A DNA stretch of 64,000 nt, taken from Rhodopirellula sp. SM50. Lineage in GTDB: Bacteria; Planctomycetota; Planctomycetia; Pirellulales; Pirellulaceae. The first letter of the stretch is position 1. Each line of letters begins with the position of its first letter. The notes beneath the pieces are model-generated. The model was not told the origin of the DNA. It saw nothing but the letters and a program-made list of their open reading frames with translations, and searched no databases. The stretch spans positions 124,001 through 188,000 of the forward strand of contig NZ_NTFY01000062.1 in NCBI RefSeq assembly GCF_002289565.1, in the 5' to 3' direction. Shown in pieces: positions 1 through 64,000 of the stretch. The translations under genes were made by a program, and so were the position numbers.

Positions 1-792
1 GGCTTCCCGGGGAACGGAAAGACATCGATCGCCGAGCGGGTCACCGGGGCGTTTGGCAAGTACATCTGGATCCCGCGCAGCGTCGACATCGACGGCGACG
101 TGCTACGGGTCTTTGACCCGATGAACCACGTGCTGGCGATGCCCGAAGAAAACACCGGGTTGCTGGACATCGGCGGTTTCGACAAACGCTGGGTGCGAAT
201 CGAACGCCCCACGATCATCGCCGGTGGTGAATTGACGATGGAAATGCTCGAAGTGCTATGCAACTCCGACACCAACATCAGCGAATCCCCCCTGCAACTG
301 AAAAGCAACTGCGGCACGCTGGTCATCGATGACTTCGGCCGTCAAAAAATGCGCGTCGACGAGTTGCTCAACCGCTGGATCATTCCGCTGGAAAAACGCT
401 ACGACTTTCTCAACATGGCCAGCGGAAAAAAGATCCAAGTCCCCTTCGACCAGCTGGTGATTTTCAGCACCAACCTGGAGCCCAAGGATCTGGTCGACGA
501 CGCGTTCTTGCGACGGATTCCCTACAAGATCGAAGTCGAAAACCCGCCGGAGCAGGACTTTCGCAAACTGTTCGAAATCATGTGCCGGATCACCAAGGTG
601 CCTTACAACGCCGACGCGATCGACTACTTGATCAAGACCCACTATTTGCCCGTCGGCCGCCCGTTCCGAAACTGCCAGCCCCGTGACCTGTTGCTGCAAG
701 TTCGCAACTTCTGTCTCTATAACGACTTGGAAGTCGAACTGAAGAACGAGTACTTCGACTTCGCCTGCGACAACTACTTCTCGGTGATGTGA
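1..792 (+). CDS. AAA+ family ATPase, 3' part
   Basis: The gene enters from before base 1; the reading frame is open from the first base. The Walker A loop (GFPGNGKTS) is encoded by the first 27 bases. A Walker B-like LVIDDFG lies near 319-342, a sensor-1 type stretch (VIFSTNLEP) follows, then an arginine-finger-like FLRRIPYKI, and a sensor-2 like QPRDLL near the end. These show a P-loop AAA+ ATPase of the MoxR/RuvB-like kind that uses ATP hydrolysis to remodel a partner. The partner is not visible because the upstream neighbours lie outside the window. The N-terminus is missing, so length and any extra domain cannot be judged. AAA+ assignment is firm; the subfamily and role are unknown. Confidence 0.85.
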
Positions 793-840
793 TCGGTGGC
801 ATTTCCCCGATGCCATCTACTTTGACACCGAACCGGGTGT

Positions 841-1220
841 TTCTTGTTAGCGGTAGGGCGCGAGCCCTCCGTTTTTTCACGGTATTTTTGAAGCGCGACC
901 GGACGGCTCGCGCCGTTCCGCTAACACCTTCAAGTTTCTTGTTAGCGGTAGGGCGCGAGCCCTCCGGTCTTTCACGGTATTTTTGAAGCGCGACCGGACG
1001 GCTCGCGCCGTTCCGCTGACACCTTCAAGTTTCTTGCTAGCGGTAGGGCGCGAGCCCTCCGGTTTTTCACGGTATTTTTGAAGCGCGACCGGACGGCTCG
1101 CGCCGTTCCGCTAACACCTTCAAGTTTCTTGCTAGCGGTAGGGCGCGAGCCCTCCGGTCTTTCACGGTATTTTTGAAGCGCGACCGGACGGCTCGCGCCG
1201 TTCCGCTAACACCTTCAAGA
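841..1220. repeat. Four tandem 95-bp units, each an imperfect long hairpin
   Basis: The motif g(t/c)tagcggta starts at 846, 941, 1036 and 1131, exactly 95 bp apart. Each unit carries a left arm (GCGGTAGGGCGCGAGCC type) and a right arm (GGCTCGCGCCGTTCCGC type). The arms can pair over about 27 bp with three mismatches. The units differ by only a few bases, so the array is either recent or kept uniform by conversion. A related hairpin lies at 63369-63441. No gene is seen between 793 and 1246; short reading frames here are repeat translations. Confidence 0.95.
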
Positions 1221-1246
1221 TGACACCGGGCCTTTTGCGCCTGCGA

Positions 1247-1693
1247 TCATTGCCGCGGCGCAGTCACGATGCCCGAATTGGATTGCTGGCGCAGCCCGTC
1301 GGCCCTGGCGATGATCTCCTCCGACGCCGGTAGCGTCTTGGGGACCAACGTCACGTCGATGATGCGTTCGTCACGAATCTCTCCAGGCCAGAGCGTTTCG
1401 GCGACGAAGTCGATGCCCGGCCACTGGTACCAGGGCGGGTTGAATCGGCGACGGATCGTTTCGGTGCGATACCCGTCGGCCTCGATGCGGAATTCGCGCG
1501 TCCCGTAATAGACAAACGGGGTCGAAGCCGGTGACGCACCGATCACCTGGTTGTCGACCGACACCATCGCACCGGGAGGATTGGTGCGAACCGTCATCCG
1601 CCGACGGACACAGCCTGACGACGCCAAGCAGAAGCACGACACGGCCACAACGAAAAACAAGCGGCGATCAAGACGGCTGGAGGGGATCGGCAT
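1247..1693 (-). CDS. PEGA-domain lipoprotein
   Basis: A 148-aa protein when started at the ATG at 1693. A longer reading frame continues upstream into the GGGACC/ATGGGAC repeat zone and would add a non-natural Met-Gly-Pro rich stretch, so the inner ATG was chosen. Residues 1-28 form a lipoprotein signal ending in LASSGC, with Cys28 the predicted lipidated residue. It is followed by a PEGA-like segment (TNPPGAMVSVDNQVIG, then FRIEADGYRTETI). PEGA domains are small beta-sandwiches found on surface or envelope proteins. The gene lies 288 bp downstream of the LPS-transport-like gene on the same strand, separated by repeats, so a shared transcript is uncertain. The exact function is not known. Confidence 0.8.
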   Translation of the reverse strand: MPIPSSRLDRRLFFVVAVSCFCLASSGCVRRRMTVRTNPPGAMVSVDNQVIGASPASTPFVYYGTREFRIEADGYRTETIRRRFNPPWYQWPGIDFVAETLWPGEIRDERIIDVTLVPKTLPASEEIIARADGLRQQSNSGIVTAPRQ

Positions 1694-1802
1694 GCGAAAC
1701 AGGACCCAAACGGCGGACGGAAAGACAGACCCAAAAACGTAGTAGCACGTCGGGGGCCCGCTGTTCCAGGCCAATCTCGCCAGCCGCCGGGGTCTGTCCC
1801 CG

Positions 1803-1969
1803 GTGGGGATGGGACCTATGGGACCCATGGGACCTATGTGTCGTATCTGTCCCATTGGTCCTATTTCAACCGCGTGTGCCGTGTCCCCGCGTGGGCCTGC
1901 GGTGGATTGGGACCTATGGGACGCAGGGGACCCATGTGTCGTATCTGTCCCATTGGTCCTATTTCCCCG
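1803..1969. repeat. Two copies of a GGGACC/ATGGGAC hairpin repeat
   Basis: Two similar blocks (about 1803-1866 and 1908-1969) contain runs of TATGGGACC. Each ends in tgtcgtatctgtcccattgg. In each, a left arm of the type GGACCCATGGGAC can pair with GTCCCATTGGTCC. Reading through gives artificial Met-Gly-Pro peptides. The same family occurs in reverse orientation at 41619-41702. The block lies just downstream of the LptC/OstA-like stop codon. Confidence 0.85.
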
Positions 1970-1981
1970 CGTGGGCGCGGA

Positions 1982-4900
1982 TCACTTGGGCAATGTCACG
2001 TTGTTGAACTGGGCGTCTTGCATGACCGTCTGGAATTCAAACGTCTTCAGATTCAACAGCATCCTCGGGGAATGCGTTTGGAACCCCTTGCGACCGTCCG
2101 GCCAGGTTTGCCGCACGAAGGCGCTTTGACCTTGGGTCCCTTGCACGTTCAGCCAGGATTTCTTCGACTCGTAAGAGACCCGCGCCGCGGTGCCTTCGAT
2201 CAATCCCCGCTTTTCGGTGTTCGTCCGTACGACCACACCGCCATCGGCGATCATTTCCCATGGCGTCGGCATGCCGGGAATGCTTCGCAAGTCGGCGGGG
2301 GTTCCTGGCGAAACGCCAAATTTTAATTGTCGGCAATCCATCGTCATCTCGCCGACGGCCAACCGTTCCATTTGCGCCACATCGACGACTTCGTCCCAGG
2401 ACGAGACCTTGCGAACGCCGGTACGCACTCCGCCGGAGAATTCCAACGTCTCGTGTTTCAGGTCGCCGTGCATCGCTTCGCGGAACGTCAGGTGAACGCC
2501 TTGCAGCACCAAGCCGCCGAGATGGTCTGACTGGGCAGCCTCCGGAGCCAGGATCGAACTGTCCTGATCCATCAACATCCAACCGCGATACCATCCCGGC
2601 CCCGTGCCTAACAATCGGCCGCCGTCGCCGGGCGAAAAGTCCAACCGGGCTGCGGTGATGACATGGACGGATTGGGTGGCCAAATCGGATGAGCGCTGTT
2701 CCGCCCGAACGACGACCGCGTGCTGATCGGTCTGAACCAGACTGACGCTGGCAAGCTCCGCCGTCGCCATGGAAGCTCGATCCATGAACTGAACCGGATT
2801 GGCCAACGTGATCTGCATTTCGCCACCGTTCATGCGGGCCAGCCAAGGATCGGAGCCACTGACCAATTCCGAGTCGATTTGAACGCCGCCGGTGAACAAC
2901 GCAGCTCGACCATCAAATTGCATGTTGCCGCCCCAACGGCAAATCGGCGGTGACGTCCAGTCGATGGACGAGACCGAAAGCGCGTCACCACCCGCAGACG
3001 CCTCCGCCGCGAGCGACTCGGCAACCTGCGATTCGGCGGGTTGCGACGATGCATCACGCGCGAGCAGTTCCGCGGGAACCTTCATCTCGCCGGCACCGGT
3101 CACTTGAACGACATTTTCACCCGGCCAAACCTTGATCATCGGGCCGACAAAGTACCCGTCTCCCATTCGCAACCGGGCCGGTGCGTTGGGGCCGCTGCCG
3201 AGTTGCAGATAGTCCTGCCCGGAGGCTTGGGCAACGGCGCTGCGTTGCATCCGCATCGTTTGGCCGGACATCTGGATCGGCAACGTGGTCGTGCCGGCGT
3301 TGACTTGGTGTTCGACCAACACGTCCCCGACCATGCTGACGTCTTTCGGTTGAACCCCGGCCGGCGTGATCAACAGTTCTGCACTGACGTGATCTCCGGA
3401 CAGCTTGGGTCGTGGGCGAGCGACGGGAGAACGCAATTGGCTCGACAGGTCAGGCTGACGGGAAGGGTCAGGCTGATTGACAAAACTGGCGAGTCCAGCG
3501 GGCGAAGCCGCCGCCGGACGTGCGCCCTCTTGGCCAGGTGCCGGCAGAATCGCACCACTGGTCTTTGCAGCTGTCGCTCGTTTTCCAAAATCAGCAGACG
3601 GCTGGAAAAACAGACTCAACCGGTTCATGTTGGCGAGCAATTCGTTCGAATCGATCGTGACTGATTCCAAGGCATGAAAGCTTTCCGGAAGCAAGGTCAT
3701 GGTGCGTTTGAATTGCTGAGCCGGCTGAACGATTGACCCGGACGATTTCGATTGACCGATCGATGAGGAGTCACCGAAGGAGTCGACGGGTTGATCGACG
3801 TAATGCGGCTTCAAGATGCCTTCGACCGCCCCGGCACGGGCGATGCCGCCGTCGGACAATCGGGCTTGGATGTCACCGTCGATCTGAAACCGCAACTTGC
3901 TCTGCTCTCGTTTTTCCTTGACCGCCGTCACCGTGGCCTGACCCGTCGGCTGCAGCTTGAAGCTTTCGGTCCAACGGACATCGCGGAGCATGATTCCGGC
4001 ATCGTTGATCGAAACATGCCCTTGGCCGCGGACATCGATCACACCGATGGTTTCCGGCGTTTCGGGGTTGAACTGGTAGGCGAAACGGTCGAGCGTGGCT
4101 TGCAGGTTTCCGCGACGAATCACGACCGGGTGGGCGCTCTCGGGTTCGGGGGCGGCATCGGCAATCAACAGCCCTCCGACGGCGTCGAATTCAATTTCGT
4201 CTGCGGCAAGTTGAAAGTCATAGGACGTCAGTCGGATCCGGGCAGGACGACCGGTGGCATGCACGCGGTCAATCCAATCGAGCGGCCCGCGTCGAACGAC
4301 GGAGCGGTTGGACGGATCACGCAAAATCAGATCCACCGTGTCACAGGTGAACGTGTCGATGGGTTGTCCTCGCACGGTCCGAACCATGGTGATCGAATCT
4401 CGCAAGGACAGCCGATCGAGGGCAAAGTCGTAGACCAGCCCATTTTTGCATTTGACCGAGATCTCGCCCTGATCGTCCTCCGCTTCTTTGGTTCCGATCC
4501 GTCGCGGTCGATTCGCGTTCTGGGCGGGGTCATTAAGCGGAATACGCAGTTCTTCCAGATAGACCAAATCCATGCGATCCAACAGCGTCGAGGGGACTTC
4601 GGCCTTGGTCGCGGAGGTTGCCGAAGCGGCCAGATAGATGGTCAAGTCGCTGCCCACCAATTCGGCGCCGGCGACCTGCATGGCGATCCGCTCGGTCGTC
4701 CAGACCTTTCGGTTATCGATTCGAACGTTGCGGGTTCGCACGGCCAGCGTGTCGGTGCGTTTGGTCGTGCCCCTCCGCTCGATTTCGACGTCGCCGATCA
4801 TCCGTCCCACTTTGATCTGCGGCGCGCTGCCTCCCATCATGTCCAATGACTGTGCGAATTGAATTTCCGCACCCTCTTTCGCGGTCAAGACGATCGGCGT

Positions 4901-5236
4901 TGCGGCGGCATTGTCGGAAAGACCGCGTCCGACGACGATGGTCAACGGCTCCAATTTCCACTGGTCTTCGGAGATCTGGCGCCACTTCTCGAACAGCAAT
5001 GCACCGTTGCTGGTCAGCAACCGTTTACAATCTCCCAGTTGCCACGCGTCGGCGGGAAAGAGATCCGCCAGATCCTCCTTCAGATCGACGCGTTGGGTCG
5101 GCGGTCGCGGTTCCACGCGGGCGACGTCGGGAACCGTCAACAGCCGCTGCGCCGCGGCGCGATACAGGCCGGCAGCGATCGACAGCACCGTCAAAGCGAT
5201 CAAATAATTTCGAACATTACGACTGATCCACTTCAC
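1982..5236 (-). CDS. LptC/OstA-like LPS-transport periplasmic protein (large)
   Basis: A 1084-aa protein. The start is taken as the GTG at 5236 because it overlaps the kdsC stop (GTGA at 5236-5233), a common coupling arrangement. Upstream codons in frame lie inside kdsC. The N-terminus has one membrane segment (YLIALTVLSIAAGLY, about residues 10-25). A long beta-rich region follows, with repeated statements of the OstA/LptA/LptC type (for example SGDHVSAELLITPAG and QFDGRAALFTGGVQID). LptC and LptA carry lipopolysaccharide from the inner-membrane exporter across the periplasm. At over 1000 aa it is far larger than enterobacterial LptC or LptA (each about 190 aa), suggesting both functions or several OstA-like folds in one chain. 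The gene order kdsD-kdsC-this gene supports the call. Sequence identity to known Lpt proteins could not be tested. Confidence 0.7.
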   Translation of the reverse strand: MKWISRNVRNYLIALTVLSIAAGLYRAAAQRLLTVPDVARVEPRPPTQRVDLKEDLADLFPADAWQLGDCKRLLTSNGALLFEKWRQISEDQWKLEPLTIVVGRGLSDNAAATPIVLTAKEGAEIQFAQSLDMMGGSAPQIKVGRMIGDVEIERRGTTKRTDTLAVRTRNVRIDNRKVWTTERIAMQVAGAELVGSDLTIYLAASATSATKAEVPSTLLDRMDLVYLEELRIPLNDPAQNANRPRRIGTKEAEDDQGEISVKCKNGLVYDFALDRLSLRDSITMVRTVRGQPIDTFTCDTVDLILRDPSNRSVVRRGPLDWIDRVHATGRPARIRLTSYDFQLAADEIEFDAVGGLLIADAAPEPESAHPVVIRRGNLQATLDRFAYQFNPETPETIGVIDVRGQGHVSINDAGIMLRDVRWTESFKLQPTGQATVTAVKEKREQSKLRFQIDGDIQARLSDGGIARAGAVEGILKPHYVDQPVDSFGDSSSIGQSKSSGSIVQPAQQFKRTMTLLPESFHALESVTIDSNELLANMNRLSLFFQPSADFGKRATAAKTSGAILPAPGQEGARPAAASPAGLASFVNQPDPSRQPDLSSQLRSPVARPRPKLSGDHVSAELLITPAGVQPKDVSMVGDVLVEHQVNAGTTTLPIQMSGQTMRMQRSAVAQASGQDYLQLGSGPNAPARLRMGDGYFVGPMIKVWPGENVVQVTGAGEMKVPAELLARDASSQPAESQVAESLAAEASAGGDALSVSSIDWTSPPICRWGGNMQFDGRAALFTGGVQIDSELVSGSDPWLARMNGGEMQITLANPVQFMDRASMATAELASVSLVQTDQHAVVVRAEQRSSDLATQSVHVITAARLDFSPGDGGRLLGTGPGWYRGWMLMDQDSSILAPEAAQSDHLGGLVLQGVHLTFREAMHGDLKHETLEFSGGVRTGVRKVSSWDEVVDVAQMERLAVGEMTMDCRQLKFGVSPGTPADLRSIPGMPTPWEMIADGGVVVRTNTEKRGLIEGTAARVSYESKKSWLNVQGTQGQSAFVRQTWPDGRKGFQTHSPRMLLNLKTFEFQTVMQDAQFNNVTLPK

Positions 5237-5763
5237 GCTGTTGCCCCTGTCGCCGACCAAAGATTCTTGGCACGCAGAAGTCGCTCGATCGTCTCGCGTA
5301 CGGCGCCGTGTCCGCCGCCGCTGGAGAGCACCCAATCGGCGACGTCACGTACGTCGGCCGCAGCGTCCGCCGGGGCGACGGCAAGACCGACACGCCGCAT
5401 CACGGGCAGGTCCGGCAGGTCGTCGCCGATGTAGCACACCGAATCGAGTTCGCAGCCCCACTCCGGAAGAATCTGCAGCGCCCGCTGCAGCTTGTCACCG
5501 CTGCCTTGACTGACGTGGCTGATGCCGAGCTCCACGGCACGTCGCTCAACCATGGGGCTGTTTCGGGCGGTGATGATTCCGAACGGAAACCCGGCTTGCA
5601 TCCAGAGCTTGATGCCCAGCCCATCGCGGACGTGAAATTGTTTGGTTTCCGCACCGGCCGAATCATAGATGATCCGTCCATCGGTCATCACTCCGTCGAC
5701 ATCCGACAGGATGCATCGAATCGGCTGGGCAACGGAAACATCGCTGTCAGATGGATCGGGCAT
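5233..5763 (-). CDS. kdsC: 3-deoxy-D-manno-octulosonate 8-phosphate phosphatase (KdsC)
   Basis: A 176-aa HAD-superfamily phosphatase of the compact C0 type without a cap domain, the usual KdsC size. Motif I is SDVDGVMTDG with nucleophile Asp21 and acid/base Asp23. Motif II is the Thr in IITARNS, a Lys follows in the GDKLQ stretch, and motif IV is YIGDDLPDLP. KdsC removes phosphate from Kdo-8-phosphate to give Kdo, the sugar linking lipid A to the LPS core. It starts 21 bp after the kdsD stop and overlaps the next gene by 4 bp, so the three genes are probably one transcript. The HAD phosphatase assignment is certain; the Kdo substrate is inferred from the context and motif spacing. Confidence 0.92.
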   Translation of the reverse strand: MPDPSDSDVSVAQPIRCILSDVDGVMTDGRIIYDSAGAETKQFHVRDGLGIKLWMQAGFPFGIITARNSPMVERRAVELGISHVSQGSGDKLQRALQILPEWGCELDSVCYIGDDLPDLPVMRRVGLAVAPADAAADVRDVADWVLSSGGGHGAVRETIERLLRAKNLWSATGATA

Positions 5764-5784
5764 TCGAAACGGCCGGCCTAGGGT

Positions 5785-6897
5785 TTAACCGCGAAAAGGA
5801 ATCGTCGACGGCGAGGTTTGGAAGCCGGATTGGTCGCTGATTTCGCCGAGCGTGATCAAGTCGGTGATGTCGACCATCCCGATCGGCTTGCGATCAGAAT
5901 CCACGACCGGCAGCTCGCTGATCCGAAGCTGACTGAGCAGTGCGATCGCATCACTGAGCAGTGTTTGCGGTGCAACACAGTGGGGGTCGAGTGTCATCTT
6001 GGCCTGGATCGGACCGTCCAACGCTTCTTCGCATCGCGCCTCCAACAACCGCGCCAGGTCGCTGTCGGTAAAAATCCCGCTCAGCTGGCCGGCATCGTTG
6101 GTCAACATCACCGCGCCGCTGCGGCGACCGGAGATCGAACACGAAACCATGCACTGGCGAATCGAGACGGACTGGTTTGCGACGCGACAACACGTCAGCG
6201 GCCGCATCAACTGGCCGACGTTGGATAGTTTTCGGCCGAGCGCGCCACCGGGATGGAACTTGGCGAAATCGCGGGCGGAAAATTCACGCAACTGACTGGC
6301 CAAAAGCGCCACCGCGTCTCCGACGGCCATCATCACCGTCGTGCTGCTGGTCGGGGCCAGACCGTGTGGACACGCCTCGGCATGGCGTCCGTAGACCACC
6401 CTGCACGTCGCCGCCGCGGCCAATGGGTTGTCATCGTCGGCGGTAAACGAAATCAATCCGGATCCCTGCTGTCGCAATTGAGACGCGATCCGTGTGATTT
6501 CTTCGCTGCGGCCGGAATTGGAGAACGCCCAGACCAGATCGTCGCTTTTGACGCGGCCAAAGTCCCCATGGATGGCTTCGGTCGGGTGCAGAAAGTGGGC
6601 GGGTGTTCCCGTGCTGGCCAGCGTGGCCACCAACTTTTTCCCCACCAATCCCGCCTTGCCCACGCCGGTGACGACGACGTTGCCCGTACAAGCAGCGGTC
6701 AATTCAGCCGCCGCGACCGACGAAGGCCCGATGGCTTGGGCAGCCTGCGTCAGTGCAGTCGCCTCCCGGGAGATGATTTCGCGAATCGACCGGAGTCGCT
6801 CCAACAGTGTTCGTGGCACCTTCGGCGGCACGCCAAATTCGTCAGAAGTTGACTGTCCCGGGGTGCGATCTGGCGGCAATGGCAGTGCAGCAGACAC
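5785..6897 (-). CDS. kdsD: D-arabinose 5-phosphate isomerase (KdsD/KpsF family)
   Basis: A 370-aa protein with an N-terminal SIS sugar-isomerase domain followed by two CBS domains, the standard KdsD/KpsF layout. The SIS motifs include VVTGVGKAGLVGKKL, the HGDFGR loop and SNSGRSEEI. The linker FHPGGALGRKL is highly typical of the family. The enzyme converts ribulose 5-phosphate to arabinose 5-phosphate, the first step to Kdo. The GTG at 6897 was chosen because GGAAGG lies 6 bases upstream; a TTG at 6912 is also in frame. Members are usually about 320-330 aa; the extra length is a proline-rich N-terminal stretch of about 30 residues without a recognisable fold. First gene of the kdsD-kdsC-lpt block. 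Confidence 0.93.
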   Translation of the reverse strand: MSAALPLPPDRTPGQSTSDEFGVPPKVPRTLLERLRSIREIISREATALTQAAQAIGPSSVAAAELTAACTGNVVVTGVGKAGLVGKKLVATLASTGTPAHFLHPTEAIHGDFGRVKSDDLVWAFSNSGRSEEITRIASQLRQQGSGLISFTADDDNPLAAAATCRVVYGRHAEACPHGLAPTSSTTVMMAVGDAVALLASQLREFSARDFAKFHPGGALGRKLSNVGQLMRPLTCCRVANQSVSIRQCMVSCSISGRRSGAVMLTNDAGQLSGIFTDSDLARLLEARCEEALDGPIQAKMTLDPHCVAPQTLLSDAIALLSQLRISELPVVDSDRKPIGMVDITDLITLGEISDQSGFQTSPSTIPFRG

Positions 6898-6903
6898 GTG
6901 GAT

Positions 6904-6909
6904 CCTTCC
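6904..6909 (-). promoter_or_regulatory. Ribosome binding site deciding the kdsD start
   Basis: GGAAGG on the minus strand, 6 bases before the GTG at 6897. This favours that codon over the TTG at 6912. Confidence 0.6.
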
Positions 6910-7026
6910 CAAAAGCGTGGTTCAGCCGGTTTTCCCTACCCGGCCCGCCGACGAACACCCCTCAACGGCACCTCGTCGGCATCAGCAAATCCTACCCAAG
7001 ATCGCCGAACCATTGAAAGGCCAGAC

Positions 7027-7054
7027 TGTTAGCTGTTAGCTGTTAGCTGTTAGC
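7027..7054. repeat. Heptamer microsatellite (TGTTAGC) x4
   Basis: Four perfect head-to-tail copies of TGTTAGC starting at 7027, 7034, 7041 and 7048. They lie upstream of kdsD (minus strand) and next to a long pyrimidine tract. Such short tandem repeats can change copy number by slippage. Confidence 0.95.
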
Positions 7055-7109
7055 TGGCCGAATCCCACAATCCAATTTTCCTGTCACCCATTTTCTTGTC
7101 TTCCTCCCA

Positions 7110-7206
7110 TTTTTCTCCCCCTCTCCCCCTCTCCCCCTCTCCTCTTCTCCCCCTCTCCTCTTCTCCCCCTCTCCCCCTCTCCCCCTCTCCCCCTCTCCCT
7201 CTCTCC
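7110..7206. repeat. 97-bp pure pyrimidine tract
   Basis: About 97 consecutive C/T bases made of repeated CTCCCC, CTCTT and CTCTCC units, ending where the redoxin stop codon begins (7207-7209, minus strand). On the coding strand of the redoxin gene this is an all-purine 3' region. Mirror-symmetric pyrimidine tracts can form triplex (H-DNA) structures. With the heptamer repeat it fills the 309-bp gap between 6898 and 7206; no gene is seen there. Confidence 0.95.
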
Positions 7207-8295
7207 TCACTCTTCCGCTAGCAACTGCTCGATCGTCTCCCGCATCTGGGCCTCGCCCGGCGTTCCCTTCCAGTTCATCTCCCCCTGCCACCAACGCCGC
7301 AGGAACCCTTTCTTGTCGACCAGATAAACGGTCGGCCACATGGTGTTGGACCACTGTTTCCAGTTGGCCGACTGGGCGTCCATCAACACCGGGTACTGAA
7401 TCTGCTCGGTCTGGAGTGCCGCGGCGACGCGATCGGCCGATCGTTCGGCGGCGGTTTCCGGCGTCTGGATTCCGATCACCACCAAGCCGTCGTCGGCGTA
7501 GTCGGCGTGCCAGCGGTTGTAATGGGGCAGATTGCGTCGGCAGTTGATGCATTGAAACGCGTAGAAATGGACGACAACGACCTTGCCTTTTAAGCCATCG
7601 AGCGTCAACGGGTCACCCTGCAACCAGCTCGCTCCTTCGCCGGTCAGCTCCGGCGCGGCGGGATACATGCGTTTGACGGCTGCAAAGTTGAACGATGGCC
7701 CCGTCAATGCACTGAGTGTGCGTTTCTGCTGGTTCGTCAACGCATCGACAAGCGACTTCTTCTCCGCGGCTTTCGCCTTGTCGATTTGCTTCGCCGCGGC
7801 GGCCGCGTCCAACGACTGCGTCTGCGACTGTTGCTGGACGTCCGCGACGACGCTGTCCGTTTTCGCAAACACCTCGTACAGCGATTCTCGGGTCGTCGGC
7901 GACAACCCCAACGCGGTGGCGGTTTTGTCGCGAACAATCATTCGGGTCCCGAGAGCCTGGTTGTGCAACTGGTCGAGACGGTTCAACTGTTTTGAATCGA
8001 GGATCTCGGCCAAGGCATCGCTCAATTGTTCGGACAATCGATCGATCGTCTCGATCCGTTCTTGGGCTGGGCGGATACGGACGCGAAACCAAGGCCCATC
8101 GATCTGCTCCAGTGCGGCAAAAACCTGGCGGACCTGATCTTCGGAAAGGTTCAATTCTTGATGAATCGCGTCATCGCGTACCATTTGCAGCAGCACCGGT
8201 TGGATCTCCGGCGGAGCGACCTGGGCTGGCAACGCCGGTGCAACGAAGGGGATCGCCAACAAGTACGCCACCACAACGAGAGGTTTGTTGAACAT
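7207..8295 (-). CDS. Secreted thioredoxin-like (redoxin) protein
   Basis: A 362-aa protein with a signal peptide (residues 1-24, cleavage after LPA). Residues 25-200 form a helical, Gln/Ala-rich region resembling periplasmic helical stress-sensor or Spy-like segments. A C-terminal thioredoxin/AhpC-TSA-like domain spans about residues 215-360. The active-site pair is Cys249 and Cys252 in FYAFQCINCRRNLP. It also has the cis-Pro strand (NTMWPTVYLVDKKG) seen in TlpA/ResA-like proteins. The likely role is thiol-disulfide exchange outside the cytoplasm. Its ATG directly follows the TAA of the FAD oxidoreductase gene (TAAATG at 8298-8293), so the two are probably translated together. The physiological substrate is unknown. 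Confidence 0.85.
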   Translation of the reverse strand: MFNKPLVVVAYLLAIPFVAPALPAQVAPPEIQPVLLQMVRDDAIHQELNLSEDQVRQVFAALEQIDGPWFRVRIRPAQERIETIDRLSEQLSDALAEILDSKQLNRLDQLHNQALGTRMIVRDKTATALGLSPTTRESLYEVFAKTDSVVADVQQQSQTQSLDAAAAAKQIDKAKAAEKKSLVDALTNQQKRTLSALTGPSFNFAAVKRMYPAAPELTGEGASWLQGDPLTLDGLKGKVVVVHFYAFQCINCRRNLPHYNRWHADYADDGLVVIGIQTPETAAERSADRVAAALQTEQIQYPVLMDAQSANWKQWSNTMWPTVYLVDKKGFLRRWWQGEMNWKGTPGEAQMRETIEQLLAEE

Positions 8296-9537
8296 TTACG
8301 TTGCCATGGACATTTTGGCCTGTTGGATCGATTTTTCCATGTCGTCGAACATCTTTTCGGCGCCCTCTTCAAAAACACGTCCGATCAGCAAATCGGTCAG
8401 CGTCCCGCGATGCTCGGGGTGTTCTTTCATGAAGTGGCCGATGCTGAATTCTTTGGTGTAGAACGCATGAACCAGCTTACGCACCCACATCGCCCCCTGT
8501 TTAAATTCGTCGGCCCAAGCGGCCAGTCGTTCGCCGGACAGGTCGTTTTCTCGGAAGCCTTGCACGACGGCGTCACCGGCTCGTACCCCCATGTCGAGCG
8601 CAAAATAGACGCCGGATGAATAGACCGGGTCGATGAACCCGAAGGCGTCGCCGACCAGCACCCAACCGTCACCGGCGTGTTGCTTGGTCATGTAAGAAAA
8701 CTCTTTCGCGGTCCGCAATCCGCCCAGGCGAGTCGCCGGTTCCAATCGGGGCTTCAGTCCCGGACAGCGATCCAGTTCCTCAGCGTAGACCTGTTCGGGA
8801 GTCCCACGGCCCTTGAGCAAATAGTCGTTGTCGGCGACACAGCCGATACTGGTGATGCCGCGGGAGAGCGGGATGAACCAGAACCAGGCGTCTTTGGATT
8901 CGGTTTGCAGAATAATCGTCGCCCCTTCGTTGTCGCCACCGTCCCGCACGGCGTCACGGTAGTAGCCCCATATCGCCGCTTTCTTCAGATCAGGATTGAC
9001 CTCTTTCAACCCCAGCTTGTTGGCGATGAAAGATTGTTGCCCGGTAGCATCGATGACGACCTTGCAATCGATCGGCTTGGATTGGCCGGATTGATCTTTG
9101 ACGACGACGCCGATCGCCTTGCCGGCATCATCAAAACGCACATCGGTTAAACGGGTCTCGTCGTAACAATCGGCACCCAGCTCAGCTGCCCGATCGAACA
9201 ACATCTTGTCGAATTCACTGCGTTCAACCTGCCACGTGTCACTGCACTCGCGCTCGTCATGCTCGCGAAAGAAAAACGGTGCAGATTCGTTGCCGCGGTG
9301 GGAGACGAATTGCACACTCTTCTTGACCTGCCATCCCGCCGAACGAATCCTGTCGGTCAGCCCCAATCGCTGCAGTGGCCAAAAGGTTTCCGGCATCAGC
9401 GACTCGCCGACGTGAAATCGGGGCACACGTTCCCGCTCGATCAACAGCGTTTCCAGCCCGGCTTCGGCGGTAATGGAAGCCGCCGAACCGCCCGCCGGCC
9501 CTGCACCAATGACAACACAATCGTAGGCAGACTTCAT
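8296..9537 (-). CDS. FAD-dependent oxidoreductase, halogenase/geranylgeranyl-reductase-like
   Basis: A 413-aa flavoprotein starting at the ATG at 9537; a longer frame to 9582 adds a Pro/Arg/Asn-rich tail with no domain character. The N-terminal FAD-binding motif is DCVVIGAGPAGGSAA. A second FAD motif is WVLVGDAFGFIDPVYSSGV, the GD(A)xGxxxP pattern of the group that contains tryptophan halogenases and geranylgeranyl reductases. A long C-terminal helical region follows. No clear WxWxIP halogenase motif is seen; the stretch DAWFWFIPLSRG is in the matching place but differs. It is more likely a reductase or hydroxylase than a halogenase. It is transcribed directly before the redoxin gene with no spacing, suggesting joint redox work. 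The substrate is unknown. Confidence 0.82.
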   Translation of the reverse strand: MKSAYDCVVIGAGPAGGSAASITAEAGLETLLIERERVPRFHVGESLMPETFWPLQRLGLTDRIRSAGWQVKKSVQFVSHRGNESAPFFFREHDERECSDTWQVERSEFDKMLFDRAAELGADCYDETRLTDVRFDDAGKAIGVVVKDQSGQSKPIDCKVVIDATGQQSFIANKLGLKEVNPDLKKAAIWGYYRDAVRDGGDNEGATIILQTESKDAWFWFIPLSRGITSIGCVADNDYLLKGRGTPEQVYAEELDRCPGLKPRLEPATRLGGLRTAKEFSYMTKQHAGDGWVLVGDAFGFIDPVYSSGVYFALDMGVRAGDAVVQGFRENDLSGERLAAWADEFKQGAMWVRKLVHAFYTKEFSIGHFMKEHPEHRGTLTDLLIGRVFEEGAEKMFDDMEKSIQQAKMSMAT

Positions 9538-9969
9538 CTTCGTATTATTCGTTCGTCTGGGAGAAATGGGGCGGTTTGACACTCAGTACGCCCGGTCAGA
9601 TCGAGCCGATCCCGCGACGGTGTTCTCTCCGCAAGTGTGAAACACCTACTTGCCGCCGAAGAACCGCAGCTTTGTTGATTCAGCAACGATCTGCGTGCCA
9701 GTTTAGCAACTCGAACAGTGGCGGTCGCGTCGCCGAAGACCGATCGCACGGTTCACCAAAGCCTGGCCAAGACCAAGAAGCCACCCAATTGGCAATGGTT
9801 GAGTCGGTGGCTCGCCCGCCAGGAAACGGACGCACCGCTCGTCGTGCGGCGTTCCATCCAGACGCGGTTCTCCACAGGTGGGACCACGCACCCCACGAAC
9901 GAGTTCAAGTTCGTTACGATCTGCGTATCCAATCGAACCAATCACGCAGGGAATCAGCGGGATACGGCC
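9538..9969. other. 432-bp divergent intergenic region
   Basis: This stretch separates the minus-strand oxidoreductase from the plus-strand radC. It must hold both promoters. No gene, strong repeat or convincing promoter hexamers were recognised. A reading frame in front of radC continues upstream through it but has no coding character or domain. Confidence 0.6.
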
Positions 9970-10923
9970 ATGGGGCAACAGAAGAAACGCAAAGAAAAAC
10001 TTCTCCAACTCTTCAAAACACTCTCGCCCATCAGTGCATTTTCGAAACAACAGGCGCGGGAGCGGTGTGCCGAACTGACCCCGCAATTCGTCTCTTTGGC
10101 ACTCAAAGACCTGGTCCGCGAAGGGATTTTGGATCGTTATGAATCGTCCGATCAGGAGACCTATGCCTGGCGGAATGCACAGGTCCGCGTCGATCCGTCG
10201 CATTGGATCGAACGCCAAGTCAGCGGCAACCAAGTCACGGCGCAACCGGAACAGGAACGACCGCGGGAACGGTTGCTGTCGTCCGGCGCCGAGACGCTCA
10301 GTAATGCCGACCTGTTGGCGATCTTGATCCGGGTCGGGGTGAAAGGCGAATCTGCGATCGAAGCCGGAAAGCGGTTGTCCAAGACATTTTCCGACAAGCT
10401 GTCCGATCTGCGACGCAGCGGGAAAGACGAGCTGCGAAACATCAGCCCGGCGATCACGGTGACCAGCTATGCCGCGATCATGGCCGGCATCGAACTGGGA
10501 CGCCGCGTGGCGCGACATGAACAACGGCATCGGCAGGCACACGCTCCGATCACGAGCACCAGCGCGGCGGTGGAGTTTTGTGACGATGCGTTCAGCGGGC
10601 TGGCGATCAGCGGGGTCCAAGAGGAGTTTCATATCGTCACGTTGAGCACCAAACACCTGCCGATCAACACTCACTTGATCACACGCGGCACGTTGGACGC
10701 GAGTCTGGTGCATCCGCGAGAGGTCTTTCGGCCGGCCATCCGCGATTCCGCTTCGGCCGTCATTCTGGTCCACAATCATCCCTCAGGGGATGCGACACCG
10801 AGTCGCGAGGACCACCAAGTTACCGATCGGATGACCGAAGTCGGAAAGCTGTTGGGGATCACGGTGCTGGACCATATCGTCGTTGCCTCGGAGGGGTCGG
10901 TCAGCATTCGAGAATTGGCGTGA
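9970..10923 (+). CDS. radC: RadC-family JAMM/MPN protein with N-terminal winged-helix-like extension
   Basis: A 317-aa protein; the ATG at 9970 starts the Lys-rich MGQQKKRKEK. Residues about 90-317 match RadC: an N-terminal helix-hairpin-helix part (RLLSSGAETLSNADLLAILIRVG) and a C-terminal JAMM domain. The metal motif is H268-N-H270-P-S-G...D281 (HNHPSGDATPSRED). RadC proteins are usually about 220-240 aa. Here about 75 extra residues precede them and look like a winged helix (SAFSKQQARERCAELTPQFVSLALKDLVREGIL). RadC was once linked to DNA repair, but its real function is unsettled. The fusion suggests DNA binding or partner recognition. The family is certain; the function is not. Confidence 0.9.
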   Translation: MGQQKKRKEKLLQLFKTLSPISAFSKQQARERCAELTPQFVSLALKDLVREGILDRYESSDQETYAWRNAQVRVDPSHWIERQVSGNQVTAQPEQERPRERLLSSGAETLSNADLLAILIRVGVKGESAIEAGKRLSKTFSDKLSDLRRSGKDELRNISPAITVTSYAAIMAGIELGRRVARHEQRHRQAHAPITSTSAAVEFCDDAFSGLAISGVQEEFHIVTLSTKHLPINTHLITRGTLDASLVHPREVFRPAIRDSASAVILVHNHPSGDATPSREDHQVTDRMTEVGKLLGITVLDHIVVASEGSVSIRELA

Positions 10924-11063
10924 GCCCCACTCGGAGAACGGCTCGACAGCGACTATTCTGTCCGCCCTCCAACCACGATTCGTCTCCGCATTGGACGCGG
11001 CATGTGATGCTGCTTGCGGACGCGATCGCACGAGCCCCGTTTCTTCATGAAATCTTAACGACC

Positions 11064-12812
11064 ATGGATCCTCGCCAAGCAAACTCGGATCGGCGTTTCG
11101 GACCTGCCCTGGGACTGTTGATGGCCTTGCTGGCGTCATTGGTCACGTTGACCGCCGTCGCCTCGGCCGAGCAGCCGACGACTGGCGGAACGGCAAAATC
11201 ACAGCCGGCCAGATCGCAACCGCCGGCGACGCGCCGGGGGGACACGATGCGTGCGTTGCAGCAGCGGGCGGCCGAGACACAAACACCCGTGTACGGTCAT
11301 TGGGGCGTGGACGCGACCAAGTACAGCAGTTGGAACGAACACAGCAACCGCTTGGTACCGGTTTACACCTTCGGTCTGACACTTTCGGACTGGCGTGACC
11401 GGGGCAGCCTGTACGCCGACGCAAAGCGATTGAAAACATTGGAGCGGTCTTCGGCAGCGAGTTCGATCAATCCGACCGCGATGTACTTTGATCAGACCGA
11501 TGTCTATCAATTGCAGCGAGCAGCCATCGACGCCGGGTACAGCAACATCATCGTTTTAGTGTTCGATGGAATGGATTGGCAAACGGCACGGGCCGCGGCC
11601 ATCTACAAGACCGGACACATCGATTATGAATCGGGCCGCGGCACAGGGTTGGCGTTTCAAACCGACCGACGCACGCTCACCGACTATGGATTGATTTGCA
11701 CCAGTTCGGCCGCCGATGAGGCAACGATCGATGTCGATGCGCAACGGGTTCTCAGCGTCAGCGAGCAACCGTATTTCGGTTATGATGTCAGACTCGGCGG
11801 CCGAACACCGTGGAATGAACGTAACGGTAGCGGGTACTTGATCGGTGAAGATCTTTCGCGGCCGCACAGCGTCACCGACTCCGCCGCTTCGGGGACCAGC
11901 CTGTGCAGCGGCATCAAGACGTACAACGGTTCGATCAACGTCGCGCCCGACGGATCGCAGGTCGTCCCCCTCGCCCGTGAGTTGCAACGCGACCAGGACT
12001 TCATGATCGGCGTGGTGACCAATGTTCCCGTCAGCCACGCGACACCCGCGGCGGCCTACGCGAACAACGTTTCACGCAAAGACTATCAAGACCTCGCCCG
12101 TGACCTGGTCGGGTTGCCTTCGGCGGCCCATCGCACGGATCCGCTACCAGGGGTCGATGTGCTGTTGGGCGCCGGCTGGGGTGAGCACAAAGACGAAGAC
12201 GCGCTGCAAGGAACCAACTTTGCCAAGGGCAACCGGTACTTGCATGAAGAAGACCTGCGGACGGTCGATCTGCGTCACGGCGGACGATACCGAGTCGTCG
12301 AGCGCGCCGCGGGGAAATCGGGTCGCAGGTCGCTGCGCCGTGCCGCCCAAGCCGCGGCGGACAACCAGGAACGATTGCTCGGATTCTTTGGAACCCGGGG
12401 CGGCCATCTGCCGTATGCGACCGCCGACGGTGGCTATGACCCGGCCGCCGATGTTGGAGACGCGGAAATCTATTCCGCAGCCGACATCGACGAGAACCCG
12501 ACGCTCGCCGAGATGACCGAAGCGGCCTTGCTGGTGCTGGAACAGTCGATCGACGGGTTTTGGTTGATGATCGAAGTCGGCGATGTGGACTGGGCCAACC
12601 ACGCCAATAACCTGGACAACAGCATCGGCGCCGTGCTGAGCGGTGAAGCAGCATTTGTCAAAGTGATGGACTGGGTCGACGAGAACAACGCCTGGGACCA
12701 TACCGCGGTGATCGTCAGCGCCGATCACGGTCACTACTTGGTCCTGGATCATCCCGAAGTCATCGCCGCGGCGGGACGGGGCGAGACGGCAAAGGAATTG
12801 GCCGAAAAATAG
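11064..12812 (+). CDS. Secreted alkaline phosphatase (PhoA-type)
   Basis: A 582-aa protein starting at the ATG at 11064, which opens a normal signal peptide (hydrophobic core ALGLLMALLASLVTLTAVASA). The longer frame starting inside radC was not used. Alkaline phosphatase landmarks appear in order: metal Asp168 in VFDGMDW, nucleophile Ser273 in SVTDSAASGTSLC, NVPVSHATPAA, a metal-binding EVGDVDWANHANN, and SADHGH near the C-terminus. The enzyme hydrolyses phosphomonoesters in the periplasm to release phosphate. It follows radC by 140 bp on the same strand. No pho-box was recognised. The superfamily and catalytic type are secure. Confidence 0.9.
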   Translation: MDPRQANSDRRFGPALGLLMALLASLVTLTAVASAEQPTTGGTAKSQPARSQPPATRRGDTMRALQQRAAETQTPVYGHWGVDATKYSSWNEHSNRLVPVYTFGLTLSDWRDRGSLYADAKRLKTLERSSAASSINPTAMYFDQTDVYQLQRAAIDAGYSNIIVLVFDGMDWQTARAAAIYKTGHIDYESGRGTGLAFQTDRRTLTDYGLICTSSAADEATIDVDAQRVLSVSEQPYFGYDVRLGGRTPWNERNGSGYLIGEDLSRPHSVTDSAASGTSLCSGIKTYNGSINVAPDGSQVVPLARELQRDQDFMIGVVTNVPVSHATPAAAYANNVSRKDYQDLARDLVGLPSAAHRTDPLPGVDVLLGAGWGEHKDEDALQGTNFAKGNRYLHEEDLRTVDLRHGGRYRVVERAAGKSGRRSLRRAAQAAADNQERLLGFFGTRGGHLPYATADGGYDPAADVGDAEIYSAADIDENPTLAEMTEAALLVLEQSIDGFWLMIEVGDVDWANHANNLDNSIGAVLSGEAAFVKVMDWVDENNAWDHTAVIVSADHGHYLVLDHPEVIAAAGRGETAKELAEK

Positions 12813-12910
12813 GCAGCTGAAAGAGGCATCCGGAATTCCGCCGCTGAACAACTGTTAAACTGTTGCGTTGGTTGAAATCTGAGCGACGCAAACGTGAGCG
12901 GTGAATCGAG

Positions 12911-13759
12911 GTGGACGTAGAATTCCGGTGCCCCAAATGTGCCAAACGCTATAAGACCAGCGACGCGCATTCGGGAAAGAAAACCCGATGCGGCGGCTGT
13001 GGCGAAACGATCGAAGTCCCTTTTCCGCCGCTGGAGATCCCGGACGAAGTGACCGACGGCGGCAGCACGGTTTATCGCCATGAAGCACGATCACGCGAGT
13101 TTGAATTAGCGATCGGCGACAGCGAGAACATTGAACGTGTCGAGGCCCATATCGCCGAACACCTCGGCGAGGTCGACAGCGTCTGGCATGAGCTGATTTC
13201 TGATCTGGTGCACATCGACGTGCACTGGGTCAAACCGTCTCCGGAGCGCCCCTTCCACACGCTGATCACCACCGGCATGAGCGATCGTCCGATGTCACCG
13301 CCCGAGGGTGCCGAAGAATTAGCGTACGCCGAGTTGATGCTCTGCCTGCCGCCGGATTGGAAACTGGACGAACAATCGTTGAGCGACACGACCAACTACT
13401 GGCCGATCCAGTGGCTAAAATTCTTGGCCCGGTTTCCGCACGAATACGAGACCTGGTTGTTTGATGGTCACACGATCCCCAACGGAGACCCCGCCGACCC
13501 GCTCGACCCGAGCGTCGACTTTATCGGCTGGTTGCTGACGTTCCCATCGACGACCAATGAAGAGTTCATTCGACTGAAGATCTCTGACGAAAAATCGATC
13601 TACTTCCTCGCCGCGATCCCGTTGCTGCAGAACGAAATGGATTTCAAACTAAAATACGGCACCGAAAGTCTGTTGAAACGTTTTGACAAGGCCGGCTACA
13701 ACGAAGTCTTGGACGTCCATCGCAAAGACGTCTCGAAGAAACGCTTCTGGTTATTTTGA
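12911..13759 (+). CDS. SUFU-domain protein with N-terminal zinc ribbon
   Basis: A 282-aa protein that starts at a GTG (12911); no better start lies downstream before the zinc ribbon. Residues 7-30 hold two CxxC pairs (Cys7/Cys10 and Cys27/Cys30), a zinc-ribbon pattern frequent at the N-termini of planctomycete proteins. The rest resembles the bacterial SUFU (suppressor of fused-like) domain: HELISDLVHIDVHWVKP, FHTLITTGMSDRPM, then a C-terminal region ending with a repeated Asp/Lys-rich helix. Bacterial SUFU proteins are often immunity proteins for polymorphic toxins or of unknown role. No toxin gene is adjacent here, so an immunity role is not supported. The DUF1501 gene begins 22 bp downstream on the same strand. 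Confidence 0.8.
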   Translation: MDVEFRCPKCAKRYKTSDAHSGKKTRCGGCGETIEVPFPPLEIPDEVTDGGSTVYRHEARSREFELAIGDSENIERVEAHIAEHLGEVDSVWHELISDLVHIDVHWVKPSPERPFHTLITTGMSDRPMSPPEGAEELAYAELMLCLPPDWKLDEQSLSDTTNYWPIQWLKFLARFPHEYETWLFDGHTIPNGDPADPLDPSVDFIGWLLTFPSTTNEEFIRLKISDEKSIYFLAAIPLLQNEMDFKLKYGTESLLKRFDKAGYNEVLDVHRKDVSKKRFWLF

Positions 13760-13781
13760 CTCCGCCCGCGACACCGACACG

Positions 13782-15158
13782 ATGCTGACACGACGACAAC
13801 TGCTGGCAAGCTGCGGCACCGGACTGGGATCCTTGGCGCTCTCGGATCTGCTGGCCCGAGATGCTGCGGCGGACGGATTGCATTTTCCGGCCAAAGCCAA
13901 ACACGTCATTCATTTGTTCATGAATGGTGGCCCCAGCCAAGTCGATACGTTCGACTACAAACCGCGTCTGAACGAGTTCGCCGGCAAGACCGCGCCGACG
14001 GGAACGCTGAAAACCGAACGCCCGACCGGCAATGTCCTGGGCACGCCGTTCAAGTTCAAACCGTATGGACAGTCGGGGATTCACGTCAGCGAGTTGTTCG
14101 CCAAAACGGCCGAACACATTGACGACATCTGCTTGATTCATTCGATGCGCGCCGATGTCCCCAACCACGAACCGTCACTGATGCTGATGAACACGGGCGA
14201 ATCGCGTTTGGTTCGCCCCAGCGTCGGATCTTGGCTGACCTATGGGCTGGGCAGCGAAAACAGCAACCTGCCGTCGTTTGTGACCATGTGCCCGGGCGGC
14301 TATCCGATCAAGGAATCGCAAAACTGGCAGAACGCGTTTTTGCCCGGCAAATACCAAGCGACCTATGTCGACACCAGCCACCGTCAAGTCGACCGGTTGC
14401 TGGAGAACATTCGCAGCGAGTTGGTTGCGGCGACCGACCAACGTCAACAACTGGACCTGCTGGCAAACCTGAATCGCCAACATGCCGCGTCCCGGCCCCA
14501 TGACGAACGGTTGCAGTCGCGGATCGAATCGTTCGAATTGGCCCATCGGATGCAGAGCGAAGCGGCCGATGCATTCGACGTCACGCGCGAACCCCAGTCG
14601 GTCCGTGACGAGTACGGCGACGGTGATTTTGCGCGGCAGACCCTGATCGCGAGACGGTTGGTCGAACGCGGCGTTCGCTACGTGCAGCTCTACACCGGCG
14701 CGGGACAACCGTGGGACAATCACGACGATCTGGAAAGGCAGCACCGCAAACTGGCCCAGCAGGTCGACCAGCCGATCGCGGCTTTGTTGGCCGACCTCAA
14801 ACGCACCGGGCTGCTCGACGAGACGATCGTGATCTGGGGAGGTGAATTCGGCCGCACCCCCGTCGTCGAGATGCCTCGCAAAGGCACCAACCAAGGCAAA
14901 ATGAACGGCCGCGATCACAACCACTACGGCTTTACCGTGTGGATGGCCGGTGGCGGCGTCAAAGGCGGACAAACCGTCGGGGCGACCGACGAGATCGGAT
15001 TCCAGGCGGTCGAAAATCGCGTCCATGTCCACGACCTGCACGCGACCTTGTTGCGGCTGATGGGCTTGGACCACAAACGATTGACCTACCGTTACGCCGG
15101 ACGCGATTTCCGTCTGACCGATGTCCACGGACGCGTCGTCGACGAAGTGCTGGCGTAG
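13782..15158 (+). CDS. DUF1501 family protein (sulfatase/phosphatase-like fold, exported)
   Basis: A 458-aa protein starting at ATG 13782 with MLTRRQLLASCGTGLGSLAL, a twin-arginine-type signal. The DUF1501 landmarks are present: KAKHVIHLFMNGGPSQVDTFDYKP near the N-terminus, RADVPNHEPSLMLMNTGE, VQLYTGAGQPWDNHDD, IWGGEFGRTPVVE, DHNHYGFTVWMAGGGVKGG and the C-terminal HDLHATLLRLMGLDHKRLTYRYAGRDFRLTD (split here by family position). DUF1501 proteins resemble alkaline-phosphatase-fold sulfatases and in planctomycetes usually sit beside a PSCyt1/PSD1 cytochrome gene. Here the neighbour is the convergent cytochrome-WD40 gene at 15384. The enzymatic activity is not established. Confidence 0.93.
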   Translation: MLTRRQLLASCGTGLGSLALSDLLARDAAADGLHFPAKAKHVIHLFMNGGPSQVDTFDYKPRLNEFAGKTAPTGTLKTERPTGNVLGTPFKFKPYGQSGIHVSELFAKTAEHIDDICLIHSMRADVPNHEPSLMLMNTGESRLVRPSVGSWLTYGLGSENSNLPSFVTMCPGGYPIKESQNWQNAFLPGKYQATYVDTSHRQVDRLLENIRSELVAATDQRQQLDLLANLNRQHAASRPHDERLQSRIESFELAHRMQSEAADAFDVTREPQSVRDEYGDGDFARQTLIARRLVERGVRYVQLYTGAGQPWDNHDDLERQHRKLAQQVDQPIAALLADLKRTGLLDETIVIWGGEFGRTPVVEMPRKGTNQGKMNGRDHNHYGFTVWMAGGGVKGGQTVGATDEIGFQAVENRVHVHDLHATLLRLMGLDHKRLTYRYAGRDFRLTDVHGRVVDEVLA

Positions 15159-15223
15159 GGGATGCAGTGGTCGGTCTAGCGCTAAATGCCATGCTTTACC
15201 CCGGCAGGGGTGAAAGCGAGTAG

Positions 15224-15250
15224 CCGGTGGTCGCGATAGCGCACCACCGG
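15224..15250. repeat. Intergenic hairpin (CCGGTGGT/ACCACCGG)
   Basis: An 8-bp perfect stem (CCGGTGGT at 15224, ACCACCGG at 15243) closes a GC-rich loop that can itself pair (GC...GC). It lies in the 225-bp gap between the convergent DUF1501 and cytochrome-WD40 genes and could serve as a terminator-like structure or be a copy of a dispersed repeat. A sentence-like stretch of repeated sequence (ccggcaggggtgaaagcgag) precedes it. Confidence 0.6.
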
Positions 15251-15366
15251 AAACCTCGACCAAGTAACGGTTTGACCCCGACGGTGTCACAGCACTTTCT
15301 GCGATGTGCGTTGGGAATAAACCCACGGATAGCAGAGCGTACCCACGGATGAAAAGCAGTGATGCC

Positions 15367-15386
15367 GGCATGCACAGCATGCCCTA
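15367..15386 (-). repeat. Palindromic 20-bp element that supplies a TAG stop (copy 1)
   Basis: On the minus strand the sequence is TAGGGCATGCTGTGCATGCC; its first three bases are the stop codon of the cytochrome-WD40 gene. The core GGCATGC/GCATGCC is an inverted repeat. Identical copies overlap the stops at 22551-22553 and 26888-26890. Confidence 0.95.
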
Positions 15387-18185
15387 CGGCAGCACTTCCA
15401 CGGTGATCGGGTGCGAGGCCAATCCGCCGTCGACGCCGGCGGTCAGAAAGAACGACCGTTTGCCGGGGACGGCGGTGGGATCGGCGGTCACAAAGAATTC
15501 TCGCTGCGACGCGCCGGCAACGATCAACAATCCGTTGAGTCCGATGTTGTCGACGTAAACGCCCTGACTGGCGTTGCGACCGGATTGCTCTTTGCCGAAC
15601 GAAACTTCATTCTCAAATCCGTCTCGACGCTGAACCGACACGCGTGCCGAAACCGTTTCGCCCCGCCGAACTTGCAGCGTCCAATTCTCGTGCGCGGCGA
15701 TCTCGGCATCGACGGGTTTAATGATCGGGATGACCTGTGCCGCCTTGGGATCGAATTTTAATTTCCCCGGCGATCCCGCCTGCCGCTCAACGCGAGTTGC
15801 GTTGATCATTGCCGAGGCGGTCAGCGTCGGTTCGATCTCACCATCCCAGCCTTCTTCGTTGGGATCCGCCCAAATCACTGCCGTCGCGAATCGTTGACCG
15901 GCTTCAATCGTGAGGGGAAAATTGCTGACCAACCGATCCGGCAGCCCGTCGATAACGAACGTCACGGCGCCGTCGAATCCATCCAGCCGATCAATCTGGA
16001 CTTGGAATTCGCGTCCGGTGCCTGGATGCAGCGGTTTGCCGATGGCTTTGGTCGTCGGTCGAAATCCCGGTTGTGCCGGGCGGATGGCCAACCGATAGCC
16101 GTACGCCGAACCGCCTTCGCCCCGCGTGTCACCGAGACGAACGGTGTACAGTCCATCTGCCGGTGCGGTAAACAACAGCCGACTATTCTTGCCCGCCAGC
16201 CGTCGCGGATCATCGTCGTTTTCATAGTACACATCAAACACGGGCAATCCGTTGGCCAATGGTTCGGCAGCGGACGGCAACGGTCGAACGATGTAGGCCG
16301 GTTCTCCGAGCGCGTGGGTTGTGCCACTGGTTCCGAAATACGTCCAACGATTTCCTTCGCCAGGATACACGTTGAATCCCGAATCGGGACCGCGTGGATG
16401 CATTTGCAGACGCGTCACTTCGCCGGCCGCGTACAGGTACTCGCCGAGCTGCATCTCTTCCCAATTGAACACGCGAAAGTCGCTGATCTGCTCGCTGTTT
16501 TTACCTCGAAAGGTGAAGTACGAATCACGCACGGCTTGCAACCGAACCCTCAGCACGGGCTCGCCAGCGGCGTCCAGCACGGTGACGATCGGGTCGAGAC
16601 GGCTTTCCATTTCGGCGTCCGCGTCGATCGCCCAGACTTCGCCCTTGTGTGCCGGCCAGCGATACAGATCCACCTCACCGGCCTGGCCGATTTGTCCCTT
16701 GATCGACACGTTGCGGTCGACGTCCAGGATGCCGGCGGAATCTGCCGAGGCCTCGGTCTTTGTCAGCGTTTGACGTAACGTTGATTCGTCAAGCGAAATC
16801 GCGTCGCCCAGGTCCATCCAGACAGGCTGCAGTTCATGTTCCGAGCGACTCGCGTTCTCCGATTCGATCGGCGGCAAGGGACGGGTGACGACTTGTCCGT
16901 TCATCATTGAGATCGCCACCCGTCGGCTGTCTGCGGTGATGAAAAGATCGGTGCCCGATTCAGGCAGCGACTCCAACGACGCCACCGGTTGCCAATCGGA
17001 CATGCGGACGCGTTTGACGCTACCGGATTCCGAGATTGCGACGAGCGTTTGGTCGTCCGGGGCGATCGCGAAGTTGACGATCGGCGTCTCGTCCATGAAT
17101 CGCGTGGCCACCAGCGGGTTGATACGCGGCGTGCGGGTCGATCGCAATCGCCAGGCGCGAAGTCGATTGTCGGCACTGACCGCCACGATGTGTCGTCCGT
17201 CGTGGGTCACGGCCACGGCAAACACTTCGCCTTCGGGCTGGCTAAGCGTGTCCAGTCGGATGCCTTGCTCGACATTCCAAACCTTCACCGTCTCATCGGC
17301 ACAAGCGCTGACCAACACCGATCCATCGGGCGAGAACGCCAAGTCAAAGATGGCGCCATTGTGTCCGGTCAAGCGTCGAACCACATCGCCGGATTCGGTA
17401 TCCCACAGCATGATCGTTCGGTCATAGCCCGCCGTCGCCAGCATCGTATCGTCAGGCGAGAAGACGGCGGCGTACAGCGTGTCCTGGTGTCCGACAAATT
17501 CTCGAATCAGGGCTCCCGATTCGGTGTCGTAAATCGCCGCGCGACCGTATGCCCCCGTCAGCCCGGACGCGACCAGCAAACGCGTCGCATCCGACGAGAA
17601 CGCGAGCGAGTTGATTTTGCCCAGCTGGTCATCGGAAATTTCTGTCCTCGGACTTGAGTCACGGTCGCCGGCAGCGGGCCGGATTTCGATGCGTCCATAC
17701 GACGCGCGTGCGGTCATCCGCCCATCGGCAGCACGGGCAATCGCAGTGATCGGGGCGACCAGGCCTGGAGACGGCTTGATCGAGGGCGTGCGCAACTCCC
17801 GTTTGACCGGCATTTCGCCCTGTGGTCCGGCGGCGCCCTGTTCGATCCATCGCGTCAGGATTTCCAGCTCACGTTCATCGGGGCCGTCAACGTCATCGGG
17901 CGGCATCACGGGTTCGACTTCGCCGCGGACCATCATCAACAATCGGCTGCTGGCTGGGACGCCCGGTGTGATGGCGACACCGGTTTCGCCCCCTTTCATC
18001 AGACCGACGAAATCCTCCATCACCAAGCCTCCTTGTGGGTCGTCGGCGTTGTGACAGCCGACGCAGTACTTTTCCAGGATCGGATAGACATCGCGTTGAA
18101 AGTCAGCCGGCTCGGCCGCCGGCGCAGGCGAAGGACCGCTACACAACACAAAGACGATCGCAGCAACGAGGGTTCGCAGTTTCAT
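15384..18185 (-). CDS. Planctomycete cytochrome C fused to WD40 repeats
   Basis: A 933-aa exported protein; the ATG at 18185 opens a signal peptide (KLRTLVAAIVFVLCSGPSPAPA). Residues 41-45 are CVGCH, a single haem c site, in the PSCyt1-like context FQRDVYPILEKYCVGCHNADDPQGGL. Next come at least five WD40 repeats, about residues 185-400 (FSPDDTMLATAGYDRTIMLWD, split by repeat; FSPDGSVLVSACADETVKVW). The last 400 residues are beta-rich, PPC-like (LFTAPADGLYTVRLGDT). Such proteins occur in large numbers in Pirellulaceae; a link to redox-coupled polymer breakdown is suspected but not shown. It is convergent with the DUF1501 gene. A direct repeat creates a five-codon frame ending over the start codon (see 18181-18208). 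Confidence 0.9.
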   Translation of the reverse strand: MKLRTLVAAIVFVLCSGPSPAPAAEPADFQRDVYPILEKYCVGCHNADDPQGGLVMEDFVGLMKGGETGVAITPGVPASSRLLMMVRGEVEPVMPPDDVDGPDERELEILTRWIEQGAAGPQGEMPVKRELRTPSIKPSPGLVAPITAIARAADGRMTARASYGRIEIRPAAGDRDSSPRTEISDDQLGKINSLAFSSDATRLLVASGLTGAYGRAAIYDTESGALIREFVGHQDTLYAAVFSPDDTMLATAGYDRTIMLWDTESGDVVRRLTGHNGAIFDLAFSPDGSVLVSACADETVKVWNVEQGIRLDTLSQPEGEVFAVAVTHDGRHIVAVSADNRLRAWRLRSTRTPRINPLVATRFMDETPIVNFAIAPDDQTLVAISESGSVKRVRMSDWQPVASLESLPESGTDLFITADSRRVAISMMNGQVVTRPLPPIESENASRSEHELQPVWMDLGDAISLDESTLRQTLTKTEASADSAGILDVDRNVSIKGQIGQAGEVDLYRWPAHKGEVWAIDADAEMESRLDPIVTVLDAAGEPVLRVRLQAVRDSYFTFRGKNSEQISDFRVFNWEEMQLGEYLYAAGEVTRLQMHPRGPDSGFNVYPGEGNRWTYFGTSGTTHALGEPAYIVRPLPSAAEPLANGLPVFDVYYENDDDPRRLAGKNSRLLFTAPADGLYTVRLGDTRGEGGSAYGYRLAIRPAQPGFRPTTKAIGKPLHPGTGREFQVQIDRLDGFDGAVTFVIDGLPDRLVSNFPLTIEAGQRFATAVIWADPNEEGWDGEIEPTLTASAMINATRVERQAGSPGKLKFDPKAAQVIPIIKPVDAEIAAHENWTLQVRRGETVSARVSVQRRDGFENEVSFGKEQSGRNASQGVYVDNIGLNGLLIVAGASQREFFVTADPTAVPGKRSFFLTAGVDGGLASHPITVEVLP

Positions 18186-18208
18186 TTCGTCGGCTTCATT
18201 TCGTCGGC
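18181..18208 (-). repeat. 14-bp direct repeat creating a mini-ORF over the start codon
   Basis: The unit ttcatttcgtcggc occurs twice back to back. On the minus strand this gives an upstream ATG at 18199 that reads Met-Lys-Pro-Thr-Lys and stops at TGA 18184-18182, overlapping the ATG (18185) of the cytochrome-WD40 gene as ATGA. It may allow translational re-initiation or may simply be a small duplication. Confidence 0.7.
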
Positions 18209-18292
18209 GAAGGGTGGGAGAGGAAGGCGAGCAGCGGTCCATTGTAACCGTCCACGAGGACAGCACCGATTACCGCCGCGTTTTTTGCCCAA

Positions 18293-18440
18293 AGGGCATG
18301 CATATCCCTAGCCTGGGGCAAGCAAACCGAGCATTTGCGAGGGTTGCGCCGCCCCAGGAACCTTATCGCAATGAGGTTCAATTTGGCCAACGGCCATGCA
18401 CAACTGCAGGGGAGGCTACCGGCCGGAGCAGGACCCTCGC
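18293..18440. repeat. Dispersed-type intergenic sequence with CCTGGGGC/GCCCCAGG hairpin
   Basis: The 274-bp gap 18186-18459 contains an inverted pair CCTGGGGC (18312-18319) and GCCCCAGG (18351-18358), followed by a second palindromic stretch (ggccaacggcc). It has the look of a repeated non-coding element, but no second copy is present in the window. No gene was found here. Confidence 0.45.
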
Positions 18441-18459
18441 GCCGGCGCCGCATCATCCA

Positions 18460-19350
18460 CTACCCGACACGGCCCACGAATGCCGATCGGAGACGCTGAT
18501 AGACGGGCCCGGCCACTCGCAGCGGGGAGCGGTCGATCGAGTTGGCGAACCAGATCCCGCAGCTCGTTCCCGTCAGCAAGACTTCTTCTGCGGCGGTAAG
18601 TCGTTCGCGCGAGATCCGTTGCTCCCGCCAAGTGATCCCGGTTTCGGACGCCAGTTCGCGGACCACTTGCAGCGAAACACCGCTGAGAATTTGATCGCTC
18701 GGCGGACACACCACGCCGCCCGCTTCGACGATCAGCAGGTTTGCGATGCCCGACTCGGTCACCGTACCGTCGGAATCGACCAAAATGCCGATCGCGTCGG
18801 GGTCCGTCTGACGGGCCTGCCGATCGGCCAGGTAGTAGTGCAATCGACAGCGAACCTTGATGTCGCGTGACCAACAGGCGCTCGGCGGCTGCTGGACGGA
18901 CGTGACGACCAGGGGGCTGCCCGATCGTGTTCGCCGCTCGATCAATGCCGAGTCGATCGGGTACAGATCGATCACCAGGGTCGGGGAATCCGTCGTGCCG
19001 GGTGTCGCGAACCACAGCGCGCCGAATTCTTTTTGCGTCGTTAACCAGGCCCCGTTCCGCTGAATGACTTCGTCAATCAATTGCGACAGCGATTGGCGGG
19101 ACGGGAGTCCGGTCAGATCAAGCGCCTCGGTCGTGCGTTGCCAACGATCCAGGTGCCGGTCGAGTTCGAACAGCCGACCGTTGTAGGCGCGGATGCGTTC
19201 GACGGCCGTCACGGCTTGGGTGACCGCGGGGTCTCGCGACGACAAACACACGTCATCCGCGTTGATCCATGATCCGTTGTGATATGCCAGACGCGTGTCG
19301 CCTGAATCGACCGGACGCGGGGAATCAGAAACTGATTCGTCGGATTCCAT
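18460..19350 (-). CDS. Class IV aminotransferase (PLP fold type IV)
   Basis: A 296-aa protein matching the branched-chain aminotransferase / aminodeoxychorismate lyase / D-amino-acid aminotransferase superfamily. Family features: the N-terminal substrate region ending in VTAVERIRAYNGRLFELDRHLDRW, the catalytic lysine in RDIKVRCRLHYYLADR, the PLP-phosphate loop GTVTESGIANLLIV, ILSGVSLQVVRELA, and EVLLTGTSCGIW near the end. It differs clearly from the IlvE at 62455 (for example DRxLxYGDGVFE is replaced by SRDPAVTQAVTAVE), so another substrate is likely; aminodeoxychorismate lyase (pabC) is one option given the TrpG/PabA gene at 46345. It overlaps the upstream hydrolase gene by 26 bp. Confidence 0.85.
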   Translation of the reverse strand: MESDESVSDSPRPVDSGDTRLAYHNGSWINADDVCLSSRDPAVTQAVTAVERIRAYNGRLFELDRHLDRWQRTTEALDLTGLPSRQSLSQLIDEVIQRNGAWLTTQKEFGALWFATPGTTDSPTLVIDLYPIDSALIERRTRSGSPLVVTSVQQPPSACWSRDIKVRCRLHYYLADRQARQTDPDAIGILVDSDGTVTESGIANLLIVEAGGVVCPPSDQILSGVSLQVVRELASETGITWREQRISRERLTAAEEVLLTGTSCGIWFANSIDRSPLRVAGPVYQRLRSAFVGRVG

Positions 19351-20458
19351 TGATCAGCCTCGCCATATCGACTCCGGCGTTGCAACCGCCTTGATAGTAG
19401 TCCAGTTCCGAGTGGCGAAGTTTGACGATCGAGGCACAGTCGCGCGAGCGAACCGGCAATCGCGTGCCGTCGACACGATTCGCAAAAATGGTCGGTCCGC
19501 TGTAACCCAATGCGGTGTCGCGGCGAATTTTCTCCAACAACCAATAGCGTTTCAACACCACGTCGCGTCGGTTGTAGAGCAACACGAGTTCGTCCATGTT
19601 CTTGGTCGCGAACGCGTGGTAGCCGTGGTCGCCAAGCCATTTCGACTCGATCGCGGGCGCGACCAAACCGACACGAACGTTCGCACCGGTCAACGGAGGC
19701 TCCGGCAATTGTCGCCCTGAAAGTGTGCCCCCGGCCAACGCATGCAGTGCCCCGGTGGTCACTCGTGCCCCGAAGCTGTACCCGATCATCGCCATCGGCA
19801 CCGAAGCCTGGACATGCTGACGCAGAAACGAAGCCAAGTACAACCCTTGTGCGTCACAGCGATCTGCCTTGAGTCGAAAATCTTTGACGCCGATCAATTC
19901 CTTTTCACTGGGCCAACTGTAGATCATCCAATCGATCGGACCGCGAACCCCACGCATCCGAATCCGATTTCGAATCATGGACGATCGGTTGACGACTTCG
20001 CACACCGGCATGCGGTTGCCGTGGACATAAAACACGACGGGGCGTTCGGGCGAAACGGATGCCAGGTAGTCCTCCTGAGTGATCTCGCAGACCGTTCCAC
20101 CATCGATGCGCCACATCCGAAAGGGAATCTCGACCAGCGAGGCCCGACAGCAATCCGCGGTGAGGTGACGGGTCGAGACGAGAAAGACGCGATCGTCATC
20201 ACAAACGCAACAATCACTGGCGGCGAGAAAGTCGGCCACCGCCGCTTCATCGCTATCACAGTTCGCGGCGATCGCGGCGAACGTTTCCGATTCGTTCGCC
20301 TCGACACCGTTCAGTTCGGACAGGTCGACCGAGGACTCGACGACATCGACCATCACTTCGTGGTCGGTTGCCGCGGCATGATCGTCCATGCACGCAACCG
20401 GCAGTGCAACGCACACGAGCGACACGAAGATTCGGATTGACGGGAACATCCGCATCAT
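19325..20458 (-). CDS. Secreted alpha/beta hydrolase
   Basis: A 377-aa protein started at ATG 20458 (a second ATG follows at once); the signal peptide core is IFVSLVCVALPVACM. The fold shows as VVFYVHGNRM (oxyanion strand), IDWMIYSWPSE and the nucleophile elbow MIGYSFGAR. The acid and final His are less clear; HSELDYYQGG near the C-terminus may carry the His. Several Cys pairs (CCVCDDD) are present. The pattern resembles DUF900/lipase-like hydrolases. Its 3' end overlaps the class IV aminotransferase start by 26 bp, so both are likely on one transcript, although the functional tie is not obvious. The substrate is unknown. Confidence 0.75.
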   Translation of the reverse strand: MMRMFPSIRIFVSLVCVALPVACMDDHAAATDHEVMVDVVESSVDLSELNGVEANESETFAAIAANCDSDEAAVADFLAASDCCVCDDDRVFLVSTRHLTADCCRASLVEIPFRMWRIDGGTVCEITQEDYLASVSPERPVVFYVHGNRMPVCEVVNRSSMIRNRIRMRGVRGPIDWMIYSWPSEKELIGVKDFRLKADRCDAQGLYLASFLRQHVQASVPMAMIGYSFGARVTTGALHALAGGTLSGRQLPEPPLTGANVRVGLVAPAIESKWLGDHGYHAFATKNMDELVLLYNRRDVVLKRYWLLEKIRRDTALGYSGPTIFANRVDGTRLPVRSRDCASIVKLRHSELDYYQGGCNAGVDMARLINGIRRISF

Positions 20459-20512
20459 ATGGCTTGAGGTGGGATCAAAGGCGGGTGGGTGAGAGCTAGC
20501 GTCTGACAGGAC

Positions 20513-20527
20513 GCAACAAATTGTTGC
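20513..20527. promoter_or_regulatory. Palindrome GCAACAA-a-TTGTTGC in a divergent region
   Basis: A 15-bp perfect inverted repeat with a single central base, followed by a run of A. It lies between the divergent hydrolase (start 20458) and lipoprotein (start 20637) genes. It has the form of an operator for a dimeric regulator. No regulator gene is adjacent; the assignment is tentative. Confidence 0.35.
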
Positions 20528-20636
20528 TGAAAAAAAACGATGTTGCGTTTGCACATCATTCAGAGCGTCCTAGTTTTGTGTGGTTCTCGATCCGAGACCA
20601 ACGAATACGCTCCCTGTGCATATCGCGGAATCTCCA

Positions 20637-21158
20637 ATGAACAATCGTATTATTCTAGTCGCAATGACTGCCGCTGTCGTAACGACGACTTCGGGCTGCA
20701 CCCCGTTCCGAAACTTCTTTTTCGGTCGCGGCGCCAAATGCGGTCTGTGCACGCGATTGGCCACTCCGCTGCGTCGGCAAGCGCCCCTGGCGGCGGCCCA
20801 GCCGACCTGCAACCAGCCCCTGGCGGCCCAGCCCCGATACGCCCCGCCGGCGGCCGGCTATGGATGCAACCCCGATCCCTGCGCCACCGGCTATGCCCCG
20901 GCGGCCCGCACGATGAGCGCCTACCCGGCCGATCCGTACTGCTGCACTCCCGCCAACGGCGTGGCACAGGGTGGAATCGTCGACGGCCAGGGCTACATTC
21001 AACCGTATAGCGGCGTTTGGCAACCCGCACCGACCGATGCCCAAGGCTACCGGGCGAACTACTACGGGTACCCCGACATCGGCTACCGAGTCGACGCCGA
21101 TGGCGACCGAATCATCTATGAAGAACCGTTGCCGGCCGGTGCCAGAGCGGTCAACTGA
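20637..21158 (+). CDS. Small Pro/Tyr-rich lipoprotein
   Basis: A 173-aa protein from ATG 20637. The signal peptide MNNRIILVAMTAAVVTTTSGC ends in a lipobox (TTSGC; Cys about 21). The mature part is rich in Ala, Pro, Tyr, Gly and Cys (CNPDPCATGYAPA, DPYCCTP, NYYGYPDIGYRV). Such composition is common among planctomycete envelope proteins. No enzymatic domain is recognised. A strong hairpin with a short T run follows 18 bp after the stop. Confidence 0.75.
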   Translation: MNNRIILVAMTAAVVTTTSGCTPFRNFFFGRGAKCGLCTRLATPLRRQAPLAAAQPTCNQPLAAQPRYAPPAAGYGCNPDPCATGYAPAARTMSAYPADPYCCTPANGVAQGGIVDGQGYIQPYSGVWQPAPTDAQGYRANYYGYPDIGYRVDADGDRIIYEEPLPAGARAVN

Positions 21159-21175
21159 TCCAGCATTCCCTAACG

Positions 21176-21237
21176 CACGAGACGCAAGCGGGTGAGACAG
21201 GCACGGGGAGACTCACTCGTTTGCGTTTCGTGCTTTT
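21176..21237 (+). terminator. 21-bp stem hairpin with T run
   Basis: The arms cacgagacgcaagcgggtgag (21176-21196, quoted as two parts: cacga + gacgcaagcgggtgag) and its partner (21212-21232) pair along 21 positions. The three non-Watson-Crick positions are all G.U on the plus-strand RNA, so the stem is complete only in the plus-strand transcript. A TTTT run follows. It fits a factor-independent terminator for the lipoprotein gene. Confidence 0.75.
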
Positions 21238-21303
21238 CATCGTTCAGACTACTCTAAGTAGGCCGACATCCATTTCTGGCCGCCACATCCCTCAGGCAAT
21301 TCC

Positions 21304-22281
21304 ATGCGATTTAACGATTCGATCCTTCGACGAGATTGGATGAAACGCTCGGCACTGCTGGGCGCCGCGGCGGTCGGTTCGATCGAGTCGCTTGTTTCAT
21401 CACCGGCCAACGCTCAATCATTGGTCTACGAAGAACAGCCGGTGACGCACTGGCGGATCGGTCTGGTCTTGACCACACCGGTGACCTGCACCAACGTCCT
21501 GGCCACCTTTCCCGTGCCCACCGACTGGCCCGAACAAACGGTCACGGTGCGGAATCAGAACATCGCCCCCCAAGTCACGCGTTGGGAAATCCGCGAGTTG
21601 GGAGGAGGAACAAAACAGGTCGTTTTGCAAATGGCGCGTGTCGCTGCCGGATCCACCGCCGAATTCACGATCGATGTCGACATTCAGCGGTCGCGAATCC
21701 TACCGCCGGATGACACGTCGACGCTCGTGATCCCCAAACGACTACCACGCGAAGTCAAACTCTACACCGGCAACAGTCCCTTCATCGATGCCTCGCACCG
21801 TTCGATCCGCGAAGCGTCCAAAGAAGTCGCGGAGATGGAAGCGGACAATGATTGGCGGCGCGTGGAATTAATCTATGACTACGTTCGCGACAAAGTGCAG
21901 TACGTCGAAGGCGATTTGAAAAACGCGTCACAGGCCCTGCAGGAGGGCAAGGGCGATTGCGAAGAAATGACCAGTTTGTTTGTCGCGATCTGCCGCAACC
22001 TAAAAATCCCCGCACGGGTCGTCTGGATTCCCGATCACTGTTATCCCGAGTTCTATCTCGAAGACGCCGATGGCAACGGACACTGGTACCCCTGTCAGGC
22101 TGCCGGAACCCGCCAATTCGGACGCATGGACGAAACACGTCCCGTGCTGCAAAAAGGCGACCGATTCAAAGTCCCCGAAAAGAAGTCCCCGGTGCGCTAC
22201 GTGTCAGAATTCTTTCGCTGTGACCGCAAGGGACGCGGAACCCCCAATCCGACCTTCATCCGAGAACGCTTGGACGGTTGA
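21304..22281 (+). CDS. Transglutaminase-like domain protein, exported
   Basis: A 325-aa protein from ATG 21304. The N-terminus (RRDWMKRSALLGAAAVGS...ANAQ) is a twin-arginine-like signal. The middle part (about 25-140) is a beta-sandwich region with FPVPTDWPEQ. A transglutaminase-like domain lies at about 170-275: LIYDYVRDKVQY, catalytic Cys219 in GKGDCEEMTSLFVAICRNL, His245 in PDHCYPEFYLED. The usual triad Cys-His-Asp can be filled. Such proteins may act as peptidases, amidases or cross-linkers of envelope polymers. A 122-bp gap with a terminator separates it from the lipoprotein, so it probably has its own promoter. Confidence 0.87.
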   Translation: MRFNDSILRRDWMKRSALLGAAAVGSIESLVSSPANAQSLVYEEQPVTHWRIGLVLTTPVTCTNVLATFPVPTDWPEQTVTVRNQNIAPQVTRWEIRELGGGTKQVVLQMARVAAGSTAEFTIDVDIQRSRILPPDDTSTLVIPKRLPREVKLYTGNSPFIDASHRSIREASKEVAEMEADNDWRRVELIYDYVRDKVQYVEGDLKNASQALQEGKGDCEEMTSLFVAICRNLKIPARVVWIPDHCYPEFYLEDADGNGHWYPCQAAGTRQFGRMDETRPVLQKGDRFKVPEKKSPVRYVSEFFRCDRKGRGTPNPTFIRERLDG

Positions 22282-22318
22282 GCAGGGAGCATGCAACGGG
22301 CATCAGTGTTGGTGTGCA

Positions 22319-22473
22319 GGCTTCAGCCCAATACCGCTAAGTTAACATGAATGAAGAGGCCCGGACGCTGGCGCGAACCGGCTGATGTCAAACGAATATC
22401 AGCCGTTTGGCGCGAGCCTACGGGCACCGAGTTGAGGAAACCACGCTTAACTTAGCGGTATTGGGCTTCAGCC
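22319..22473. mobile_element. 155-bp palindromic element with 27-bp terminal inverted repeats
   Basis: The ends (22319-22345 and 22447-22473) are inverted copies of each other, GGCTTCAGCCCAATACCG-type, with only 1-2 differences. Inside is one unit of the sequence that is tandemly repeated at 33124-33440 (ccggacgctggcgcgaacc ... ggcgcgagcctacgggcacc) with its own hairpin. This resembles a miniature non-autonomous element (MITE-like) or a large structured repeat. No target-site duplication was evident. The gap 22282-22550 holds no gene. Confidence 0.7.
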
Positions 22474-22533
22474 GCCCACTGTCGCTGCTCCGCAGCGACC
22501 GGGAATCGCCCAAGGGCTAAACACCAGCGGACC

Positions 22534-22553
22534 GGCATGCACAGCATGCCCTA
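22534..22553 (-). repeat. Palindromic 20-bp element that supplies a TAG stop (copy 2)
   Basis: The same TAGGGCATGCTGTGCATGCC on the minus strand; its TAG is the stop codon of the DUF1080-PhoD gene. Confidence 0.95.
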
Positions 22554-24698
22554 CTCGTCCTCGACAGGAAACACAAACTCGCTGACGGCTTCTCCGTCGA
22601 CCTTGTGATGGCGGAGCGTCAATCGCGGCTCTTTTTCTTCGCCCGTGTATTGCAATTCACCGGACAGAAATCCGCCCGCGACGCGTAGGAACCGGTGTTG
22701 CGGCCGTTCGTCGCCCGGTTTCCAACCCAATTCATGTTCCTCGCTCCCCGGTCCACAGCCGAACTCCCAGAGGTCGGCTTCGGAATCGAACGAAGCGTAT
22801 TGCCAATGTCGGTCGCCGCACAACACGATCACATTGTCGATCGTCGCCAGTTTGGCCCGAATCTCGTCGCCTTCATGGGCAAAGATCTCGTTGGCGTGAT
22901 TGTCTTTCTTGTTCGTCCGGTCGGGTCCGACGACCGGCGTGGGGCTACAGATCACTTTGAATTTCGCGGTCGACTCATCGAGCGTCTTGAACAACCAAGC
23001 CTTCTGTTGGTTGCCCAAGATCGTTTTCTCCGGTCCATCCGGCATCGAGTTGGGGCTGCGGTAGTCGCGTCCCTCCAAGAACCAGACTTCCAGATCACGC
23101 CCCCAGCGAACGTTGGTGTAGCGTGGGGTCAACGCAGGGAATTGTTCTTCGTTGAACAATTGGACGCCTTGCTCAAAACTGACCGATCCATAGGTTTGCC
23201 CGGCCCAACAATCGTTCTTCAACGTGTCGTGGTCGTCCTTCAAAAAGTAGCTGGTGGTGTGGCTGTAAAAGTCACGGTTGCTGGGCAACGCAAAGATCCG
23301 CCCCCACTTGAAACGCATCAGTTCGATCGTCATCGCCCAGGGATCGGGTTTGTCGTAGTATTCGATGTCACCGGCGTGCACGACGAAATCCGGCTGCATC
23401 TTGGTCATCGTCGGGTAGATCTTGTGCCCCTTCATCCCGTCGTCGCGGCGGATGAAGTCGTGACAAGTCGTGATGCAAAACTTCACGTCTTTTCGCGCGT
23501 TTACTTTCGGTGCGGTTCGGAAGGCGCCACGGACGACCGCCGTTGTTTCGTCGCGATCAAGCGACTGTGCTTCGATAATCGCAGCGTATTGCGTGTCAGG
23601 CTTGAGCCCTTCGAGTTTCCACTGGGCGGTAAAGTCACTTTCCGGTTTCGTTGTGATCCACTCGGTGGTTTTCAGCGCATAGCGTTGCTTGCCCGGAAAA
23701 TACATCAGCCGAACGCGGCCGGGTGCCCCAGGACATGCTCCCAGCATTTCGGACAATTCGGCACCCTCGGGCAATTGCACACGGAGCAATTTGTCGGCAT
23801 CGGTTTCGTCGGCAAGTTTCCTGGCGTTATTCCTGGAGACCGAAACAAACGCTTTGCCGTCGGCGACGAAATCGGGCCGTGCGGTGGTGCGAGTCCAAAC
23901 CACGATCGAATCTTGATCCGCCCAACTGTTGCGCATCGCGTTGCCGAGGAACGGCGCTGTCGCGAGCGGCGTTTCGAGATCCGCGGGAGCGGCGTCGATC
24001 GCGGTGAACTGAAACTTCCGATAGACCGCTTTTCCGCCGTGGTCGGTCAACATGATTCGATCGCCGGGCTTGGGGCTGCCGAAATCCTGCGAACCATAAA
24101 ACTTGCTCAGCGCGATCGTCTTGTCCCAACTCGGGCCGGTCGTCTTGGCAGCGGCAACGAGTTTACCATTCAAATAATGTTCCAATCGATGGCCGCTGGC
24201 GACAACACGGGATTGATTCCACTGGCCGGCCGGGTGCAGCACTTTCTCGTTCTCGGGCGCCACCAGATCGTAGATCGAAGCCGTGCTGCCTTTGGCCAGA
24301 CTGGTCGGTTTGTCGTCAATGATCTGATACTCAATTCCCAAATAATTGTTGCTGAACAGGTGCTTGCCGAATCGGCGAACCCGGTACTTCAATCCCGTGT
24401 TCGTTTTTTCATCGATCTTCCATTGCCACGACAATTCAAAATTCGGCGGCAGCGGTCCGCTGACGAGACTGCCGTTGCCGCCACGTGGTTGGACCAGACG
24501 AACCTCTCCGTCGGCGAATTCCCAGCTGTCGGTCACCGGCTTTCCGTCAAGCGTCTCCCAAAACTCCGCAGCGGCAAAATCGAGCGTTTCGCCGGATCGC
24601 TGATCGCCAGGTCTCGCATCTTCGGCGCGGGCTGTATGGAGACCAACCGACGACGTTAAAAGAAGGACCAGTAACGGACAACACTTGAATCGAATCAT
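22551..24698 (-). CDS. DUF1080 domain fused to PhoD-like phosphatase, secreted
   Basis: A 715-aa protein from ATG 24698, with signal peptide (CCPLLVLLLTSSVGLHTARA). Residues about 35-235 are a DUF1080 / 3-keto-disaccharide hydrolase lectin-like domain (FELSWQWKIDEKTNTGLKYRV, NYLGIEYQIIDD, GQWNQSRVVASGHRLEHYLNG). Residues about 245-700 resemble the PhoD alkaline phosphatase family: N-terminal Ig-like part (SWADQDSIVVWTRTT), then metal-site motifs DFVVHAGDIEYYDKPD, SYFLKDDHDT, VIVLCGDRHWQYA. PhoD enzymes hydrolyse phosphomonoesters or diesters with Fe/Ca. The added lectin-like domain may target the enzyme to phosphorylated or decorated polysaccharide. Divergent from the esterase-sialidase gene (191 bp apart). 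Confidence 0.85.
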   Translation of the reverse strand: MIRFKCCPLLVLLLTSSVGLHTARAEDARPGDQRSGETLDFAAAEFWETLDGKPVTDSWEFADGEVRLVQPRGGNGSLVSGPLPPNFELSWQWKIDEKTNTGLKYRVRRFGKHLFSNNYLGIEYQIIDDKPTSLAKGSTASIYDLVAPENEKVLHPAGQWNQSRVVASGHRLEHYLNGKLVAAAKTTGPSWDKTIALSKFYGSQDFGSPKPGDRIMLTDHGGKAVYRKFQFTAIDAAPADLETPLATAPFLGNAMRNSWADQDSIVVWTRTTARPDFVADGKAFVSVSRNNARKLADETDADKLLRVQLPEGAELSEMLGACPGAPGRVRLMYFPGKQRYALKTTEWITTKPESDFTAQWKLEGLKPDTQYAAIIEAQSLDRDETTAVVRGAFRTAPKVNARKDVKFCITTCHDFIRRDDGMKGHKIYPTMTKMQPDFVVHAGDIEYYDKPDPWAMTIELMRFKWGRIFALPSNRDFYSHTTSYFLKDDHDTLKNDCWAGQTYGSVSFEQGVQLFNEEQFPALTPRYTNVRWGRDLEVWFLEGRDYRSPNSMPDGPEKTILGNQQKAWLFKTLDESTAKFKVICSPTPVVGPDRTNKKDNHANEIFAHEGDEIRAKLATIDNVIVLCGDRHWQYASFDSEADLWEFGCGPGSEEHELGWKPGDERPQHRFLRVAGGFLSGELQYTGEEKEPRLTLRHHKVDGEAVSEFVFPVEDE

Positions 24699-24889
24699 GA
24701 GTGGATGCGTTCGTTGGGAAGGGGGATGGAAACGCGGCTTGTCAGGAGGGCTGGCGTGCCGAGCAAGATGCTCGATCACGGGACCGCACTCGAAGACACG
24801 AGGCTGCGGGTGGGGCTATACTCTAATCCATTCCTGCCTCCGGCGTGTTCCACGCCCCTTCCGAATTCCCTCCCGTTTTGGTGGCCTTC

Positions 24890-26890
24890 ATGTCCCACAG
24901 ATTTCCCGTTCTCCTGGTGCTGACCGCACTGATGGCGATCCCGAACGTCGGCCTGCACGCCCAGGATCAAGAAACCGAAACAAAGATGCGCGACGCCGGA
25001 GCGGCGGTCGAGGTTTACAAGACCACCGAGGACACCGAGGGAGCCCCGGTGTCGTTAAAGCTGTACGTGTTCTACCCCGCCGATCACAAGCCGACCGATC
25101 GGCGGTCGGCTATCGTGTTCTTCTTCGGCGGTGGATGGAAAAACGGCACACCGAACCAGTTCCTCGAGCATTGCAAGTACCTCGCCTCACGCGGCATGGT
25201 CGCGATGACCGCCGACTATCGCGTGCTGAATCGCCAAGGGACCAAGGCGCTCAAATGTGTCGCAGACGGCAAGTCGGCGGTCCGTTGGATCCGCGAGCAG
25301 GCCGATCGTTTGGGTGTCGATCCCGATCGCATCGTCGCCGGCGGAGGTTCGGCGGGCGGCCACGTCGCCGCCTGCACCGGCGTGATCGAGGGATTGGACG
25401 AATCCGGTGAAGACACTTCGGTCAGCAGTCGCCCCAATGCGATGGCCCTGTTTAATCCGGCGGTCGTGTTAGCGAAAGTCGATGACCGGCCGCCCCTGGA
25501 TCCGGAAAAACTAAAAGGACTCGCCGAACGAATGGGAACCGATCCCCGAGCCCTCTCGCCGGTCCACCACGTCGATTCAAACGCCCCGCCGACCATTCTG
25601 TTCCACGGGAAAGCGGACGCGACAGTGCCGTACTGGACGGCCGAATCCTTCTGCCAGGCGATGAAGAAGGCCGGCAATGCATGCGAGCTGATCGGATTTG
25701 ACGGCCAGGGGCACGGCTTTTTCAATCACGGACGAGGCGATAATTCCAGCTACCAAACGACGATTCGTGAGCTGGATCGATTCCTGGTGTCACACGGTTT
25801 CTTGGAACCACAACGTTCGTCCAAGTCACCACAGTTGACCACGATCGACCTGGGGCAGGACACCGCCCGCCAAGTGATTGTCGATCGCGAGCCCGGCCAA
25901 TACCTCGGACACCCGACCACGTGTTTGCTGGAAGACGGCAAGACGATGCTGTGCGTTTACCCCAAAGGTCACGGTCGCGGGGGCATTGTTTACAAACGTA
26001 GCGACGATGGCGGACGGACTTGGAGCGACCGCTTGCCGACCCCGGAGAACTGGTCGACGTCCAAGGAGGTCCCGACGCTGCACCGGGTGATCGGCCCCGA
26101 CGGGACCAAACGCATCATCATGTGGTCCGGGCTGTATCCCGCACGATTGGCGGTTTCGGAGAATGACGGGCTGGATTGGAGCCCGCTGAAACCCGTCGGC
26201 GATTGGGGCGGGATCGTCGTGATGGGATTTGTCGAAGCGCTCCAGACCGGTCCCGGCCATTACCTGGCAATGTTTCATGACGACGGACGGTTCTTCACCG
26301 CCGATGGAAAACGATCCAAGACCTTCACGCTCTATAAAACATTTTCCATCGATGGCGGCCTGACTTGGTCAGCCCCCCAATCCGTTTACCAATCCTCCGA
26401 CGTTCATCTTTGCGAACCCGGTTGCATCCGGTCTCCCGATGGCAAGCGGCTGGCGGTGTTGCTGCGTGAAAATGCCCGGCGGAAGAACTCCCACATCATC
26501 TTCTCCGATGACGAAGGCCAAACCTGGTCGTCGCCTCGGGAATTACCGCTCGCCCTGACCGGGGATCGCCACACCGGAAAGTACACCGCCGACGGCAGAC
26601 TGTTCATCAGTTATCGTTGCCAATCGCCGGTTCAATCCCGCAAAGACCGTCCGTTTGAAGGCGATTGGGTGGGCTGGGTCGGAACCTGGGACGATCTGGC
26701 GGGCGGACGCGACGGTCAGTACTTCGTGCGGCTGGGCGACAACACCAAAGGCGCCGACACCGCCTACCCCGGAGTCGAGGTGTTGCCCGATGACACCATC
26801 GTCACGACCACCTACGGTCACTGGATCAAGGGCGAACAGCCCTACATCATGAGCGTCCGGCTGAAGCTGAGCGAATTGGACGAAAGGTAG
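24890..26890 (+). CDS. Secreted alpha/beta-hydrolase esterase fused to a sialidase-type beta-propeller
   Basis: A 666-aa protein from ATG 24890 with signal peptide (FPVLLVLTALMAIPNVGLHA). Residues about 30-310 are an alpha/beta hydrolase of the acetyl-esterase/BD-FAE type: IVFFFGGGWKNGTPNQF (HGG-like), nucleophile Ser154 in GGGSAGGHVAA, HGKADATVPYW (Asp), GQGHGFFNH (His). Residues about 325-660 are a six-bladed sialidase-like domain with Asp boxes SDDGGRTWS (from 371), SIDGGLTWS (from about 486) and SDDEGQTWS (from 538). A joint role would be de-esterification plus glycan recognition or cleavage. The conserved Arg triad of true sialidases was not verified. The stop codon lies in the 20-bp palindrome. 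Confidence 0.85.
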   Translation: MSHRFPVLLVLTALMAIPNVGLHAQDQETETKMRDAGAAVEVYKTTEDTEGAPVSLKLYVFYPADHKPTDRRSAIVFFFGGGWKNGTPNQFLEHCKYLASRGMVAMTADYRVLNRQGTKALKCVADGKSAVRWIREQADRLGVDPDRIVAGGGSAGGHVAACTGVIEGLDESGEDTSVSSRPNAMALFNPAVVLAKVDDRPPLDPEKLKGLAERMGTDPRALSPVHHVDSNAPPTILFHGKADATVPYWTAESFCQAMKKAGNACELIGFDGQGHGFFNHGRGDNSSYQTTIRELDRFLVSHGFLEPQRSSKSPQLTTIDLGQDTARQVIVDREPGQYLGHPTTCLLEDGKTMLCVYPKGHGRGGIVYKRSDDGGRTWSDRLPTPENWSTSKEVPTLHRVIGPDGTKRIIMWSGLYPARLAVSENDGLDWSPLKPVGDWGGIVVMGFVEALQTGPGHYLAMFHDDGRFFTADGKRSKTFTLYKTFSIDGGLTWSAPQSVYQSSDVHLCEPGCIRSPDGKRLAVLLRENARRKNSHIIFSDDEGQTWSSPRELPLALTGDRHTGKYTADGRLFISYRCQSPVQSRKDRPFEGDWVGWVGTWDDLAGGRDGQYFVRLGDNTKGADTAYPGVEVLPDDTIVTTTYGHWIKGEQPYIMSVRLKLSELDER

Positions 26891-26907
26891 GGCATGCTGT
26901 GCATGCC
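26888..26907 (+). repeat. Palindromic 20-bp element that supplies a TAG stop (copy 3)
   Basis: TAGGGCATGCTGTGCATGCC on the plus strand; TAG at 26888-26890 is the stop codon of the esterase-sialidase gene. Confidence 0.95.
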
Positions 26908-26944
26908 ATGCGTCACCGTCGACGAACCATCAAAAAGAATACCC

Positions 26945-27010
26945 GCCGATAGCAGCGCGAACCCACGGATGTCAGGGCGCTAAAATCCATGGGTCCGCGC
27001 TGCCATCGGC
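26945..27010 (-). repeat. Hairpin with 26-bp arms
   Basis: The arms at 26945-26970 and 26985-27010 are inverted copies with three differences; on the minus-strand RNA all three are G.U pairs, so the stem is uninterrupted there. The loop is 14 bases. Pieces of the arm (cccacggat, agcagagcg) recur at about 15315-15350. It lies in the 431-bp gap 26891-27321 ahead of the kinase gene, where no gene was found. Confidence 0.8.
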
Positions 27011-27321
27011 GCATCATAGCCCCTGAATCCAATGGCGTCGCGGAGATTGCCGCTCGATCCCACACGCGGACGACGACACGCGCAAGGCCCGCGGCGTGTC
27101 GCGTAAACCGAAGCGTCAACGAATGAGTTTCGCATCGTTCTATTCATTTTTCATGTTTTTCCACGCAACATCCGTTTTCACGCCACGATCATTTCAACAG
27201 CGGGCATTCGCGAGGCGGCTCGAAGAATTCAGTTTTTCGAATGCAGGTTGACGATTCAGAATCCCTGTTCAGGCACCGTCAAAACCTCAATTCGCGATCA
27301 CATTGCCGATTGGAGCGCTAG

Positions 27322-29406
27322 ATGACGACGCAACTGGTTCAGCCTTTCCGCTCGGGAATCAAGTCAACCACGCCCCAATCACGTGTGCAATCGGACACGC
27401 AAAGCGGCTTCACTCCGAGCCTGCCCAAGATGATCTCACGATCACAGCGGCTCGCTGCGGCGTTTTCAAAGCTGGGACGTTGCATCGGCGACTTTGAATT
27501 GATCAGCTTGGCCGGTGAGGGATCATTCGGCAAAGTTTTTCTGGCACGGCAACGCTCGCTCGACCGCGACGTGGCACTCAAGATTACCGCAGACTTGGGC
27601 CACGAGGGACGCACGATGGCCCGTCTGGAGCATTCCCATATCGTCCCGGTCTTTTCCGAAGAGGTGGTTTCCGATAAGGGAATCCGATTGTTATGCATGC
27701 AGTATGTGCCTGGGGGAACCTTGCACGACGTGATTCAGGGCTTGAGTGCTCTGGATCGCGATCACCAGGACGGCAACGCGATCCTGGACATCATTGACCA
27801 TCTCAACTCGCATCCGGCCGTCATGGACCCGGCGAGTTTGAGAAGCCGCGAACAGCTCTCCCAATGCAACCGCGACGAAGCCACCTGCTGGATCGGTCAA
27901 CAGTTGGCCGAAGCGCTCGCGTACGCGCACAGCCGTGGCGTGCTGCACCGGGATATCAAACCCGGCAACATCATGGTCAATCAATACGGGAAACCGTTGT
28001 TGATGGATTTCAGTTTGTCTTTGCCGGCGGCGGACGTATCAGATCACGGTGACGCGGTTTTTGGCGGAACGATCGGCTACATGGCACCCGAACATTTTGA
28101 CGCCCTCAACCCCAATCACCCCAGCGGCCCGGATCAAGTCACCGAGCAAAGTGATCTCTATTCGCTCGGCGCGGTGCTGATGGATCTGGCGATCACGGGA
28201 CACGACGGCGGCCGGCTCGCAGTGGCCCGCAAAGCCGATGCGGCCGACGCCGAGCAGGAAACCGAACTCGCCGGATCGAACGTCTTTTTCGATCACCTGC
28301 CCTCCAGCCACGCCGAACCAAACGACCCCGCAACCCGACTTCGCAGAGCGGACGTCGCAGCCCCGCTGAGCCGCATCATCTGTCGTTGTCTGCAACCGTG
28401 CAAAGAGGATCGATACGCATCGGCCAAAGAACTCGCCGACGCACTGTCGGGCTGTTTCGAATTGCTGCGTGTCGAACGCTCGCTGCCGGCCAAGGGGACG
28501 CTGACCACCATCGCCCAACGGTACCCGCTCTGGTTCATCTTGCTGTTCACCTGCGTGCCGAACGTGACCGCAAGTTGCATCAATCTGCTCTACATCGGCT
28601 TTGTCGTGATCAAAGATCTCACCGCGGCGCAGCAGACGGCGTTTGTTCAAATGGTCGGCGGCTACAACGTCGCGGTGATCTCGCTGATGGGCGTGATGCT
28701 GCACCGGACGTTGTTCCGCGCCGCGAAGAGCTGGAAAACACTCCGCGGCGATCGATCGCTCAGTGCCAGCGAACTCCGCGATGCCAGACAACGGACGCTG
28801 AGTTTGCCGTTCTGGACGTTCGTGCTCGGCAGCGTCGGATGGCTGCCGTTTGCGATCACGATCCCCTTCGGCATGGAGCTGCTGGCCGGACCGGTCGACC
28901 GCGGCGTGATGTTGCACACCGCCATCGCATTTGTGGTGACGGGGCTCGTCGGGATTGTCACGAACTACTACGTCGTTGCGTTCGTCGTCTTGCGAGCCGT
29001 CTACACCTCGCTGTGGCGTGACGTTTTTCGTCTACGCGAAACGGCGTCGCAAGAAATCGCCGACGTTCCGGCCAAGAATCGTGTCTGCCAAATCATCGCC
29101 GGGCTGACCCCCTTGGGTGCCGCAACGCTATTGATTTTGGTCGGGCCGGAACACTTCACCGCCGACAGCTATGATCAATTTCGCCATACCCTGGTGGTGT
29201 TGATCGCGCTGGCGATGGCCGGGTTTTGGCTCAGCATGACGGCCACTGCGTTTCTGAACGAGGTGGTTGCGGTGATGACATTAAAAACACATGTCAAAAC
29301 AGAGCGTGCCACGGGAAAGCTTATGTCTTGCGTTGGCAGTATTTTAGCAACCGCAACGTGCGCAACTCCTGCCGAAGCTCTGCTTCGGTCGGGGAATCAA
29401 GAGTAG
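27322..29406 (+). CDS. Ser/Thr protein kinase with C-terminal membrane region
   Basis: A 694-aa protein; GGAG lies 6 bases before the ATG. The kinase domain spans about residues 55-380: glycine loop LAGEGSFGKVFLAR, VALK, catalytic HRDIKPGN (Asp211), the metal-binding motif DFS (Asp229-Phe-Ser instead of DFG), APE in GYMAPEHFD, and SDLYSLGAVLMDL. A C-terminal part (about 400-670) has about six hydrophobic segments (WFILLFTCVPNVTASCINLLY, FWTFVLGSVGWLPFAITI, LVVLIALAMAGFWLSMTATAF). It likely signals from the membrane by phosphorylating Ser/Thr. The 3' end overlaps the convergent ECF sigma gene by 86 bp, a pairing typical of planctomycete kinase-linked ECF groups. Confidence 0.9.
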   Translation: MTTQLVQPFRSGIKSTTPQSRVQSDTQSGFTPSLPKMISRSQRLAAAFSKLGRCIGDFELISLAGEGSFGKVFLARQRSLDRDVALKITADLGHEGRTMARLEHSHIVPVFSEEVVSDKGIRLLCMQYVPGGTLHDVIQGLSALDRDHQDGNAILDIIDHLNSHPAVMDPASLRSREQLSQCNRDEATCWIGQQLAEALAYAHSRGVLHRDIKPGNIMVNQYGKPLLMDFSLSLPAADVSDHGDAVFGGTIGYMAPEHFDALNPNHPSGPDQVTEQSDLYSLGAVLMDLAITGHDGGRLAVARKADAADAEQETELAGSNVFFDHLPSSHAEPNDPATRLRRADVAAPLSRIICRCLQPCKEDRYASAKELADALSGCFELLRVERSLPAKGTLTTIAQRYPLWFILLFTCVPNVTASCINLLYIGFVVIKDLTAAQQTAFVQMVGGYNVAVISLMGVMLHRTLFRAAKSWKTLRGDRSLSASELRDARQRTLSLPFWTFVLGSVGWLPFAITIPFGMELLAGPVDRGVMLHTAIAFVVTGLVGIVTNYYVVAFVVLRAVYTSLWRDVFRLRETASQEIADVPAKNRVCQIIAGLTPLGAATLLILVGPEHFTADSYDQFRHTLVVLIALAMAGFWLSMTATAFLNEVVAVMTLKTHVKTERATGKLMSCVGSILATATCATPAEALLRSGNQE

Positions 29407-30037
29407 CGGCGACCTCATCGACCAACAATTTGGCAAACTTGTCACGAGCCCGGTGCAGCATCACCCGGTAGCGATTCGCCGTAAACGGACTGTCGAGCAT
29501 TCCCTGGACGATCATCCCTTTTTCAGCCGCCGTCAGGTCTTCGTTTTCGACGTGCGCCCGCAGCACCGCCGCCAGCGTCGCACTGGATTGACCAAGTGCC
29601 GTCCAGGTTTTTTGCAGCAACTCGTCACGCCAGCAGTCGACGAACTCGCTCTCATCGTCGATCGCGGCGGAGACGTCTTTGCTGGCCAGCGAATCGGGCA
29701 ACGCCTGCGACAATTCTCCGTCGGGGCGTTTGCGGTAGTGGTCCCTGACCAAGTTGACCAGAACGGTTTTCAAATAGTCTCGAAAGCGGCCCTTGCTTGA
29801 GTCGGCGTGACGCAAATCGCCACGCAACATTCGCAGCGCCAGCTCCTGAAACAGCTCCTCGGCAATTTGTTCGTTGCCAGTGACGGCGAGCAAATAGCGC
29901 CACGCCGCCCCGCAGTAGCGGTCGACCAGGGCGTGGCGCGCCGACGTTGCTGACGTGTCGTCACCCGCGTGCGCCTTGCGGATCAAACTCCAACGGGTCG
30001 CGATGTCGCGGATTCGTGTCGGGTCGTCACGGTCCAT
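29321..30037 (-). CDS. RNA polymerase ECF-type sigma factor
   Basis: A 238-aa protein from ATG 30037. Region 2 is visible as HALVDRYCGAAWRYLLAVTGNEQIAEELFQELALRM (in two parts) with FRDYLKTVLVNLVRDHYRKR, a sigma-2 pattern. Region 4 is less conserved (LTAAEKGMIVQGMLDSPFTANRYRVMLHRARDKFAKLL), with the helix-turn-helix ending in RARDKFAKLLVDE. The C-terminal extension of about 30 residues is encoded in the overlap with the kinase gene. No anti-sigma gene is adjacent; in planctomycetes, ECF factors next to Ser/Thr kinases are thought to be controlled by phosphorylation. It is 45 bp downstream of the DUF1559 gene stop on the same strand side (gene order on the minus strand: DUF1559, then sigma). 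Confidence 0.88.
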   Translation of the reverse strand: MDRDDPTRIRDIATRWSLIRKAHAGDDTSATSARHALVDRYCGAAWRYLLAVTGNEQIAEELFQELALRMLRGDLRHADSSKGRFRDYLKTVLVNLVRDHYRKRPDGELSQALPDSLASKDVSAAIDDESEFVDCWRDELLQKTWTALGQSSATLAAVLRAHVENEDLTAAEKGMIVQGMLDSPFTANRYRVMLHRARDKFAKLLVDEVAATLDSPTEAELRQELRTLRLLKYCQRKT

Positions 30038-30082
30038 GGAATCCCACCAGGTTCGTCCATCGCAGCAGCGGGGGACAGCGCG

Positions 30083-31702
30083 CTAAAACTCGATCGGCTC
30101 GGCTCCGTCTCGTGTCAGCAGTTTCATAAACGTTTCGGGGTCGATCGAATCGGCGATGAATCGCACCGCGCCGTCGCCCATCAGCACATGAAAACCTCCC
30201 GGACGGTTGCCACCGGTTTTGGCCAGCGGATCGGCAAGGTCAAATTCCATGTCGACCGGTTTGGTCCACGGCACCGCCGCCTCCGGACTGCTTTCGATCG
30301 CCATGATCGTATTGGAGAGGCCATCGCGCACGTCACGGAACGCGGTTGGACCGGCATCATGGAACAACAACCCGTCACCGTGGGGCACCTGAAACACGGT
30401 ATGTCCCGGCGGCACGATCGCACTGGGATCGGTGTAGACGCTCGGCATCTGATCCAGCAGGGGCCGGTTGTGGGGACTATCCCAGGGCTCATCGAGATGG
30501 AACTGCTCGTAGAGTTGCTGCTGTTCAATGAAGGGCAAAATGGCGACGCGCCAACTGAGCAGGGGCTTGCCGTTTTCGTCTCGGATCGCGCGATCGGGAA
30601 GCTTTCGGTACGCGGAGTGATAGTTATGCATCGCCAAACCGATCTGCTTCAACTCGTTGCTGGCTTGCATCCGACGTGCCGCTTCGCGAGAGGCTTGGAC
30701 GGCAGGCAACAGCAACCCGACCAGCACGCCGGTGGTGCCCACGTTGCCGGACAGTCTCACGGTGACGATCTTTCCCTTGCGTTCGGGGCGAAGCATCGCG
30801 GAGATCTCTGTGCCCAATCGTTCGATGTACTTTGCCATCGCCTGGTTGACCGGATCGTCGCCCTGGACGTTTTTCATCATCTCGGAAGTCGCCATCATGC
30901 GTCCGAAATCGATCGCCTGATTCAGTGTCTCCTCCAGTTTGGCCGCGGAATCATCATCGCGCCCGATCGCCGAGATCATCAACGATCCGGACATCGGTGC
31001 GTAGTCCATGTTGATGTACAACGCATCGGCCAGTTCCCCGATCTCCGTCAGGCCCTTGAGCGGCGGTGGCAATTGCCCGGCGTTTTGTCGCAACATGCCG
31101 GTCACCAGGGGACGGATCTGCTGCATGCCGGCGACCAACGTGACGCCATCGCGACGCGAGATTCGTGAAACAAGGGTTGGCACTTGGCCGGTTCCACCCT
31201 CACCGGCGGCCAGCATTTTCGTCAGATAGCCGCCGCTGCCGACCAGGATCGTGCGCGGCCCGGCCTGATGCAGCCGAACGATCGGTGGACGCCGACTTTC
31301 GTAAACCTGGATTCCGTCGACTTCTTTCGCTTCAAATTCGTTCAGAATCATCGGGTTCAGTTGGCCGATGGCGGTGTCCACGTTGAGTTCAAACACCGCG
31401 CCGGCCTGCGGGCCCATCGGGCCGGGCATGCCGACGATGACTTTGACTTCGTTGAGATTCAGCGGATCGACGCCGACATATTGCATGCCCGCAGCTTGCG
31501 CGACTTCGATCGGGGCCAATTCCCACTCCGGTGAGGTGAGCATTTGACGCGGGGAGAGAAATCCGGCGGCGACCGCGTCATCCGGGATGTACTGCTCGGA
31601 AAGCTTTTCGGCGGATTGCGCCGATAAATTCGACGGCAGCAACGAAACCGTCCAACACAGCCAACAGGCTGTGATCGAGCACAAAGTCTTGCGAGATATC
31701 AT
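30083..31702 (-). CDS. DUF1559-domain protein with N-terminal extension
   Basis: A 539-aa protein from ATG 31702, with signal peptide (ITACWLCWTVSLLPSNLSA). The DUF1559 module is at the C-terminus, about residues 325-530: LLPAVQASREAARRMQASNELKQIGLAMHNYH, split here as the hallmark LLPAVQ (331-336) and ELKQIGLAMHNYH, then LSWRVAILPFIEQQQLYEQF and HVLMGDGAVRFI. Most DUF1559 proteins begin with a prepilin-like leader and this motif; here it follows about 320 extra residues of unknown beta-rich sequence, and no prepilin peptidase site is seen. It is probably exported by Sec rather than as a pseudopilin. The sigma gene lies 45 bp downstream. Confidence 0.9.
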   Translation of the reverse strand: MISRKTLCSITACWLCWTVSLLPSNLSAQSAEKLSEQYIPDDAVAAGFLSPRQMLTSPEWELAPIEVAQAAGMQYVGVDPLNLNEVKVIVGMPGPMGPQAGAVFELNVDTAIGQLNPMILNEFEAKEVDGIQVYESRRPPIVRLHQAGPRTILVGSGGYLTKMLAAGEGGTGQVPTLVSRISRRDGVTLVAGMQQIRPLVTGMLRQNAGQLPPPLKGLTEIGELADALYINMDYAPMSGSLMISAIGRDDDSAAKLEETLNQAIDFGRMMATSEMMKNVQGDDPVNQAMAKYIERLGTEISAMLRPERKGKIVTVRLSGNVGTTGVLVGLLLPAVQASREAARRMQASNELKQIGLAMHNYHSAYRKLPDRAIRDENGKPLLSWRVAILPFIEQQQLYEQFHLDEPWDSPHNRPLLDQMPSVYTDPSAIVPPGHTVFQVPHGDGLLFHDAGPTAFRDVRDGLSNTIMAIESSPEAAVPWTKPVDMEFDLADPLAKTGGNRPGGFHVLMGDGAVRFIADSIDPETFMKLLTRDGAEPIEF

Positions 31703-31822
31703 GGTTGTCTCCGGACAGGGGGAATTGAGCTAACGCAATTCTAACGAAATCCGTGCAAGCCATTCGGCGGTGGAACGATTAATCCGCACTCGTGCTGCTT
31801 CAATTTTTAAACTTGGGGTGCC

Positions 31823-31900
31823 GCGGAAAAGGGGTCAGGGACCAGAAATACGCAGCACCCTGCGGGCCATTTGGTTTTTGGTACCTGACCCCTTTTCCGC
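31823..31900. mobile_element. REP-like palindrome of the GGAAAAGGGGTCAGG type
   Basis: Inverted ends gcggaaaaggggtcaggg (from 31823) and its partner ctgaccccttttccgc (ending 31900) flank a 36-base centre. This end sequence is known as a flank of IS200-like REP-associated (RAYT) transposase genes. The transposase is absent here, so the copy is a non-autonomous remnant. It lies between the DUF1559 and nucleoside hydrolase genes. Confidence 0.75.
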
Positions 31901-31923
31901 TCGCTGACACAGCACTCGTTCAA

Positions 31924-33006
31924 TCACTTCGACGGCGGTTGGCTGGTCAGAGCGACGAGCGCTTCGGTCGCCCTGGCTTTTTGCTCCTCTCGCAGAATCA
32001 AATAGCGGTCTCGTCCGTCTTCGGCCGGCTCAAACGTCGTCAGGCCGTCTTTGTCGACCGTCACCTGGCCGGGCGGTGAAAGGTCAAAGTAGCCTCGATC
32101 CGGTCGCACCGCATGCAAGACCGACGTCAGGTCCCACGTCGGACGATCGTGCGGCGGAGGATTGTAGAGCACATAGGCTTCGGCGACCGGATGATGATCG
32201 ACGTAGCCGAAGTCCTTTTCAATGCTCTCGTGCGGGTAGCGAAGATTCAATCCGATCTCAAACCCACTCCACACGATCGGGACGGGCCAATGTTCGGCCA
32301 AGTACTTGGCACTTTCCAAGTCCTTGACCACGTTGTATTCACGGTGATCGTACAGTTCTCCCTTGTTGTTCGGGATCTTGGTGAACGCACCTGCCATCGC
32401 CGACAACAGACGCACCTTCTGCTTGACCAGGTCCACGCCGGACAGCTTGCTGTGCTGGTCCGGTCCGCTGCGCAGCAAGTTTGCCAGATTGGTGGAGAAA
32501 CCGACTTGGGCGATCACGATACTGTGATCCTCGGCCGCCGCCAGCGTTCGCCGCAGCAGGTCGACCGCGTCCGGGGCGTCTTTGCCAGAACGGAGGTCGT
32601 GCTCATAACGCAATCGACCGTCATCCTTCTGTTCGGCCAAAACATTGAATTTACCCTTTTCGGGCGTCACGCCACTGTCGCAGACCCCGATGGGAATCTC
32701 GCCGCGTCCGTAGAACGTGTTGAGCGCGTCGGTGAACGCGGCCGCCAACGGGTTGTCTTTGGTGATCGTCACGGCCATCAATTCACACTCACCACGTGAC
32801 TGCAGCGAGTGGATCACACCGACGGCCATCACGTCGTCACAGTCATTCCCGATGTCGGTGTCAAAGATCAGTTGGACGGGGCGCTCGACCTGCTGCGCTG
32901 AAACACTGGACACGGCGACGCTGGACACGGCAAACAGCGAAAGTGAACCGAGCAAGAGGGGGCCCAGGCAGGTCAACAGCGGTGAAAAAAATCTCATGAG
33001 TATCAT
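31924..33006 (-). CDS. Nucleoside hydrolase-like protein, secreted
   Basis: A 360-aa protein; the ATG at 33006 opens a signal peptide (FFSPLLTCLGPLLLGSLSLFAVSSVAVSSVSA); an ATG at 32997 is equally possible. The longer frame upstream is rejected as Arg/Pro/Cys-rich. The fold motif is PVQLIFDTDIGNDCDDVMAVGV, the inosine/uridine nucleoside hydrolase N-terminal Asp cluster (DTDxGxDxDD) that binds calcium and the ribose. A second part (DHREYNVVKDLESAKYLAEHWPVPIVWSG, in two parts) is also typical of the family. Cytosolic members hydrolyse nucleosides to base plus ribose; planctomycetes have many exported versions with unknown substrates. Confidence in the fold is good. Confidence 0.85.
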   Translation of the reverse strand: MILMRFFSPLLTCLGPLLLGSLSLFAVSSVAVSSVSAQQVERPVQLIFDTDIGNDCDDVMAVGVIHSLQSRGECELMAVTITKDNPLAAAFTDALNTFYGRGEIPIGVCDSGVTPEKGKFNVLAEQKDDGRLRYEHDLRSGKDAPDAVDLLRRTLAAAEDHSIVIAQVGFSTNLANLLRSGPDQHSKLSGVDLVKQKVRLLSAMAGAFTKIPNNKGELYDHREYNVVKDLESAKYLAEHWPVPIVWSGFEIGLNLRYPHESIEKDFGYVDHHPVAEAYVLYNPPPHDRPTWDLTSVLHAVRPDRGYFDLSPPGQVTVDKDGLTTFEPAEDGRDRYLILREEQKARATEALVALTSQPPSK

Positions 33007-33123
33007 CGCAAGGTGGGGAAAAACACAGCAGCACAAACGTTTGTGCCAGATTGTACCCTCGGTCGACTCCGTTTTGCCAGTACGCGTTGGCGGAAGTCGA
33101 CGACCGCTAACGTAAGGCAAGCC

Positions 33124-33440
33124 GAGAGGGCCGGACGCTGGCGCGAACCGGCTGATCTCAAACGGTGATCAGCCGATTGGCGCGAGCCTACGGGCACCAG
33201 CACGAGGAAACTTCGCTTCATTCAGCGAGAGGCCCGGACGCTGGCGCGAACCGGCTGATCTCAAACGGTGATCAGCCGTTTGGCGCGAGCCTACGGGCAC
33301 CAGCACGAGGAAACGAAGCTTCATTCAGCGAGAGGCCCGGACGCTGGCGCGAACCGCCTGATCTCAAACGGTGATCAGCCGTTTGGCGCGAGCCTACGGG
33401 CACCAGCACGAGGAAACTTCGCTTCACCCAGCGGTATTGG
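33124..33440. repeat. Three tandem 103-bp repeats with internal hairpin
   Basis: The motif ccggacgctggcgcgaacc recurs at 33131, 33234 and 33337, 103 bp apart. Each unit holds GGCTGATC-tcaaacggt-GATCAGCC, a perfect 8-bp stem, and a conserved tail gcctacgggcaccagcacga. The outer edges end with cagcggtattgg, as in the single copy at 22319-22473. The gap 33007-33521 holds no gene; short frames in it are repeat translations. Confidence 0.95.
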
Positions 33441-33521
33441 ACTCAAATCGACAAACCGTCCCGAGTTTCGTAAGTTGACCCCGCCGAATCATTCGCGATC
33501 CTATCACCCCATCCAATCAAG

Positions 33522-34463
33522 ATGATCAAACAAAGCTATGCGATTCTCGGGTCGGGCGCCGTCGGAGGACTGTACGGGGCGATGCTCGCCCGGGCCGGAC
33601 ATGACGTTCATTTTCTGCTGCGCTCCGACTATGAACACGTCCGCGATCAGGGATGGAAGATCGAAAGCCACTGGGGCGATTTCGATCTGCCCCAGGTCAA
33701 TGCGCACGCGTCGATCGACACCGTTCCGGCCTGCGACGTCACGTTGATCGGTTTAAAAACGGTCAACAATCATCTGCTGCCATCGCTGCTGGCCCAGCCG
33801 ACTTCGCAAGGCGGCGTGGCGTTGGTGTTGCAGAACGGACTCGGCGTCGAACAATCCGTCGCGGAACTGCTCGGCGGCCCGCGCGTTTTCGGCGGTTGCT
33901 GTTTTCTATGCAGCAACAAAGTCGGGCCGGGTCACATCCGCCACATCGACTACGGCCGCATCGTCTTCGGCCCCTATCAAAATTCCCCGGAGACGTTGTC
34001 CAAGGCCGAACAGATTTGTACCGAGATGAGCGCGGCAGGAATCGAAGTTCAAACGTCGGACGATCTGAACATGGTGCGTTGGCGAAAGTTAATGTGGAAC
34101 ATCCCCTTCAACGGGCTGTCGGTCGCGTTGGATGCATCGACCGACAAATTGATCGGAAACGAATCATCGGTCGACCTGATTCGGGACATCATCACCGAGG
34201 TCCATCGCGCGGCCGGCGCCTGCGGTGCGTCGATCGATTCGACGTGGATCGAAAAGACGATCGACCACACGCGAACGATGAAGCCCTATGATAGCAGCAT
34301 GCGTCTGGACTATTTGGCCGGGCGAGCGATGGAGTTGCAGACGATCCTGAAGACCCCGATCGACACGGCACAGGCCGCCGGGGTCCCGATGCCCAAGGTC
34401 GAGATGCTGTACCAGATGCTGTGCTTCATGGCGAGATCGCGACAGGCTCAGGCTGAATCTTGA
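33522..34463 (+). CDS. 2-dehydropantoate 2-reductase (PanE/ApbA family)
   Basis: A 313-aa protein from ATG 33522. The N-terminal Rossmann motif is SYAILGSGAVGGLYGAMLARAGHDV (given in two parts; GxGAxG at about residues 10-15). The family's conserved lysine is in NMVRWRKLMWNIPFN, a strong marker of ketopantoate reductases, and a C-terminal helical domain holds the catalytic region ASIDSTW...DYDSSMRLDYLAGRAMELQ (split). The enzyme uses NADPH to reduce 2-dehydropantoate to pantoate in coenzyme A synthesis. Several paralogues of this family reduce other 2-keto acids, so panE is not assigned with certainty. No pan genes are adjacent. Confidence 0.82.
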   Translation: MIKQSYAILGSGAVGGLYGAMLARAGHDVHFLLRSDYEHVRDQGWKIESHWGDFDLPQVNAHASIDTVPACDVTLIGLKTVNNHLLPSLLAQPTSQGGVALVLQNGLGVEQSVAELLGGPRVFGGCCFLCSNKVGPGHIRHIDYGRIVFGPYQNSPETLSKAEQICTEMSAAGIEVQTSDDLNMVRWRKLMWNIPFNGLSVALDASTDKLIGNESSVDLIRDIITEVHRAAGACGASIDSTWIEKTIDHTRTMKPYDSSMRLDYLAGRAMELQTILKTPIDTAQAAGVPMPKVEMLYQMLCFMARSRQAQAES

Positions 34464-34599
34464 GCGATGAGAACAGCGCGGGATGCCCCACGGGGATTGC
34501 AACGATACGTTAGAATCGCAGACTCAGTCGCGCACGAACGCAGAGAGAGCAGCGTGTGCGGTCGGTCGCCTTGCCGGACATCGAACGGAGCCAACCCGA

Positions 34600-35007
34600 A
34601 TGCAGTTTCGCCTCTCGAGCATTTTGTTGATGGCCCTCTGCATTGCTGCGTTGTGCGGTTGGCGAGTGGACCGACGACGCTTTCAGACCGAGGCCATCGG
34701 TGCAAATGAAGATGCTTGCCGACTGGCGATTGAACTTTACCGTCAGCATATGAAGCAGAGTTTTCAGCAGCCTTACGGATCGATGGTCCCATCGGGCACC
34801 CGCGCGATTCAATTGAAAACCGGCGATGTGCTGGATCTCGGCGAATCCGCGGGCCGGCACGAAATGCTTGAACGGTTAGCCGAGGGCGAGACCAACTTCC
34901 GTGTGAAGGATTCAACGGGCAAGATTTTGGAGATCGGAGACCTGCTACACGTGTTCCCGTTGTGCTCGGGCAAGCCTCGCGGAACGTTGGCAGGAAACGA
35001 CCTTTGA
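34600..35007 (+). CDS. Small single-span membrane protein
   Basis: A 135-aa protein from ATG 34600, with GGAG 11 bases upstream. Residues 1-24 (QFRLSSILLMALCIAALCGWRVDRRR) form one N-terminal membrane anchor, a pattern seen in many short planctomycete proteins. The remainder is a soluble domain without recognised family features. It is 136 bp downstream of the PanE-like gene. The function is unknown. Confidence 0.55.
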   Translation: MQFRLSSILLMALCIAALCGWRVDRRRFQTEAIGANEDACRLAIELYRQHMKQSFQQPYGSMVPSGTRAIQLKTGDVLDLGESAGRHEMLERLAEGETNFRVKDSTGKILEIGDLLHVFPLCSGKPRGTLAGNDL

Positions 35008-35076
35008 GCCTTGCCGGACGATGCCGCGGCAGGGATGACAGAATGATGCGGGGCAGATTGAAGCAGTGCAGACACA

Positions 35077-35117
35077 ATAAAAAAACGCACGGCCTTCCCC
35101 CCGAAAGGCCGTGCGTT
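35077..35117 (-). terminator. Rho-independent terminator for the DUF11-repeat gene
   Basis: Arms AACGCACGGCCTT (35084-35096) and AAGGCCGTGCGTT (35105-35117) form a perfect 13-bp stem with an 8-base loop. Read on the minus strand it is followed by a T-rich tail. It lies 128 bp past the stop of the minus-strand surface-protein gene. Confidence 0.85.
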
Positions 35118-35244
35118 GGCAGCTTCCTCGCCAATGCGTGAGAATGTCGCGTCGACGCGGTTGATCGGTTCGTCTTACAGCATTTCGCTACATCACCGGC
35201 TCCGGCGAAGTGCGAGACGAAGAATCATTCCGCGGGGACAGTCA

Positions 35245-38200
35245 TCACGAGGACGCGAGGAAGCGTCGTTTCGATAGCACTTGTGCTCGTTCTCCAAAGT
35301 TAAAGCCGGTGGCGTCTTCGTCGATTCCGAGGTCCAGGTCGGTAAAGACGTCGTCGACGACGGTGGCCGTCGCTCCGCTGCCGACGGTGTTCTGACCGGT
35401 GACGAAATCATCCGGCTGAACCTCTTCGACCTGGTAGGTTCCGGCGCCCAATTGGGTGAATTCGTAATCGCCGTTTTCGTCGGTCAACACCGTCCGTTCG
35501 GCGATCGCATCACCAGAACTGTCGGTTCCGGTCAGACGAATCTGAACACCCTCGATGCCGACTTCATCGGAATCAAAAACGCCATCGTTGTCCCGATCAA
35601 AGTAGACCGAACCGCTGATCGTCCGAATCATCGGATCGACGGCCGTCGTCGCTGAGTCGGTGTTATTAGTATCGTCCGATTCATTCGTCGTCGTTGATAC
35701 AACCACGACGTTTTGCAGGTTTCCACTTGCCGTGCTATCGACCGTTGCGTTGATGGTGAAACTGAACGATGCACCGGGTGCAAGATCACCGGCGTCGACG
35801 GTCACCACACCGCCGGTGGCCGACAGGGCATTGTTGTCTTGGTCGGTACCGCTGACGAAGGTGACACCGGACGGAAGCGTATCGGTCGCGACCGAGTCGA
35901 ACGCCGTGGACACACCGTTGTTGGTCACCGTGACGGTGTAAACGAGCGAATCTCCGGTTTGGACGATGTCGTCATCGACCGTTTTCTCGACCGTCAAATC
36001 GGCCTGCGGCGTCGCGGTGATCGCGGCGGTTGCGGTGTTGTTGGTCGTGTCCGTCTCGCCCGTGTCGGCGGTGACGCTGGCGGTGTTGGTCACCGTCCCG
36101 CTGGTATCGACACCGACGGTGAAGACCAACGTCGCGGTCAAGGTCTCGTTTTCGTCTAACGAGACGGCGGGGAAGGTCACCGTGCTGCCCGACAGCGTTG
36201 CCGATTGTCCATCGATGGAGCCGCTGACAAACGTCAATCCGGTCGGCACGTCATCGGTCAAAACCACGTTGGTGGCCGTGCTCGGTCCGGAATTGGTCAC
36301 GTCGATCGTGTACGTCACGTTGCTGCCCGGATCCGGAGTCGTATCTCCGGCGGACTTGGTCAGCGTCACATCGAACTGTGGTGTCACGTCGGTCGTCGCC
36401 GTGTCACTGTTGTTGGTCGTGTCGGTTTCCCCACCGGCCACGGTGATGCTGCCGGTGTTGACGATCGATCCCGTGGCATCTTCGTTGACCGAAGCGGTGA
36501 CGGTGAACGTTCGGGTCTCGCCGACGGGAATCGGGTCGTGGACCACGGTGACGGTTTGTTGGGCGGTGTCGAACCCGGACGACGTGGCGTCGGGTGCGTC
36601 AATGGTCAACCCGGTCACACCGGCCGGCAACGTGTCGGTGAAGGTGACTTCGCCGGAATCGCTGACGCTGTCGGTATCGTGGGAGATCGTGAACGTGTAG
36701 GTCAACGTATCCTGTCCGGGAACCGCGGTCGCCGCATCGACATCTTTGGTGATCACCAAATCGGTATCCACGGTAATCGCGACGTCAACGTCGTCACTGT
36801 CGTTGGTTGCGTCGGTATCGACATCAGTGGTCGTGATGTCGGCCTGGTTGTTCAACGTGCCCGTAGCGGAACTGGCGATGTCAACGACGAAGGTAAACGT
36901 TTCGGTTTGCCCGCTGGTCAACGTGCCGACATCAAACGTCAAGATCTGGCCGTTCTCGGTGACCGTGACACCCGATGTTCCGGCATCGAAACTATCGAAG
37001 GTCAACCGCGAATCCAACGTATCGACGACCTCGACACCTCGGGCGACGCCCGGACCGTTGTTGGTGACTTCGACGGTGTAAGTCAATGACTCACCGGCGA
37101 CGGCGGTTCCGGTCGTGGTTTTGGTGACGGCGACATCCACGTTGCGAACCACCGGCGTGGTTTCGGTCGCCGAGTTGTTGGACGGATCGGAATCGGTGTC
37201 GGGCGATCCGGCGACGGTGGCTGTGTTGTCGAGCGTGTCGCCGGCGTCGGCGGCGACGAGCACGACGACGTCGATGACCGCGGTCGCCGAAGCGGCCAAA
37301 TCATCGATGCTGATCGACAGGCTGCCGCTGCCGGCCGGGTTTTCGGTCACCGTGCCGCTGCCGGTGGTGAAGGTGGCACTGACGAACGACAGGTCGGCCG
37401 GCAGATCATCCGTTGCCGTGATCCCGGTGGCGGTGTCCGGACCGTTGTTGGTCACCGTGATGGTGTAGGTGAACTGTTCCCCGGCGACGACCGATCCGGT
37501 CGTGTTGTCGGACTTGGTGATGGCCAAGTCGGTCGTGACCAGGGACGCCACCGCGTCATCGGAGTTGTTCGTGTCGTCGGTCTCGACCTGGTCACCACTG
37601 ATCGTCGCGGTGTTGGTCAAATCGGCGGTTTGCCCGTTGTCGATGTCGACGGCAATCCGAATCGTATCGTTTGCACCGGCTGCCAGCGTGCCGATCGCGA
37701 CGCTCACGTCCTGGCCGTTGATCGTCGGCGTGTAGCTGCCAAAGTTGGAATTGGCCTGATTGATGGTCATGCCCGCGGGGATCACGTCGTCAATCACGAC
37801 GGTGGTCGCATCGAGGGGCCCGTCGTTTTGGAAGGCGATGTCGAAGAACGCCTCGCCACCGCTTTGCAAGGTCGAGGCGGCCGAGTCGAGCGTTTTGGTG
37901 ATCACCAGATCGATCGTCGGAACGACACCGAAGTCCACGGACAGGTTGGTGTTGTTATCGGTATCACCGTCATCGGTGGGTTCGGACCCGGCGACCAAGG
38001 TGATTTCGCCGGTCACGATTCCGACGCCCGCGACCAGAGTACCGTTGTCGTCGCCACTGACGTCGTCATCCGGATCCGCCGCCGGGTCGTTTCCGGTACT
38101 GGAGATGTGGCCGAACAAAGGTTGCCCGGTTCCCAACTCGGACTCGGGAATGACCACGAGGTAGTTGCCGGCGGAGAGTTGGGCGAAGGAATAGTCGCCG

Positions 38201-39480
38201 TTGCCGTCAGTCGTTGTGGTTGCCACTGCGGCTTGCGTGCTCGGGTCGATCGCACCACCGCCGCCGGGTTCGGCGTACAGATCGACGGTAACTCCGGAGA
38301 CACCCGTTTCGCCGCCGTCGAGTTCGCCGTCATTCGTGTCCGCTCCACCGCCGAAGTCGGAGAAGACGGTACCGCCGAGAGTCAGCAGCTGCGTGTTCTG
38401 CAGGTTGCTCGTGACCGGGGCTGGGCCTCGCGATTCGACAACTGAAAAGAAGATGTCGTTGTCCGCGTTGGTGACGGTGGCTTGAGCGCGGATCGCGATG
38501 ATGTCGTTGAAATCGGCCGGCGCGGTGAATCCGGGCTCGGTCGCGATGATTCCCCAACCGGCATCGTCGAACTCGACAAAGATCGACTGCAGCGTCGCGT
38601 TCTGCTGAATCGGAATCGTGATCTCCGATCCTTCGGTCGCCGACGTGATGACGGTCACGATCATCGATTCTGCTTGATTGGCTCCACGACCGACGATTTC
38701 GATCCCGGTGTTGGTCGGGACGGCTCCGCCGGCGGTTCCGCCTGCCAACGACGAGGCCGGCGAAAATCCGGGCGGCACGGTCAACCCGAAGGCTCCATCG
38801 TTTCCGTCATACTCGACCGTCACTTCGCTCGTCGCCCCGCCGCCGGTGCTCAAACTCATCAGTGCGTTGGCCGTGTCGACTTGGAACGTCGTGTTGCCCG
38901 CCGCACCGGTATGCGTCAGCCGGGCGTCTCGAAATCCACCTAGGGCATTGTCCGCGGCGACCGTTTGATCGACCGTCTGAGCGGCGATGGCTGTTGCGAT
39001 TTGCGCACCGCTGGTGAAATCATCGATCGTCACGATGGTTTCGCCATCGGCGTCATCGGCGGTGATTTCGACCAGTTGAGCCGACGGCTCGTCGACATCA
39101 CCGGGCGCCGCACCCTGGACGACGAAGTACGTATCTACCGAAAGGTCATCAAATCGATACTGCCCCGGCACGGGGTCCGCACTGGTGTCGGTCGTGACGG
39201 TGTCGACCAACGCGTCCGTTCCGGCATCGAAGGTGTTGTTTGCGTTGGTGTCGCGATAAAGCTCCACCGTCACGCCTTCCAAACGCGGATCATCGCCGGT
39301 CAGACCGTCACCGGTCAGGTCCGTAAATGCGACACCGGAGATTGCACCAATATCAGCGGCCAGCAATTGGCGTTTGACCAATGACTCGTGCCGCAACACG
39401 CGACGGTTGTTGCTTCTTGTTTCGGTATCTGAACGATGCTTGCGACGCACCAGTCGCTGAATCATTCGCTGCCAGACCAT
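35245..39480 (-). CDS. DUF11/SdrD-B repeat surface protein
   Basis: A 1411-aa protein; AGGAAC lies 6 bases before the ATG at 39480. Residues 1-45 are basic and end in RHESLVKRQLLAADIGAIS, the E-S-R-x-L-L-A-A-D type start that marks many large extracellular planctomycete proteins. Next come an SdrD-B-like Cna-type module (ISGVAFTDLTGDGLTGDDPRLEGVTVELYRD, in parts), a further beta-rich region and a second SdrD-B module. About seven DUF11 modules of about 125 residues follow (VNTASVTADTGETDTTNN style endings; repeated TNNGPDTATG), then a third SdrD-B module at the C-terminus. It is likely a long extended cell-surface or outer-membrane-associated fibre. Divergent codon positions are not evident. 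A terminator lies downstream. Confidence 0.92.
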   Translation of the reverse strand: MVWQRMIQRLVRRKHRSDTETRSNNRRVLRHESLVKRQLLAADIGAISGVAFTDLTGDGLTGDDPRLEGVTVELYRDTNANNTFDAGTDALVDTVTTDTSADPVPGQYRFDDLSVDTYFVVQGAAPGDVDEPSAQLVEITADDADGETIVTIDDFTSGAQIATAIAAQTVDQTVAADNALGGFRDARLTHTGAAGNTTFQVDTANALMSLSTGGGATSEVTVEYDGNDGAFGLTVPPGFSPASSLAGGTAGGAVPTNTGIEIVGRGANQAESMIVTVITSATEGSEITIPIQQNATLQSIFVEFDDAGWGIIATEPGFTAPADFNDIIAIRAQATVTNADNDIFFSVVESRGPAPVTSNLQNTQLLTLGGTVFSDFGGGADTNDGELDGGETGVSGVTVDLYAEPGGGGAIDPSTQAAVATTTTDGNGDYSFAQLSAGNYLVVIPESELGTGQPLFGHISSTGNDPAADPDDDVSGDDNGTLVAGVGIVTGEITLVAGSEPTDDGDTDNNTNLSVDFGVVPTIDLVITKTLDSAASTLQSGGEAFFDIAFQNDGPLDATTVVIDDVIPAGMTINQANSNFGSYTPTINGQDVSVAIGTLAAGANDTIRIAVDIDNGQTADLTNTATISGDQVETDDTNNSDDAVASLVTTDLAITKSDNTTGSVVAGEQFTYTITVTNNGPDTATGITATDDLPADLSFVSATFTTGSGTVTENPAGSGSLSISIDDLAASATAVIDVVVLVAADAGDTLDNTATVAGSPDTDSDPSNNSATETTPVVRNVDVAVTKTTTGTAVAGESLTYTVEVTNNGPGVARGVEVVDTLDSRLTFDSFDAGTSGVTVTENGQILTFDVGTLTSGQTETFTFVVDIASSATGTLNNQADITTTDVDTDATNDSDDVDVAITVDTDLVITKDVDAATAVPGQDTLTYTFTISHDTDSVSDSGEVTFTDTLPAGVTGLTIDAPDATSSGFDTAQQTVTVVHDPIPVGETRTFTVTASVNEDATGSIVNTGSITVAGGETDTTNNSDTATTDVTPQFDVTLTKSAGDTTPDPGSNVTYTIDVTNSGPSTATNVVLTDDVPTGLTFVSGSIDGQSATLSGSTVTFPAVSLDENETLTATLVFTVGVDTSGTVTNTASVTADTGETDTTNNTATAAITATPQADLTVEKTVDDDIVQTGDSLVYTVTVTNNGVSTAFDSVATDTLPSGVTFVSGTDQDNNALSATGGVVTVDAGDLAPGASFSFTINATVDSTASGNLQNVVVVSTTTNESDDTNNTDSATTAVDPMIRTISGSVYFDRDNDGVFDSDEVGIEGVQIRLTGTDSSGDAIAERTVLTDENGDYEFTQLGAGTYQVEEVQPDDFVTGQNTVGSGATATVVDDVFTDLDLGIDEDATGFNFGERAQVLSKRRFLASS

Positions 39481-39652
39481 GGGGACGTTCCTGTAATCGG
39501 GTGATCCGAACGCCGATCACCACGATGCGTTGATCGTGAATGATCTACTGCCTGAATGCGATCGGCGTTCAATTGTTCGGGGGGAGACCAGTCTCAATCG
39601 CTGCTATCGGCCCCAGGCGGAGAAGAATTCACCCAGCTGCAGGTTTTAACGA

Positions 39653-41362
39653 TTACCACCGGTACTCCAGCCCGTAGGTCAAGCCATGAGCCCAGTAGTC
39701 GGTCGTGTCGAAGGCGAACAGGGGACGGGGATCGCTGGCACCGGTGATCGCCGGCGGCAACTGATTGGTGTCAATCATCGTCGGGATGTGTTGCCCCGGA
39801 CGGACGACGTTGGACCAGTAGATCCCGGTGTATCCGAACGTTGCCTTCAAGTGATCGGTCAACTGGTACCCCAGCGTCAGATTCAACTCGGGCAGCACGG
39901 AGAACTCATCTTGTTGATGCTCGCCGCTGTTGGACGCCAATGCCAACAGACCTGCGTCGTAAGTGTCCGTGGTCTGATTGCTCGTGTCATTGCGATCGAC
40001 GATTACCGTCTGGCCCGCGATGCGAACGGTTTGACGCGTGTTGCCGACCGCCAGGCGGACGAGGCTTTCACACGTCCAATAGCCGCGTGTGATGCGGTAG
40101 TTCCAAGCGAAGTCGATGCCGTTGAATTGGTTCTCGGTATCGAACTGATCCATGATATCGAAGTCACCGATGTTGAAGGTTCCGTTGTTGGTCAGGTCTT
40201 CGCTGATGCCCACCCCTTCATCCAGTTGCATGAATCGGTACCCGAGTCGGAATTCCGATCGCGAGCAGTAGTGGCCGGCACATCCGCAGAACAACCATTG
40301 GCGGCAACCCTCGTCACAGCACATCATTCGTCGCAGATAAACGCTGCCACCGGCAAGTTCGCTGTAAGCGGTCACGCCGACCGTGCCGGTCAACTGGATG
40401 TCGGCACCGTTGTTCAACGCGACCAGTTCGGCGTCCTCTCGGCCCGTCAGTGTGTTGAAGAACGGTCGAGCCAAGATCGGGTCACCCGTGCTGGTGGCCG
40501 AGAACGTTTCCGATTCGCGATCGAGTTCCAAATAGTCGGCACCGACACCCAACGTGTGGCATCGATCCAACCAGAATCCGAACTTCAATCTCCAACCGGT
40601 GCGTGAATCTTCGAACAGGGCGCCGCCGGGGCCACCAAACAGCGTCGTCGTGGTGTCCCGTGTCAGCACTCCGGCGTCGGCTTGAGCAGTTCCCGAGGGT
40701 GATTGTGTGACCAGGGCGGGCAGATCCATCCCGTCGGACCAGATCCCGAGGCCTTCGAATGAAACCCAGCCGTCTTGGGGAAGACTGAGCGTGATGGCCG
40801 GTCGCCAAGCACGTCCGCTGGGAAGCTCGCCACACATGCTGCATCCGCAATTGGGCCCACAGCTGCCCATGGAATCGCAACCGATGCCATCGCACCCGAC
40901 CGAACCGCACCCGCAGCTCGCTCCCATCGCGTCACAGGAGCCGTCGACAATCGCTGATTCGTAAATGATTTCGCCTTCGATCGGTGGAGGCGTGGGGATT
41001 TGGTGTCCGGCTTGTCGGACGCCCGACGGACGCGCCGCCGCGGCATGCGTCGAAGCCGGCTTGCCGGCCGACGTTCGCTTGGTCGGCCGCACCGCTTGGG
41101 CGTGGCGACTGTTCTTGGGTTGCACCGCCGGCTGACGCGTTGGACGCTGGACTTGTTTCTTCACGCCCGCAGAGGTTCGGGTGGGAGACCAGCTGGCACG
41201 GGCCGCCTGTACCTGCTCGGACGCATCGACGTCATCGCGATGCTGGCCCGATGAGGTCTGTGCGTTGGCACTCGGTGCGCCGAGCGGGCTGAACGAAAAG
41301 GCTGCCAACAAGGCGACAGCGAGCGGGCGGGATAATTGAAAGTTAGGCACGGTCGTCACCAC
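39653..41362 (-). CDS. BBP7-family outer-membrane beta-barrel protein
   Basis: A 569-aa protein when started at the GTG at 41362, which opens the signal peptide (RPLAVALLAAFSFSPLGAPSANA). An ATG at 41455 extends the frame by 31 mostly polar residues; the true start is uncertain. Residues 35-130 are an Arg/Pro/Ala-rich linker, 143-177 a Cys-rich block (SCDAMGASCGCGSVGCD and SCGPNCGCSMCGE) followed by a barrel of alternating strands ending in the usual aromatic terminus (YGLEYRW). The layout matches planctomycete BBP7 proteins. It probably sits in the outer membrane; the Cys-rich plug may bind metals or form disulfides. Neighbours are the DUF11 protein (172 bp downstream) and a divergent proline-rich lipoprotein. 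Confidence 0.82.
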   Translation of the reverse strand: MVTTVPNFQLSRPLAVALLAAFSFSPLGAPSANAQTSSGQHRDDVDASEQVQAARASWSPTRTSAGVKKQVQRPTRQPAVQPKNSRHAQAVRPTKRTSAGKPASTHAAAARPSGVRQAGHQIPTPPPIEGEIIYESAIVDGSCDAMGASCGCGSVGCDGIGCDSMGSCGPNCGCSMCGELPSGRAWRPAITLSLPQDGWVSFEGLGIWSDGMDLPALVTQSPSGTAQADAGVLTRDTTTTLFGGPGGALFEDSRTGWRLKFGFWLDRCHTLGVGADYLELDRESETFSATSTGDPILARPFFNTLTGREDAELVALNNGADIQLTGTVGVTAYSELAGGSVYLRRMMCCDEGCRQWLFCGCAGHYCSRSEFRLGYRFMQLDEGVGISEDLTNNGTFNIGDFDIMDQFDTENQFNGIDFAWNYRITRGYWTCESLVRLAVGNTRQTVRIAGQTVIVDRNDTSNQTTDTYDAGLLALASNSGEHQQDEFSVLPELNLTLGYQLTDHLKATFGYTGIYWSNVVRPGQHIPTMIDTNQLPPAITGASDPRPLFAFDTTDYWAHGLTYGLEYRW

Positions 41363-41773
41363 TTGAGACTCTGGGGGGGTAAAACCCGGCTGCGGCCGAA
41401 TCCGCGACGCTCGCGGAAGACTGACGTCATGGCAAAGGGAGGCCAAACGCAGCATGGGTTTTCGGAGTGCCGCCGCGTTTCACGCAGCGGGCACGACCTG
41501 TCAGTTGCGATATCGACGAGCCCCCGAAGTCCCCTGCAGGCAAAATCGGAAAAATCGGAAAAATCATCAAACACGGCGCAATCGTTACAGCTTGCCAGCC
41601 ACGGCAATGGAGCCACGTCGCATGGGTCCCATGGGTCTCATGGGTCCCACTGGTCCCATTGGGGTGAAATAGGACCAATAGGACAGATACGACCCATAGG
41701 ACAACTGACAACAGCCTGCCCGGACCACTTGACCTGACCGCCCTCGGATTGGTACTCGACACACAGCGAACCG
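41363..41773. other. 411-bp divergent intergenic region
   Basis: It separates the minus-strand barrel gene from the plus-strand lipoprotein. It holds the GGGACC-type repeat described below. No gene was recognised; the start of either neighbour could extend into it. Confidence 0.5.
41619..41702. repeat. GGGACC/ATGGGAC repeat, third copy, reverse orientation
   Basis: A run of ATGGGTCCC-type units followed by aggaccaataggacagatacgac. It is the inverse of the blocks at 1803-1969. The same GTCCCAT/ATGGGAC pairing can form. Confidence 0.85.
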
Positions 41774-43120
41774 GTGCACCGGCCGTTCGCTGTTGTTCCT
41801 TCAGCCAATCATCAGACTTTTTTAAAGATCCTTGTGACAGCGCGACCGGCCGACTCCGTTCCTGCCTTGCGACACTGCAGGCTTCCCAACGACGCCTGGG
41901 ATGCTAGCAATCGCTGCGCGCGTTCCCCCGTCGCGTTGCTTGCGATCTGCTGCCTGATCGGATTGTCCGCAGGCTGCCGCGGCCGTGCCCACGAAGACCT
42001 GTATCGTGCCAAAATGGCCAACGAGATTCGTGTGCTGGAAGATCAGCTCTATGACGCCGATTACCAGAACCGTGTGCTTCGCGATGAACTGGAACGGTCT
42101 CGCAACCAAGACCTTCGCCCGGAAGAGTCCTCCAATCAAGTTCCCCGAGAACGCATCCTGAACCAAAGCCCGCCTCAAGTGCTGGACGATCAGCGCCCGA
42201 CGACACCGGATGACTACGAGATCTTGGACCTGAATTCGCCGAGCATGACCGAACCGGCTTCACCGTCCACTCCAGACCAGACCGAACAACCGGGAACCGA
42301 AGCGCCCCCGCCGGCGTCAACGCCAGCGCCCGCCGCCGGATCGGGCCTGCCGCTGCCCCCGGCGATCGAAAACGTGCCGGACCAAGACGTTCCCGAGACA
42401 CCTGATTCGCCCCTGCCGTTGGTCGACCCGCCCAAGGAAAGCGCTCCCCAAGAAGGTCTGGGCATGCCGACCGAAACGCCCGCTGCTGAGAAGCCGAGCG
42501 AAGCAGAAGGCCCCTTCCTGGAACTCCCTCCTCCGGCCGAACTCATTCCGCCCGGCGAGGGCGAATTGATGGACGATCAGATCATTCCCGGCCCGCCACT
42601 GCCTCCGGACGAGGATCCCGAATCGCCGCCGGGAAAGGTGACGAATCCAGACGACGCCAAAACGATGGGGTTCGACCCTCCCACAACCGAACCGCTCTCG
42701 ATCCCGGACCGACTGGAGTTACACGACGGCCTGTCTGGCGGGCATCAATTGGACCAAGACGCCGACATCGATGGGCTGTTCCTGGTCGTGACGGTCGTCG
42801 ACGACAAAGGCCGTTCACTCTCACTGGAGAATTTCGATGTCGACGCGGACCTGACCGTTGTCGTGCTGGATCCCGACGACGACTCGCAAGACGCTCGGAT
42901 CGGACGCTGGGACTTTAACCCCGAGCAGGTCCGCGACATGGTTCGACAGGCCCCCATCGATGGGATTCACATCCCCATCGCCTGGCAGGACCGGGTCCCT
43001 GAGGGCAACGACGTGATGGTGCATATCCGAATGGCGGCTGCCGAAGAAGAAATGCGCTGCCAGGGACGTGTTCGGCTGGAACAATCCGTCGCCTCGGCAA
43101 ATTGGTTGCCCCGAGGATGA
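41774..43120 (+). CDS. Proline/glutamate-rich lipoprotein with N-terminal coiled coil
   Basis: A 448-aa protein from the GTG at 41774; another GTG at 41834 is possible, and the start is uncertain. The lipobox is LIGLSAGC at about residue 68, which leaves a long N-region for a lipoprotein signal. A helical region follows (LYRAKMANEIRVLEDQLYDADYQNRVLRDELER, in parts), likely a short coiled coil. The centre (about 150-290) is Pro/Glu/Asp-rich and low in structure. The C-terminal 130 residues (LFLVVTVVDDKGRSL, RIGRWDFNPEQVRDMV) form a beta-rich domain of unknown type. It may reach across the periplasm. It does not belong to a recognised family. Confidence 0.65.
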   Translation: MHRPFAVVPSANHQTFLKILVTARPADSVPALRHCRLPNDAWDASNRCARSPVALLAICCLIGLSAGCRGRAHEDLYRAKMANEIRVLEDQLYDADYQNRVLRDELERSRNQDLRPEESSNQVPRERILNQSPPQVLDDQRPTTPDDYEILDLNSPSMTEPASPSTPDQTEQPGTEAPPPASTPAPAAGSGLPLPPAIENVPDQDVPETPDSPLPLVDPPKESAPQEGLGMPTETPAAEKPSEAEGPFLELPPPAELIPPGEGELMDDQIIPGPPLPPDEDPESPPGKVTNPDDAKTMGFDPPTTEPLSIPDRLELHDGLSGGHQLDQDADIDGLFLVVTVVDDKGRSLSLENFDVDADLTVVVLDPDDDSQDARIGRWDFNPEQVRDMVRQAPIDGIHIPIAWQDRVPEGNDVMVHIRMAAAEEEMRCQGRVRLEQSVASANWLPRG

Positions 43121-43165
43121 CGAGCTGTCGTAGTGGAAAACGCGCGATGTCGCTATGCTAGCGGC

Positions 43166-44419
43166 ATGAATGCAAATCAAACGGAAACCCTCGAACCTGC
43201 ACCAGCCAGTTTCGACGACCTGGACCTGTCTCCGGTGATGCGACGAGCGCTCGCAAAAGCCGGCTTCGAAAAACCTTCCCCGATTCAATCGGAACTGATC
43301 CCCTTGGCGCTCCAAGGGCTCGATGTGATCGGCCAAGCCCGCACCGGGACTGGTAAAACCGCCGCGTTTTCGATCCCGATTCTCGAGCAGCTCGATTCAC
43401 TCGAAGACTGCCGCGACCCGCAAGCGATCATCGTCGTCCCGACGCGTGAGCTGGCCGACCAGGTCGGCCGCGAGGCGCAGCGATTGGCAGCCGGCGTGCA
43501 CACCGAAATCGCGGTGCTGGCCGGCGGCAAAAACATCCGCACCCAGCTGCGACAACTGGAAAACGGCGTGCAGATCGTCGTCGGCACCCCCGGACGACTG
43601 CACGACCACCTGCAACGACGGTCCCTACGCACCAAAGACGTCTGGTGCGTCGTGCTGGACGAAGCCGACCGGATGCTGGACATCGGATTTCGGCCCCAGA
43701 TCGAACGCATCTTGCGTAAGTGCCCGCGAGACCGACAAACGCTGCTGCTTTCGGCAACGCTGCCCCCCACGGTCCAACGACTGGCCGAATCCTACATGGT
43801 CGACCCGATCGTGATCGATTGCTGCAAAAACGAGATGTCGGTCGAAACGATCGAGCAGCACTACTTCACGGTCCCGCAAGAACGCAAGCAAGACCTGCTG
43901 GTCGAGCTGTTGAAACGAGAGAAACCCGAGCAAGCCATTATCTTCTGTCGCACCAAACGCGGCACCGATCGCCTGTATCGTGCGATCAGCAAAGAACACC
44001 CCTCCTGCGCCGCCATGCATGGCGACATGGCTCAGCGCGAACGCGATCGTGTTCTGCAACGCTTGCGAGATCGTGACCTGGAGATCCTGGTTGCCACCGA
44101 TGTCGTCGGACGCGGCATCGACATCAGCACGATTTCACACATCATTAACTACGACGTCCCGGAAGACAGCGACGACTACGTTCACCGTGTCGGACGGACG
44201 GGGCGGATGGGCCGCGACGGCGTGGCGTTCACGTTCATCGTCCCCGGCCAAGGCGATTTCCTGACCAGCATCGAACAGCGAATCAACAAGCTGCTGATCC
44301 GTGACTCGATCCCCGGATTCGAAGCCCCCGAGAAAGCGGCCGAACCGGAGAAGAAAGAAGCCGACCCGATGCGGAAACGGCTCAATCCGATGCACAAGAA
44401 AGTCAAACGCCGCCGCTAG
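43166..44419 (+). CDS. DEAD-box ATP-dependent RNA helicase
   Basis: A 417-aa protein, ATG 43166. All DEAD-box motifs are present: Q motif (FEKPSPIQSE), I (ARTGTGKT), Ia (VVPTRELA), Ib (GTPGRL), II (DEAD), III (SAT), IV (IIFCRTKRG), V (ATDVVGRGID), VI (HRVGRTGR). The C-terminus is a basic tail (KRLNPMHKKVKRRR) that probably helps bind RNA. Length and organisation match RhlE/DeaD-class helicases. It unwinds short RNA duplexes during ribosome assembly or mRNA decay. It has its own position 45 bp after the lipoprotein stop and no obvious partner genes. Confidence 0.95.
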   Translation: MNANQTETLEPAPASFDDLDLSPVMRRALAKAGFEKPSPIQSELIPLALQGLDVIGQARTGTGKTAAFSIPILEQLDSLEDCRDPQAIIVVPTRELADQVGREAQRLAAGVHTEIAVLAGGKNIRTQLRQLENGVQIVVGTPGRLHDHLQRRSLRTKDVWCVVLDEADRMLDIGFRPQIERILRKCPRDRQTLLLSATLPPTVQRLAESYMVDPIVIDCCKNEMSVETIEQHYFTVPQERKQDLLVELLKREKPEQAIIFCRTKRGTDRLYRAISKEHPSCAAMHGDMAQRERDRVLQRLRDRDLEILVATDVVGRGIDISTISHIINYDVPEDSDDYVHRVGRTGRMGRDGVAFTFIVPGQGDFLTSIEQRINKLLIRDSIPGFEAPEKAAEPEKKEADPMRKRLNPMHKKVKRRR

Positions 44420-44515
44420 TGCCTTGTTCAGCAATGTACGATCCGTAAGCGTCGGCTTTCGTAGTGGACGAGGTGACGAGTCCCGCGCGTTGCTTCGCCT
44501 GACCGTCGCCGGTGG

Positions 44516-45280
44516 TCACTCGGCGAACAGACTGGCGACGAGCAATTGATCGGCGCCGGCATCGAGCAAACATTGCGCATCGCTGGCGCCGCGAACCCCG
44601 CCGCCGGTCACGTAACGCGGTTGTGGCAATTGACGCCGAACCCGCTTGCACAACCCAAGCGTACGCTCGACCGACGTGCCCCCGACGGATGCCAGATCCA
44701 GTCCGATCACCGTGGCGATCGCGGCCCGGCGACAGGCCTCAAACCAAGCCTCTTCCGAAGTCGATGCGGACAACCAGCGTCCGCCTTGGTAGTCCAAGCT
44801 GACGGCAACTTGATTTCGAGGAACGCGCGACAACACGTCAGCCAACAACGACACGTCGCCGGCGCATTCGGTTGCCAGGATCACCATCACACGCGGGTTG
44901 CTGCGAACCAACGATTCCAACCAATCCCAACCCTCTGCAGCGACCGCCGCACGCAGCCCCAGATCCAGGAACACAGTTCCATGGCGATCGGAATCATTGG
45001 CCACCGGAGCGCGATGGACGATCGTTTCGATCAACGACTGCTGCCAACGGCCATACCGAATGCCATCCAGATCGGCGACATAGAGAGAACCGATGCCGAC
45101 ACCTTGGTAGCCGTCGATCAATCGACACACATCCCCATCGATTGGAAGAGACGACTGGCCGGCGGCGTGGAACGTCGACACCGGCAGATACCGATCGCGC
45201 TGCCCGCCGACACCGTGGACCGCGAGCCCGTCCTGCAGATCGATCACACCGACGAAACGCGAAACAAGTGCGCTGTCCAA
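44516..45280 (-). CDS. HisA-like TIM-barrel protein
   Basis: A 254-aa protein. The TTG at 45280 was chosen because GGGG lies 5 bases upstream (45289-45286), and frames extending further upstream run into a 27-bp tandem repeat. Barrel strand motifs resemble HisA: VGVIDLQDGLAVHG with the catalytic Asp, YVADLDGIRYG, VIGLDLASVGGT and YVTGGGVRGASDAQ (GGV phosphate loop). True HisA, which isomerises ProFAR in histidine synthesis, is usually encoded in a his cluster; none is here. A HisA-like protein is known in tetrahydromethanopterin (C1) gene sets of methylotrophs and planctomycetes, so a C1-cofactor role is one option. Function is therefore open. Confidence 0.75.
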   Translation of the reverse strand: MDSALVSRFVGVIDLQDGLAVHGVGGQRDRYLPVSTFHAAGQSSLPIDGDVCRLIDGYQGVGIGSLYVADLDGIRYGRWQQSLIETIVHRAPVANDSDRHGTVFLDLGLRAAVAAEGWDWLESLVRSNPRVMVILATECAGDVSLLADVLSRVPRNQVAVSLDYQGGRWLSASTSEEAWFEACRRAAIATVIGLDLASVGGTSVERTLGLCKRVRRQLPQPRYVTGGGVRGASDAQCLLDAGADQLLVASLFAE

Positions 45281-45285
45281 TTCAA

Positions 45286-45289
45286 CCCC
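45286..45289 (-). promoter_or_regulatory. Ribosome binding site deciding the HisA-like start
   Basis: GGGG on the minus strand, 5 bases before the TTG codon at 45280. It sets the start inside, not within, the upstream repeat. Confidence 0.45.
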
Positions 45290-45292
45290 AAC

Positions 45293-45441
45293 GTGGCGTA
45301 AGCTTCCAGCTTGCGCGAAGTGGCGTAAGCTTCCAGCTTGCGAGAAGTGGCGTAAGCTTCCAGCTTGCGAGAAGTGGCGTAAGCTTCCAGCTTGCGAGAA
45401 GCGGCGCAAGCTTCCAGCTTGCGAGAAGCGGCGTAAGCTTC
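45293..45441. repeat. Minisatellite of 27-bp units
   Basis: The unit gtggcgtaagcttccagctt with gcgagaa starts at 45293, 45320, 45347, 45374, 45401 and 45428, exactly 27 bp apart (five full copies and part of a sixth). Each contains AAGCT-tcc-AGCTT, a 5-bp palindrome, and a HindIII-type AAGCTT. The core aggcttccagcct reappears as a single short palindrome at 57369-57381. The array runs directly up to the HisA-like translation start. Confidence 0.95.
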
Positions 45442-45457
45442 CCCCACGATCGCAGCA

Positions 45458-46009
45458 TCATGCGTCAGGCAGGGAGAACAGCGATTCCACTTTCACGATC
45501 GCGTAATCGTCGGGAAACGTGTGAATCGCCTGAACCAACATCGATCGTTGTCGCGTCTCGATATTGACGTAGCTAAGAGCGCCGAGCGACATCCTGCCGC
45601 TGGCATCGAAGGTGTGCAACAGGCCTTCGGTGGGCTGCTTGGAAAGTTGCTGCTGCACCATGAAGAACATGTCCGGTGCAACAGGCTCCAGTTGAAAGTG
45701 GGTTCGATAGCCGATGCCGAAATGAAAATCGGCCTTGTCGGTGCGACTGCCCTTGAGCGAATGGCTGATCAGACAGCGTTTGGTGGGCAGGGGTTGATGG
45801 GCGCTGGTGGCGACTTCACACACGGTCACCGGCGTCTTGCCGGTGGTGTTCCAGGTGATCACGTGCCCGCAATTGGTGATATTGACTTGCGCGTGATACG
45901 CACTTCGCTCAATACGGCGGGTGCGATGCACCCGGTAGAGTTCAGGGTGGAGCGACCGGCTGAAAACGTGAAACGCGAGTTCGGCGACTTTGGGGCGAAC
46001 CGAGAGCAC
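45458..46009 (-). CDS. DUF2617 family protein
   Basis: A 183-aa protein. The GTG at 46009 gives the N-terminus MLSVRPKVAELAFHVFSRSLHPELY, the normal beginning of DUF2617 members. A TTG at 46060 would add 17 residues. The fold is a small alpha-beta domain with short hydrophobic strands (YAIVKVESLFSL). Structure and chemistry are not known for this family, which is frequent in planctomycetes and myxobacteria. It is divergent from the TrpG/PabA gene. Confidence 0.85.
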   Translation of the reverse strand: MLSVRPKVAELAFHVFSRSLHPELYRVHRTRRIERSAYHAQVNITNCGHVITWNTTGKTPVTVCEVATSAHQPLPTKRCLISHSLKGSRTDKADFHFGIGYRTHFQLEPVAPDMFFMVQQQLSKQPTEGLLHTFDASGRMSLGALSYVNIETRQRSMLVQAIHTFPDDYAIVKVESLFSLPDA

Positions 46010-46344
46010 TGGCGAAATTCCGGGATCGACGAATGATAAGGGGGCAGAAACCGACAGCAAATCCGAGGCGACGCCCCACCTTGCTACGGTCCGATTCTGC
46101 CGACAATGGACAACAGATTACGATAACGCGCGACCCGAGGTCGCAAACCGCCGAGCGTTTCGTCTCTTTTCCGATTCGAAGTGACGCGTCAGGCTCTCGG
46201 CAAATCGCCTGATGCACGTCATTATAGATGCTCTCGCGAACAAGACAGAAGAGCGTTTATCGCTCCAAAATGAAAGATTTGCATTTTGTCCAATCGCGCT
46301 GAGATTCCCATTGACAGACAGCCCCGTTGTTACCTGGTTTCCGC
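46010..46344. other. 335-bp divergent intergenic region
   Basis: It lies between the DUF2617 and TrpG/PabA genes. A perfect TTGACA hexamer is at 46311-46316, 29 bases before the trpG/pabA ATG, but no convincing -10 hexamer follows at standard spacing. No gene was recognised. Confidence 0.5.
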
Positions 46345-46923
46345 ATGGTCATCGTCATCGATAACTACGATTCATTCACCTACAACCTCGTGCAACGACT
46401 CGGCGAGATCGACCCGACGACGAAGCTGCGGGTGTTTCGCAACGACGAAGTCTCGGTCGACGAAATGGAATCGCTGTCCCCGGATCGGATCTTGGTTTCG
46501 CCTGGCCCCTGCACGCCAAACGAAGCCGGCGTCAGCGTCGAGTGCATTCGCCGCTTCGCCGGCAAGGTGCCCATGCTGGGCGTCTGCCTGGGGCATCAAT
46601 CGATCGGTCAAGCTTATGGGGCGACGATCATCCGAGCCCCACAACTGATGCACGGCAAGACGGACGAAATCTATCACGACGACAAAGGGTTGTTCGCAGG
46701 GCTTCGCAATCCGTTCGTCGCCACGCGATACCACAGCCTGGTGATCGACCCCGAAACCATGCCCGACTGTTTGGAAGTCGCCGCCTGGACCGACACCGGA
46801 GGACAACGCCAAATCATGGGTGTCCGCCACAAGAACTTTCAACTGGAAGGATGGCAATTTCACCCGGAAAGCTTTCTCACCCAACCGGGGATCGAAATGC
46901 TGACTCGGTTTCTGCGATGGTGA
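46345..46923 (+). CDS. Anthranilate/aminodeoxychorismate synthase glutamine amidotransferase
   Basis: A 192-aa class I glutamine amidotransferase, ATG 46345. The N-terminus MVIVIDNYDSFTYNLVQ and the PGPCTP loop are typical of TrpG/PabA. The nucleophile is Cys81 in MLGVCLGHQSIG; the His/Glu pair is H173-P-E175 (FHPES). The enzyme passes ammonia from glutamine to chorismate for anthranilate (tryptophan) or aminodeoxychorismate (folate) synthesis. Family members often serve both. No trpE/pabB lies next to it; the class IV aminotransferase at 18460 could be the matching lyase. Length matches the family (about 190 aa). Confidence 0.93.
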   Translation: MVIVIDNYDSFTYNLVQRLGEIDPTTKLRVFRNDEVSVDEMESLSPDRILVSPGPCTPNEAGVSVECIRRFAGKVPMLGVCLGHQSIGQAYGATIIRAPQLMHGKTDEIYHDDKGLFAGLRNPFVATRYHSLVIDPETMPDCLEVAAWTDTGGQRQIMGVRHKNFQLEGWQFHPESFLTQPGIEMLTRFLRW

Positions 46924-47010
46924 ACCGTTTCAACATTGCTCGGGCAACCTTAGGTTGATGCTCACCGGTGCAGACGCTTGGCATCCGCTACCGAAGACCC
47001 CAGGAATCCC

Positions 47011-47757
47011 ATGCATCCGATACGTCGTGCCCCTTCACCATCAACTCATCAACTGGCTTGCATCGCCAGTGTGTTGGTGATGTCACTGATCTGCACTGCG
47101 CCAGCGCTGGGCCAAAGAGAAACGGCCGACCGCAGCGTTGAAATTCGACTCGATGACCTGCCCAAGCCGACCCCCGAAGTCGCCGCGTTGATCCGCCGCG
47201 GGACGGTGCGATTGATCACCGGCGGTCAGCCGACCGGCGATGCGTCATCGTTACCCGTCGGTCAACGCTTGGCCGGTGAGACACGGTTCACGTTTCGTTA
47301 TCGCTACGACAGCCGCGCGCAATGGCAGACGGAAAGTCGACGAAACGCGCTCAGCCAAACGATGGTGTCGATCCGCGTCCGCTTTCGCTCCATCAAATTG
47401 ATTTCAACACACGATATCTGGTTGCGTTCTCCGCCGTCGGCCAATCAGTTTTGGGACGACCGCGTGGTGCGTCACGAATTGGATCATGTCCGAATCTCCT
47501 CCGACCCGCGGATTGAAAAACACTTTCTTGATGCCGCCAAAGAACTGGAAATCATCCGGGTACCGCTGTCTTCGGTGGCGGGACGTGGCGGCAAGATTGA
47601 CAACGCCAAAGTCCAATCGCTCATCGAAGCCGGAATGAAGCAGGCCTTGAACAACACGACCGACTATGTGCGTATCCGCTACCGTGAATTGGACCGCTTG
47701 ACCCGGCATGGGATGCTGCCGCTACCCGATGACGTCGGCCTGGTCGACGAACCGTAA
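47011..47757 (+). CDS. Secreted DUF922-like candidate zinc protease
   Basis: A 248-aa protein from ATG 47011, with AGGA 6 bases upstream. The signal peptide is residues 1-35 (LACIASVLVMSLICTAPALG). Residues 155-159 read HELDH, which fits HExxH of zinc metallopeptidases and lies within VVRHELDHVRISSDPR. The region before it (FTFRYRYDSRAQWQ...MVSIRVRFRSIKLI) is beta-rich. The DUF922 family has a similar late HExxH. The third metal ligand was not identified. A periplasmic or cell-surface peptidase is the most economical idea but it is an inference. It is 87 bp from the helicase-independent trpG/pabA gene and is probably separate. Confidence 0.5.
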   Translation: MHPIRRAPSPSTHQLACIASVLVMSLICTAPALGQRETADRSVEIRLDDLPKPTPEVAALIRRGTVRLITGGQPTGDASSLPVGQRLAGETRFTFRYRYDSRAQWQTESRRNALSQTMVSIRVRFRSIKLISTHDIWLRSPPSANQFWDDRVVRHELDHVRISSDPRIEKHFLDAAKELEIIRVPLSSVAGRGGKIDNAKVQSLIEAGMKQALNNTTDYVRIRYRELDRLTRHGMLPLPDDVGLVDEP

Positions 47758-47795
47758 GCACACGGCCACGCAGGTCGCATCAGCGACGGGGCGGG

Positions 47796-48260
47796 TTAAC
47801 GAAAATCGGGAGGCGACGGTTCACCAGGGACGATACTCGCGTTGAGCATTTTCTCTTCCTGGAATCGTTTCAATCGCTCCTGAAATTCCTGCTCGGTTTC
47901 CTCTTCCGACTTTTTCTCGAGCCGGGGCGGTTCAGGTGTCGGGTCGCCGTCGGAGCCCCTGGATTTAACGCCACCGAGCGGTGCGACCCGCTCGCGGGCT
48001 TCGATCTCGTCACGCCCCGAGTCGCGAGGTGAAACGTCTCCGACCCGAGCTCCGCCGGGATCGAACAGACTGCCGACGCGTCCCGAGTCACGCTGCGTCC
48101 GCTCCCAACTGCCACCATAGGCTGAATAGGCCTGGTCCTCGCGGTCGCAACACAGCCGGCAACCGGTGCTGGATGTCACGGCGAAGCTGAGCAGCGCCAG
48201 CCCCATCAGCGTGCGTGAAACACGACTCAGTCGCTCGTCTGGTTTGCGGTCAGCTCTCAT
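47796..48260 (-). CDS. Small charged lipoprotein
   Basis: A 154-aa protein from ATG 48260. The signal ends in the lipobox TSSTGC (Cys about 34), followed by RLCCDRED. The rest is Arg/Asp/Glu/Ser-rich, with a short helical C-terminal segment (EEETEQEFQERLKRFQEEKM). No domain is recognised. The longer frame upstream of the ATG is Arg/His-rich and non-coding in appearance. Its role is unknown. Confidence 0.6.
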   Translation of the reverse strand: MRADRKPDERLSRVSRTLMGLALLSFAVTSSTGCRLCCDREDQAYSAYGGSWERTQRDSGRVGSLFDPGGARVGDVSPRDSGRDEIEARERVAPLGGVKSRGSDGDPTPEPPRLEKKSEEETEQEFQERLKRFQEEKMLNASIVPGEPSPPDFR

Positions 48261-48418
48261 CGTGTTGCTCTCGTTCACCACTTCACAGCGGGATAGAGTG
48301 TCGGCCCAGGTGCCGGTGTCAGTTCGACGGCCAGGGCGCATTAAAAAATGGCGTCCGCGGATGCGAACACCATTTGTATCGGTTACGACGACGAGAGGCT
48401 TTAGGAAAGATTTGCGGG

Positions 48419-48955
48419 TTAGTGGCGGATTGCGTGCACCACGTCGGTGATGTTTTTGCTCATCATTGCCAGGGCTGATTCGATTCGAGGCGCGGTGCCG
48501 AGTCGGTCGCCGACGCCGGGCAGCGACATGACGCAAAACAGCACCAACACGAAACCACCGTAGGCTGCACCACTGTTGATGCCAGAGTCATGTCCGATCA
48601 CGCGAGAACCTTTGGTAAAGGGGAGACGAAATGCCCAGCGCTCTTTCGGTTCGTATTCACGGATCGTGCCGACTTGCAATCGAGCCTCCCCCTGAACCGT
48701 TTCGACGAACGTTTCGGCGATGACTTGCATGCGACGACCGTCGTAGCGAAGGTCGTAGCTTTTGCCTGACTTGATCTTTTTTGCCAGTTTGGGGCCAAGT
48801 CCTAGTGTGAAACCGCCACCGGATGTTTCACGAACATAGACTTTGAGTGACTTGCGACCGACCTGGAGTGTTGCGACGCTGTCTCCGACCACTTTGCATC
48901 GATACGTTTTCGCTTGCCCTTCGGTGGGCAAGGTCTTGTAGGAATACGCTGGCAT
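48419..48955 (-). CDS. PilZ-like domain protein with C-terminal membrane segment
   Basis: A 178-aa protein from ATG 48955. The middle (residues about 15-110) is a beta-barrel-like stretch, TYRCKVVGDSVATLQV then VYVRETSGGGFTL, loosely matching PilZ motifs (R near the start; the E-T-S-G-G-G where PilZ has D/N-x-S-x-x-G). The C-terminus has a hydrophobic segment (GFVLVLFCVMSLPGV). If it is PilZ it could bind cyclic di-GMP, but the arginine motif RxxxR is not clearly met. It is an uncertain assignment. It lies divergent from the pentahaem cytochrome gene. Confidence 0.4.
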   Translation of the reverse strand: MPAYSYKTLPTEGQAKTYRCKVVGDSVATLQVGRKSLKVYVRETSGGGFTLGLGPKLAKKIKSGKSYDLRYDGRRMQVIAETFVETVQGEARLQVGTIREYEPKERWAFRLPFTKGSRVIGHDSGINSGAAYGGFVLVLFCVMSLPGVGDRLGTAPRIESALAMMSKNITDVVHAIRH

Positions 48956-49253
48956 CGTTCTGACAACCGTTGTGAGAGGGTCTGCCGGGATTGGACTGAG
49001 AACCAGTCCGGTTTGATTAGCTTTCGCGCCGACTGCGCGAACACTGAACGCTAGCTCGAAAAACCACCGACAACGTGACCTGGGGTGACCCCGCAGAGGG
49101 TTTTTCCTCAATAAGCTGTTCCGATTAGGAAGCCTGAACCAGCTATGACAGTCCGACCGGATGCAACGGTACTGTCAGGACGAATCGAAGAGTCAGGCCG
49201 GTGGCAGTCGACCGGCCCCGTTTTGATCCTTCCGAGCTCCGGACAGGCGGGCA

Positions 49254-51353
49254 ATGCAAGCCAAATCCATCGTTCTGGTGGCATCCATCACCGTGATCTT
49301 GACGCTTCGCCCAGCCCCCGCGAAGGCACAGCAAACGCTACCGCAGTCCTGGTCGCATCCGAGTGACCGAGATTCCTGGCGAGATTCATGGCAGTCCCCA
49401 CAACGCTCCGCCCACCCCGCGGCCTGGAACCCAGAATCGTTCTACCAACTCCGACGCATCGCGCCGGCACCCGTTCGCGACACGCAGGCTCCGCAGTCGG
49501 TTGACCAATTGCGCAAAACCTTGCGGATCGCAGCACGAGACAAGCATGATCCGCCAGCGACAAACGATCGATTGAGCGGGGGAGGTGACGATCTGCTCGG
49601 TGACGATCTGCTCGGTGACGATCTGCAAGATGATTTGCCGGACGGCTCGTCCGCCGATCCGCTGGCCGGTCTGGGCCCGATCCAAAACCGCGACGCCACC
49701 GGCCCTCGTGATCCCCACGAAGACCTGTGGACCGAAGACTGCTATCCCTCGGCGGAATCCTGTCGTGCCTGCCACCCGGTTCAATACGAACAATGGAGGG
49801 CCAGTGGTCACGCCTACGCCACTGTCTCGCCGATGTTCAATCGGTTTGAACAAGCGATGACGGAGCTCACCGAGGGCACGGTGGGCAGCTTTTGCAACCG
49901 CTGTCATTCTCCGGTCCAAACCCAACTGAAAATCCCCCGTTCGACGAGCGTGCTCGATGCACCACCGGTGGTCCGTGAAGGCGTCACCTGTATCGCCTGC
50001 CACCGCGTCAACGAACACTATTGGCGCAGCAACGGGGACCGCCGAATCGTCCCCGGCGACATCCACGCGCCGGTCTACGGCGGACGCGGCGGAGCGGGGG
50101 TTGGTGAAGCGATCGCCAATGCCGATGCGTTGAAACTGAAACTTTCGCCGCACGATACCGGTCCGGGACAAGCGATTCACTTGCAGGGTCGGTTCTTTAA
50201 GCCTCTGACCAACAGCGACGTGTGTGTGTCCTGCCACCAGGTCGCCGTCCATCCGGGCATCTGGTTGGAAGTCGTTCACGCACAGTATCGAAGCGGCCCC
50301 GCTGCCAAACGCGGCGTGTCCTGCCAGGACTGTCACATGGGTGCGGTGCCCGGCAAGCCGCACGGCTATCAAAGTGACTTCGTGGCTCACCTGGGCGACA
50401 AACCGTTCGGCGAAAAACGCAAACAGTCCAACCACATGTTTTGGGGTCCGGGTTTCTCGATCGCCCACCCGGGAATCTTTCCGCACCACCCCAAAGCCAA
50501 ACAATACACGCCGCGCCAGTGGCTGGCGTTCGACTATCGAGCCGGTTGGGGAACCGACGCGTTTGAAAATGCGGTGACAGCAGCGATGCCATTCCCCGAA
50601 CCGTGGGACACCGTCGACGATCGACGCGACGGACGCAAGATCATCGACGCCAACCTGGCCAAGCTCGCCGAAAAACGTGCCGGTTCGATCGCCACGATGG
50701 AAGGCGGATTGAAGATCGAAGGCCCGCACTTTGAACACGAACCGACCGCCGGACGTCGCCTAAAATTCAGCTACACGGTTTGCAACATCAGCGAAGGCCA
50801 CAATCTGCCGACCGGTTCCCTGGGAGCTCAACCGCAACTTTGGTTGAACGTCGCGTTGATCGATCCCGATGGCTGTCGCGTTTGGGAAAGTGGTTATCTG
50901 GATCGGAACGGCGATTTGGCCGACATGCACTCGGTCGATGTCGCGACACATCGTGTTCGACGCGACAAAGATCTGTTCAACCTGCAAACCAAATTTTTGA
51001 TCAACAACGTTCGCGGGACGGACCGCGAAGCCGCACTACCGTTGAATTTCTCCCTCGACCAACTTGTATTCTTACGCCCCGGTGCCGTTCCCGTTTCGGT
51101 GCTGAACCACCCGCCCTTGATCCGAATGGAAGCCCACTCGATTGCGCCGCTCGATTCACGAACGGCCCGCTACTCGATCCCCGCCCACGTGATGACGAAG
51201 AAAGGACCGTATCGATTGAGCGTGCGGATGCGAAACCGAACCGAACCGATTTACTTCATGCGTCAAATCAACAGCACGCCGGACATGATTCACCGCATGC
51301 TGGAAAACACGCTGGACTTGCACCCTTCCAGCCATACGTTTTGGGTGCGCTGA
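49254..51353 (+). CDS. Pentahaem c-type cytochrome, secreted
   Basis: A 699-aa protein from ATG 49254 with signal peptide (QAKSIVLVASITVILTLRPAPAKA). Five CxxCH haem sites are visible: C170-RA-CH, C214-NR-CH, C246-IA-CH, C324-VS-CH and C357-QD-CH. A short acidic repeat (GDDLLGDDLLGDDL) precedes the haem region. After the haem part, residues about 480-690 are beta-rich (GHNLPTGSLGAQPQLWLNV, ALIDPDGCRVWESG), a C-terminal domain also seen in other multihaem cytochromes. No transmembrane anchor is visible, so it is likely periplasmic or surface-bound. The stop TGA overlaps the next ATG (TGATG, 51351-51355), so the cytochrome and barrel are almost certainly co-translated. Confidence 0.92.
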   Translation: MQAKSIVLVASITVILTLRPAPAKAQQTLPQSWSHPSDRDSWRDSWQSPQRSAHPAAWNPESFYQLRRIAPAPVRDTQAPQSVDQLRKTLRIAARDKHDPPATNDRLSGGGDDLLGDDLLGDDLQDDLPDGSSADPLAGLGPIQNRDATGPRDPHEDLWTEDCYPSAESCRACHPVQYEQWRASGHAYATVSPMFNRFEQAMTELTEGTVGSFCNRCHSPVQTQLKIPRSTSVLDAPPVVREGVTCIACHRVNEHYWRSNGDRRIVPGDIHAPVYGGRGGAGVGEAIANADALKLKLSPHDTGPGQAIHLQGRFFKPLTNSDVCVSCHQVAVHPGIWLEVVHAQYRSGPAAKRGVSCQDCHMGAVPGKPHGYQSDFVAHLGDKPFGEKRKQSNHMFWGPGFSIAHPGIFPHHPKAKQYTPRQWLAFDYRAGWGTDAFENAVTAAMPFPEPWDTVDDRRDGRKIIDANLAKLAEKRAGSIATMEGGLKIEGPHFEHEPTAGRRLKFSYTVCNISEGHNLPTGSLGAQPQLWLNVALIDPDGCRVWESGYLDRNGDLADMHSVDVATHRVRRDKDLFNLQTKFLINNVRGTDREAALPLNFSLDQLVFLRPGAVPVSVLNHPPLIRMEAHSIAPLDSRTARYSIPAHVMTKKGPYRLSVRMRNRTEPIYFMRQINSTPDMIHRMLENTLDLHPSSHTFWVR

Positions 51354-53125
51354 TGAAGAGTTTCAAACCATCCTTGTTCGCGCTCACTCTGCTGTCGCTG
51401 TGCGCAATTGGTGCAGACCGCCCTCGCCGTCTACCACCGGTTCTTCCACCACCTAACGCTCTGCGGCCACAAACGGACCTGCAACTCGACCGCTTCACCG
51501 CCGCACTGGATCGCTACCTCGCACCGCAGTTGGAATCGCAACCTGAGATAGCGATTCGTCGTCTGCCCACGACGGAGAGGCAACTGCCGCAATTGTCTGC
51601 GGACTTATTCGCCAGCGACACGCCGGTTTCAAACGCGACTCCAACATCCCAACCGCTGATTGACGATGATCGACCACACGCCGAACCCGCGGCGCAGGCC
51701 CGGACCGCGACACTCAGCGAGAAGTTGATCGACGATTCGCATGCCGAACCGGCCCCCATCGTGCTGCACGATCCCGGCATGGATTTCTCTCCGATGCCGC
51801 TGGATCCCGATGCCTGCTACCACGATTCCGGCCGCGAAGCCTGGGTCTACGATGCGAAACACGACGTCCCGACACAGCATCCCTGGGTCGAATGGGGACG
51901 CATCTGGTATGGGGACGGAATCACACCGCGGGGGCGCGATCTATTCGGTCCGATGAATCTGGTTCGCCCCAAGTTTTATGTCTACGGTGACTTTCGAACG
52001 GGCATCCAGGCGGGACGCAACGCCGGCGGGCGGGCCGACAACTGGGCCAATCGCTTGAACTTGGATATGGATCTGCAGATCACCGACACCGAACGGTTCC
52101 ATGCCTTTGTCGGTCCCTTGGACAAGCAGAACCGATTCACGCGTTGGGAAGTGATCGACGGTGATTTACGTTATCGCAACGAAATGAACCTGACTCCGGC
52201 GACCGCATTTTTCGAAGGCGATCTGGGCGTCATGCTGGGGGCCTTGGGAAATCAATCCTCGCCGTTTGAGTTGCCGATCTCGGCGGGACTGATGCCGCTG
52301 TTGTTCCAGAACGGCATTTGGATGGAAGACGCCGTCAGCGGCATTGCGTTCGCGGTCCCGGCAAAACACAGCCGGCTGCTCAATTGGGCCAACTTTGACG
52401 TCAGCTTCTTTGCCGTGTTCGATCAACTCAACAGCCCCGCGTTTGCCGACAACAGCGACGCACAAGCGTTCGGGACCGCCTGGTTCATCGAAGCCTACGG
52501 CGGCTACATCGAAACCGGTTATGCCTATTTGAATCACCGCAACGATGATTCATTGAGCTACCACAACGCGACGTTCAGTTTTACGCGACGCTATTTCGAT
52601 CGCATCAGCAACAGCGTTCGTGTGATCGTCAATGCGGGGCAGGACCGCGCCAAGGCCGACCGAACGGCCGACGGCGGATTGTTGCTGGTGGAGAACAGTT
52701 GGATCACGGCCGCACCGTTGACCGTGGTTCCCTATGCCAACTTTTTCTACGGTTGGGACCGGCCACAATCGGTCGCCCGCGCCGGGATCTCCGGCGGCAT
52801 CTTGCGCAACACGGGAATCAACTTCGATACCGACGGACTGAACGGCTTTGCCACGCTGGACACGTCCGCCGCCGACACGGCGGGCGGTTCGGTCGGCGTC
52901 GATTTGATCGGCGAAGATCTGGACCGCCAGCTACTGCTTGAACTGAGCTACCTCACGCCCCACGGTGACCGCGCGATCGCCCGCGGCGATCAGTACGCGA
53001 TCGGAGCCAGATATCAGTTCCCGATCTCCAACGCGACGCTGCTGCGGTTCGACGTCATGCACGGCTGGCGAGAAGGCGATGACGACGTCTACGGCACACG
53101 GATGGAATACCGCTGGAAATTTTAA
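51353..53125 (+). CDS. Predicted outer-membrane beta-barrel protein
   Basis: A 590-aa protein from ATG 51353, sharing one base with the stop of the cytochrome gene. Signal peptide: residues 1-21 (SLFALTLLSLCAIGA). Residues 22-185 are a soluble Pro/Asp-rich part. Residues about 190-590 alternate strands of 9-12 residues (KFYVYGDFRTGIQAG, NLDMDLQITDTERFHAF, IEAYGGYIETGYAYLNH, NATLLRFDVMHGW) and end in EYRWKF, the C-terminal aromatic of outer-membrane barrels. The alternation suggests roughly 20 or more strands. Coupling to a five-haem cytochrome makes an outer-membrane electron conduit plausible. No known family name was recognised. It is convergent with the Mur ligase gene, 8 bp away. Confidence 0.8.
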   Translation: MKSFKPSLFALTLLSLCAIGADRPRRLPPVLPPPNALRPQTDLQLDRFTAALDRYLAPQLESQPEIAIRRLPTTERQLPQLSADLFASDTPVSNATPTSQPLIDDDRPHAEPAAQARTATLSEKLIDDSHAEPAPIVLHDPGMDFSPMPLDPDACYHDSGREAWVYDAKHDVPTQHPWVEWGRIWYGDGITPRGRDLFGPMNLVRPKFYVYGDFRTGIQAGRNAGGRADNWANRLNLDMDLQITDTERFHAFVGPLDKQNRFTRWEVIDGDLRYRNEMNLTPATAFFEGDLGVMLGALGNQSSPFELPISAGLMPLLFQNGIWMEDAVSGIAFAVPAKHSRLLNWANFDVSFFAVFDQLNSPAFADNSDAQAFGTAWFIEAYGGYIETGYAYLNHRNDDSLSYHNATFSFTRRYFDRISNSVRVIVNAGQDRAKADRTADGGLLLVENSWITAAPLTVVPYANFFYGWDRPQSVARAGISGGILRNTGINFDTDGLNGFATLDTSAADTAGGSVGVDLIGEDLDRQLLLELSYLTPHGDRAIARGDQYAIGARYQFPISNATLLRFDVMHGWREGDDDVYGTRMEYRWKF

Positions 53126-53133
53126 ACAGAGCA

Positions 53134-54801
53134 CTAACGAAACAGCTTCAGCTTGATCGGTGCACCAACTTCCCCGGCGGAATCGGATCCCGACGCCGCT
53201 TCTTCTTCGGCGTCCTGTTTGGACCGGGCGGCATCGACAAGACGCGCCAGTCGCTCGATCTCGGTGCGTGAGTCGTGCGCCGACTGAACCCGTTGGTTGG
53301 TGATCACGACGATCGTGTCACGCGCTCGCGAGGATTCGATCGCCCACTCGATGGCTTTGTCTTGATCGGCGACCAATCGAATCGCGGCGCACTTCTTCAC
53401 TCCGTCCAACAGTTGGTGGGAACGCTGCAGAAACGAACCGGCTTGGTTGGGACGTGACGTGACGACGCAATGATGTGCGAAGCGTTCGATCGCGTGTCCG
53501 TAGCTGGCCAACAAATCGTCGTCGTCGCCTTCGCCGATCGCTAACACGCACCAGACCCGACCGCCTGCACCGACGGCCTTGGCCGTCCGCAACGCCTCGG
53601 TGACACGATCCACCGTCCCGCCGGTTTCCAGCACCACCGTCGCGTGGCCAAAATCGACCAATCGCTGACCACGGCCGGGAATCGATCGAAGCGTCGACAA
53701 GTGCTTGGCGATCTCGTGGGGTGAATGCCCCAACAGCGATCCCAATGCGGCGGCGGCGGCGATGTTGGATGCCATCGAGATTCCGCACAGCGGCGTTTCC
53801 ATCATCGCGCTGGTGTCACCGGCGGTCAGCATCAGCGTCGCCATGCCGCCGGATTGATCGATGATGATCGCACCAAACTCACTGTCGGTCGACGTGCCAT
53901 AATAGATCGGCTGGCAGCGTGCCTCGTCCAACAATCGAACCGTCTTGGCGTCGTCACCGGGGGCGATCACGACTCCCGTCGGCGTCAGTTGTTCCAACAA
54001 ACACTGCAACCCACACGGTCCAAAATCATCGGACAGTTCGCGTTTGCCCGTCACCATCAGCACATCAAACTGCATCGAGTCGTAGTGCCCGTCGCGGGCG
54101 GCGGTTTCATCGATCTCAATGAGCGCGATGCGACTGAGGCAGTCGCTCGACTCGGCAATCCACTCGATCAACTCGGCGCCGTAACAGACCTGTTGTGATG
54201 ATGTTTCGTTGACCACGCCGTCGCTGGATCCGAGATCACATTGGTATGCGGTTCGAATTCCCAACGCTTTGGTCAACGTTGCCGCCAACAAACACGTCGA
54301 TGTCTTGCCGCTATGACCGAGGACGCCGACGGTCAACAACGTCCGATCCGGCTGACGGTGACGGGCCGAAGCGATTCGGGCCAGGGCATGATCGACGCTG
54401 CCGACGATGCACTGGGGCAGCGGACAAGGCAACATTTGTTCGGTCAGAATGCCACTGGCACCGCGAGCCAACGCCACCGAAATCAATTCGTTTGGATCGC
54501 CTTCACCGATCCGATACAGCACCACATCGCCTTGATCACAATCCGCGACGTCTTCGACGAGATTCGAAACCGCAAGCTCTTCGCATCCGAAAAACTTGGC
54601 CTCGGGAAACAATGCGGCCAACTTGATCGGAGTTGCTGCCGCGTCGTCTTCGGCCGCAAAACGTTCCACGGTCACCGACGTCATCGACGGGCCTCCCGTG
54701 TCGGATACTTTGGACAGCGGAACCAGCTCTTTGTTGACCGAGTCATCGTCAAGGAGAGTGCGAAAAGAAACGCTTTGTCGAACGTCAAATGCGTGTCGCA
54801 T
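53134..54801 (-). CDS. Divergent Mur ligase (MurE-like, lacking MurE signature motifs)
   Basis: A 555-aa protein. GGAGG lies 7 bases before ATG 54801. The N-terminal part resembles Mur ligase domain 1. The P-loop is GVLGHSGKTST (159-169). The central domain follows (SNIAAAAALGSLLGHSPHEIAKHLST is typical), then domain 3. Two regular MurE features are absent: where MurE has DNPR (meso-diaminopimelate binding), this reads TSRPNQAG, and where MurE has TNLxxDHLDYH it reads TGKRELSDDFG. So it is probably a paralogue for another substrate, or a regulator. The rest of the peptidoglycan gene set is not in the window. It is downstream (138 bp) of the uracil-DNA glycosylase gene on the same strand. Confidence 0.75.
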   Translation of the reverse strand: MRHAFDVRQSVSFRTLLDDDSVNKELVPLSKVSDTGGPSMTSVTVERFAAEDDAAATPIKLAALFPEAKFFGCEELAVSNLVEDVADCDQGDVVLYRIGEGDPNELISVALARGASGILTEQMLPCPLPQCIVGSVDHALARIASARHRQPDRTLLTVGVLGHSGKTSTCLLAATLTKALGIRTAYQCDLGSSDGVVNETSSQQVCYGAELIEWIAESSDCLSRIALIEIDETAARDGHYDSMQFDVLMVTGKRELSDDFGPCGLQCLLEQLTPTGVVIAPGDDAKTVRLLDEARCQPIYYGTSTDSEFGAIIIDQSGGMATLMLTAGDTSAMMETPLCGISMASNIAAAAALGSLLGHSPHEIAKHLSTLRSIPGRGQRLVDFGHATVVLETGGTVDRVTEALRTAKAVGAGGRVWCVLAIGEGDDDDLLASYGHAIERFAHHCVVTSRPNQAGSFLQRSHQLLDGVKKCAAIRLVADQDKAIEWAIESSRARDTIVVITNQRVQSAHDSRTEIERLARLVDAARSKQDAEEEAASGSDSAGEVGAPIKLKLFR

Positions 54802-54808
54802 GTGATGG

Positions 54809-54813
54809 CCTCC
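54809..54813 (-). promoter_or_regulatory. Ribosome binding site deciding the Mur ligase start
   Basis: GGAGG on the minus strand, 7 bases before ATG 54801; it excludes the longer upstream frame. Confidence 0.65.
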
Positions 54814-54939
54814 GTGCACATCGTGGGGTTCAGCTTTCACGAATGAGTAAGCGATCCTTTCGCTTACGTTTGGTATCCGCGATCGATGCACAGATTGTTC
54901 TCGTATTGCAAAACCGGTCAATACGAGTTTTTTTCGCGG

Positions 54940-55914
54940 CTACATCAAGCCGGCGTCGCGAAGCATCAGCTGCAAATCGTCCCAGGCCGCTTTTTTTGCG
55001 GCCGGATTGCGCAAGAGATAAGAAGGGTGATACGTCACCAACACTTTGCTATCAAAGTATTGATGAAATTTTCCTCGCAATCGTCCGACGGACAGTTTGG
55101 TGCAAAGCAGTGCTTGGGCGCTGACCAGCCCCAAGCACACGATGTATTCCGGTCGCAAGATTCCGAACTGTGCTTGAAAGAACTCGCGACAGTTTTCGAT
55201 CTCGGTCGGCTCGGGGTTTCGGTTGTTGGGCGGCCGACACTTGACCGTGTTCATGATGTAGACGTCCTCACGGGCGAACTTGCACGCTTGAATCATCTTG
55301 GTCAGCAGCTGACCGGCTTTGCCGACAAACGGACGTCCCGACAGGTCTTCGTCGCGACCGGGGCCTTCGCCAAAGAAGACGACTCGCGGAGCCACGTTGC
55401 CTTCGCCGAAGACAGTTTTGGTGCGGCACTGGGAAAGGATTTCGCAGCGCGTGCAGGCGGCCACCTGTTCGGAGAACCTTGCCAGTTCGGCGGCGCGCGC
55501 ATCAGGGACCAGCGATGGTCCAGGATAGGGCTCGGCGGGGTCGGCCGAATCGCCCTGCAGGGAGAACCCGGACGCGGGTCCTGCGGTGCTCGGCTGGACG
55601 GTCCCGGCGGCGACGGCTGGGGGCCCCGCCGCAACGGGTTGAACCACGGCGGGTTGAACCACGGCGGGTTGAACCACGGCGGGTTGAACCGTGGGGGGGG
55701 AAACTGCGGGCGGCGCAGACGCCTGCTCGGAGCTTCGCTCGGGCGCGCCGTCGGCGGCCGACCGCAACTGTTCCGCCAAAGCGGTCACGGAGTCGGGGTC
55801 GGCCGCCGGCAACCACTGGACGCCGACGCGTTGCAGGTGTTCGGCCAATCCGGCGGCTTGGGCGAGGGTAACGGCTGGATCGGGCCCTTCGAGATTTTGA
55901 TTTTCTTGCGGCAT
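54940..55914 (-). CDS. Uracil-DNA glycosylase family 4 (4Fe-4S)
   Basis: A 324-aa protein from ATG 55914. The glycosylase domain is residues about 145-324: the iron-sulfur cysteines C154, C157, C226 and C242 have the spacing of Thermus family 4 enzymes (C-x2-C, 68 residues, then C-x15-C). Motif 1 is FFGEGPGRDEDLSGRPFVG; the second motif is VTYHPSYLLRNP. It excises uracil from DNA. An N-terminal extension of about 140 residues includes four copies of V-V-Q-P-A (encoded by 15-bp DNA repeats at about 55636-55695) and is probably a flexible linker. Family 4 enzymes usually lack such a tail. Gene divergent from der (106 bp apart). Confidence 0.94.
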   Translation of the reverse strand: MPQENQNLEGPDPAVTLAQAAGLAEHLQRVGVQWLPAADPDSVTALAEQLRSAADGAPERSSEQASAPPAVSPPTVQPAVVQPAVVQPAVVQPVAAGPPAVAAGTVQPSTAGPASGFSLQGDSADPAEPYPGPSLVPDARAAELARFSEQVAACTRCEILSQCRTKTVFGEGNVAPRVVFFGEGPGRDEDLSGRPFVGKAGQLLTKMIQACKFAREDVYIMNTVKCRPPNNRNPEPTEIENCREFFQAQFGILRPEYIVCLGLVSAQALLCTKLSVGRLRGKFHQYFDSKVLVTYHPSYLLRNPAAKKAAWDDLQLMLRDAGLM

Positions 55915-56020
55915 GGCACCATAGATAACACACGGCCTACTTGTTTTGCACCATGGCGTTTAACATAGCAGGCTTGTTTCCCATCCCGTTCCGCAACACG
56001 CCTGTCCGACAGTCTTTTCC

Positions 56021-57358
56021 ATGCCCGTCCCCCAAGTTGCGATTGTTGGCCGTCCGAACGTCGGCAAAAGCAGTCTTTTTAATTGGCTCGCCCGCCGCCG
56101 CCTGGCGATTGTTGACGACTACGAGGGCGTCACCCGCGATCGCATGACGACCCTGATCGAGACGGAGGACCAGTTTTTTGAGCTGACCGACACCGGGGGG
56201 TTGGGTATCGAAGATCCGGACGATTTGACCGCGGACGTTCGCCGCCAGATCGAATTTGCGATCAACTCCGCAGACGTCATCCTGCTGGTGGTCGATGTCC
56301 AGACCGGGCTGATGCCCCTGGATGAACTGGTCGTCGAGCGGCTTCGAGCGGTGGAGCGTCCGGTGATTCTGGTCGCCAACAAATCCGACCAGCAGCACCA
56401 AGACATCCACGCCGAAGAGTTTCACCGACTTGGCCGCGGCCATTTGATCACGGTCAGCACGACACAGAATCGAAACCGCGACGAACTCTTGGAACTGATC
56501 CGCGACCGGCTTCCGCCCTCGGACGAGACGGCCAACGTGGCGACCATGAAGCTGGCGATCGTCGGGCGGCGAAACGTCGGCAAAAGCACCTTCGTCAACA
56601 CCCTGGCCGAGACCGATCGGATGATCGTCAGCGAAGTGCCCGGCACGACCCGCGACAGCGTCGATGTGCACTTCGAAGTCGATGGCCAAACCTTCATCGC
56701 GATCGACACGCCGGGCTTGCGAAAACGAAAGAGCCAACGCACCGACCTGGAATACTATGGCATGCACCGGGCCCAACGCAGCATCCGCCGCGCCGACGTC
56801 GTGCTGATGTTCTTTGACGCCAACGAAACGGCCAGCAAAGTTGACAAACAGCTCATCGGTTACGTCATCGAAAACTACAAGCCGTGTATCTTTGTGATCA
56901 ATAAATGGGACCTGTTGCACGACACGATTCCGACCGAGCGGTGGGTTCGTTATTTGCGCCGTCAATTTCCGACGCTCTCGTACGCGCCGATCGCGTTCAT
57001 CACCGGCCAGACGGGCAAGAACGTCAAAGCGCTGATGAACCATTCGTCGATGCTGTTCAAACAGGCTCGCGAGCGGGTTTCGACCGGACAGTTGAACCGT
57101 CTACTCCGCAGCGCCATTGAAGCCCACCAACCACCGCTGTACCAGAATCGTCGCCCCAAAATCTATTACGCCACACAGGTCGCGACCGAACCGCCGACGA
57201 TCGTCGTGATGTGTAATGACCCCAAGGCATTCTCCAACGATTACCAGCGTTACCTGATGAACGTGATGCGCGATCATCTAAAATTTGGCGAGGTGCCGAT
57301 TAAGATGTACTTGCAAAAACGCGCCCGCAACGACGAAGAAGACGTGATCAATCGCTAG
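56021..57358 (+). CDS. der: Ribosome-associated GTPase Der (EngA)
   Basis: A 445-aa protein from ATG 56021 (a GTPase start, MPVPQVAIVGRPNVGKSS). Two tandem GTPase domains are clear: the first P-loop GRPNVGKSS (10-18), DTGGL, NKSD; the second GRRNVGKST (about 184-192), DTPGLRKRK, NKWD. The C-terminal KH-like domain (about 360-445) includes PPTIVVMCNDPKAFSNDYQRYLMN (in parts). Der assists 50S ribosomal subunit assembly and is essential in most bacteria. Length is normal (about 440-490). The first domain's effector part is standard. Confidence 0.97.
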   Translation: MPVPQVAIVGRPNVGKSSLFNWLARRRLAIVDDYEGVTRDRMTTLIETEDQFFELTDTGGLGIEDPDDLTADVRRQIEFAINSADVILLVVDVQTGLMPLDELVVERLRAVERPVILVANKSDQQHQDIHAEEFHRLGRGHLITVSTTQNRNRDELLELIRDRLPPSDETANVATMKLAIVGRRNVGKSTFVNTLAETDRMIVSEVPGTTRDSVDVHFEVDGQTFIAIDTPGLRKRKSQRTDLEYYGMHRAQRSIRRADVVLMFFDANETASKVDKQLIGYVIENYKPCIFVINKWDLLHDTIPTERWVRYLRRQFPTLSYAPIAFITGQTGKNVKALMNHSSMLFKQARERVSTGQLNRLLRSAIEAHQPPLYQNRRPKIYYATQVATEPPTIVVMCNDPKAFSNDYQRYLMNVMRDHLKFGEVPIKMYLQKRARNDEEDVINR

Positions 57359-57361
57359 GCA

Positions 57362-57395
57362 GTGGGATAGGCTTCCAGCCTGTCAATCCAACAGG
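57362..57395. repeat. Short palindrome AGGCT-tcc-AGCCT
   Basis: AGGCTtccAGCCT at 57369-57381, just after the der stop. It shares the gcttccagc core with the 27-bp minisatellite at 45293-45441. It could help end the der transcript; no T run follows. Confidence 0.4.
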
Positions 57396-57510
57396 GGAAA
57401 GCATACGTCGAGACCGTTAGACTTTGTCGCGTTTACGCATCGTTCCTCAGCTGGACGGTCCCTTGCAGCCGATGCCTCCTGTCTATCGCTCGATACACAT
57501 CACAAAGTCG

Positions 57511-58884
57511 ATGAAACAGAACGCCCCAGCAGTTCGATGGATCTTGTTCGTCTTGCTCGGCGTTGCCCTGGCCGCCGTCTCGGGCCGTCTCTCCGTGCAC
57601 ACGGTCAATGACACGCCCAGCTACGTCAATTATCCGCTGAACTCCTTGACCGATGCGCTGCTTTCGATTCGCACCCCGGCCTACCCGATCGCTTTGTCGA
57701 TCATCGATGCGACCGTCGGTCTGTCCTGGGTTCCGCTGCTGCACGTGCTGCTGCACGCGACCGCGTCGTGGATCCTAGCCGAAGCCCTAATCGCTCGTGG
57801 CATGCCGCTGCGTTCGGCAACCGCGGCGGCAATTTGCGTGTTGGTCGGATGCACCGCGGCGGATCACATCAGCACCGTCAGCACCGATGCGCCGGCGGCG
57901 TCGCTGGGTGTGATCACCGCGGCGTTGATGATGAACGCCAGTCGCACAGGATCGACGCCCCAAGCGATCGCGTGTGCGGTTGCCGCGGTTTTGGCCATCT
58001 TTGTACGACCGGCCTATCTGTTCCTGATCCCGTGGATGGCGGTGGCCGGTTGGCTGATGTCGCATCACCGCGAGCCCCACGAGGCTGCGCAAACCACGCA
58101 GTCAGCGTCCCAGCCGTCACGATTGCTGGGATTCAAACTCGCCGTCTCGGTCGCGGTGGTCCTCGTGGGCTGGATGTTCTTTCGGAAACTGGTGGTGTCC
58201 GATTTCGGCATCGCCCCGTTCGGTCACCAGAACCTTTCCGCGATCCTGGTTCAAACCGTTTCGCCGCGGACGCTGAGGGATCTGCCCGGCGAGTCGGGCG
58301 AGCTGGGACGAGCGGTCGCCGACGAATTGGAGAGAAAGGGGTTTCAATTGCCCGGCCCAAACGGCGGCTCGCTGCCCACGCTGACGATCGAGGAGCAATG
58401 GGGGCAGATCAACTATGGCGTCGTCTGGCCGCTCGCCCGCGACCAGTTCGCACAGCGAGATGCCGTCGGCCTGGTCGCACCGCAAGTCGCCGTTCATCGA
58501 CGAATCGGTGACTTCAACCGAGCGATCCTCTCGCAGTCCCCCGGCGGCTACGTGCGCTGGTTGTTGTTGGCGGTGCGTCGCAGCGTATGGGGTACCGCGG
58601 CGAACCTCGCGATGCATCCGATCTTTCTGGCGATGATCTTGATGGGATTGCTGGGGCTGTTGTTCAAAGCGACCAAGCAACCGACGCTCGGCCCGATCGT
58701 TGTCCCCGGTGGTTGGAACGCGTTTGCGGTCGTCGCGATCTCGTACGCGATCTTTAACGTCGGCTTTGTGATTCTGTCGAGCCCGCCGCTGGGACGCTTT
58801 GCCGACGCCGGCGCGATCTTTTTGCCAGGATTGATCGCCAGTGTGATTGCTGCGAATCTGCCAAAATCAAACGCCGACCATTGA
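57511..58884 (+). CDS. Polytopic membrane protein, possibly glycosyltransferase-like
   Basis: A 457-aa protein from ATG 57511; an ATG at 57472 and a TTG at 57424 are alternatives. It has about 9-10 predicted membrane segments (WILFVLLGVALAAVSG, VPLLHVLLHATASWILAEAL, AIACAVAAVLAIFV, LLGFKLAVSVAVVLVGWMFF, PIFLAMILMGLLGLLF, AFAVVAISYAIFNVGFVIL). A luminal loop after the first segment carries NDTPSYVNYPL, with charged residues reminiscent of GT-C-type mannosyltransferases or oligosaccharyl enzymes. No diagnostic D-x-D catalytic motif was found. It likely acts in the cell membrane; substrate is unknown. Confidence 0.65.
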   Translation: MKQNAPAVRWILFVLLGVALAAVSGRLSVHTVNDTPSYVNYPLNSLTDALLSIRTPAYPIALSIIDATVGLSWVPLLHVLLHATASWILAEALIARGMPLRSATAAAICVLVGCTAADHISTVSTDAPAASLGVITAALMMNASRTGSTPQAIACAVAAVLAIFVRPAYLFLIPWMAVAGWLMSHHREPHEAAQTTQSASQPSRLLGFKLAVSVAVVLVGWMFFRKLVVSDFGIAPFGHQNLSAILVQTVSPRTLRDLPGESGELGRAVADELERKGFQLPGPNGGSLPTLTIEEQWGQINYGVVWPLARDQFAQRDAVGLVAPQVAVHRRIGDFNRAILSQSPGGYVRWLLLAVRRSVWGTAANLAMHPIFLAMILMGLLGLLFKATKQPTLGPIVVPGGWNAFAVVAISYAIFNVGFVILSSPPLGRFADAGAIFLPGLIASVIAANLPKSNADH

Positions 58885-58951
58885 GAGTTACACACGCCGC
58901 AAGCCATCAAGTCAACCTACTGGCAGTGTTGGTGTCTACCCACTTGGAGCC

Positions 58952-58972
58952 ACCCTCCCTGGCAGGGAGGGT
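58952..58972. terminator. Palindrome ACCCTCCCT-ggc-AGGGAGGGT between convergent genes
   Basis: A perfect 9-bp stem with a 3-base loop, between the convergent membrane-protein (ends 58884) and CPBP-protease (ends 59061) genes. There is no poly-T. It may act as a bidirectional stop or be one copy of a dispersed repeat; a further copy of part of it (ggcaggaggggcgagtg) lies at about 59040. Confidence 0.5.
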
Positions 58973-59060
58973 CGAGCGCAGCGAGGGGAGGGGCGAGTGG
59001 TTGTGACGGAGTGATTTCGAACCACAACACCAACGCCTGGCAGGAGGGGCGAGTGAAGCG

Positions 59061-60098
59061 CTACAACCCCGCGTTGACGCGGCAAAACTCCATGCACAGC
59101 GTCGCTGCGTTGAGCAGCATGTGAACGACGATGGCTGGAACCAGCCGGCCGGTTCGCTGGTACAGAAACCCCAATCCGACGGAAAGGAAAAACAGCGGAA
59201 TCGGCGCGGCCCCTTGGCCCCAATGCATCGCCGCGAATAGCAAACTGGTGACGTAGATCGGCCAGGCTGTGGAGGGTTTCCAAAACGACATGGCATCGGA
59301 ATCAGGCGGCGGGTCGGCGATCTGTTGCAACCCGCCTTGCAGAAGCAGCCGGAACTGAAATTCTTCGACGATCGGGGTCAAACACGCCGCTGAAACAAGC
59401 AGGGCGAGAAACGTCCGCGTCCCGCTCGCTTCGGCCAGCAAGTTGGTCACCGTGTGTTCGTATTGAACCAGATTGGAAACCAGCAGATTCAACAACAAGA
59501 CGGGAGCCAGGATCCAAACGGTTGCAAACAACCCGCGGCGGAAGTCGTTTCGATGGGGAACCAAGCTCAAGTGCGCCAGCGTCGCCCCTTGCGTCAATCG
59601 CAAGAAGATCAGGGTGAGTACGAAGGCGGTGAGGTTGGCGATGAAGTGGATTCGAACCTGGCTGCGAAGCTTCGCGGCGCGATCACTTGAGTCTTCGGCG
59701 GGCGGCGCGTCTTCGGCCGGTGCGTCGTCCGGCGAAGTGTCGTCCGGCGAAGTGTCGTCCGGCGAAGTGTCGTCCGGCGGGGCATCGACGGCTTGCTCGA
59801 CCACTGCGGCGGAGGGTGGCGTTTGGTCCGTCTCCTGTTGCGGCGTCGGCAGCGATTGCTGCAACGACGCCCCCACCAGGATCATGATCCCGAACATCAA
59901 CAGGAAATCAAAAACGGTCCAGCGTGGCCGGGGCTGGGGGAGCCGGGTGATCAATTCGGGCGAAACGTCTCCGCACAGATTTCGTTTGCCCCGTCCACGC
60001 CACCACTGGATCCAGAGCACGCTGCCGGCAAGCAGGAGCGCGAGCACGGTCAGCGAGATGGCGATGAAGCCGATTTCAAAGAGGTTCACGCGCTGCAT
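59061..60098 (-). CDS. CPBP-family intramembrane metalloprotease
   Basis: A 345-aa membrane protein from ATG 60098. The catalytic motifs of the CAAX protease/bacteriocin-processing group are EEFQFR (EExxxR), FAAMHW (FxxxH) and HMLLN (HxxxN). About eight membrane segments are predicted. An Asp/Pro/Ser-rich region (DDTSP repeated, about residues 108-125) and a longer Pro-rich loop are unusual. CPBP members cleave peptides within the membrane; bacterial substrates are mostly unknown. It lies 7 bp downstream of pgsA on the same strand, so both are in one transcript. Confidence 0.9.
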   Translation of the reverse strand: MQRVNLFEIGFIAISLTVLALLLAGSVLWIQWWRGRGKRNLCGDVSPELITRLPQPRPRWTVFDFLLMFGIMILVGASLQQSLPTPQQETDQTPPSAAVVEQAVDAPPDDTSPDDTSPDDTSPDDAPAEDAPPAEDSSDRAAKLRSQVRIHFIANLTAFVLTLIFLRLTQGATLAHLSLVPHRNDFRRGLFATVWILAPVLLLNLLVSNLVQYEHTVTNLLAEASGTRTFLALLVSAACLTPIVEEFQFRLLLQGGLQQIADPPPDSDAMSFWKPSTAWPIYVTSLLFAAMHWGQGAAPIPLFFLSVGLGFLYQRTGRLVPAIVVHMLLNAATLCMEFCRVNAGL

Positions 60099-60105
60099 GG
60101 AGCGT

Positions 60106-60798
60106 TCATTCCGGTTCGTCGGGTTCGTCCTGCATCAGCCTTGCCGCGGCCAGCGTGTAATCGTAACCCGAGTACACGGTCAGCAGGATCGATCCCCAGA
60201 CCAATCCCAGCGTGGTGAAGGTCAGCCAGGACGGAGCCGTTTCGTATTGCAGAAAGATCAGCGAGGCGACCACGGCGGCGCACTGCAGCACCATTTTCCA
60301 TTTCCCCAGCCAGCTGGCCGAGAAATCTTTGCCGCTGCCCTCGACCATGCCGCGCAAACTGGTCACCAACAACTCGCGACCGACGACCAGCGTGGCCATC
60401 CACGATGCGACGGGTGAGTTGACCACCCCGACCAGGGCGATGAACGAGCCGCAAATGATGATCTTGTCGACAAACGGGTCAAAGATCCGGCCGAACTTGG
60501 TGACTTGACCATATTTGCGTGCCCAATAGCCGTCCATCCAATCGGTCGACGCGGCGACCAAAAAGACGACCGTCGCGGCCAGGAAATAGCCCGCCGGGAT
60601 CAGCGCCATCACGGCGATCGCCATCGCGAACCGGATGCTGGTCAACGCGTTGGGCACGTTGTAAATCGAACGCTTCCCGATCGAATCGAGCAGTTCGGGA
60701 GGCGATTCGGGAGGCACGGACTGCGGTGACGGCGGCAAGGGCACTGCTTTTTGGGGATGATTCAGACGCGTCGGGGCTACACAACGGACTGTCGACAT
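60106..60798 (-). CDS. pgsA: CDP-diacylglycerol-glycerol-3-phosphate 3-phosphatidyltransferase
   Basis: A 230-aa protein from ATG 60798. The CDP-alcohol phosphatidyltransferase motif D-x2-D-G-x2-A-R-x8-G-x3-D-x3-D is complete (DWMDGYWARKYGQVTKFGRIFDPFVDK, in two parts). It has about five membrane segments. It makes phosphatidylglycerol phosphate, the first step to phosphatidylglycerol and cardiolipin. The N-terminus before the first helix is proline-rich (about residues 15-40). Upstream reading frame from 60909 is rejected. It is the first gene of the pgsA-CPBP pair. Confidence 0.92.
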   Translation of the reverse strand: MSTVRCVAPTRLNHPQKAVPLPPSPQSVPPESPPELLDSIGKRSIYNVPNALTSIRFAMAIAVMALIPAGYFLAATVVFLVAASTDWMDGYWARKYGQVTKFGRIFDPFVDKIIICGSFIALVGVVNSPVASWMATLVVGRELLVTSLRGMVEGSGKDFSASWLGKWKMVLQCAAVVASLIFLQYETAPSWLTFTTLGLVWGSILLTVYSGYDYTLAAARLMQDEPDEPE

Positions 60799-61120
60799 GA
60801 TGATCGTCTCTGGCCAACGAGGAAAGGGGCACGCGGCGTTTTCGCCCGGATGAGCCTTCAGAGCCCGCCTCGGTGCTGAAGCTGCGCCGGTCTCCCCCTT
60901 CGCTGGCAATTCGCCTGGTGCCCTTTCAACGCCTCGTTTTGCGGTAACGGGACTTGCGGGCGGATTGTGAAGCGATCGGGATCTGCTGAGTCAAGGGTAA
61001 GCCGCAGGCCGTCGGGCCTCGGGCAACACGCGATTGCCCGGCCGCTGACGCGTCGCGGCTCACTCAATCCGATCCGCCTGCCGTCTTGGCGCTGCGCCGA
61101 ACAACACTTCAATTACGCTC
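60799..61120. other. 322-bp divergent intergenic region
   Basis: It separates minus-strand pgsA from plus-strand fabZ. Both promoters should lie here, but no clear hexamers, repeats or gene were recognised. Confidence 0.5.
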
Positions 61121-61579
61121 ATGAGTATCGAAGCAATAGAACAGGCGATCCCCCACCGCCCGCCGATGCGTCTGATCGACGAAATCTGCGAGCAGAGCGA
61201 GACCTCCATCGTCTGCAAAAAGTCGTTTTCGGCGGATGAATTTTTCGTCCAAGGCCACTTCCCGGGGCAACCGATCGTCCCCGGTGTGATCCAGTGCGAA
61301 TGCTGTCTGCAGGCCGGCGCGGTGTTGTTGCACCAACAGATGGACAGCTCACCGGGCAGCGTGCCGGTGGCAACTCGCATGGACAGCGTCAAATTCAAAC
61401 GCATGATCCGCCCCGGCGACACCGTCGAAATCCACGTGACGCTGAACGATCAGCTCAGCAACGCCTACTATTTGACCGGCAAAATGCTGCTCGATGGAAA
61501 AATGGCGATGCGGCTGGATTTTGCCGTCAGCGTCAGCGCCCCTGAACCGCCGGCGACGAGCGAGGAGACGCAGCGGTGA
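61121..61579 (+). CDS. fabZ: 3-hydroxyacyl-ACP dehydratase FabZ
   Basis: A 152-aa hot-dog fold protein from ATG 61121. The motif [15 protein letters not shown] is the FabZ start; the catalytic His46 is in [12 protein letters not shown], and the catalytic Glu follows in [10 protein letters not shown]. It removes water from 3-hydroxyacyl-ACP in fatty acid elongation and fits the typical length. Its stop overlaps the GTG start of fabI (GTGA, 61576-61579). Some homologues act only in lipid A synthesis or polyketide routes; with fabI next door the fatty-acid role is most likely. Confidence 0.94.
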
Positions 61580-62415
61580 GCGACCCAAGCAACCAACCGG
61601 CCGTGATGGATTTTTTGCTGATGTCCGGAAAGACCTATCTGGTCCTGGGCGTCGCCAACAAAAAAAGTGTGGCCTACGCGATCGCACGGATCATCGAACA
61701 ATCCGGCGGCAAGGTGATCTACGCCGTCCGCAGCCAAGCCCGCAAAGAAAGCACCGCGAAACTGCTGCGGGACCGCGACGTGCGGGTTTGCGATGTCGAA
61801 CACCAAGACCAGATCGACGCCTTGGCGAACCAGCTGGGCGACGAAGGTGTCACGTTGGCGGGAATGGTGCACTCGATCGCGTTTGCCGATTATCCCGACG
61901 GCATTCGGCCGTTTCACGAAACGACGCGACAACAATTCTTGCAGGCGGTCGACATTTCCGCCTACTCGCTGATCAACCTGTCCAATGCCTTGAAAGATCG
62001 CTTTGCCCCCGATGCGTCAGTCGTCACGATCGGGATCAGCACCACCCGCATGGCCAGTGAAAGCTATGGATTCATGGCCCCGATCAAGGCGGCATTGGAA
62101 TCGTCGCTGGCGTTTCTGACCAAGTCGTTCAGCCGGTTCAGTCGCGTCCGCTTCAACGCCGTGGCCGCCGGATTGCTCAAGACCAGTGCCTCGGCCGGCA
62201 TTCCCGGCTACGTCGATTCTTACCTTTACGCCGAACAGGTCATCCCCCGCAAAGAGGCGGTGAAAACGGAAGAAGTTGCCCAGACGGCAGCATTCCTGTT
62301 GTCATCGCGAAGTAGTGGGATCACGGCCCAATCAGTGGTTGTCGACGCTGGAATGTCGATCAACTATTTTGACGCCTCGGTCGTCGGTGCCGTGACCGAT
62401 TCCCAACTCGGATAA
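61576..62415 (+). CDS. fabI: Enoyl-ACP reductase FabI
   Basis: A 279-aa short-chain-dehydrogenase-like enzyme. The GTG at 61576 overlaps the fabZ stop; an ATG at 61606 (before [13 protein letters not shown]) could instead be the true start. The N-terminal nucleotide motif is [16 protein letters not shown]. The catalytic Tyr164 and Lys171 form Y-x6-K in SYGFMAPIK. FabI reduces the double bond of enoyl-ACP with NAD(P)H as the last step of a fatty-acid elongation cycle. Directly linked to fabZ. Length is normal. Confidence 0.93.
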
Positions 62416-62454
62416 GTTCGTTCCTCCCTACCGCGTCCCCTGCTTTCAATCGTC

Positions 62455-63312
62455 ATGTCCCGACAGATCTATATCAACGGCCAATTCCATGCCCCGGAAG
62501 ACGCGAAAATTAGCGTCTACGATCACGGTCTGCTCTACGGCGACGGCGTCTTTGAAGGCATGCGGATTTACGGCAAGAAGGTGTTTCGCTTGACCGAGCA
62601 CCTGAAACGACTCGACGAATCGGCCTGTGCGATCAATCTGCAACTTCCCATTTCCTTGGAACAGCTCGCGGTCGACACCAACGAAACGGTTGCCAAAAAC
62701 GAGATCGTCGACGGCTACATCCGCTTGATCGTCACGCGCGGTGCCGGTCCGCTGGGGCTGGATCCGTTCAAGTGTTCCGATCCACAAGTCATCATCATCG
62801 CCGACTCCATCACGCTGTACCCCGAATCGTACTACGAAAATGGTTTGGAACTGGTCACCGCGTCGACGATTCGAAACCATCCGGCGGCGCTCAGCCCACG
62901 GATCAAGTCGCTCAACTACCTGAACAATATTCTGGCCAAGATGGAGGGCCTCAAAGCCGGTTGCATCGAAGCGCTGATGCTCAATCATAAAGGCGAAGTG
63001 GCCGAGTGCACCGGCGACAATTTGTTCGTGATCAAAAACGGTCGACTCAACACGCCGCCGATCGAAGCCGGCATCCTGGAAGGCGTCACCCGCAACGCCG
63101 TGTTGGAACTGGCGCGCGAAGCGGGCATCGAAACCACCGAACTGCCGATGACACGACACGACATCTACGTCGCCGATGAGTGTTTTCTGACCGGCAGCGC
63201 GGCCGAAGTGATTCCCGCCGTGACGCTCGACGGACGCAAGATCGGCGATGGCAAAGTCGGCCCGATCACGCAGCAGCTGAACAAAGCCTTTCGCGAACTG
63301 GTGCGGAAGTAG
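62455..63312 (+). CDS. ilvE: Branched-chain amino-acid aminotransferase
   Basis: A 285-aa class IV PLP enzyme from ATG 62455. It shows DHGLLYGDGVFEGMRIYGKK (as the YGDGVFEG signature), the catalytic lysine in PRIKSLNYLNNI, the phosphate loop GEVAECTGDNLFVI, GILEGVTRNAVLELA and the terminal DECFLTGSAAEVIP. It transfers the amino group between branched-chain 2-keto acids and glutamate. It starts 39 bp after fabI stops, so one transcript is possible. IlvE is preferred; D-amino-acid aminotransferase is the alternative. Confidence 0.9.
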   Translation: MSRQIYINGQFHAPEDAKISVYDHGLLYGDGVFEGMRIYGKKVFRLTEHLKRLDESACAINLQLPISLEQLAVDTNETVAKNEIVDGYIRLIVTRGAGPLGLDPFKCSDPQVIIIADSITLYPESYYENGLELVTASTIRNHPAALSPRIKSLNYLNNILAKMEGLKAGCIEALMLNHKGEVAECTGDNLFVIKNGRLNTPPIEAGILEGVTRNAVLELAREAGIETTELPMTRHDIYVADECFLTGSAAEVIPAVTLDGRKIGDGKVGPITQQLNKAFRELVRK

Positions 63313-63368
63313 TCGGCAACCCCCACGAGAAACGCCGCGAAGCGTTAATTCTTGTGTTTTACGAGGTG

Positions 63369-63441
63369 TTAGCGGCAGGGCGCAAGCCCTCCGGTTCCTT
63401 ATCGTGGCCGAAACACCGGAGGGCTCGCGCCCTACCGCTAA
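63369..63441. repeat. Hairpin related to the 95-bp repeat family
   Basis: Left arm TTAGCGGCAGGGCGCAAGCC from 63369 and right arm GGCTCGCGCCCTACCGCTAA ending 63441. The right half matches the left half of the units at 841-1220. About 24 bp pair; two positions are A.C on the plus strand but G.U on the minus-strand RNA. Confidence 0.85.
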
Positions 63442-63824
63442 AAAAATGCTTCGCCGTGTCACCCACCAGGGCAGCGGAAGTGTCACTGAGTTTTTCCCAT
63501 CGTTTGTCGGTCCGTTGACCCTCAATCGCTCGGCTGTAATCAATTCGAGCACCCTGAACAGTCGATCCATGTTTGTGCAGCAGCAACTGACTCGGAGTGC
63601 GTGGGGCAGGCCGGGTCAAAACACTGCCAGCAGCAAGTCGAGCGACCTGGGTTTTCTCGAAGTGCCAGTCCGAGTGGCTGGTGCCTTGGGGCAGAAAGCC
63701 CGGGTCGTCTCGCATGCGCTGAACCCGCGGCAGAAGCCGCTGTGAGCAGCAATTCCGCTCGAAACCCTCTAAAAACGCCGTGCCCGATTTGACTTTTCGG
63801 TCGATTTGAGCGTTAATTAGGTCA

Positions 63825-63844
63825 ATCGGTTGATCAAAACCGAT
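63825..63844. promoter_or_regulatory. Inverted repeat ATCGGTT...AACCGAT upstream of the secreted gene
   Basis: Perfect 7-bp arms separated by gatcaa, 76 bases before the start codon at 63920. This could be an operator or a 5' leader structure; no regulator is known. Confidence 0.3.
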
Positions 63845-63919
63845 GCCCCACCCACCTCAGCCCCCTATCTTGGGCATGCCTCCGCGTGCGAGGCATCGAT
63901 TATTCCTCGGAGACAATGC

Positions 63920-64000
63920 ATGAAACGGTTCGCAATTCTATTTGGTTGTCTCGCTCTTCTGGCCAGCCCCGCGTTGGCGACGAGCGAATTCAGCAAACAA
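63920..64000 (+). CDS. Secreted protein, 5' part
   Basis: The gene runs off the right edge. ATG 63920 has GGAG 7 bases upstream. The 27 codons visible begin MKRFAILFGCLALLASPALA, a clear Sec signal peptide cleaved after ALA, followed by TSEFSKQ. The mature sequence is outside the window, so the function cannot be stated. Confidence 0.75.
   Translation, partial: MKRFAILFGCLALLASPALATSEFSKQ

Follow-up and report, generated by a model that had tools for sequence, protein, structure and literature searches.

A conserved pentahaem cytochrome-porin gene pair in Rhodopirellula sp. SM50 and its likeness to the PCC4 system

PCC4, a putative porin-cytochrome gene cluster, was once proposed for iron-oxidising bacteria by He et al. 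(2017, PMC5566968), and the portions of that paper drawn upon here place Planctomycetes among its bearers. As described there (PMC5566968), the cluster encodes, besides a porin and an Fe-S protein, three cytochromes (4, 5 and 10 haems) and a membrane protein in which histidine motifs occur in pairs, with a redox gene lying ahead of that for the tetrahaem cytochrome; the authors likened it to MtoAB/PioAB and surveyed five genes on each side of a cytochrome. In the portions of the literature examined, no biochemical evidence for a PCC4-type system was found, and what they offer on a planctomycete name for the system leads to PCC4, to verrucomicrobial clusters and to general PCC reports. The verrucomicrobial clusters, likewise from the PVC superphylum, combine a multihaem cytochrome with an adjacent novel porin, and extracellular electron transfer was proposed for them in the sections of the report cited here (PMC5615132); their likeness to the gene pair presented below is by description only, and they differ from it in a cytochrome with eight haems, in porins for which 20 or more transmembrane motifs are predicted and, sometimes, in an extracellular cytochrome (PMC5615132). 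MtrAB, MtoAB and PioAB likewise join a multihaem cytochrome of the periplasm to a barrel in the outer membrane, and their cytochrome has ten haems, in contrast to five in the present case.

The gene pair in the window

The window, i.e. the whole 64-kb stretch of DNA that was analysed, contains the two genes in tandem, with the following features:

48419..49111, minus strand: small divergent ORF upstream of the cytochrome gene, with relatives in 15 other loci; probably a neighbour outside the system
49254..51353, plus strand: pentahaem cytochrome c, predicted to be secreted (699 aa, five CxxCH, PF13435 match)
49761..50336, plus strand: span of the five haem-binding CxxCH motifs (cytochrome residues C170-H361)
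50796..50816, plus strand: GHNLPTG motif, residues 515-521 of the cytochrome; H516 is a candidate distal haem ligand
51351..51355, plus strand: TGATG stop/start overlap of the cytochrome and porin genes, read from the sequence
51353..53125, plus strand: predicted outer-membrane porin (590 aa, modelled barrel, C-terminal RWKF)

The initial annotation had given the pair as 49254..53125, with five CxxCH sites and a TGATG overlap, all of which proved exact. The A of the cytochrome stop codon TGA (51351-51353) doubles as the first base of the ATG at 51353, which is taken here as the porin start (the mechanical ORF list has 50780), and translational coupling of the two genes is plausible in this genome; in relatives the spacing consists of other overlaps or of gaps of up to 194 bases, such that the one-base overlap is not general. 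Both N-termini carry Sec-like signal peptides, as judged by eye. A search of positions 44000-56000 against Rfam gave no match. No other frame in the window holds two or more CxxCH motifs; the lack of a second multihaem cytochrome recalls PCC4, which is likewise without an extracellular cytochrome.

Cytochrome and porin

The haem sites of the cytochrome read CRACH, CNRCH, CIACH, CVSCH and CQDCH; by chance such motifs hardly occur, with a mean of 0.012 and a maximum of 1 in 2000 residue shuffles of the protein. Behind the signal peptide, a low-complexity N-terminal linker extends to residue ~160 and is followed by a C554-like five-haem core (~165-365; PF13435, E=3.8e-10) and by a beta-rich C-terminal domain which bears GHNLPTG. 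The CxxCH motifs of cytochrome c552 (PDB 5ze8), which we take to be from Thermochromatium tepidum, align with all five of those in the window protein (E=3.9e-11), the match being restricted to the haem core (38-238 of the 571 profile positions) and leaving the GHNLPTG domain unmatched. Five further histidines, H186 and H309 within the haem span and H394, H405 and H516 beyond it, are invariant in 37/37 alignment rows; in the wider alignment they are kept in 58/58 rows, except for H405 (54/58, with proline in 4/58). All five are candidate distal haem ligands, including H516 of GHNLPTG. Their number equals that of the haems, which suggests bis-His coordination throughout without an open catalytic site; the four rows with proline in place of H405 may have an open haem.

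None of the NCBIfam models reached its cut-off with the cytochrome. Weak matches were obtained to NrfH and NrfB, partner families of nitrite reductase; the decahem_SO/DmsE model scored 25.4 bits (cut-off 192.2), and the ExtKL-type model NF040886 scored 17.2 bits (cut-off 250). Assignment to the Shewanella Mtr system was rejected on haem number and on model scores. For the likeness to the Geobacter ext cluster suggested early on nothing was found in support, the comparison being confined to the ExtKL-type model. The structure model of the cytochrome is poor (mean pLDDT 57.7), and a fold search with it returned nothing at E<=0.001; its top rows, transglutaminases and other enzymes, were perhaps drawn in by the C-terminal beta domain and were set aside because of the poor model.

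The porin has a disordered N-terminus to residue ~150, a conserved segment (~150-200) and a predicted barrel (~204-590). Strand alternation, already pointed out in the initial annotation, amounts to a sum of 45.9 over the strands of the structure model, against 27.3 +/- 4.6 in shuffles (0/2000 reach 45.9), and the C-terminal aromatic is the F of RWKF, invariant across the 37-row alignment A1. In 17/20 modelled strands conservation is higher on the face assigned to the lumen than on that assigned to the lipid. When submitted to a fold search, the porin model aligned with OprD/Occ/MOMP/AlgE barrels, in line with the barrel fold expected of the second protein. No MtrB-type barrel is among the matches listed for the model, an absence which does not exclude one; no Pfam or NCBIfam family matched the porin at E up to 1, and Pfam includes an MtrB/PioB model. 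The surmise of a different barrel family is supported insofar as no match to the MtrB type was obtained. OprD/Occ/MOMP/AlgE barrels have 18 strands and are narrower than MtrB with its 26; the OprD/Occ members are channels for small organic substrates. By ideal-barrel arithmetic the backbone radius is 16.5 Å at 18 strands vs 23.5 Å at 26. For MtrB, He et al. (2017, PMC5566968) give 28 strands in the portion of their text consulted. An 18-strand barrel looks too narrow for an MtrB-like sheath, and docking of the cytochrome at the pore mouth is favoured.

Conservation of the pair and distribution of companion genes

Cytochrome and porin occur together at 37/37 loci from titled records, and again for 21/21 porins at 20/20 further loci, with porin identity down to ~24%; none of these 21 porins copies one of the 37 (best identity 55%). 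These 20 regions, in 17 genomes, were chosen from 78 porin places in 51 genomes and include the 8 strong ones apart from that of SM50 itself. L015, in which the porin ORF ends early in mechanical reading, was left out of alignment A1, and L014, in which a contig end cuts the cytochrome, was left out of alignment A2; both still count as pairs. For all 58 porins (37 loci and 21 pairs) the cytochrome lies directly upstream on the same strand, and for any other neighbour in the window the number of further loci with relatives does not exceed 15. Cytochrome and barrel are a strongly conserved unit. Two outcomes that would have spoken against the initial reading, a non-barrel fold of the second protein and separation of the two genes in related genomes, did not turn up.

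The companion genes are found elsewhere. The initial annotation had noted that no inner-membrane gene lies nearby, which is true of the 64-kb window, where relatives of the inner-membrane module are absent, and does not extend to the genome, whose draft assembly has the parts spread over three contigs. On one of them (C72) an Fe-S/cNMP protein, a membrane protein of the b-haem type and a decahaem cytochrome stand side by side; another (C111) carries a tetrahaem cytochrome with 56% identity to that of L033. The Fe-S protein matches PF13247 (E=1.2e-7), and the membrane protein, whose b haems are putative, shows W-X3-H-X13-H twice together with G-X2-G in 7/7 rows. All six component types are in one place at L033, L038, L052 and L064. 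In gammaproteobacterial-type loci (5/5), the pair, two four-haem cytochromes, a protein with FAD, cNMP and Fe-S domains (domain content scanned on L035 and L037) and the membrane protein are encoded consecutively, the FAD + cNMP + Fe-S gene being downstream of the four-haem cytochromes. At 9/20 fetched loci no companion relatives were found. The FHA-decahaem protein of L035, used as a query, had no match in the SM50 genome at E<=1e-5, which marks a sensitivity limit, because a diverged decahaem cytochrome exists there.

Compared with PCC4 as described, the window provides the porin adjoining a 5-haem cytochrome (putatively periplasmic), and C111 and C72 provide the 4- and 10-haem companions. 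The two WX3HX13H motifs with SGXXG of the PCC4 membrane protein are matched in the seven rows, with the serine in 5/7 and threonine in 2. In Subgroup II the Fe-S (pfam13247) gene is directly upstream of the membrane protein gene, and L043 has the same order (8046-9884, then 9915-10790). On the other hand, the single cluster of PCC4 is not present in the SM50 genome and is present in the four loci that hold all six types, and the window porin, modelled on 18-strand folds, is unlike PCC4 as described. Judged by gene content, PCC4, Subgroup II, is the best match among described systems, and the window genes appear to belong to a dispersed variant of this known, unproven system.

The porin and the Fe-S protein co-occur while being unlinked. 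Presence or absence of the window-type porin and of the full-length Fe-S protein (both E<1e-150) agrees in 140/149 genomes of the family (both 69, porin only 1, Fe-S only 8, neither 71); these cut-offs, like that of E<1e-90 for strong Fe-S matches in the phylum, were set after the tables had been seen, and the counts ignore shared ancestry and cover, among the companion genes, that of the Fe-S protein alone. In the family, five genomes with the Fe-S protein show no porin match at all, and in one genome the porin occurs but the Fe-S protein does not. In all 14 single-contig family genomes with both, the distance between the two is 0.1-4.5 Mb (at least 107 kb). Across the phylum, a porin match is present in 25/25 genomes with a strong Fe-S match, compared with 51/294 overall, and the strong Fe-S match is missing from 26 of those 51; among the 25, the match of G112 is in two pieces and that of G049 covers ~237-577 of 579 positions. 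Left out of the 25 are 23 more genomes of the phylum, in which the Fe-S match is weaker (E 5.7e-41 to 8.1e-64) and in most cases incomplete; 5/23 have a porin match.

Proposed pathway and alternative explanations

It is probable, in our judgement, that the pair is where a PCC4-type electron pathway across the cell envelope reaches the outer membrane, the genes for this pathway being scattered over the SM50 genome. We infer the order of electron transfer, the docking geometry and any extracellular role as follows. The cytoplasmic cNMP-binding 4Fe-4S protein would exchange electrons with the di-haem-b inner-membrane protein, which would pass them to the membrane-anchored decahaem cytochrome and from there, via the C554-type tetrahaem cytochrome, to the pentahaem cytochrome encoded in the window. 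The latter would dock on the periplasmic mouth of the 18-strand porin, whose conserved pore could let in either the cytochrome tip or a small redox substrate, allowing electron exchange with the cell exterior. Against this reading count the lack of a second multihaem cytochrome in the window, the family genomes that have just one of porin and Fe-S protein, the 26/51 porin-bearing phylum genomes in which a strong Fe-S match is missing, and the 9/20 loci at which no companion relatives were found.

Of the reading initially proposed, the conserved cytochrome-barrel unit is supported and a sheathed, MtrAB-like form less so, since the modelled barrel fits narrower, OprD-type porins. A sheathed conduit, in which the pentahaem core sits within the barrel as an insulated wire to insoluble minerals, would agree with the pairing of the genes, with the conserved lumen-assigned face in 17/20 strands, which one would expect if the barrel gripped a partner, and with the comparison to MtoAB/PioAB drawn by He et al. 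in the portion cited (PMC5566968); it is nevertheless unlikely, given that the porin model aligns with 18-strand barrels and that a radius of 16.5 Å leaves scant room for a haem core of ~200 residues. The same OprD/Occ-type fold and conserved lumen would suit a periplasmic redox enzyme served by a dedicated porin that imports its small substrate, with the inner-membrane module supplying or taking electrons. C554-related families include nitrogen-metabolism proteins, the weak NrfH and NrfB matches point the same way, and the pair is widespread in a family whose members are chiefly aerobic heterotrophs. Against such an enzyme stand the five extra histidines for five haems, which suggest bis-His coordination (H405 being proline in 4/58), and the failure of the cytochrome to reach the cut-off of any NCBIfam model, and we regard it as improbable. 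Lastly, adjacency by mere housekeeping arrangement, without joint function, could accommodate the varying intergenic distance; with the cytochrome upstream of 58/58 porins and other neighbours recurring in at most 15 other loci, it is close to refuted by the conservation of the pair and hardly credible.

Returning to the dispersed PCC4-type pathway, we advance only tentatively, as a possibility more doubtful than not, that this chain belongs to the core equipment of a large part of one planctomycete family, in which a narrow, gated OprD-like porin with its docked pentahaem cytochrome links cytoplasmic Fe-S redox chemistry (joined by the FAD/NAD type in proteobacterial versions) to the exterior. 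If true, it would constitute a second architecture for outer-membrane electron transfer, distinct from the sheathed wire, in bacteria held to be ordinary aerobic heterotrophs. As the inner-membrane half may lie up to megabases away, surveys of five flanking genes would catch only the lone pair. Barrel width offers a concrete prediction by which a gated pore and a sheathed wire can be told apart. PCC4 function becomes testable in cultures, with porin and Fe-S genes both present in 69/149 family genomes and the pair itself found in named strains, Rhodopirellula baltica BR-MGV and Stieleria sedimenti among them.

The cytochrome–porin pair

The window contains a secreted pentaheme cytochrome c followed by a predicted outer-membrane porin, both delimited by ORF reading:

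49254-51353, + strand, cytochrome with five CxxCH motifs, 699 aa
51353-53125, + strand, porin, 590 aa

The two genes have one base in common, in the sequence TGATG, as described in the initial annotation, and the five CxxCH heme sites listed there are likewise present, far above chance: 2000 shuffles of the cytochrome composition gave a mean of 0.012 and a maximum of 1 motif vs the 5 of the real protein, and two or more CxxCH are absent from every other reading frame of the 64-kb window. A 15-base tandem repeat (window 49584-49626) lies inside a low-complexity linker of the cytochrome. Each pair protein has a single match at E ≤ 0.001 in its own genome (9.8 Mb, 146 contigs), and the highest identity among titled records is to Planctomycetes bacterium TBK1r and Stieleria sedimenti.

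Used as the query of a genome scan, the porin matched at 37 loci, in Planctomycetota and in records whose titles name Gammaproteobacteria and other groups; a cytochrome lies upstream on the same strand in 37/37, with five CxxCH in 36, the remaining one (L014) being cut by its contig. The porin is matched in 51 of 294 planctomycetote genomes, and 20 places from 17 of these 51, covering strong and weak matches, were taken for inspection. They hold 21 porins, none repeated from the earlier 37 (best identity 55%), each with a cytochrome directly upstream, which bears a sixth CxxCH in 3/21. Joint retention in relatives, proposed as a check in the initial annotation, is thus borne out by all 37 loci and all 21 further porins, the intergenic spacing differing between loci. 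The pairs of L060, L061 and L062 are diverged, with the sixth CxxCH in the N-terminal region of the cytochrome, and no companion-gene relatives were found in the stretches inspected there. A tandem of two pairs, one nearer the window type and the other diverged, occupies 8947-16474 of L046 (genome G127, contig C21). In L051 (4419-9163) and L053 (4147-6795), cytochromes with 15-17 CxxCH adjoin the pair and are possible extracellular partners in those genomes.

In Pfam, Cytochrome_C554 covers cytochrome residues 170-250 (E = 3.8e-10) and NapC/NirT also matches above its family cut-off, while all models of the NCBIfam scan remained far under theirs. The 37-row profile matched the solved cytochrome c552 5ze8 (E = 3.9e-11) with 5/5 CxxCH aligned. 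Five histidines outside CxxCH (H186, H309, H394, H405, H516) are invariant in 37/37 rows; in a 58-row set H405 is kept in 54/58 and the other four are invariant. The agreement of five spare histidines with five hemes suggests bis-His coordination throughout. H516 is the histidine of GHNLPTG, a motif already picked out in the initial annotation, and is a candidate heme ligand. The AlphaFold model, with a mean pLDDT of 57.7, is too weak for heme placement.

Companion genes and co-occurrence

At the gammaproteobacterial-type loci (L034-L037, L039) the same row follows the pair in 5/5: two four-heme cytochromes, then a protein combining FAD/NAD-type, cNMP and 4Fe-4S domains, then a b561-like membrane protein; in L035, L037 and L039, whose contigs are longer, a decaheme protein comes after these. 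The domain scans behind this covered five L035 genes and three L037 genes. The contig with the L034 operon belongs to a MAG bearing the name Klebsiella pneumoniae, a label that may be a misassignment. In L033, L038, L052 and L064 the pair has as neighbors genes for a decaheme and a tetraheme, for a membrane protein and for a cNMP + 4Fe-4S protein. At least one companion relative lies within 11 of the 20 inspected stretches (weak in L051 and L058), and none within the stretch at 9.

Contig C72 of the window's own genome carries genes for an Fe-S/cNMP protein (612 aa), a membrane protein (291 aa) and a decaheme (659 aa) in a row; a tetraheme with 56% identity to that of L033 is found on contig C111. 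The membrane protein shows W-X3-H-X13-H twice plus G-X2-G in 7/7 rows, and a weak ferric-reductase-like Pfam match under the cut-off. ORFs near the C111 tetraheme gene (L045, 10279-12272) resemble, by eye, genes of the menaquinone (futalosine) pathway, which may be coincidence.

Among 149 genomes of the planctomycete family, the window-type porin accompanies the full-length Fe-S protein in 69 and both are missing from 71, with the porin alone in 1 and the Fe-S protein alone in 8 (Fisher p ≈ 4e-32, common descent ignored); of the latter 8, a weak-class porin occurs in 3 and none in 5. The two genes lie 107 kb-4.5 Mb apart in linear distance in the 14 single-contig genomes with both. Across the phylum sample, the porin is matched in 25/25 genomes with a strong Fe-S match vs 51/294 overall, but the converse fails, a strong Fe-S match being absent from 26/51 porin genomes, whose pairs may use another partner. 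G018 and G192, with the six-heme variant, lack a strong Fe-S match; G099, the third six-heme genome, carries the Fe-S protein and both kinds of pair, five-heme and six-heme. In the family genomes G421, G375, G431, G329 and G357 the Fe-S/cNMP protein is present and a porin match absent; a different outer partner may serve the module there, or the porin may have been missed in a draft assembly.

Relation to PCC4 and proposed electron route

The putative porin-cytochrome gene cluster PCC4 (He et al. 2017, PMC5566968) comprises a porin, periplasmic cytochromes of 4, 5 and 10 hemes, and a membrane protein bearing two WX3HX13H motifs and SGXXG; Subgroup II, whose members include Planctomycetes, has an Fe-S (pfam13247) gene upstream of the membrane protein. 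This detailed likeness in gene content, to the published description rather than to sequences, makes it most likely that the window-system proteins belong to PCC4 families. PCC4 is described there as a single cluster, whereas the parts are dispersed in the window's genome. The literature searched, with most subscription journals outside its scope, yielded no experiments on PCC4; a second paper there that names PCC4 does so in passing. The pair is real and well conserved, and its most fitting reading is a porin-cytochrome system that is known, though unproven, here in a dispersed variant. Apparently new, within that literature, are the separation of the parts into unlinked loci that still co-occur, the spread of the system through the planctomycete family, the predicted OprD-like fold of the porin and the candidate role of the GHNLPTG histidine.

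An electron chain between the cytoplasmic Fe-S/cNMP protein and the porin-side pentaheme is most likely. The Fe-S/cNMP protein would exchange electrons with the putative di-heme-b membrane protein, this with the decaheme (membrane-anchored, as judged by eye), and the decaheme, via the tetraheme, with the pentaheme. The latter would dock at the porin mouth, the pore holding a small substrate or just the cytochrome tip; the predicted barrel is narrow, which argues for such docking and against a complete MtrAB-style sheath. He et al. propose quinone as the electron partner in PCC4. In the gammaproteobacterial-type operons, the domain scan places an FAD/NAD-type domain in fusion with the Fe-S protein, which hints at a nicotinamide or ferredoxin pool as the cytoplasmic partner, instead of or besides quinone.

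Repeats in window and genome

In the window's own genome the CxxCH-type DNA pattern was counted 1063 times vs 551 for the reversed control, and its variant TGCTGTGCATGCCAT is found repeatedly on contigs C1 and C2, which hints at a repeated element. The window also carries tandem arrays with repeat units of 95 bases (839-1219), 103 bases (33123-33433) and 27 bases (5.6 copies, 45293-45442), the last at an ORF start and with a product resembled, by eye, by a repeat peptide at L043 2800-3495 on contig C72.
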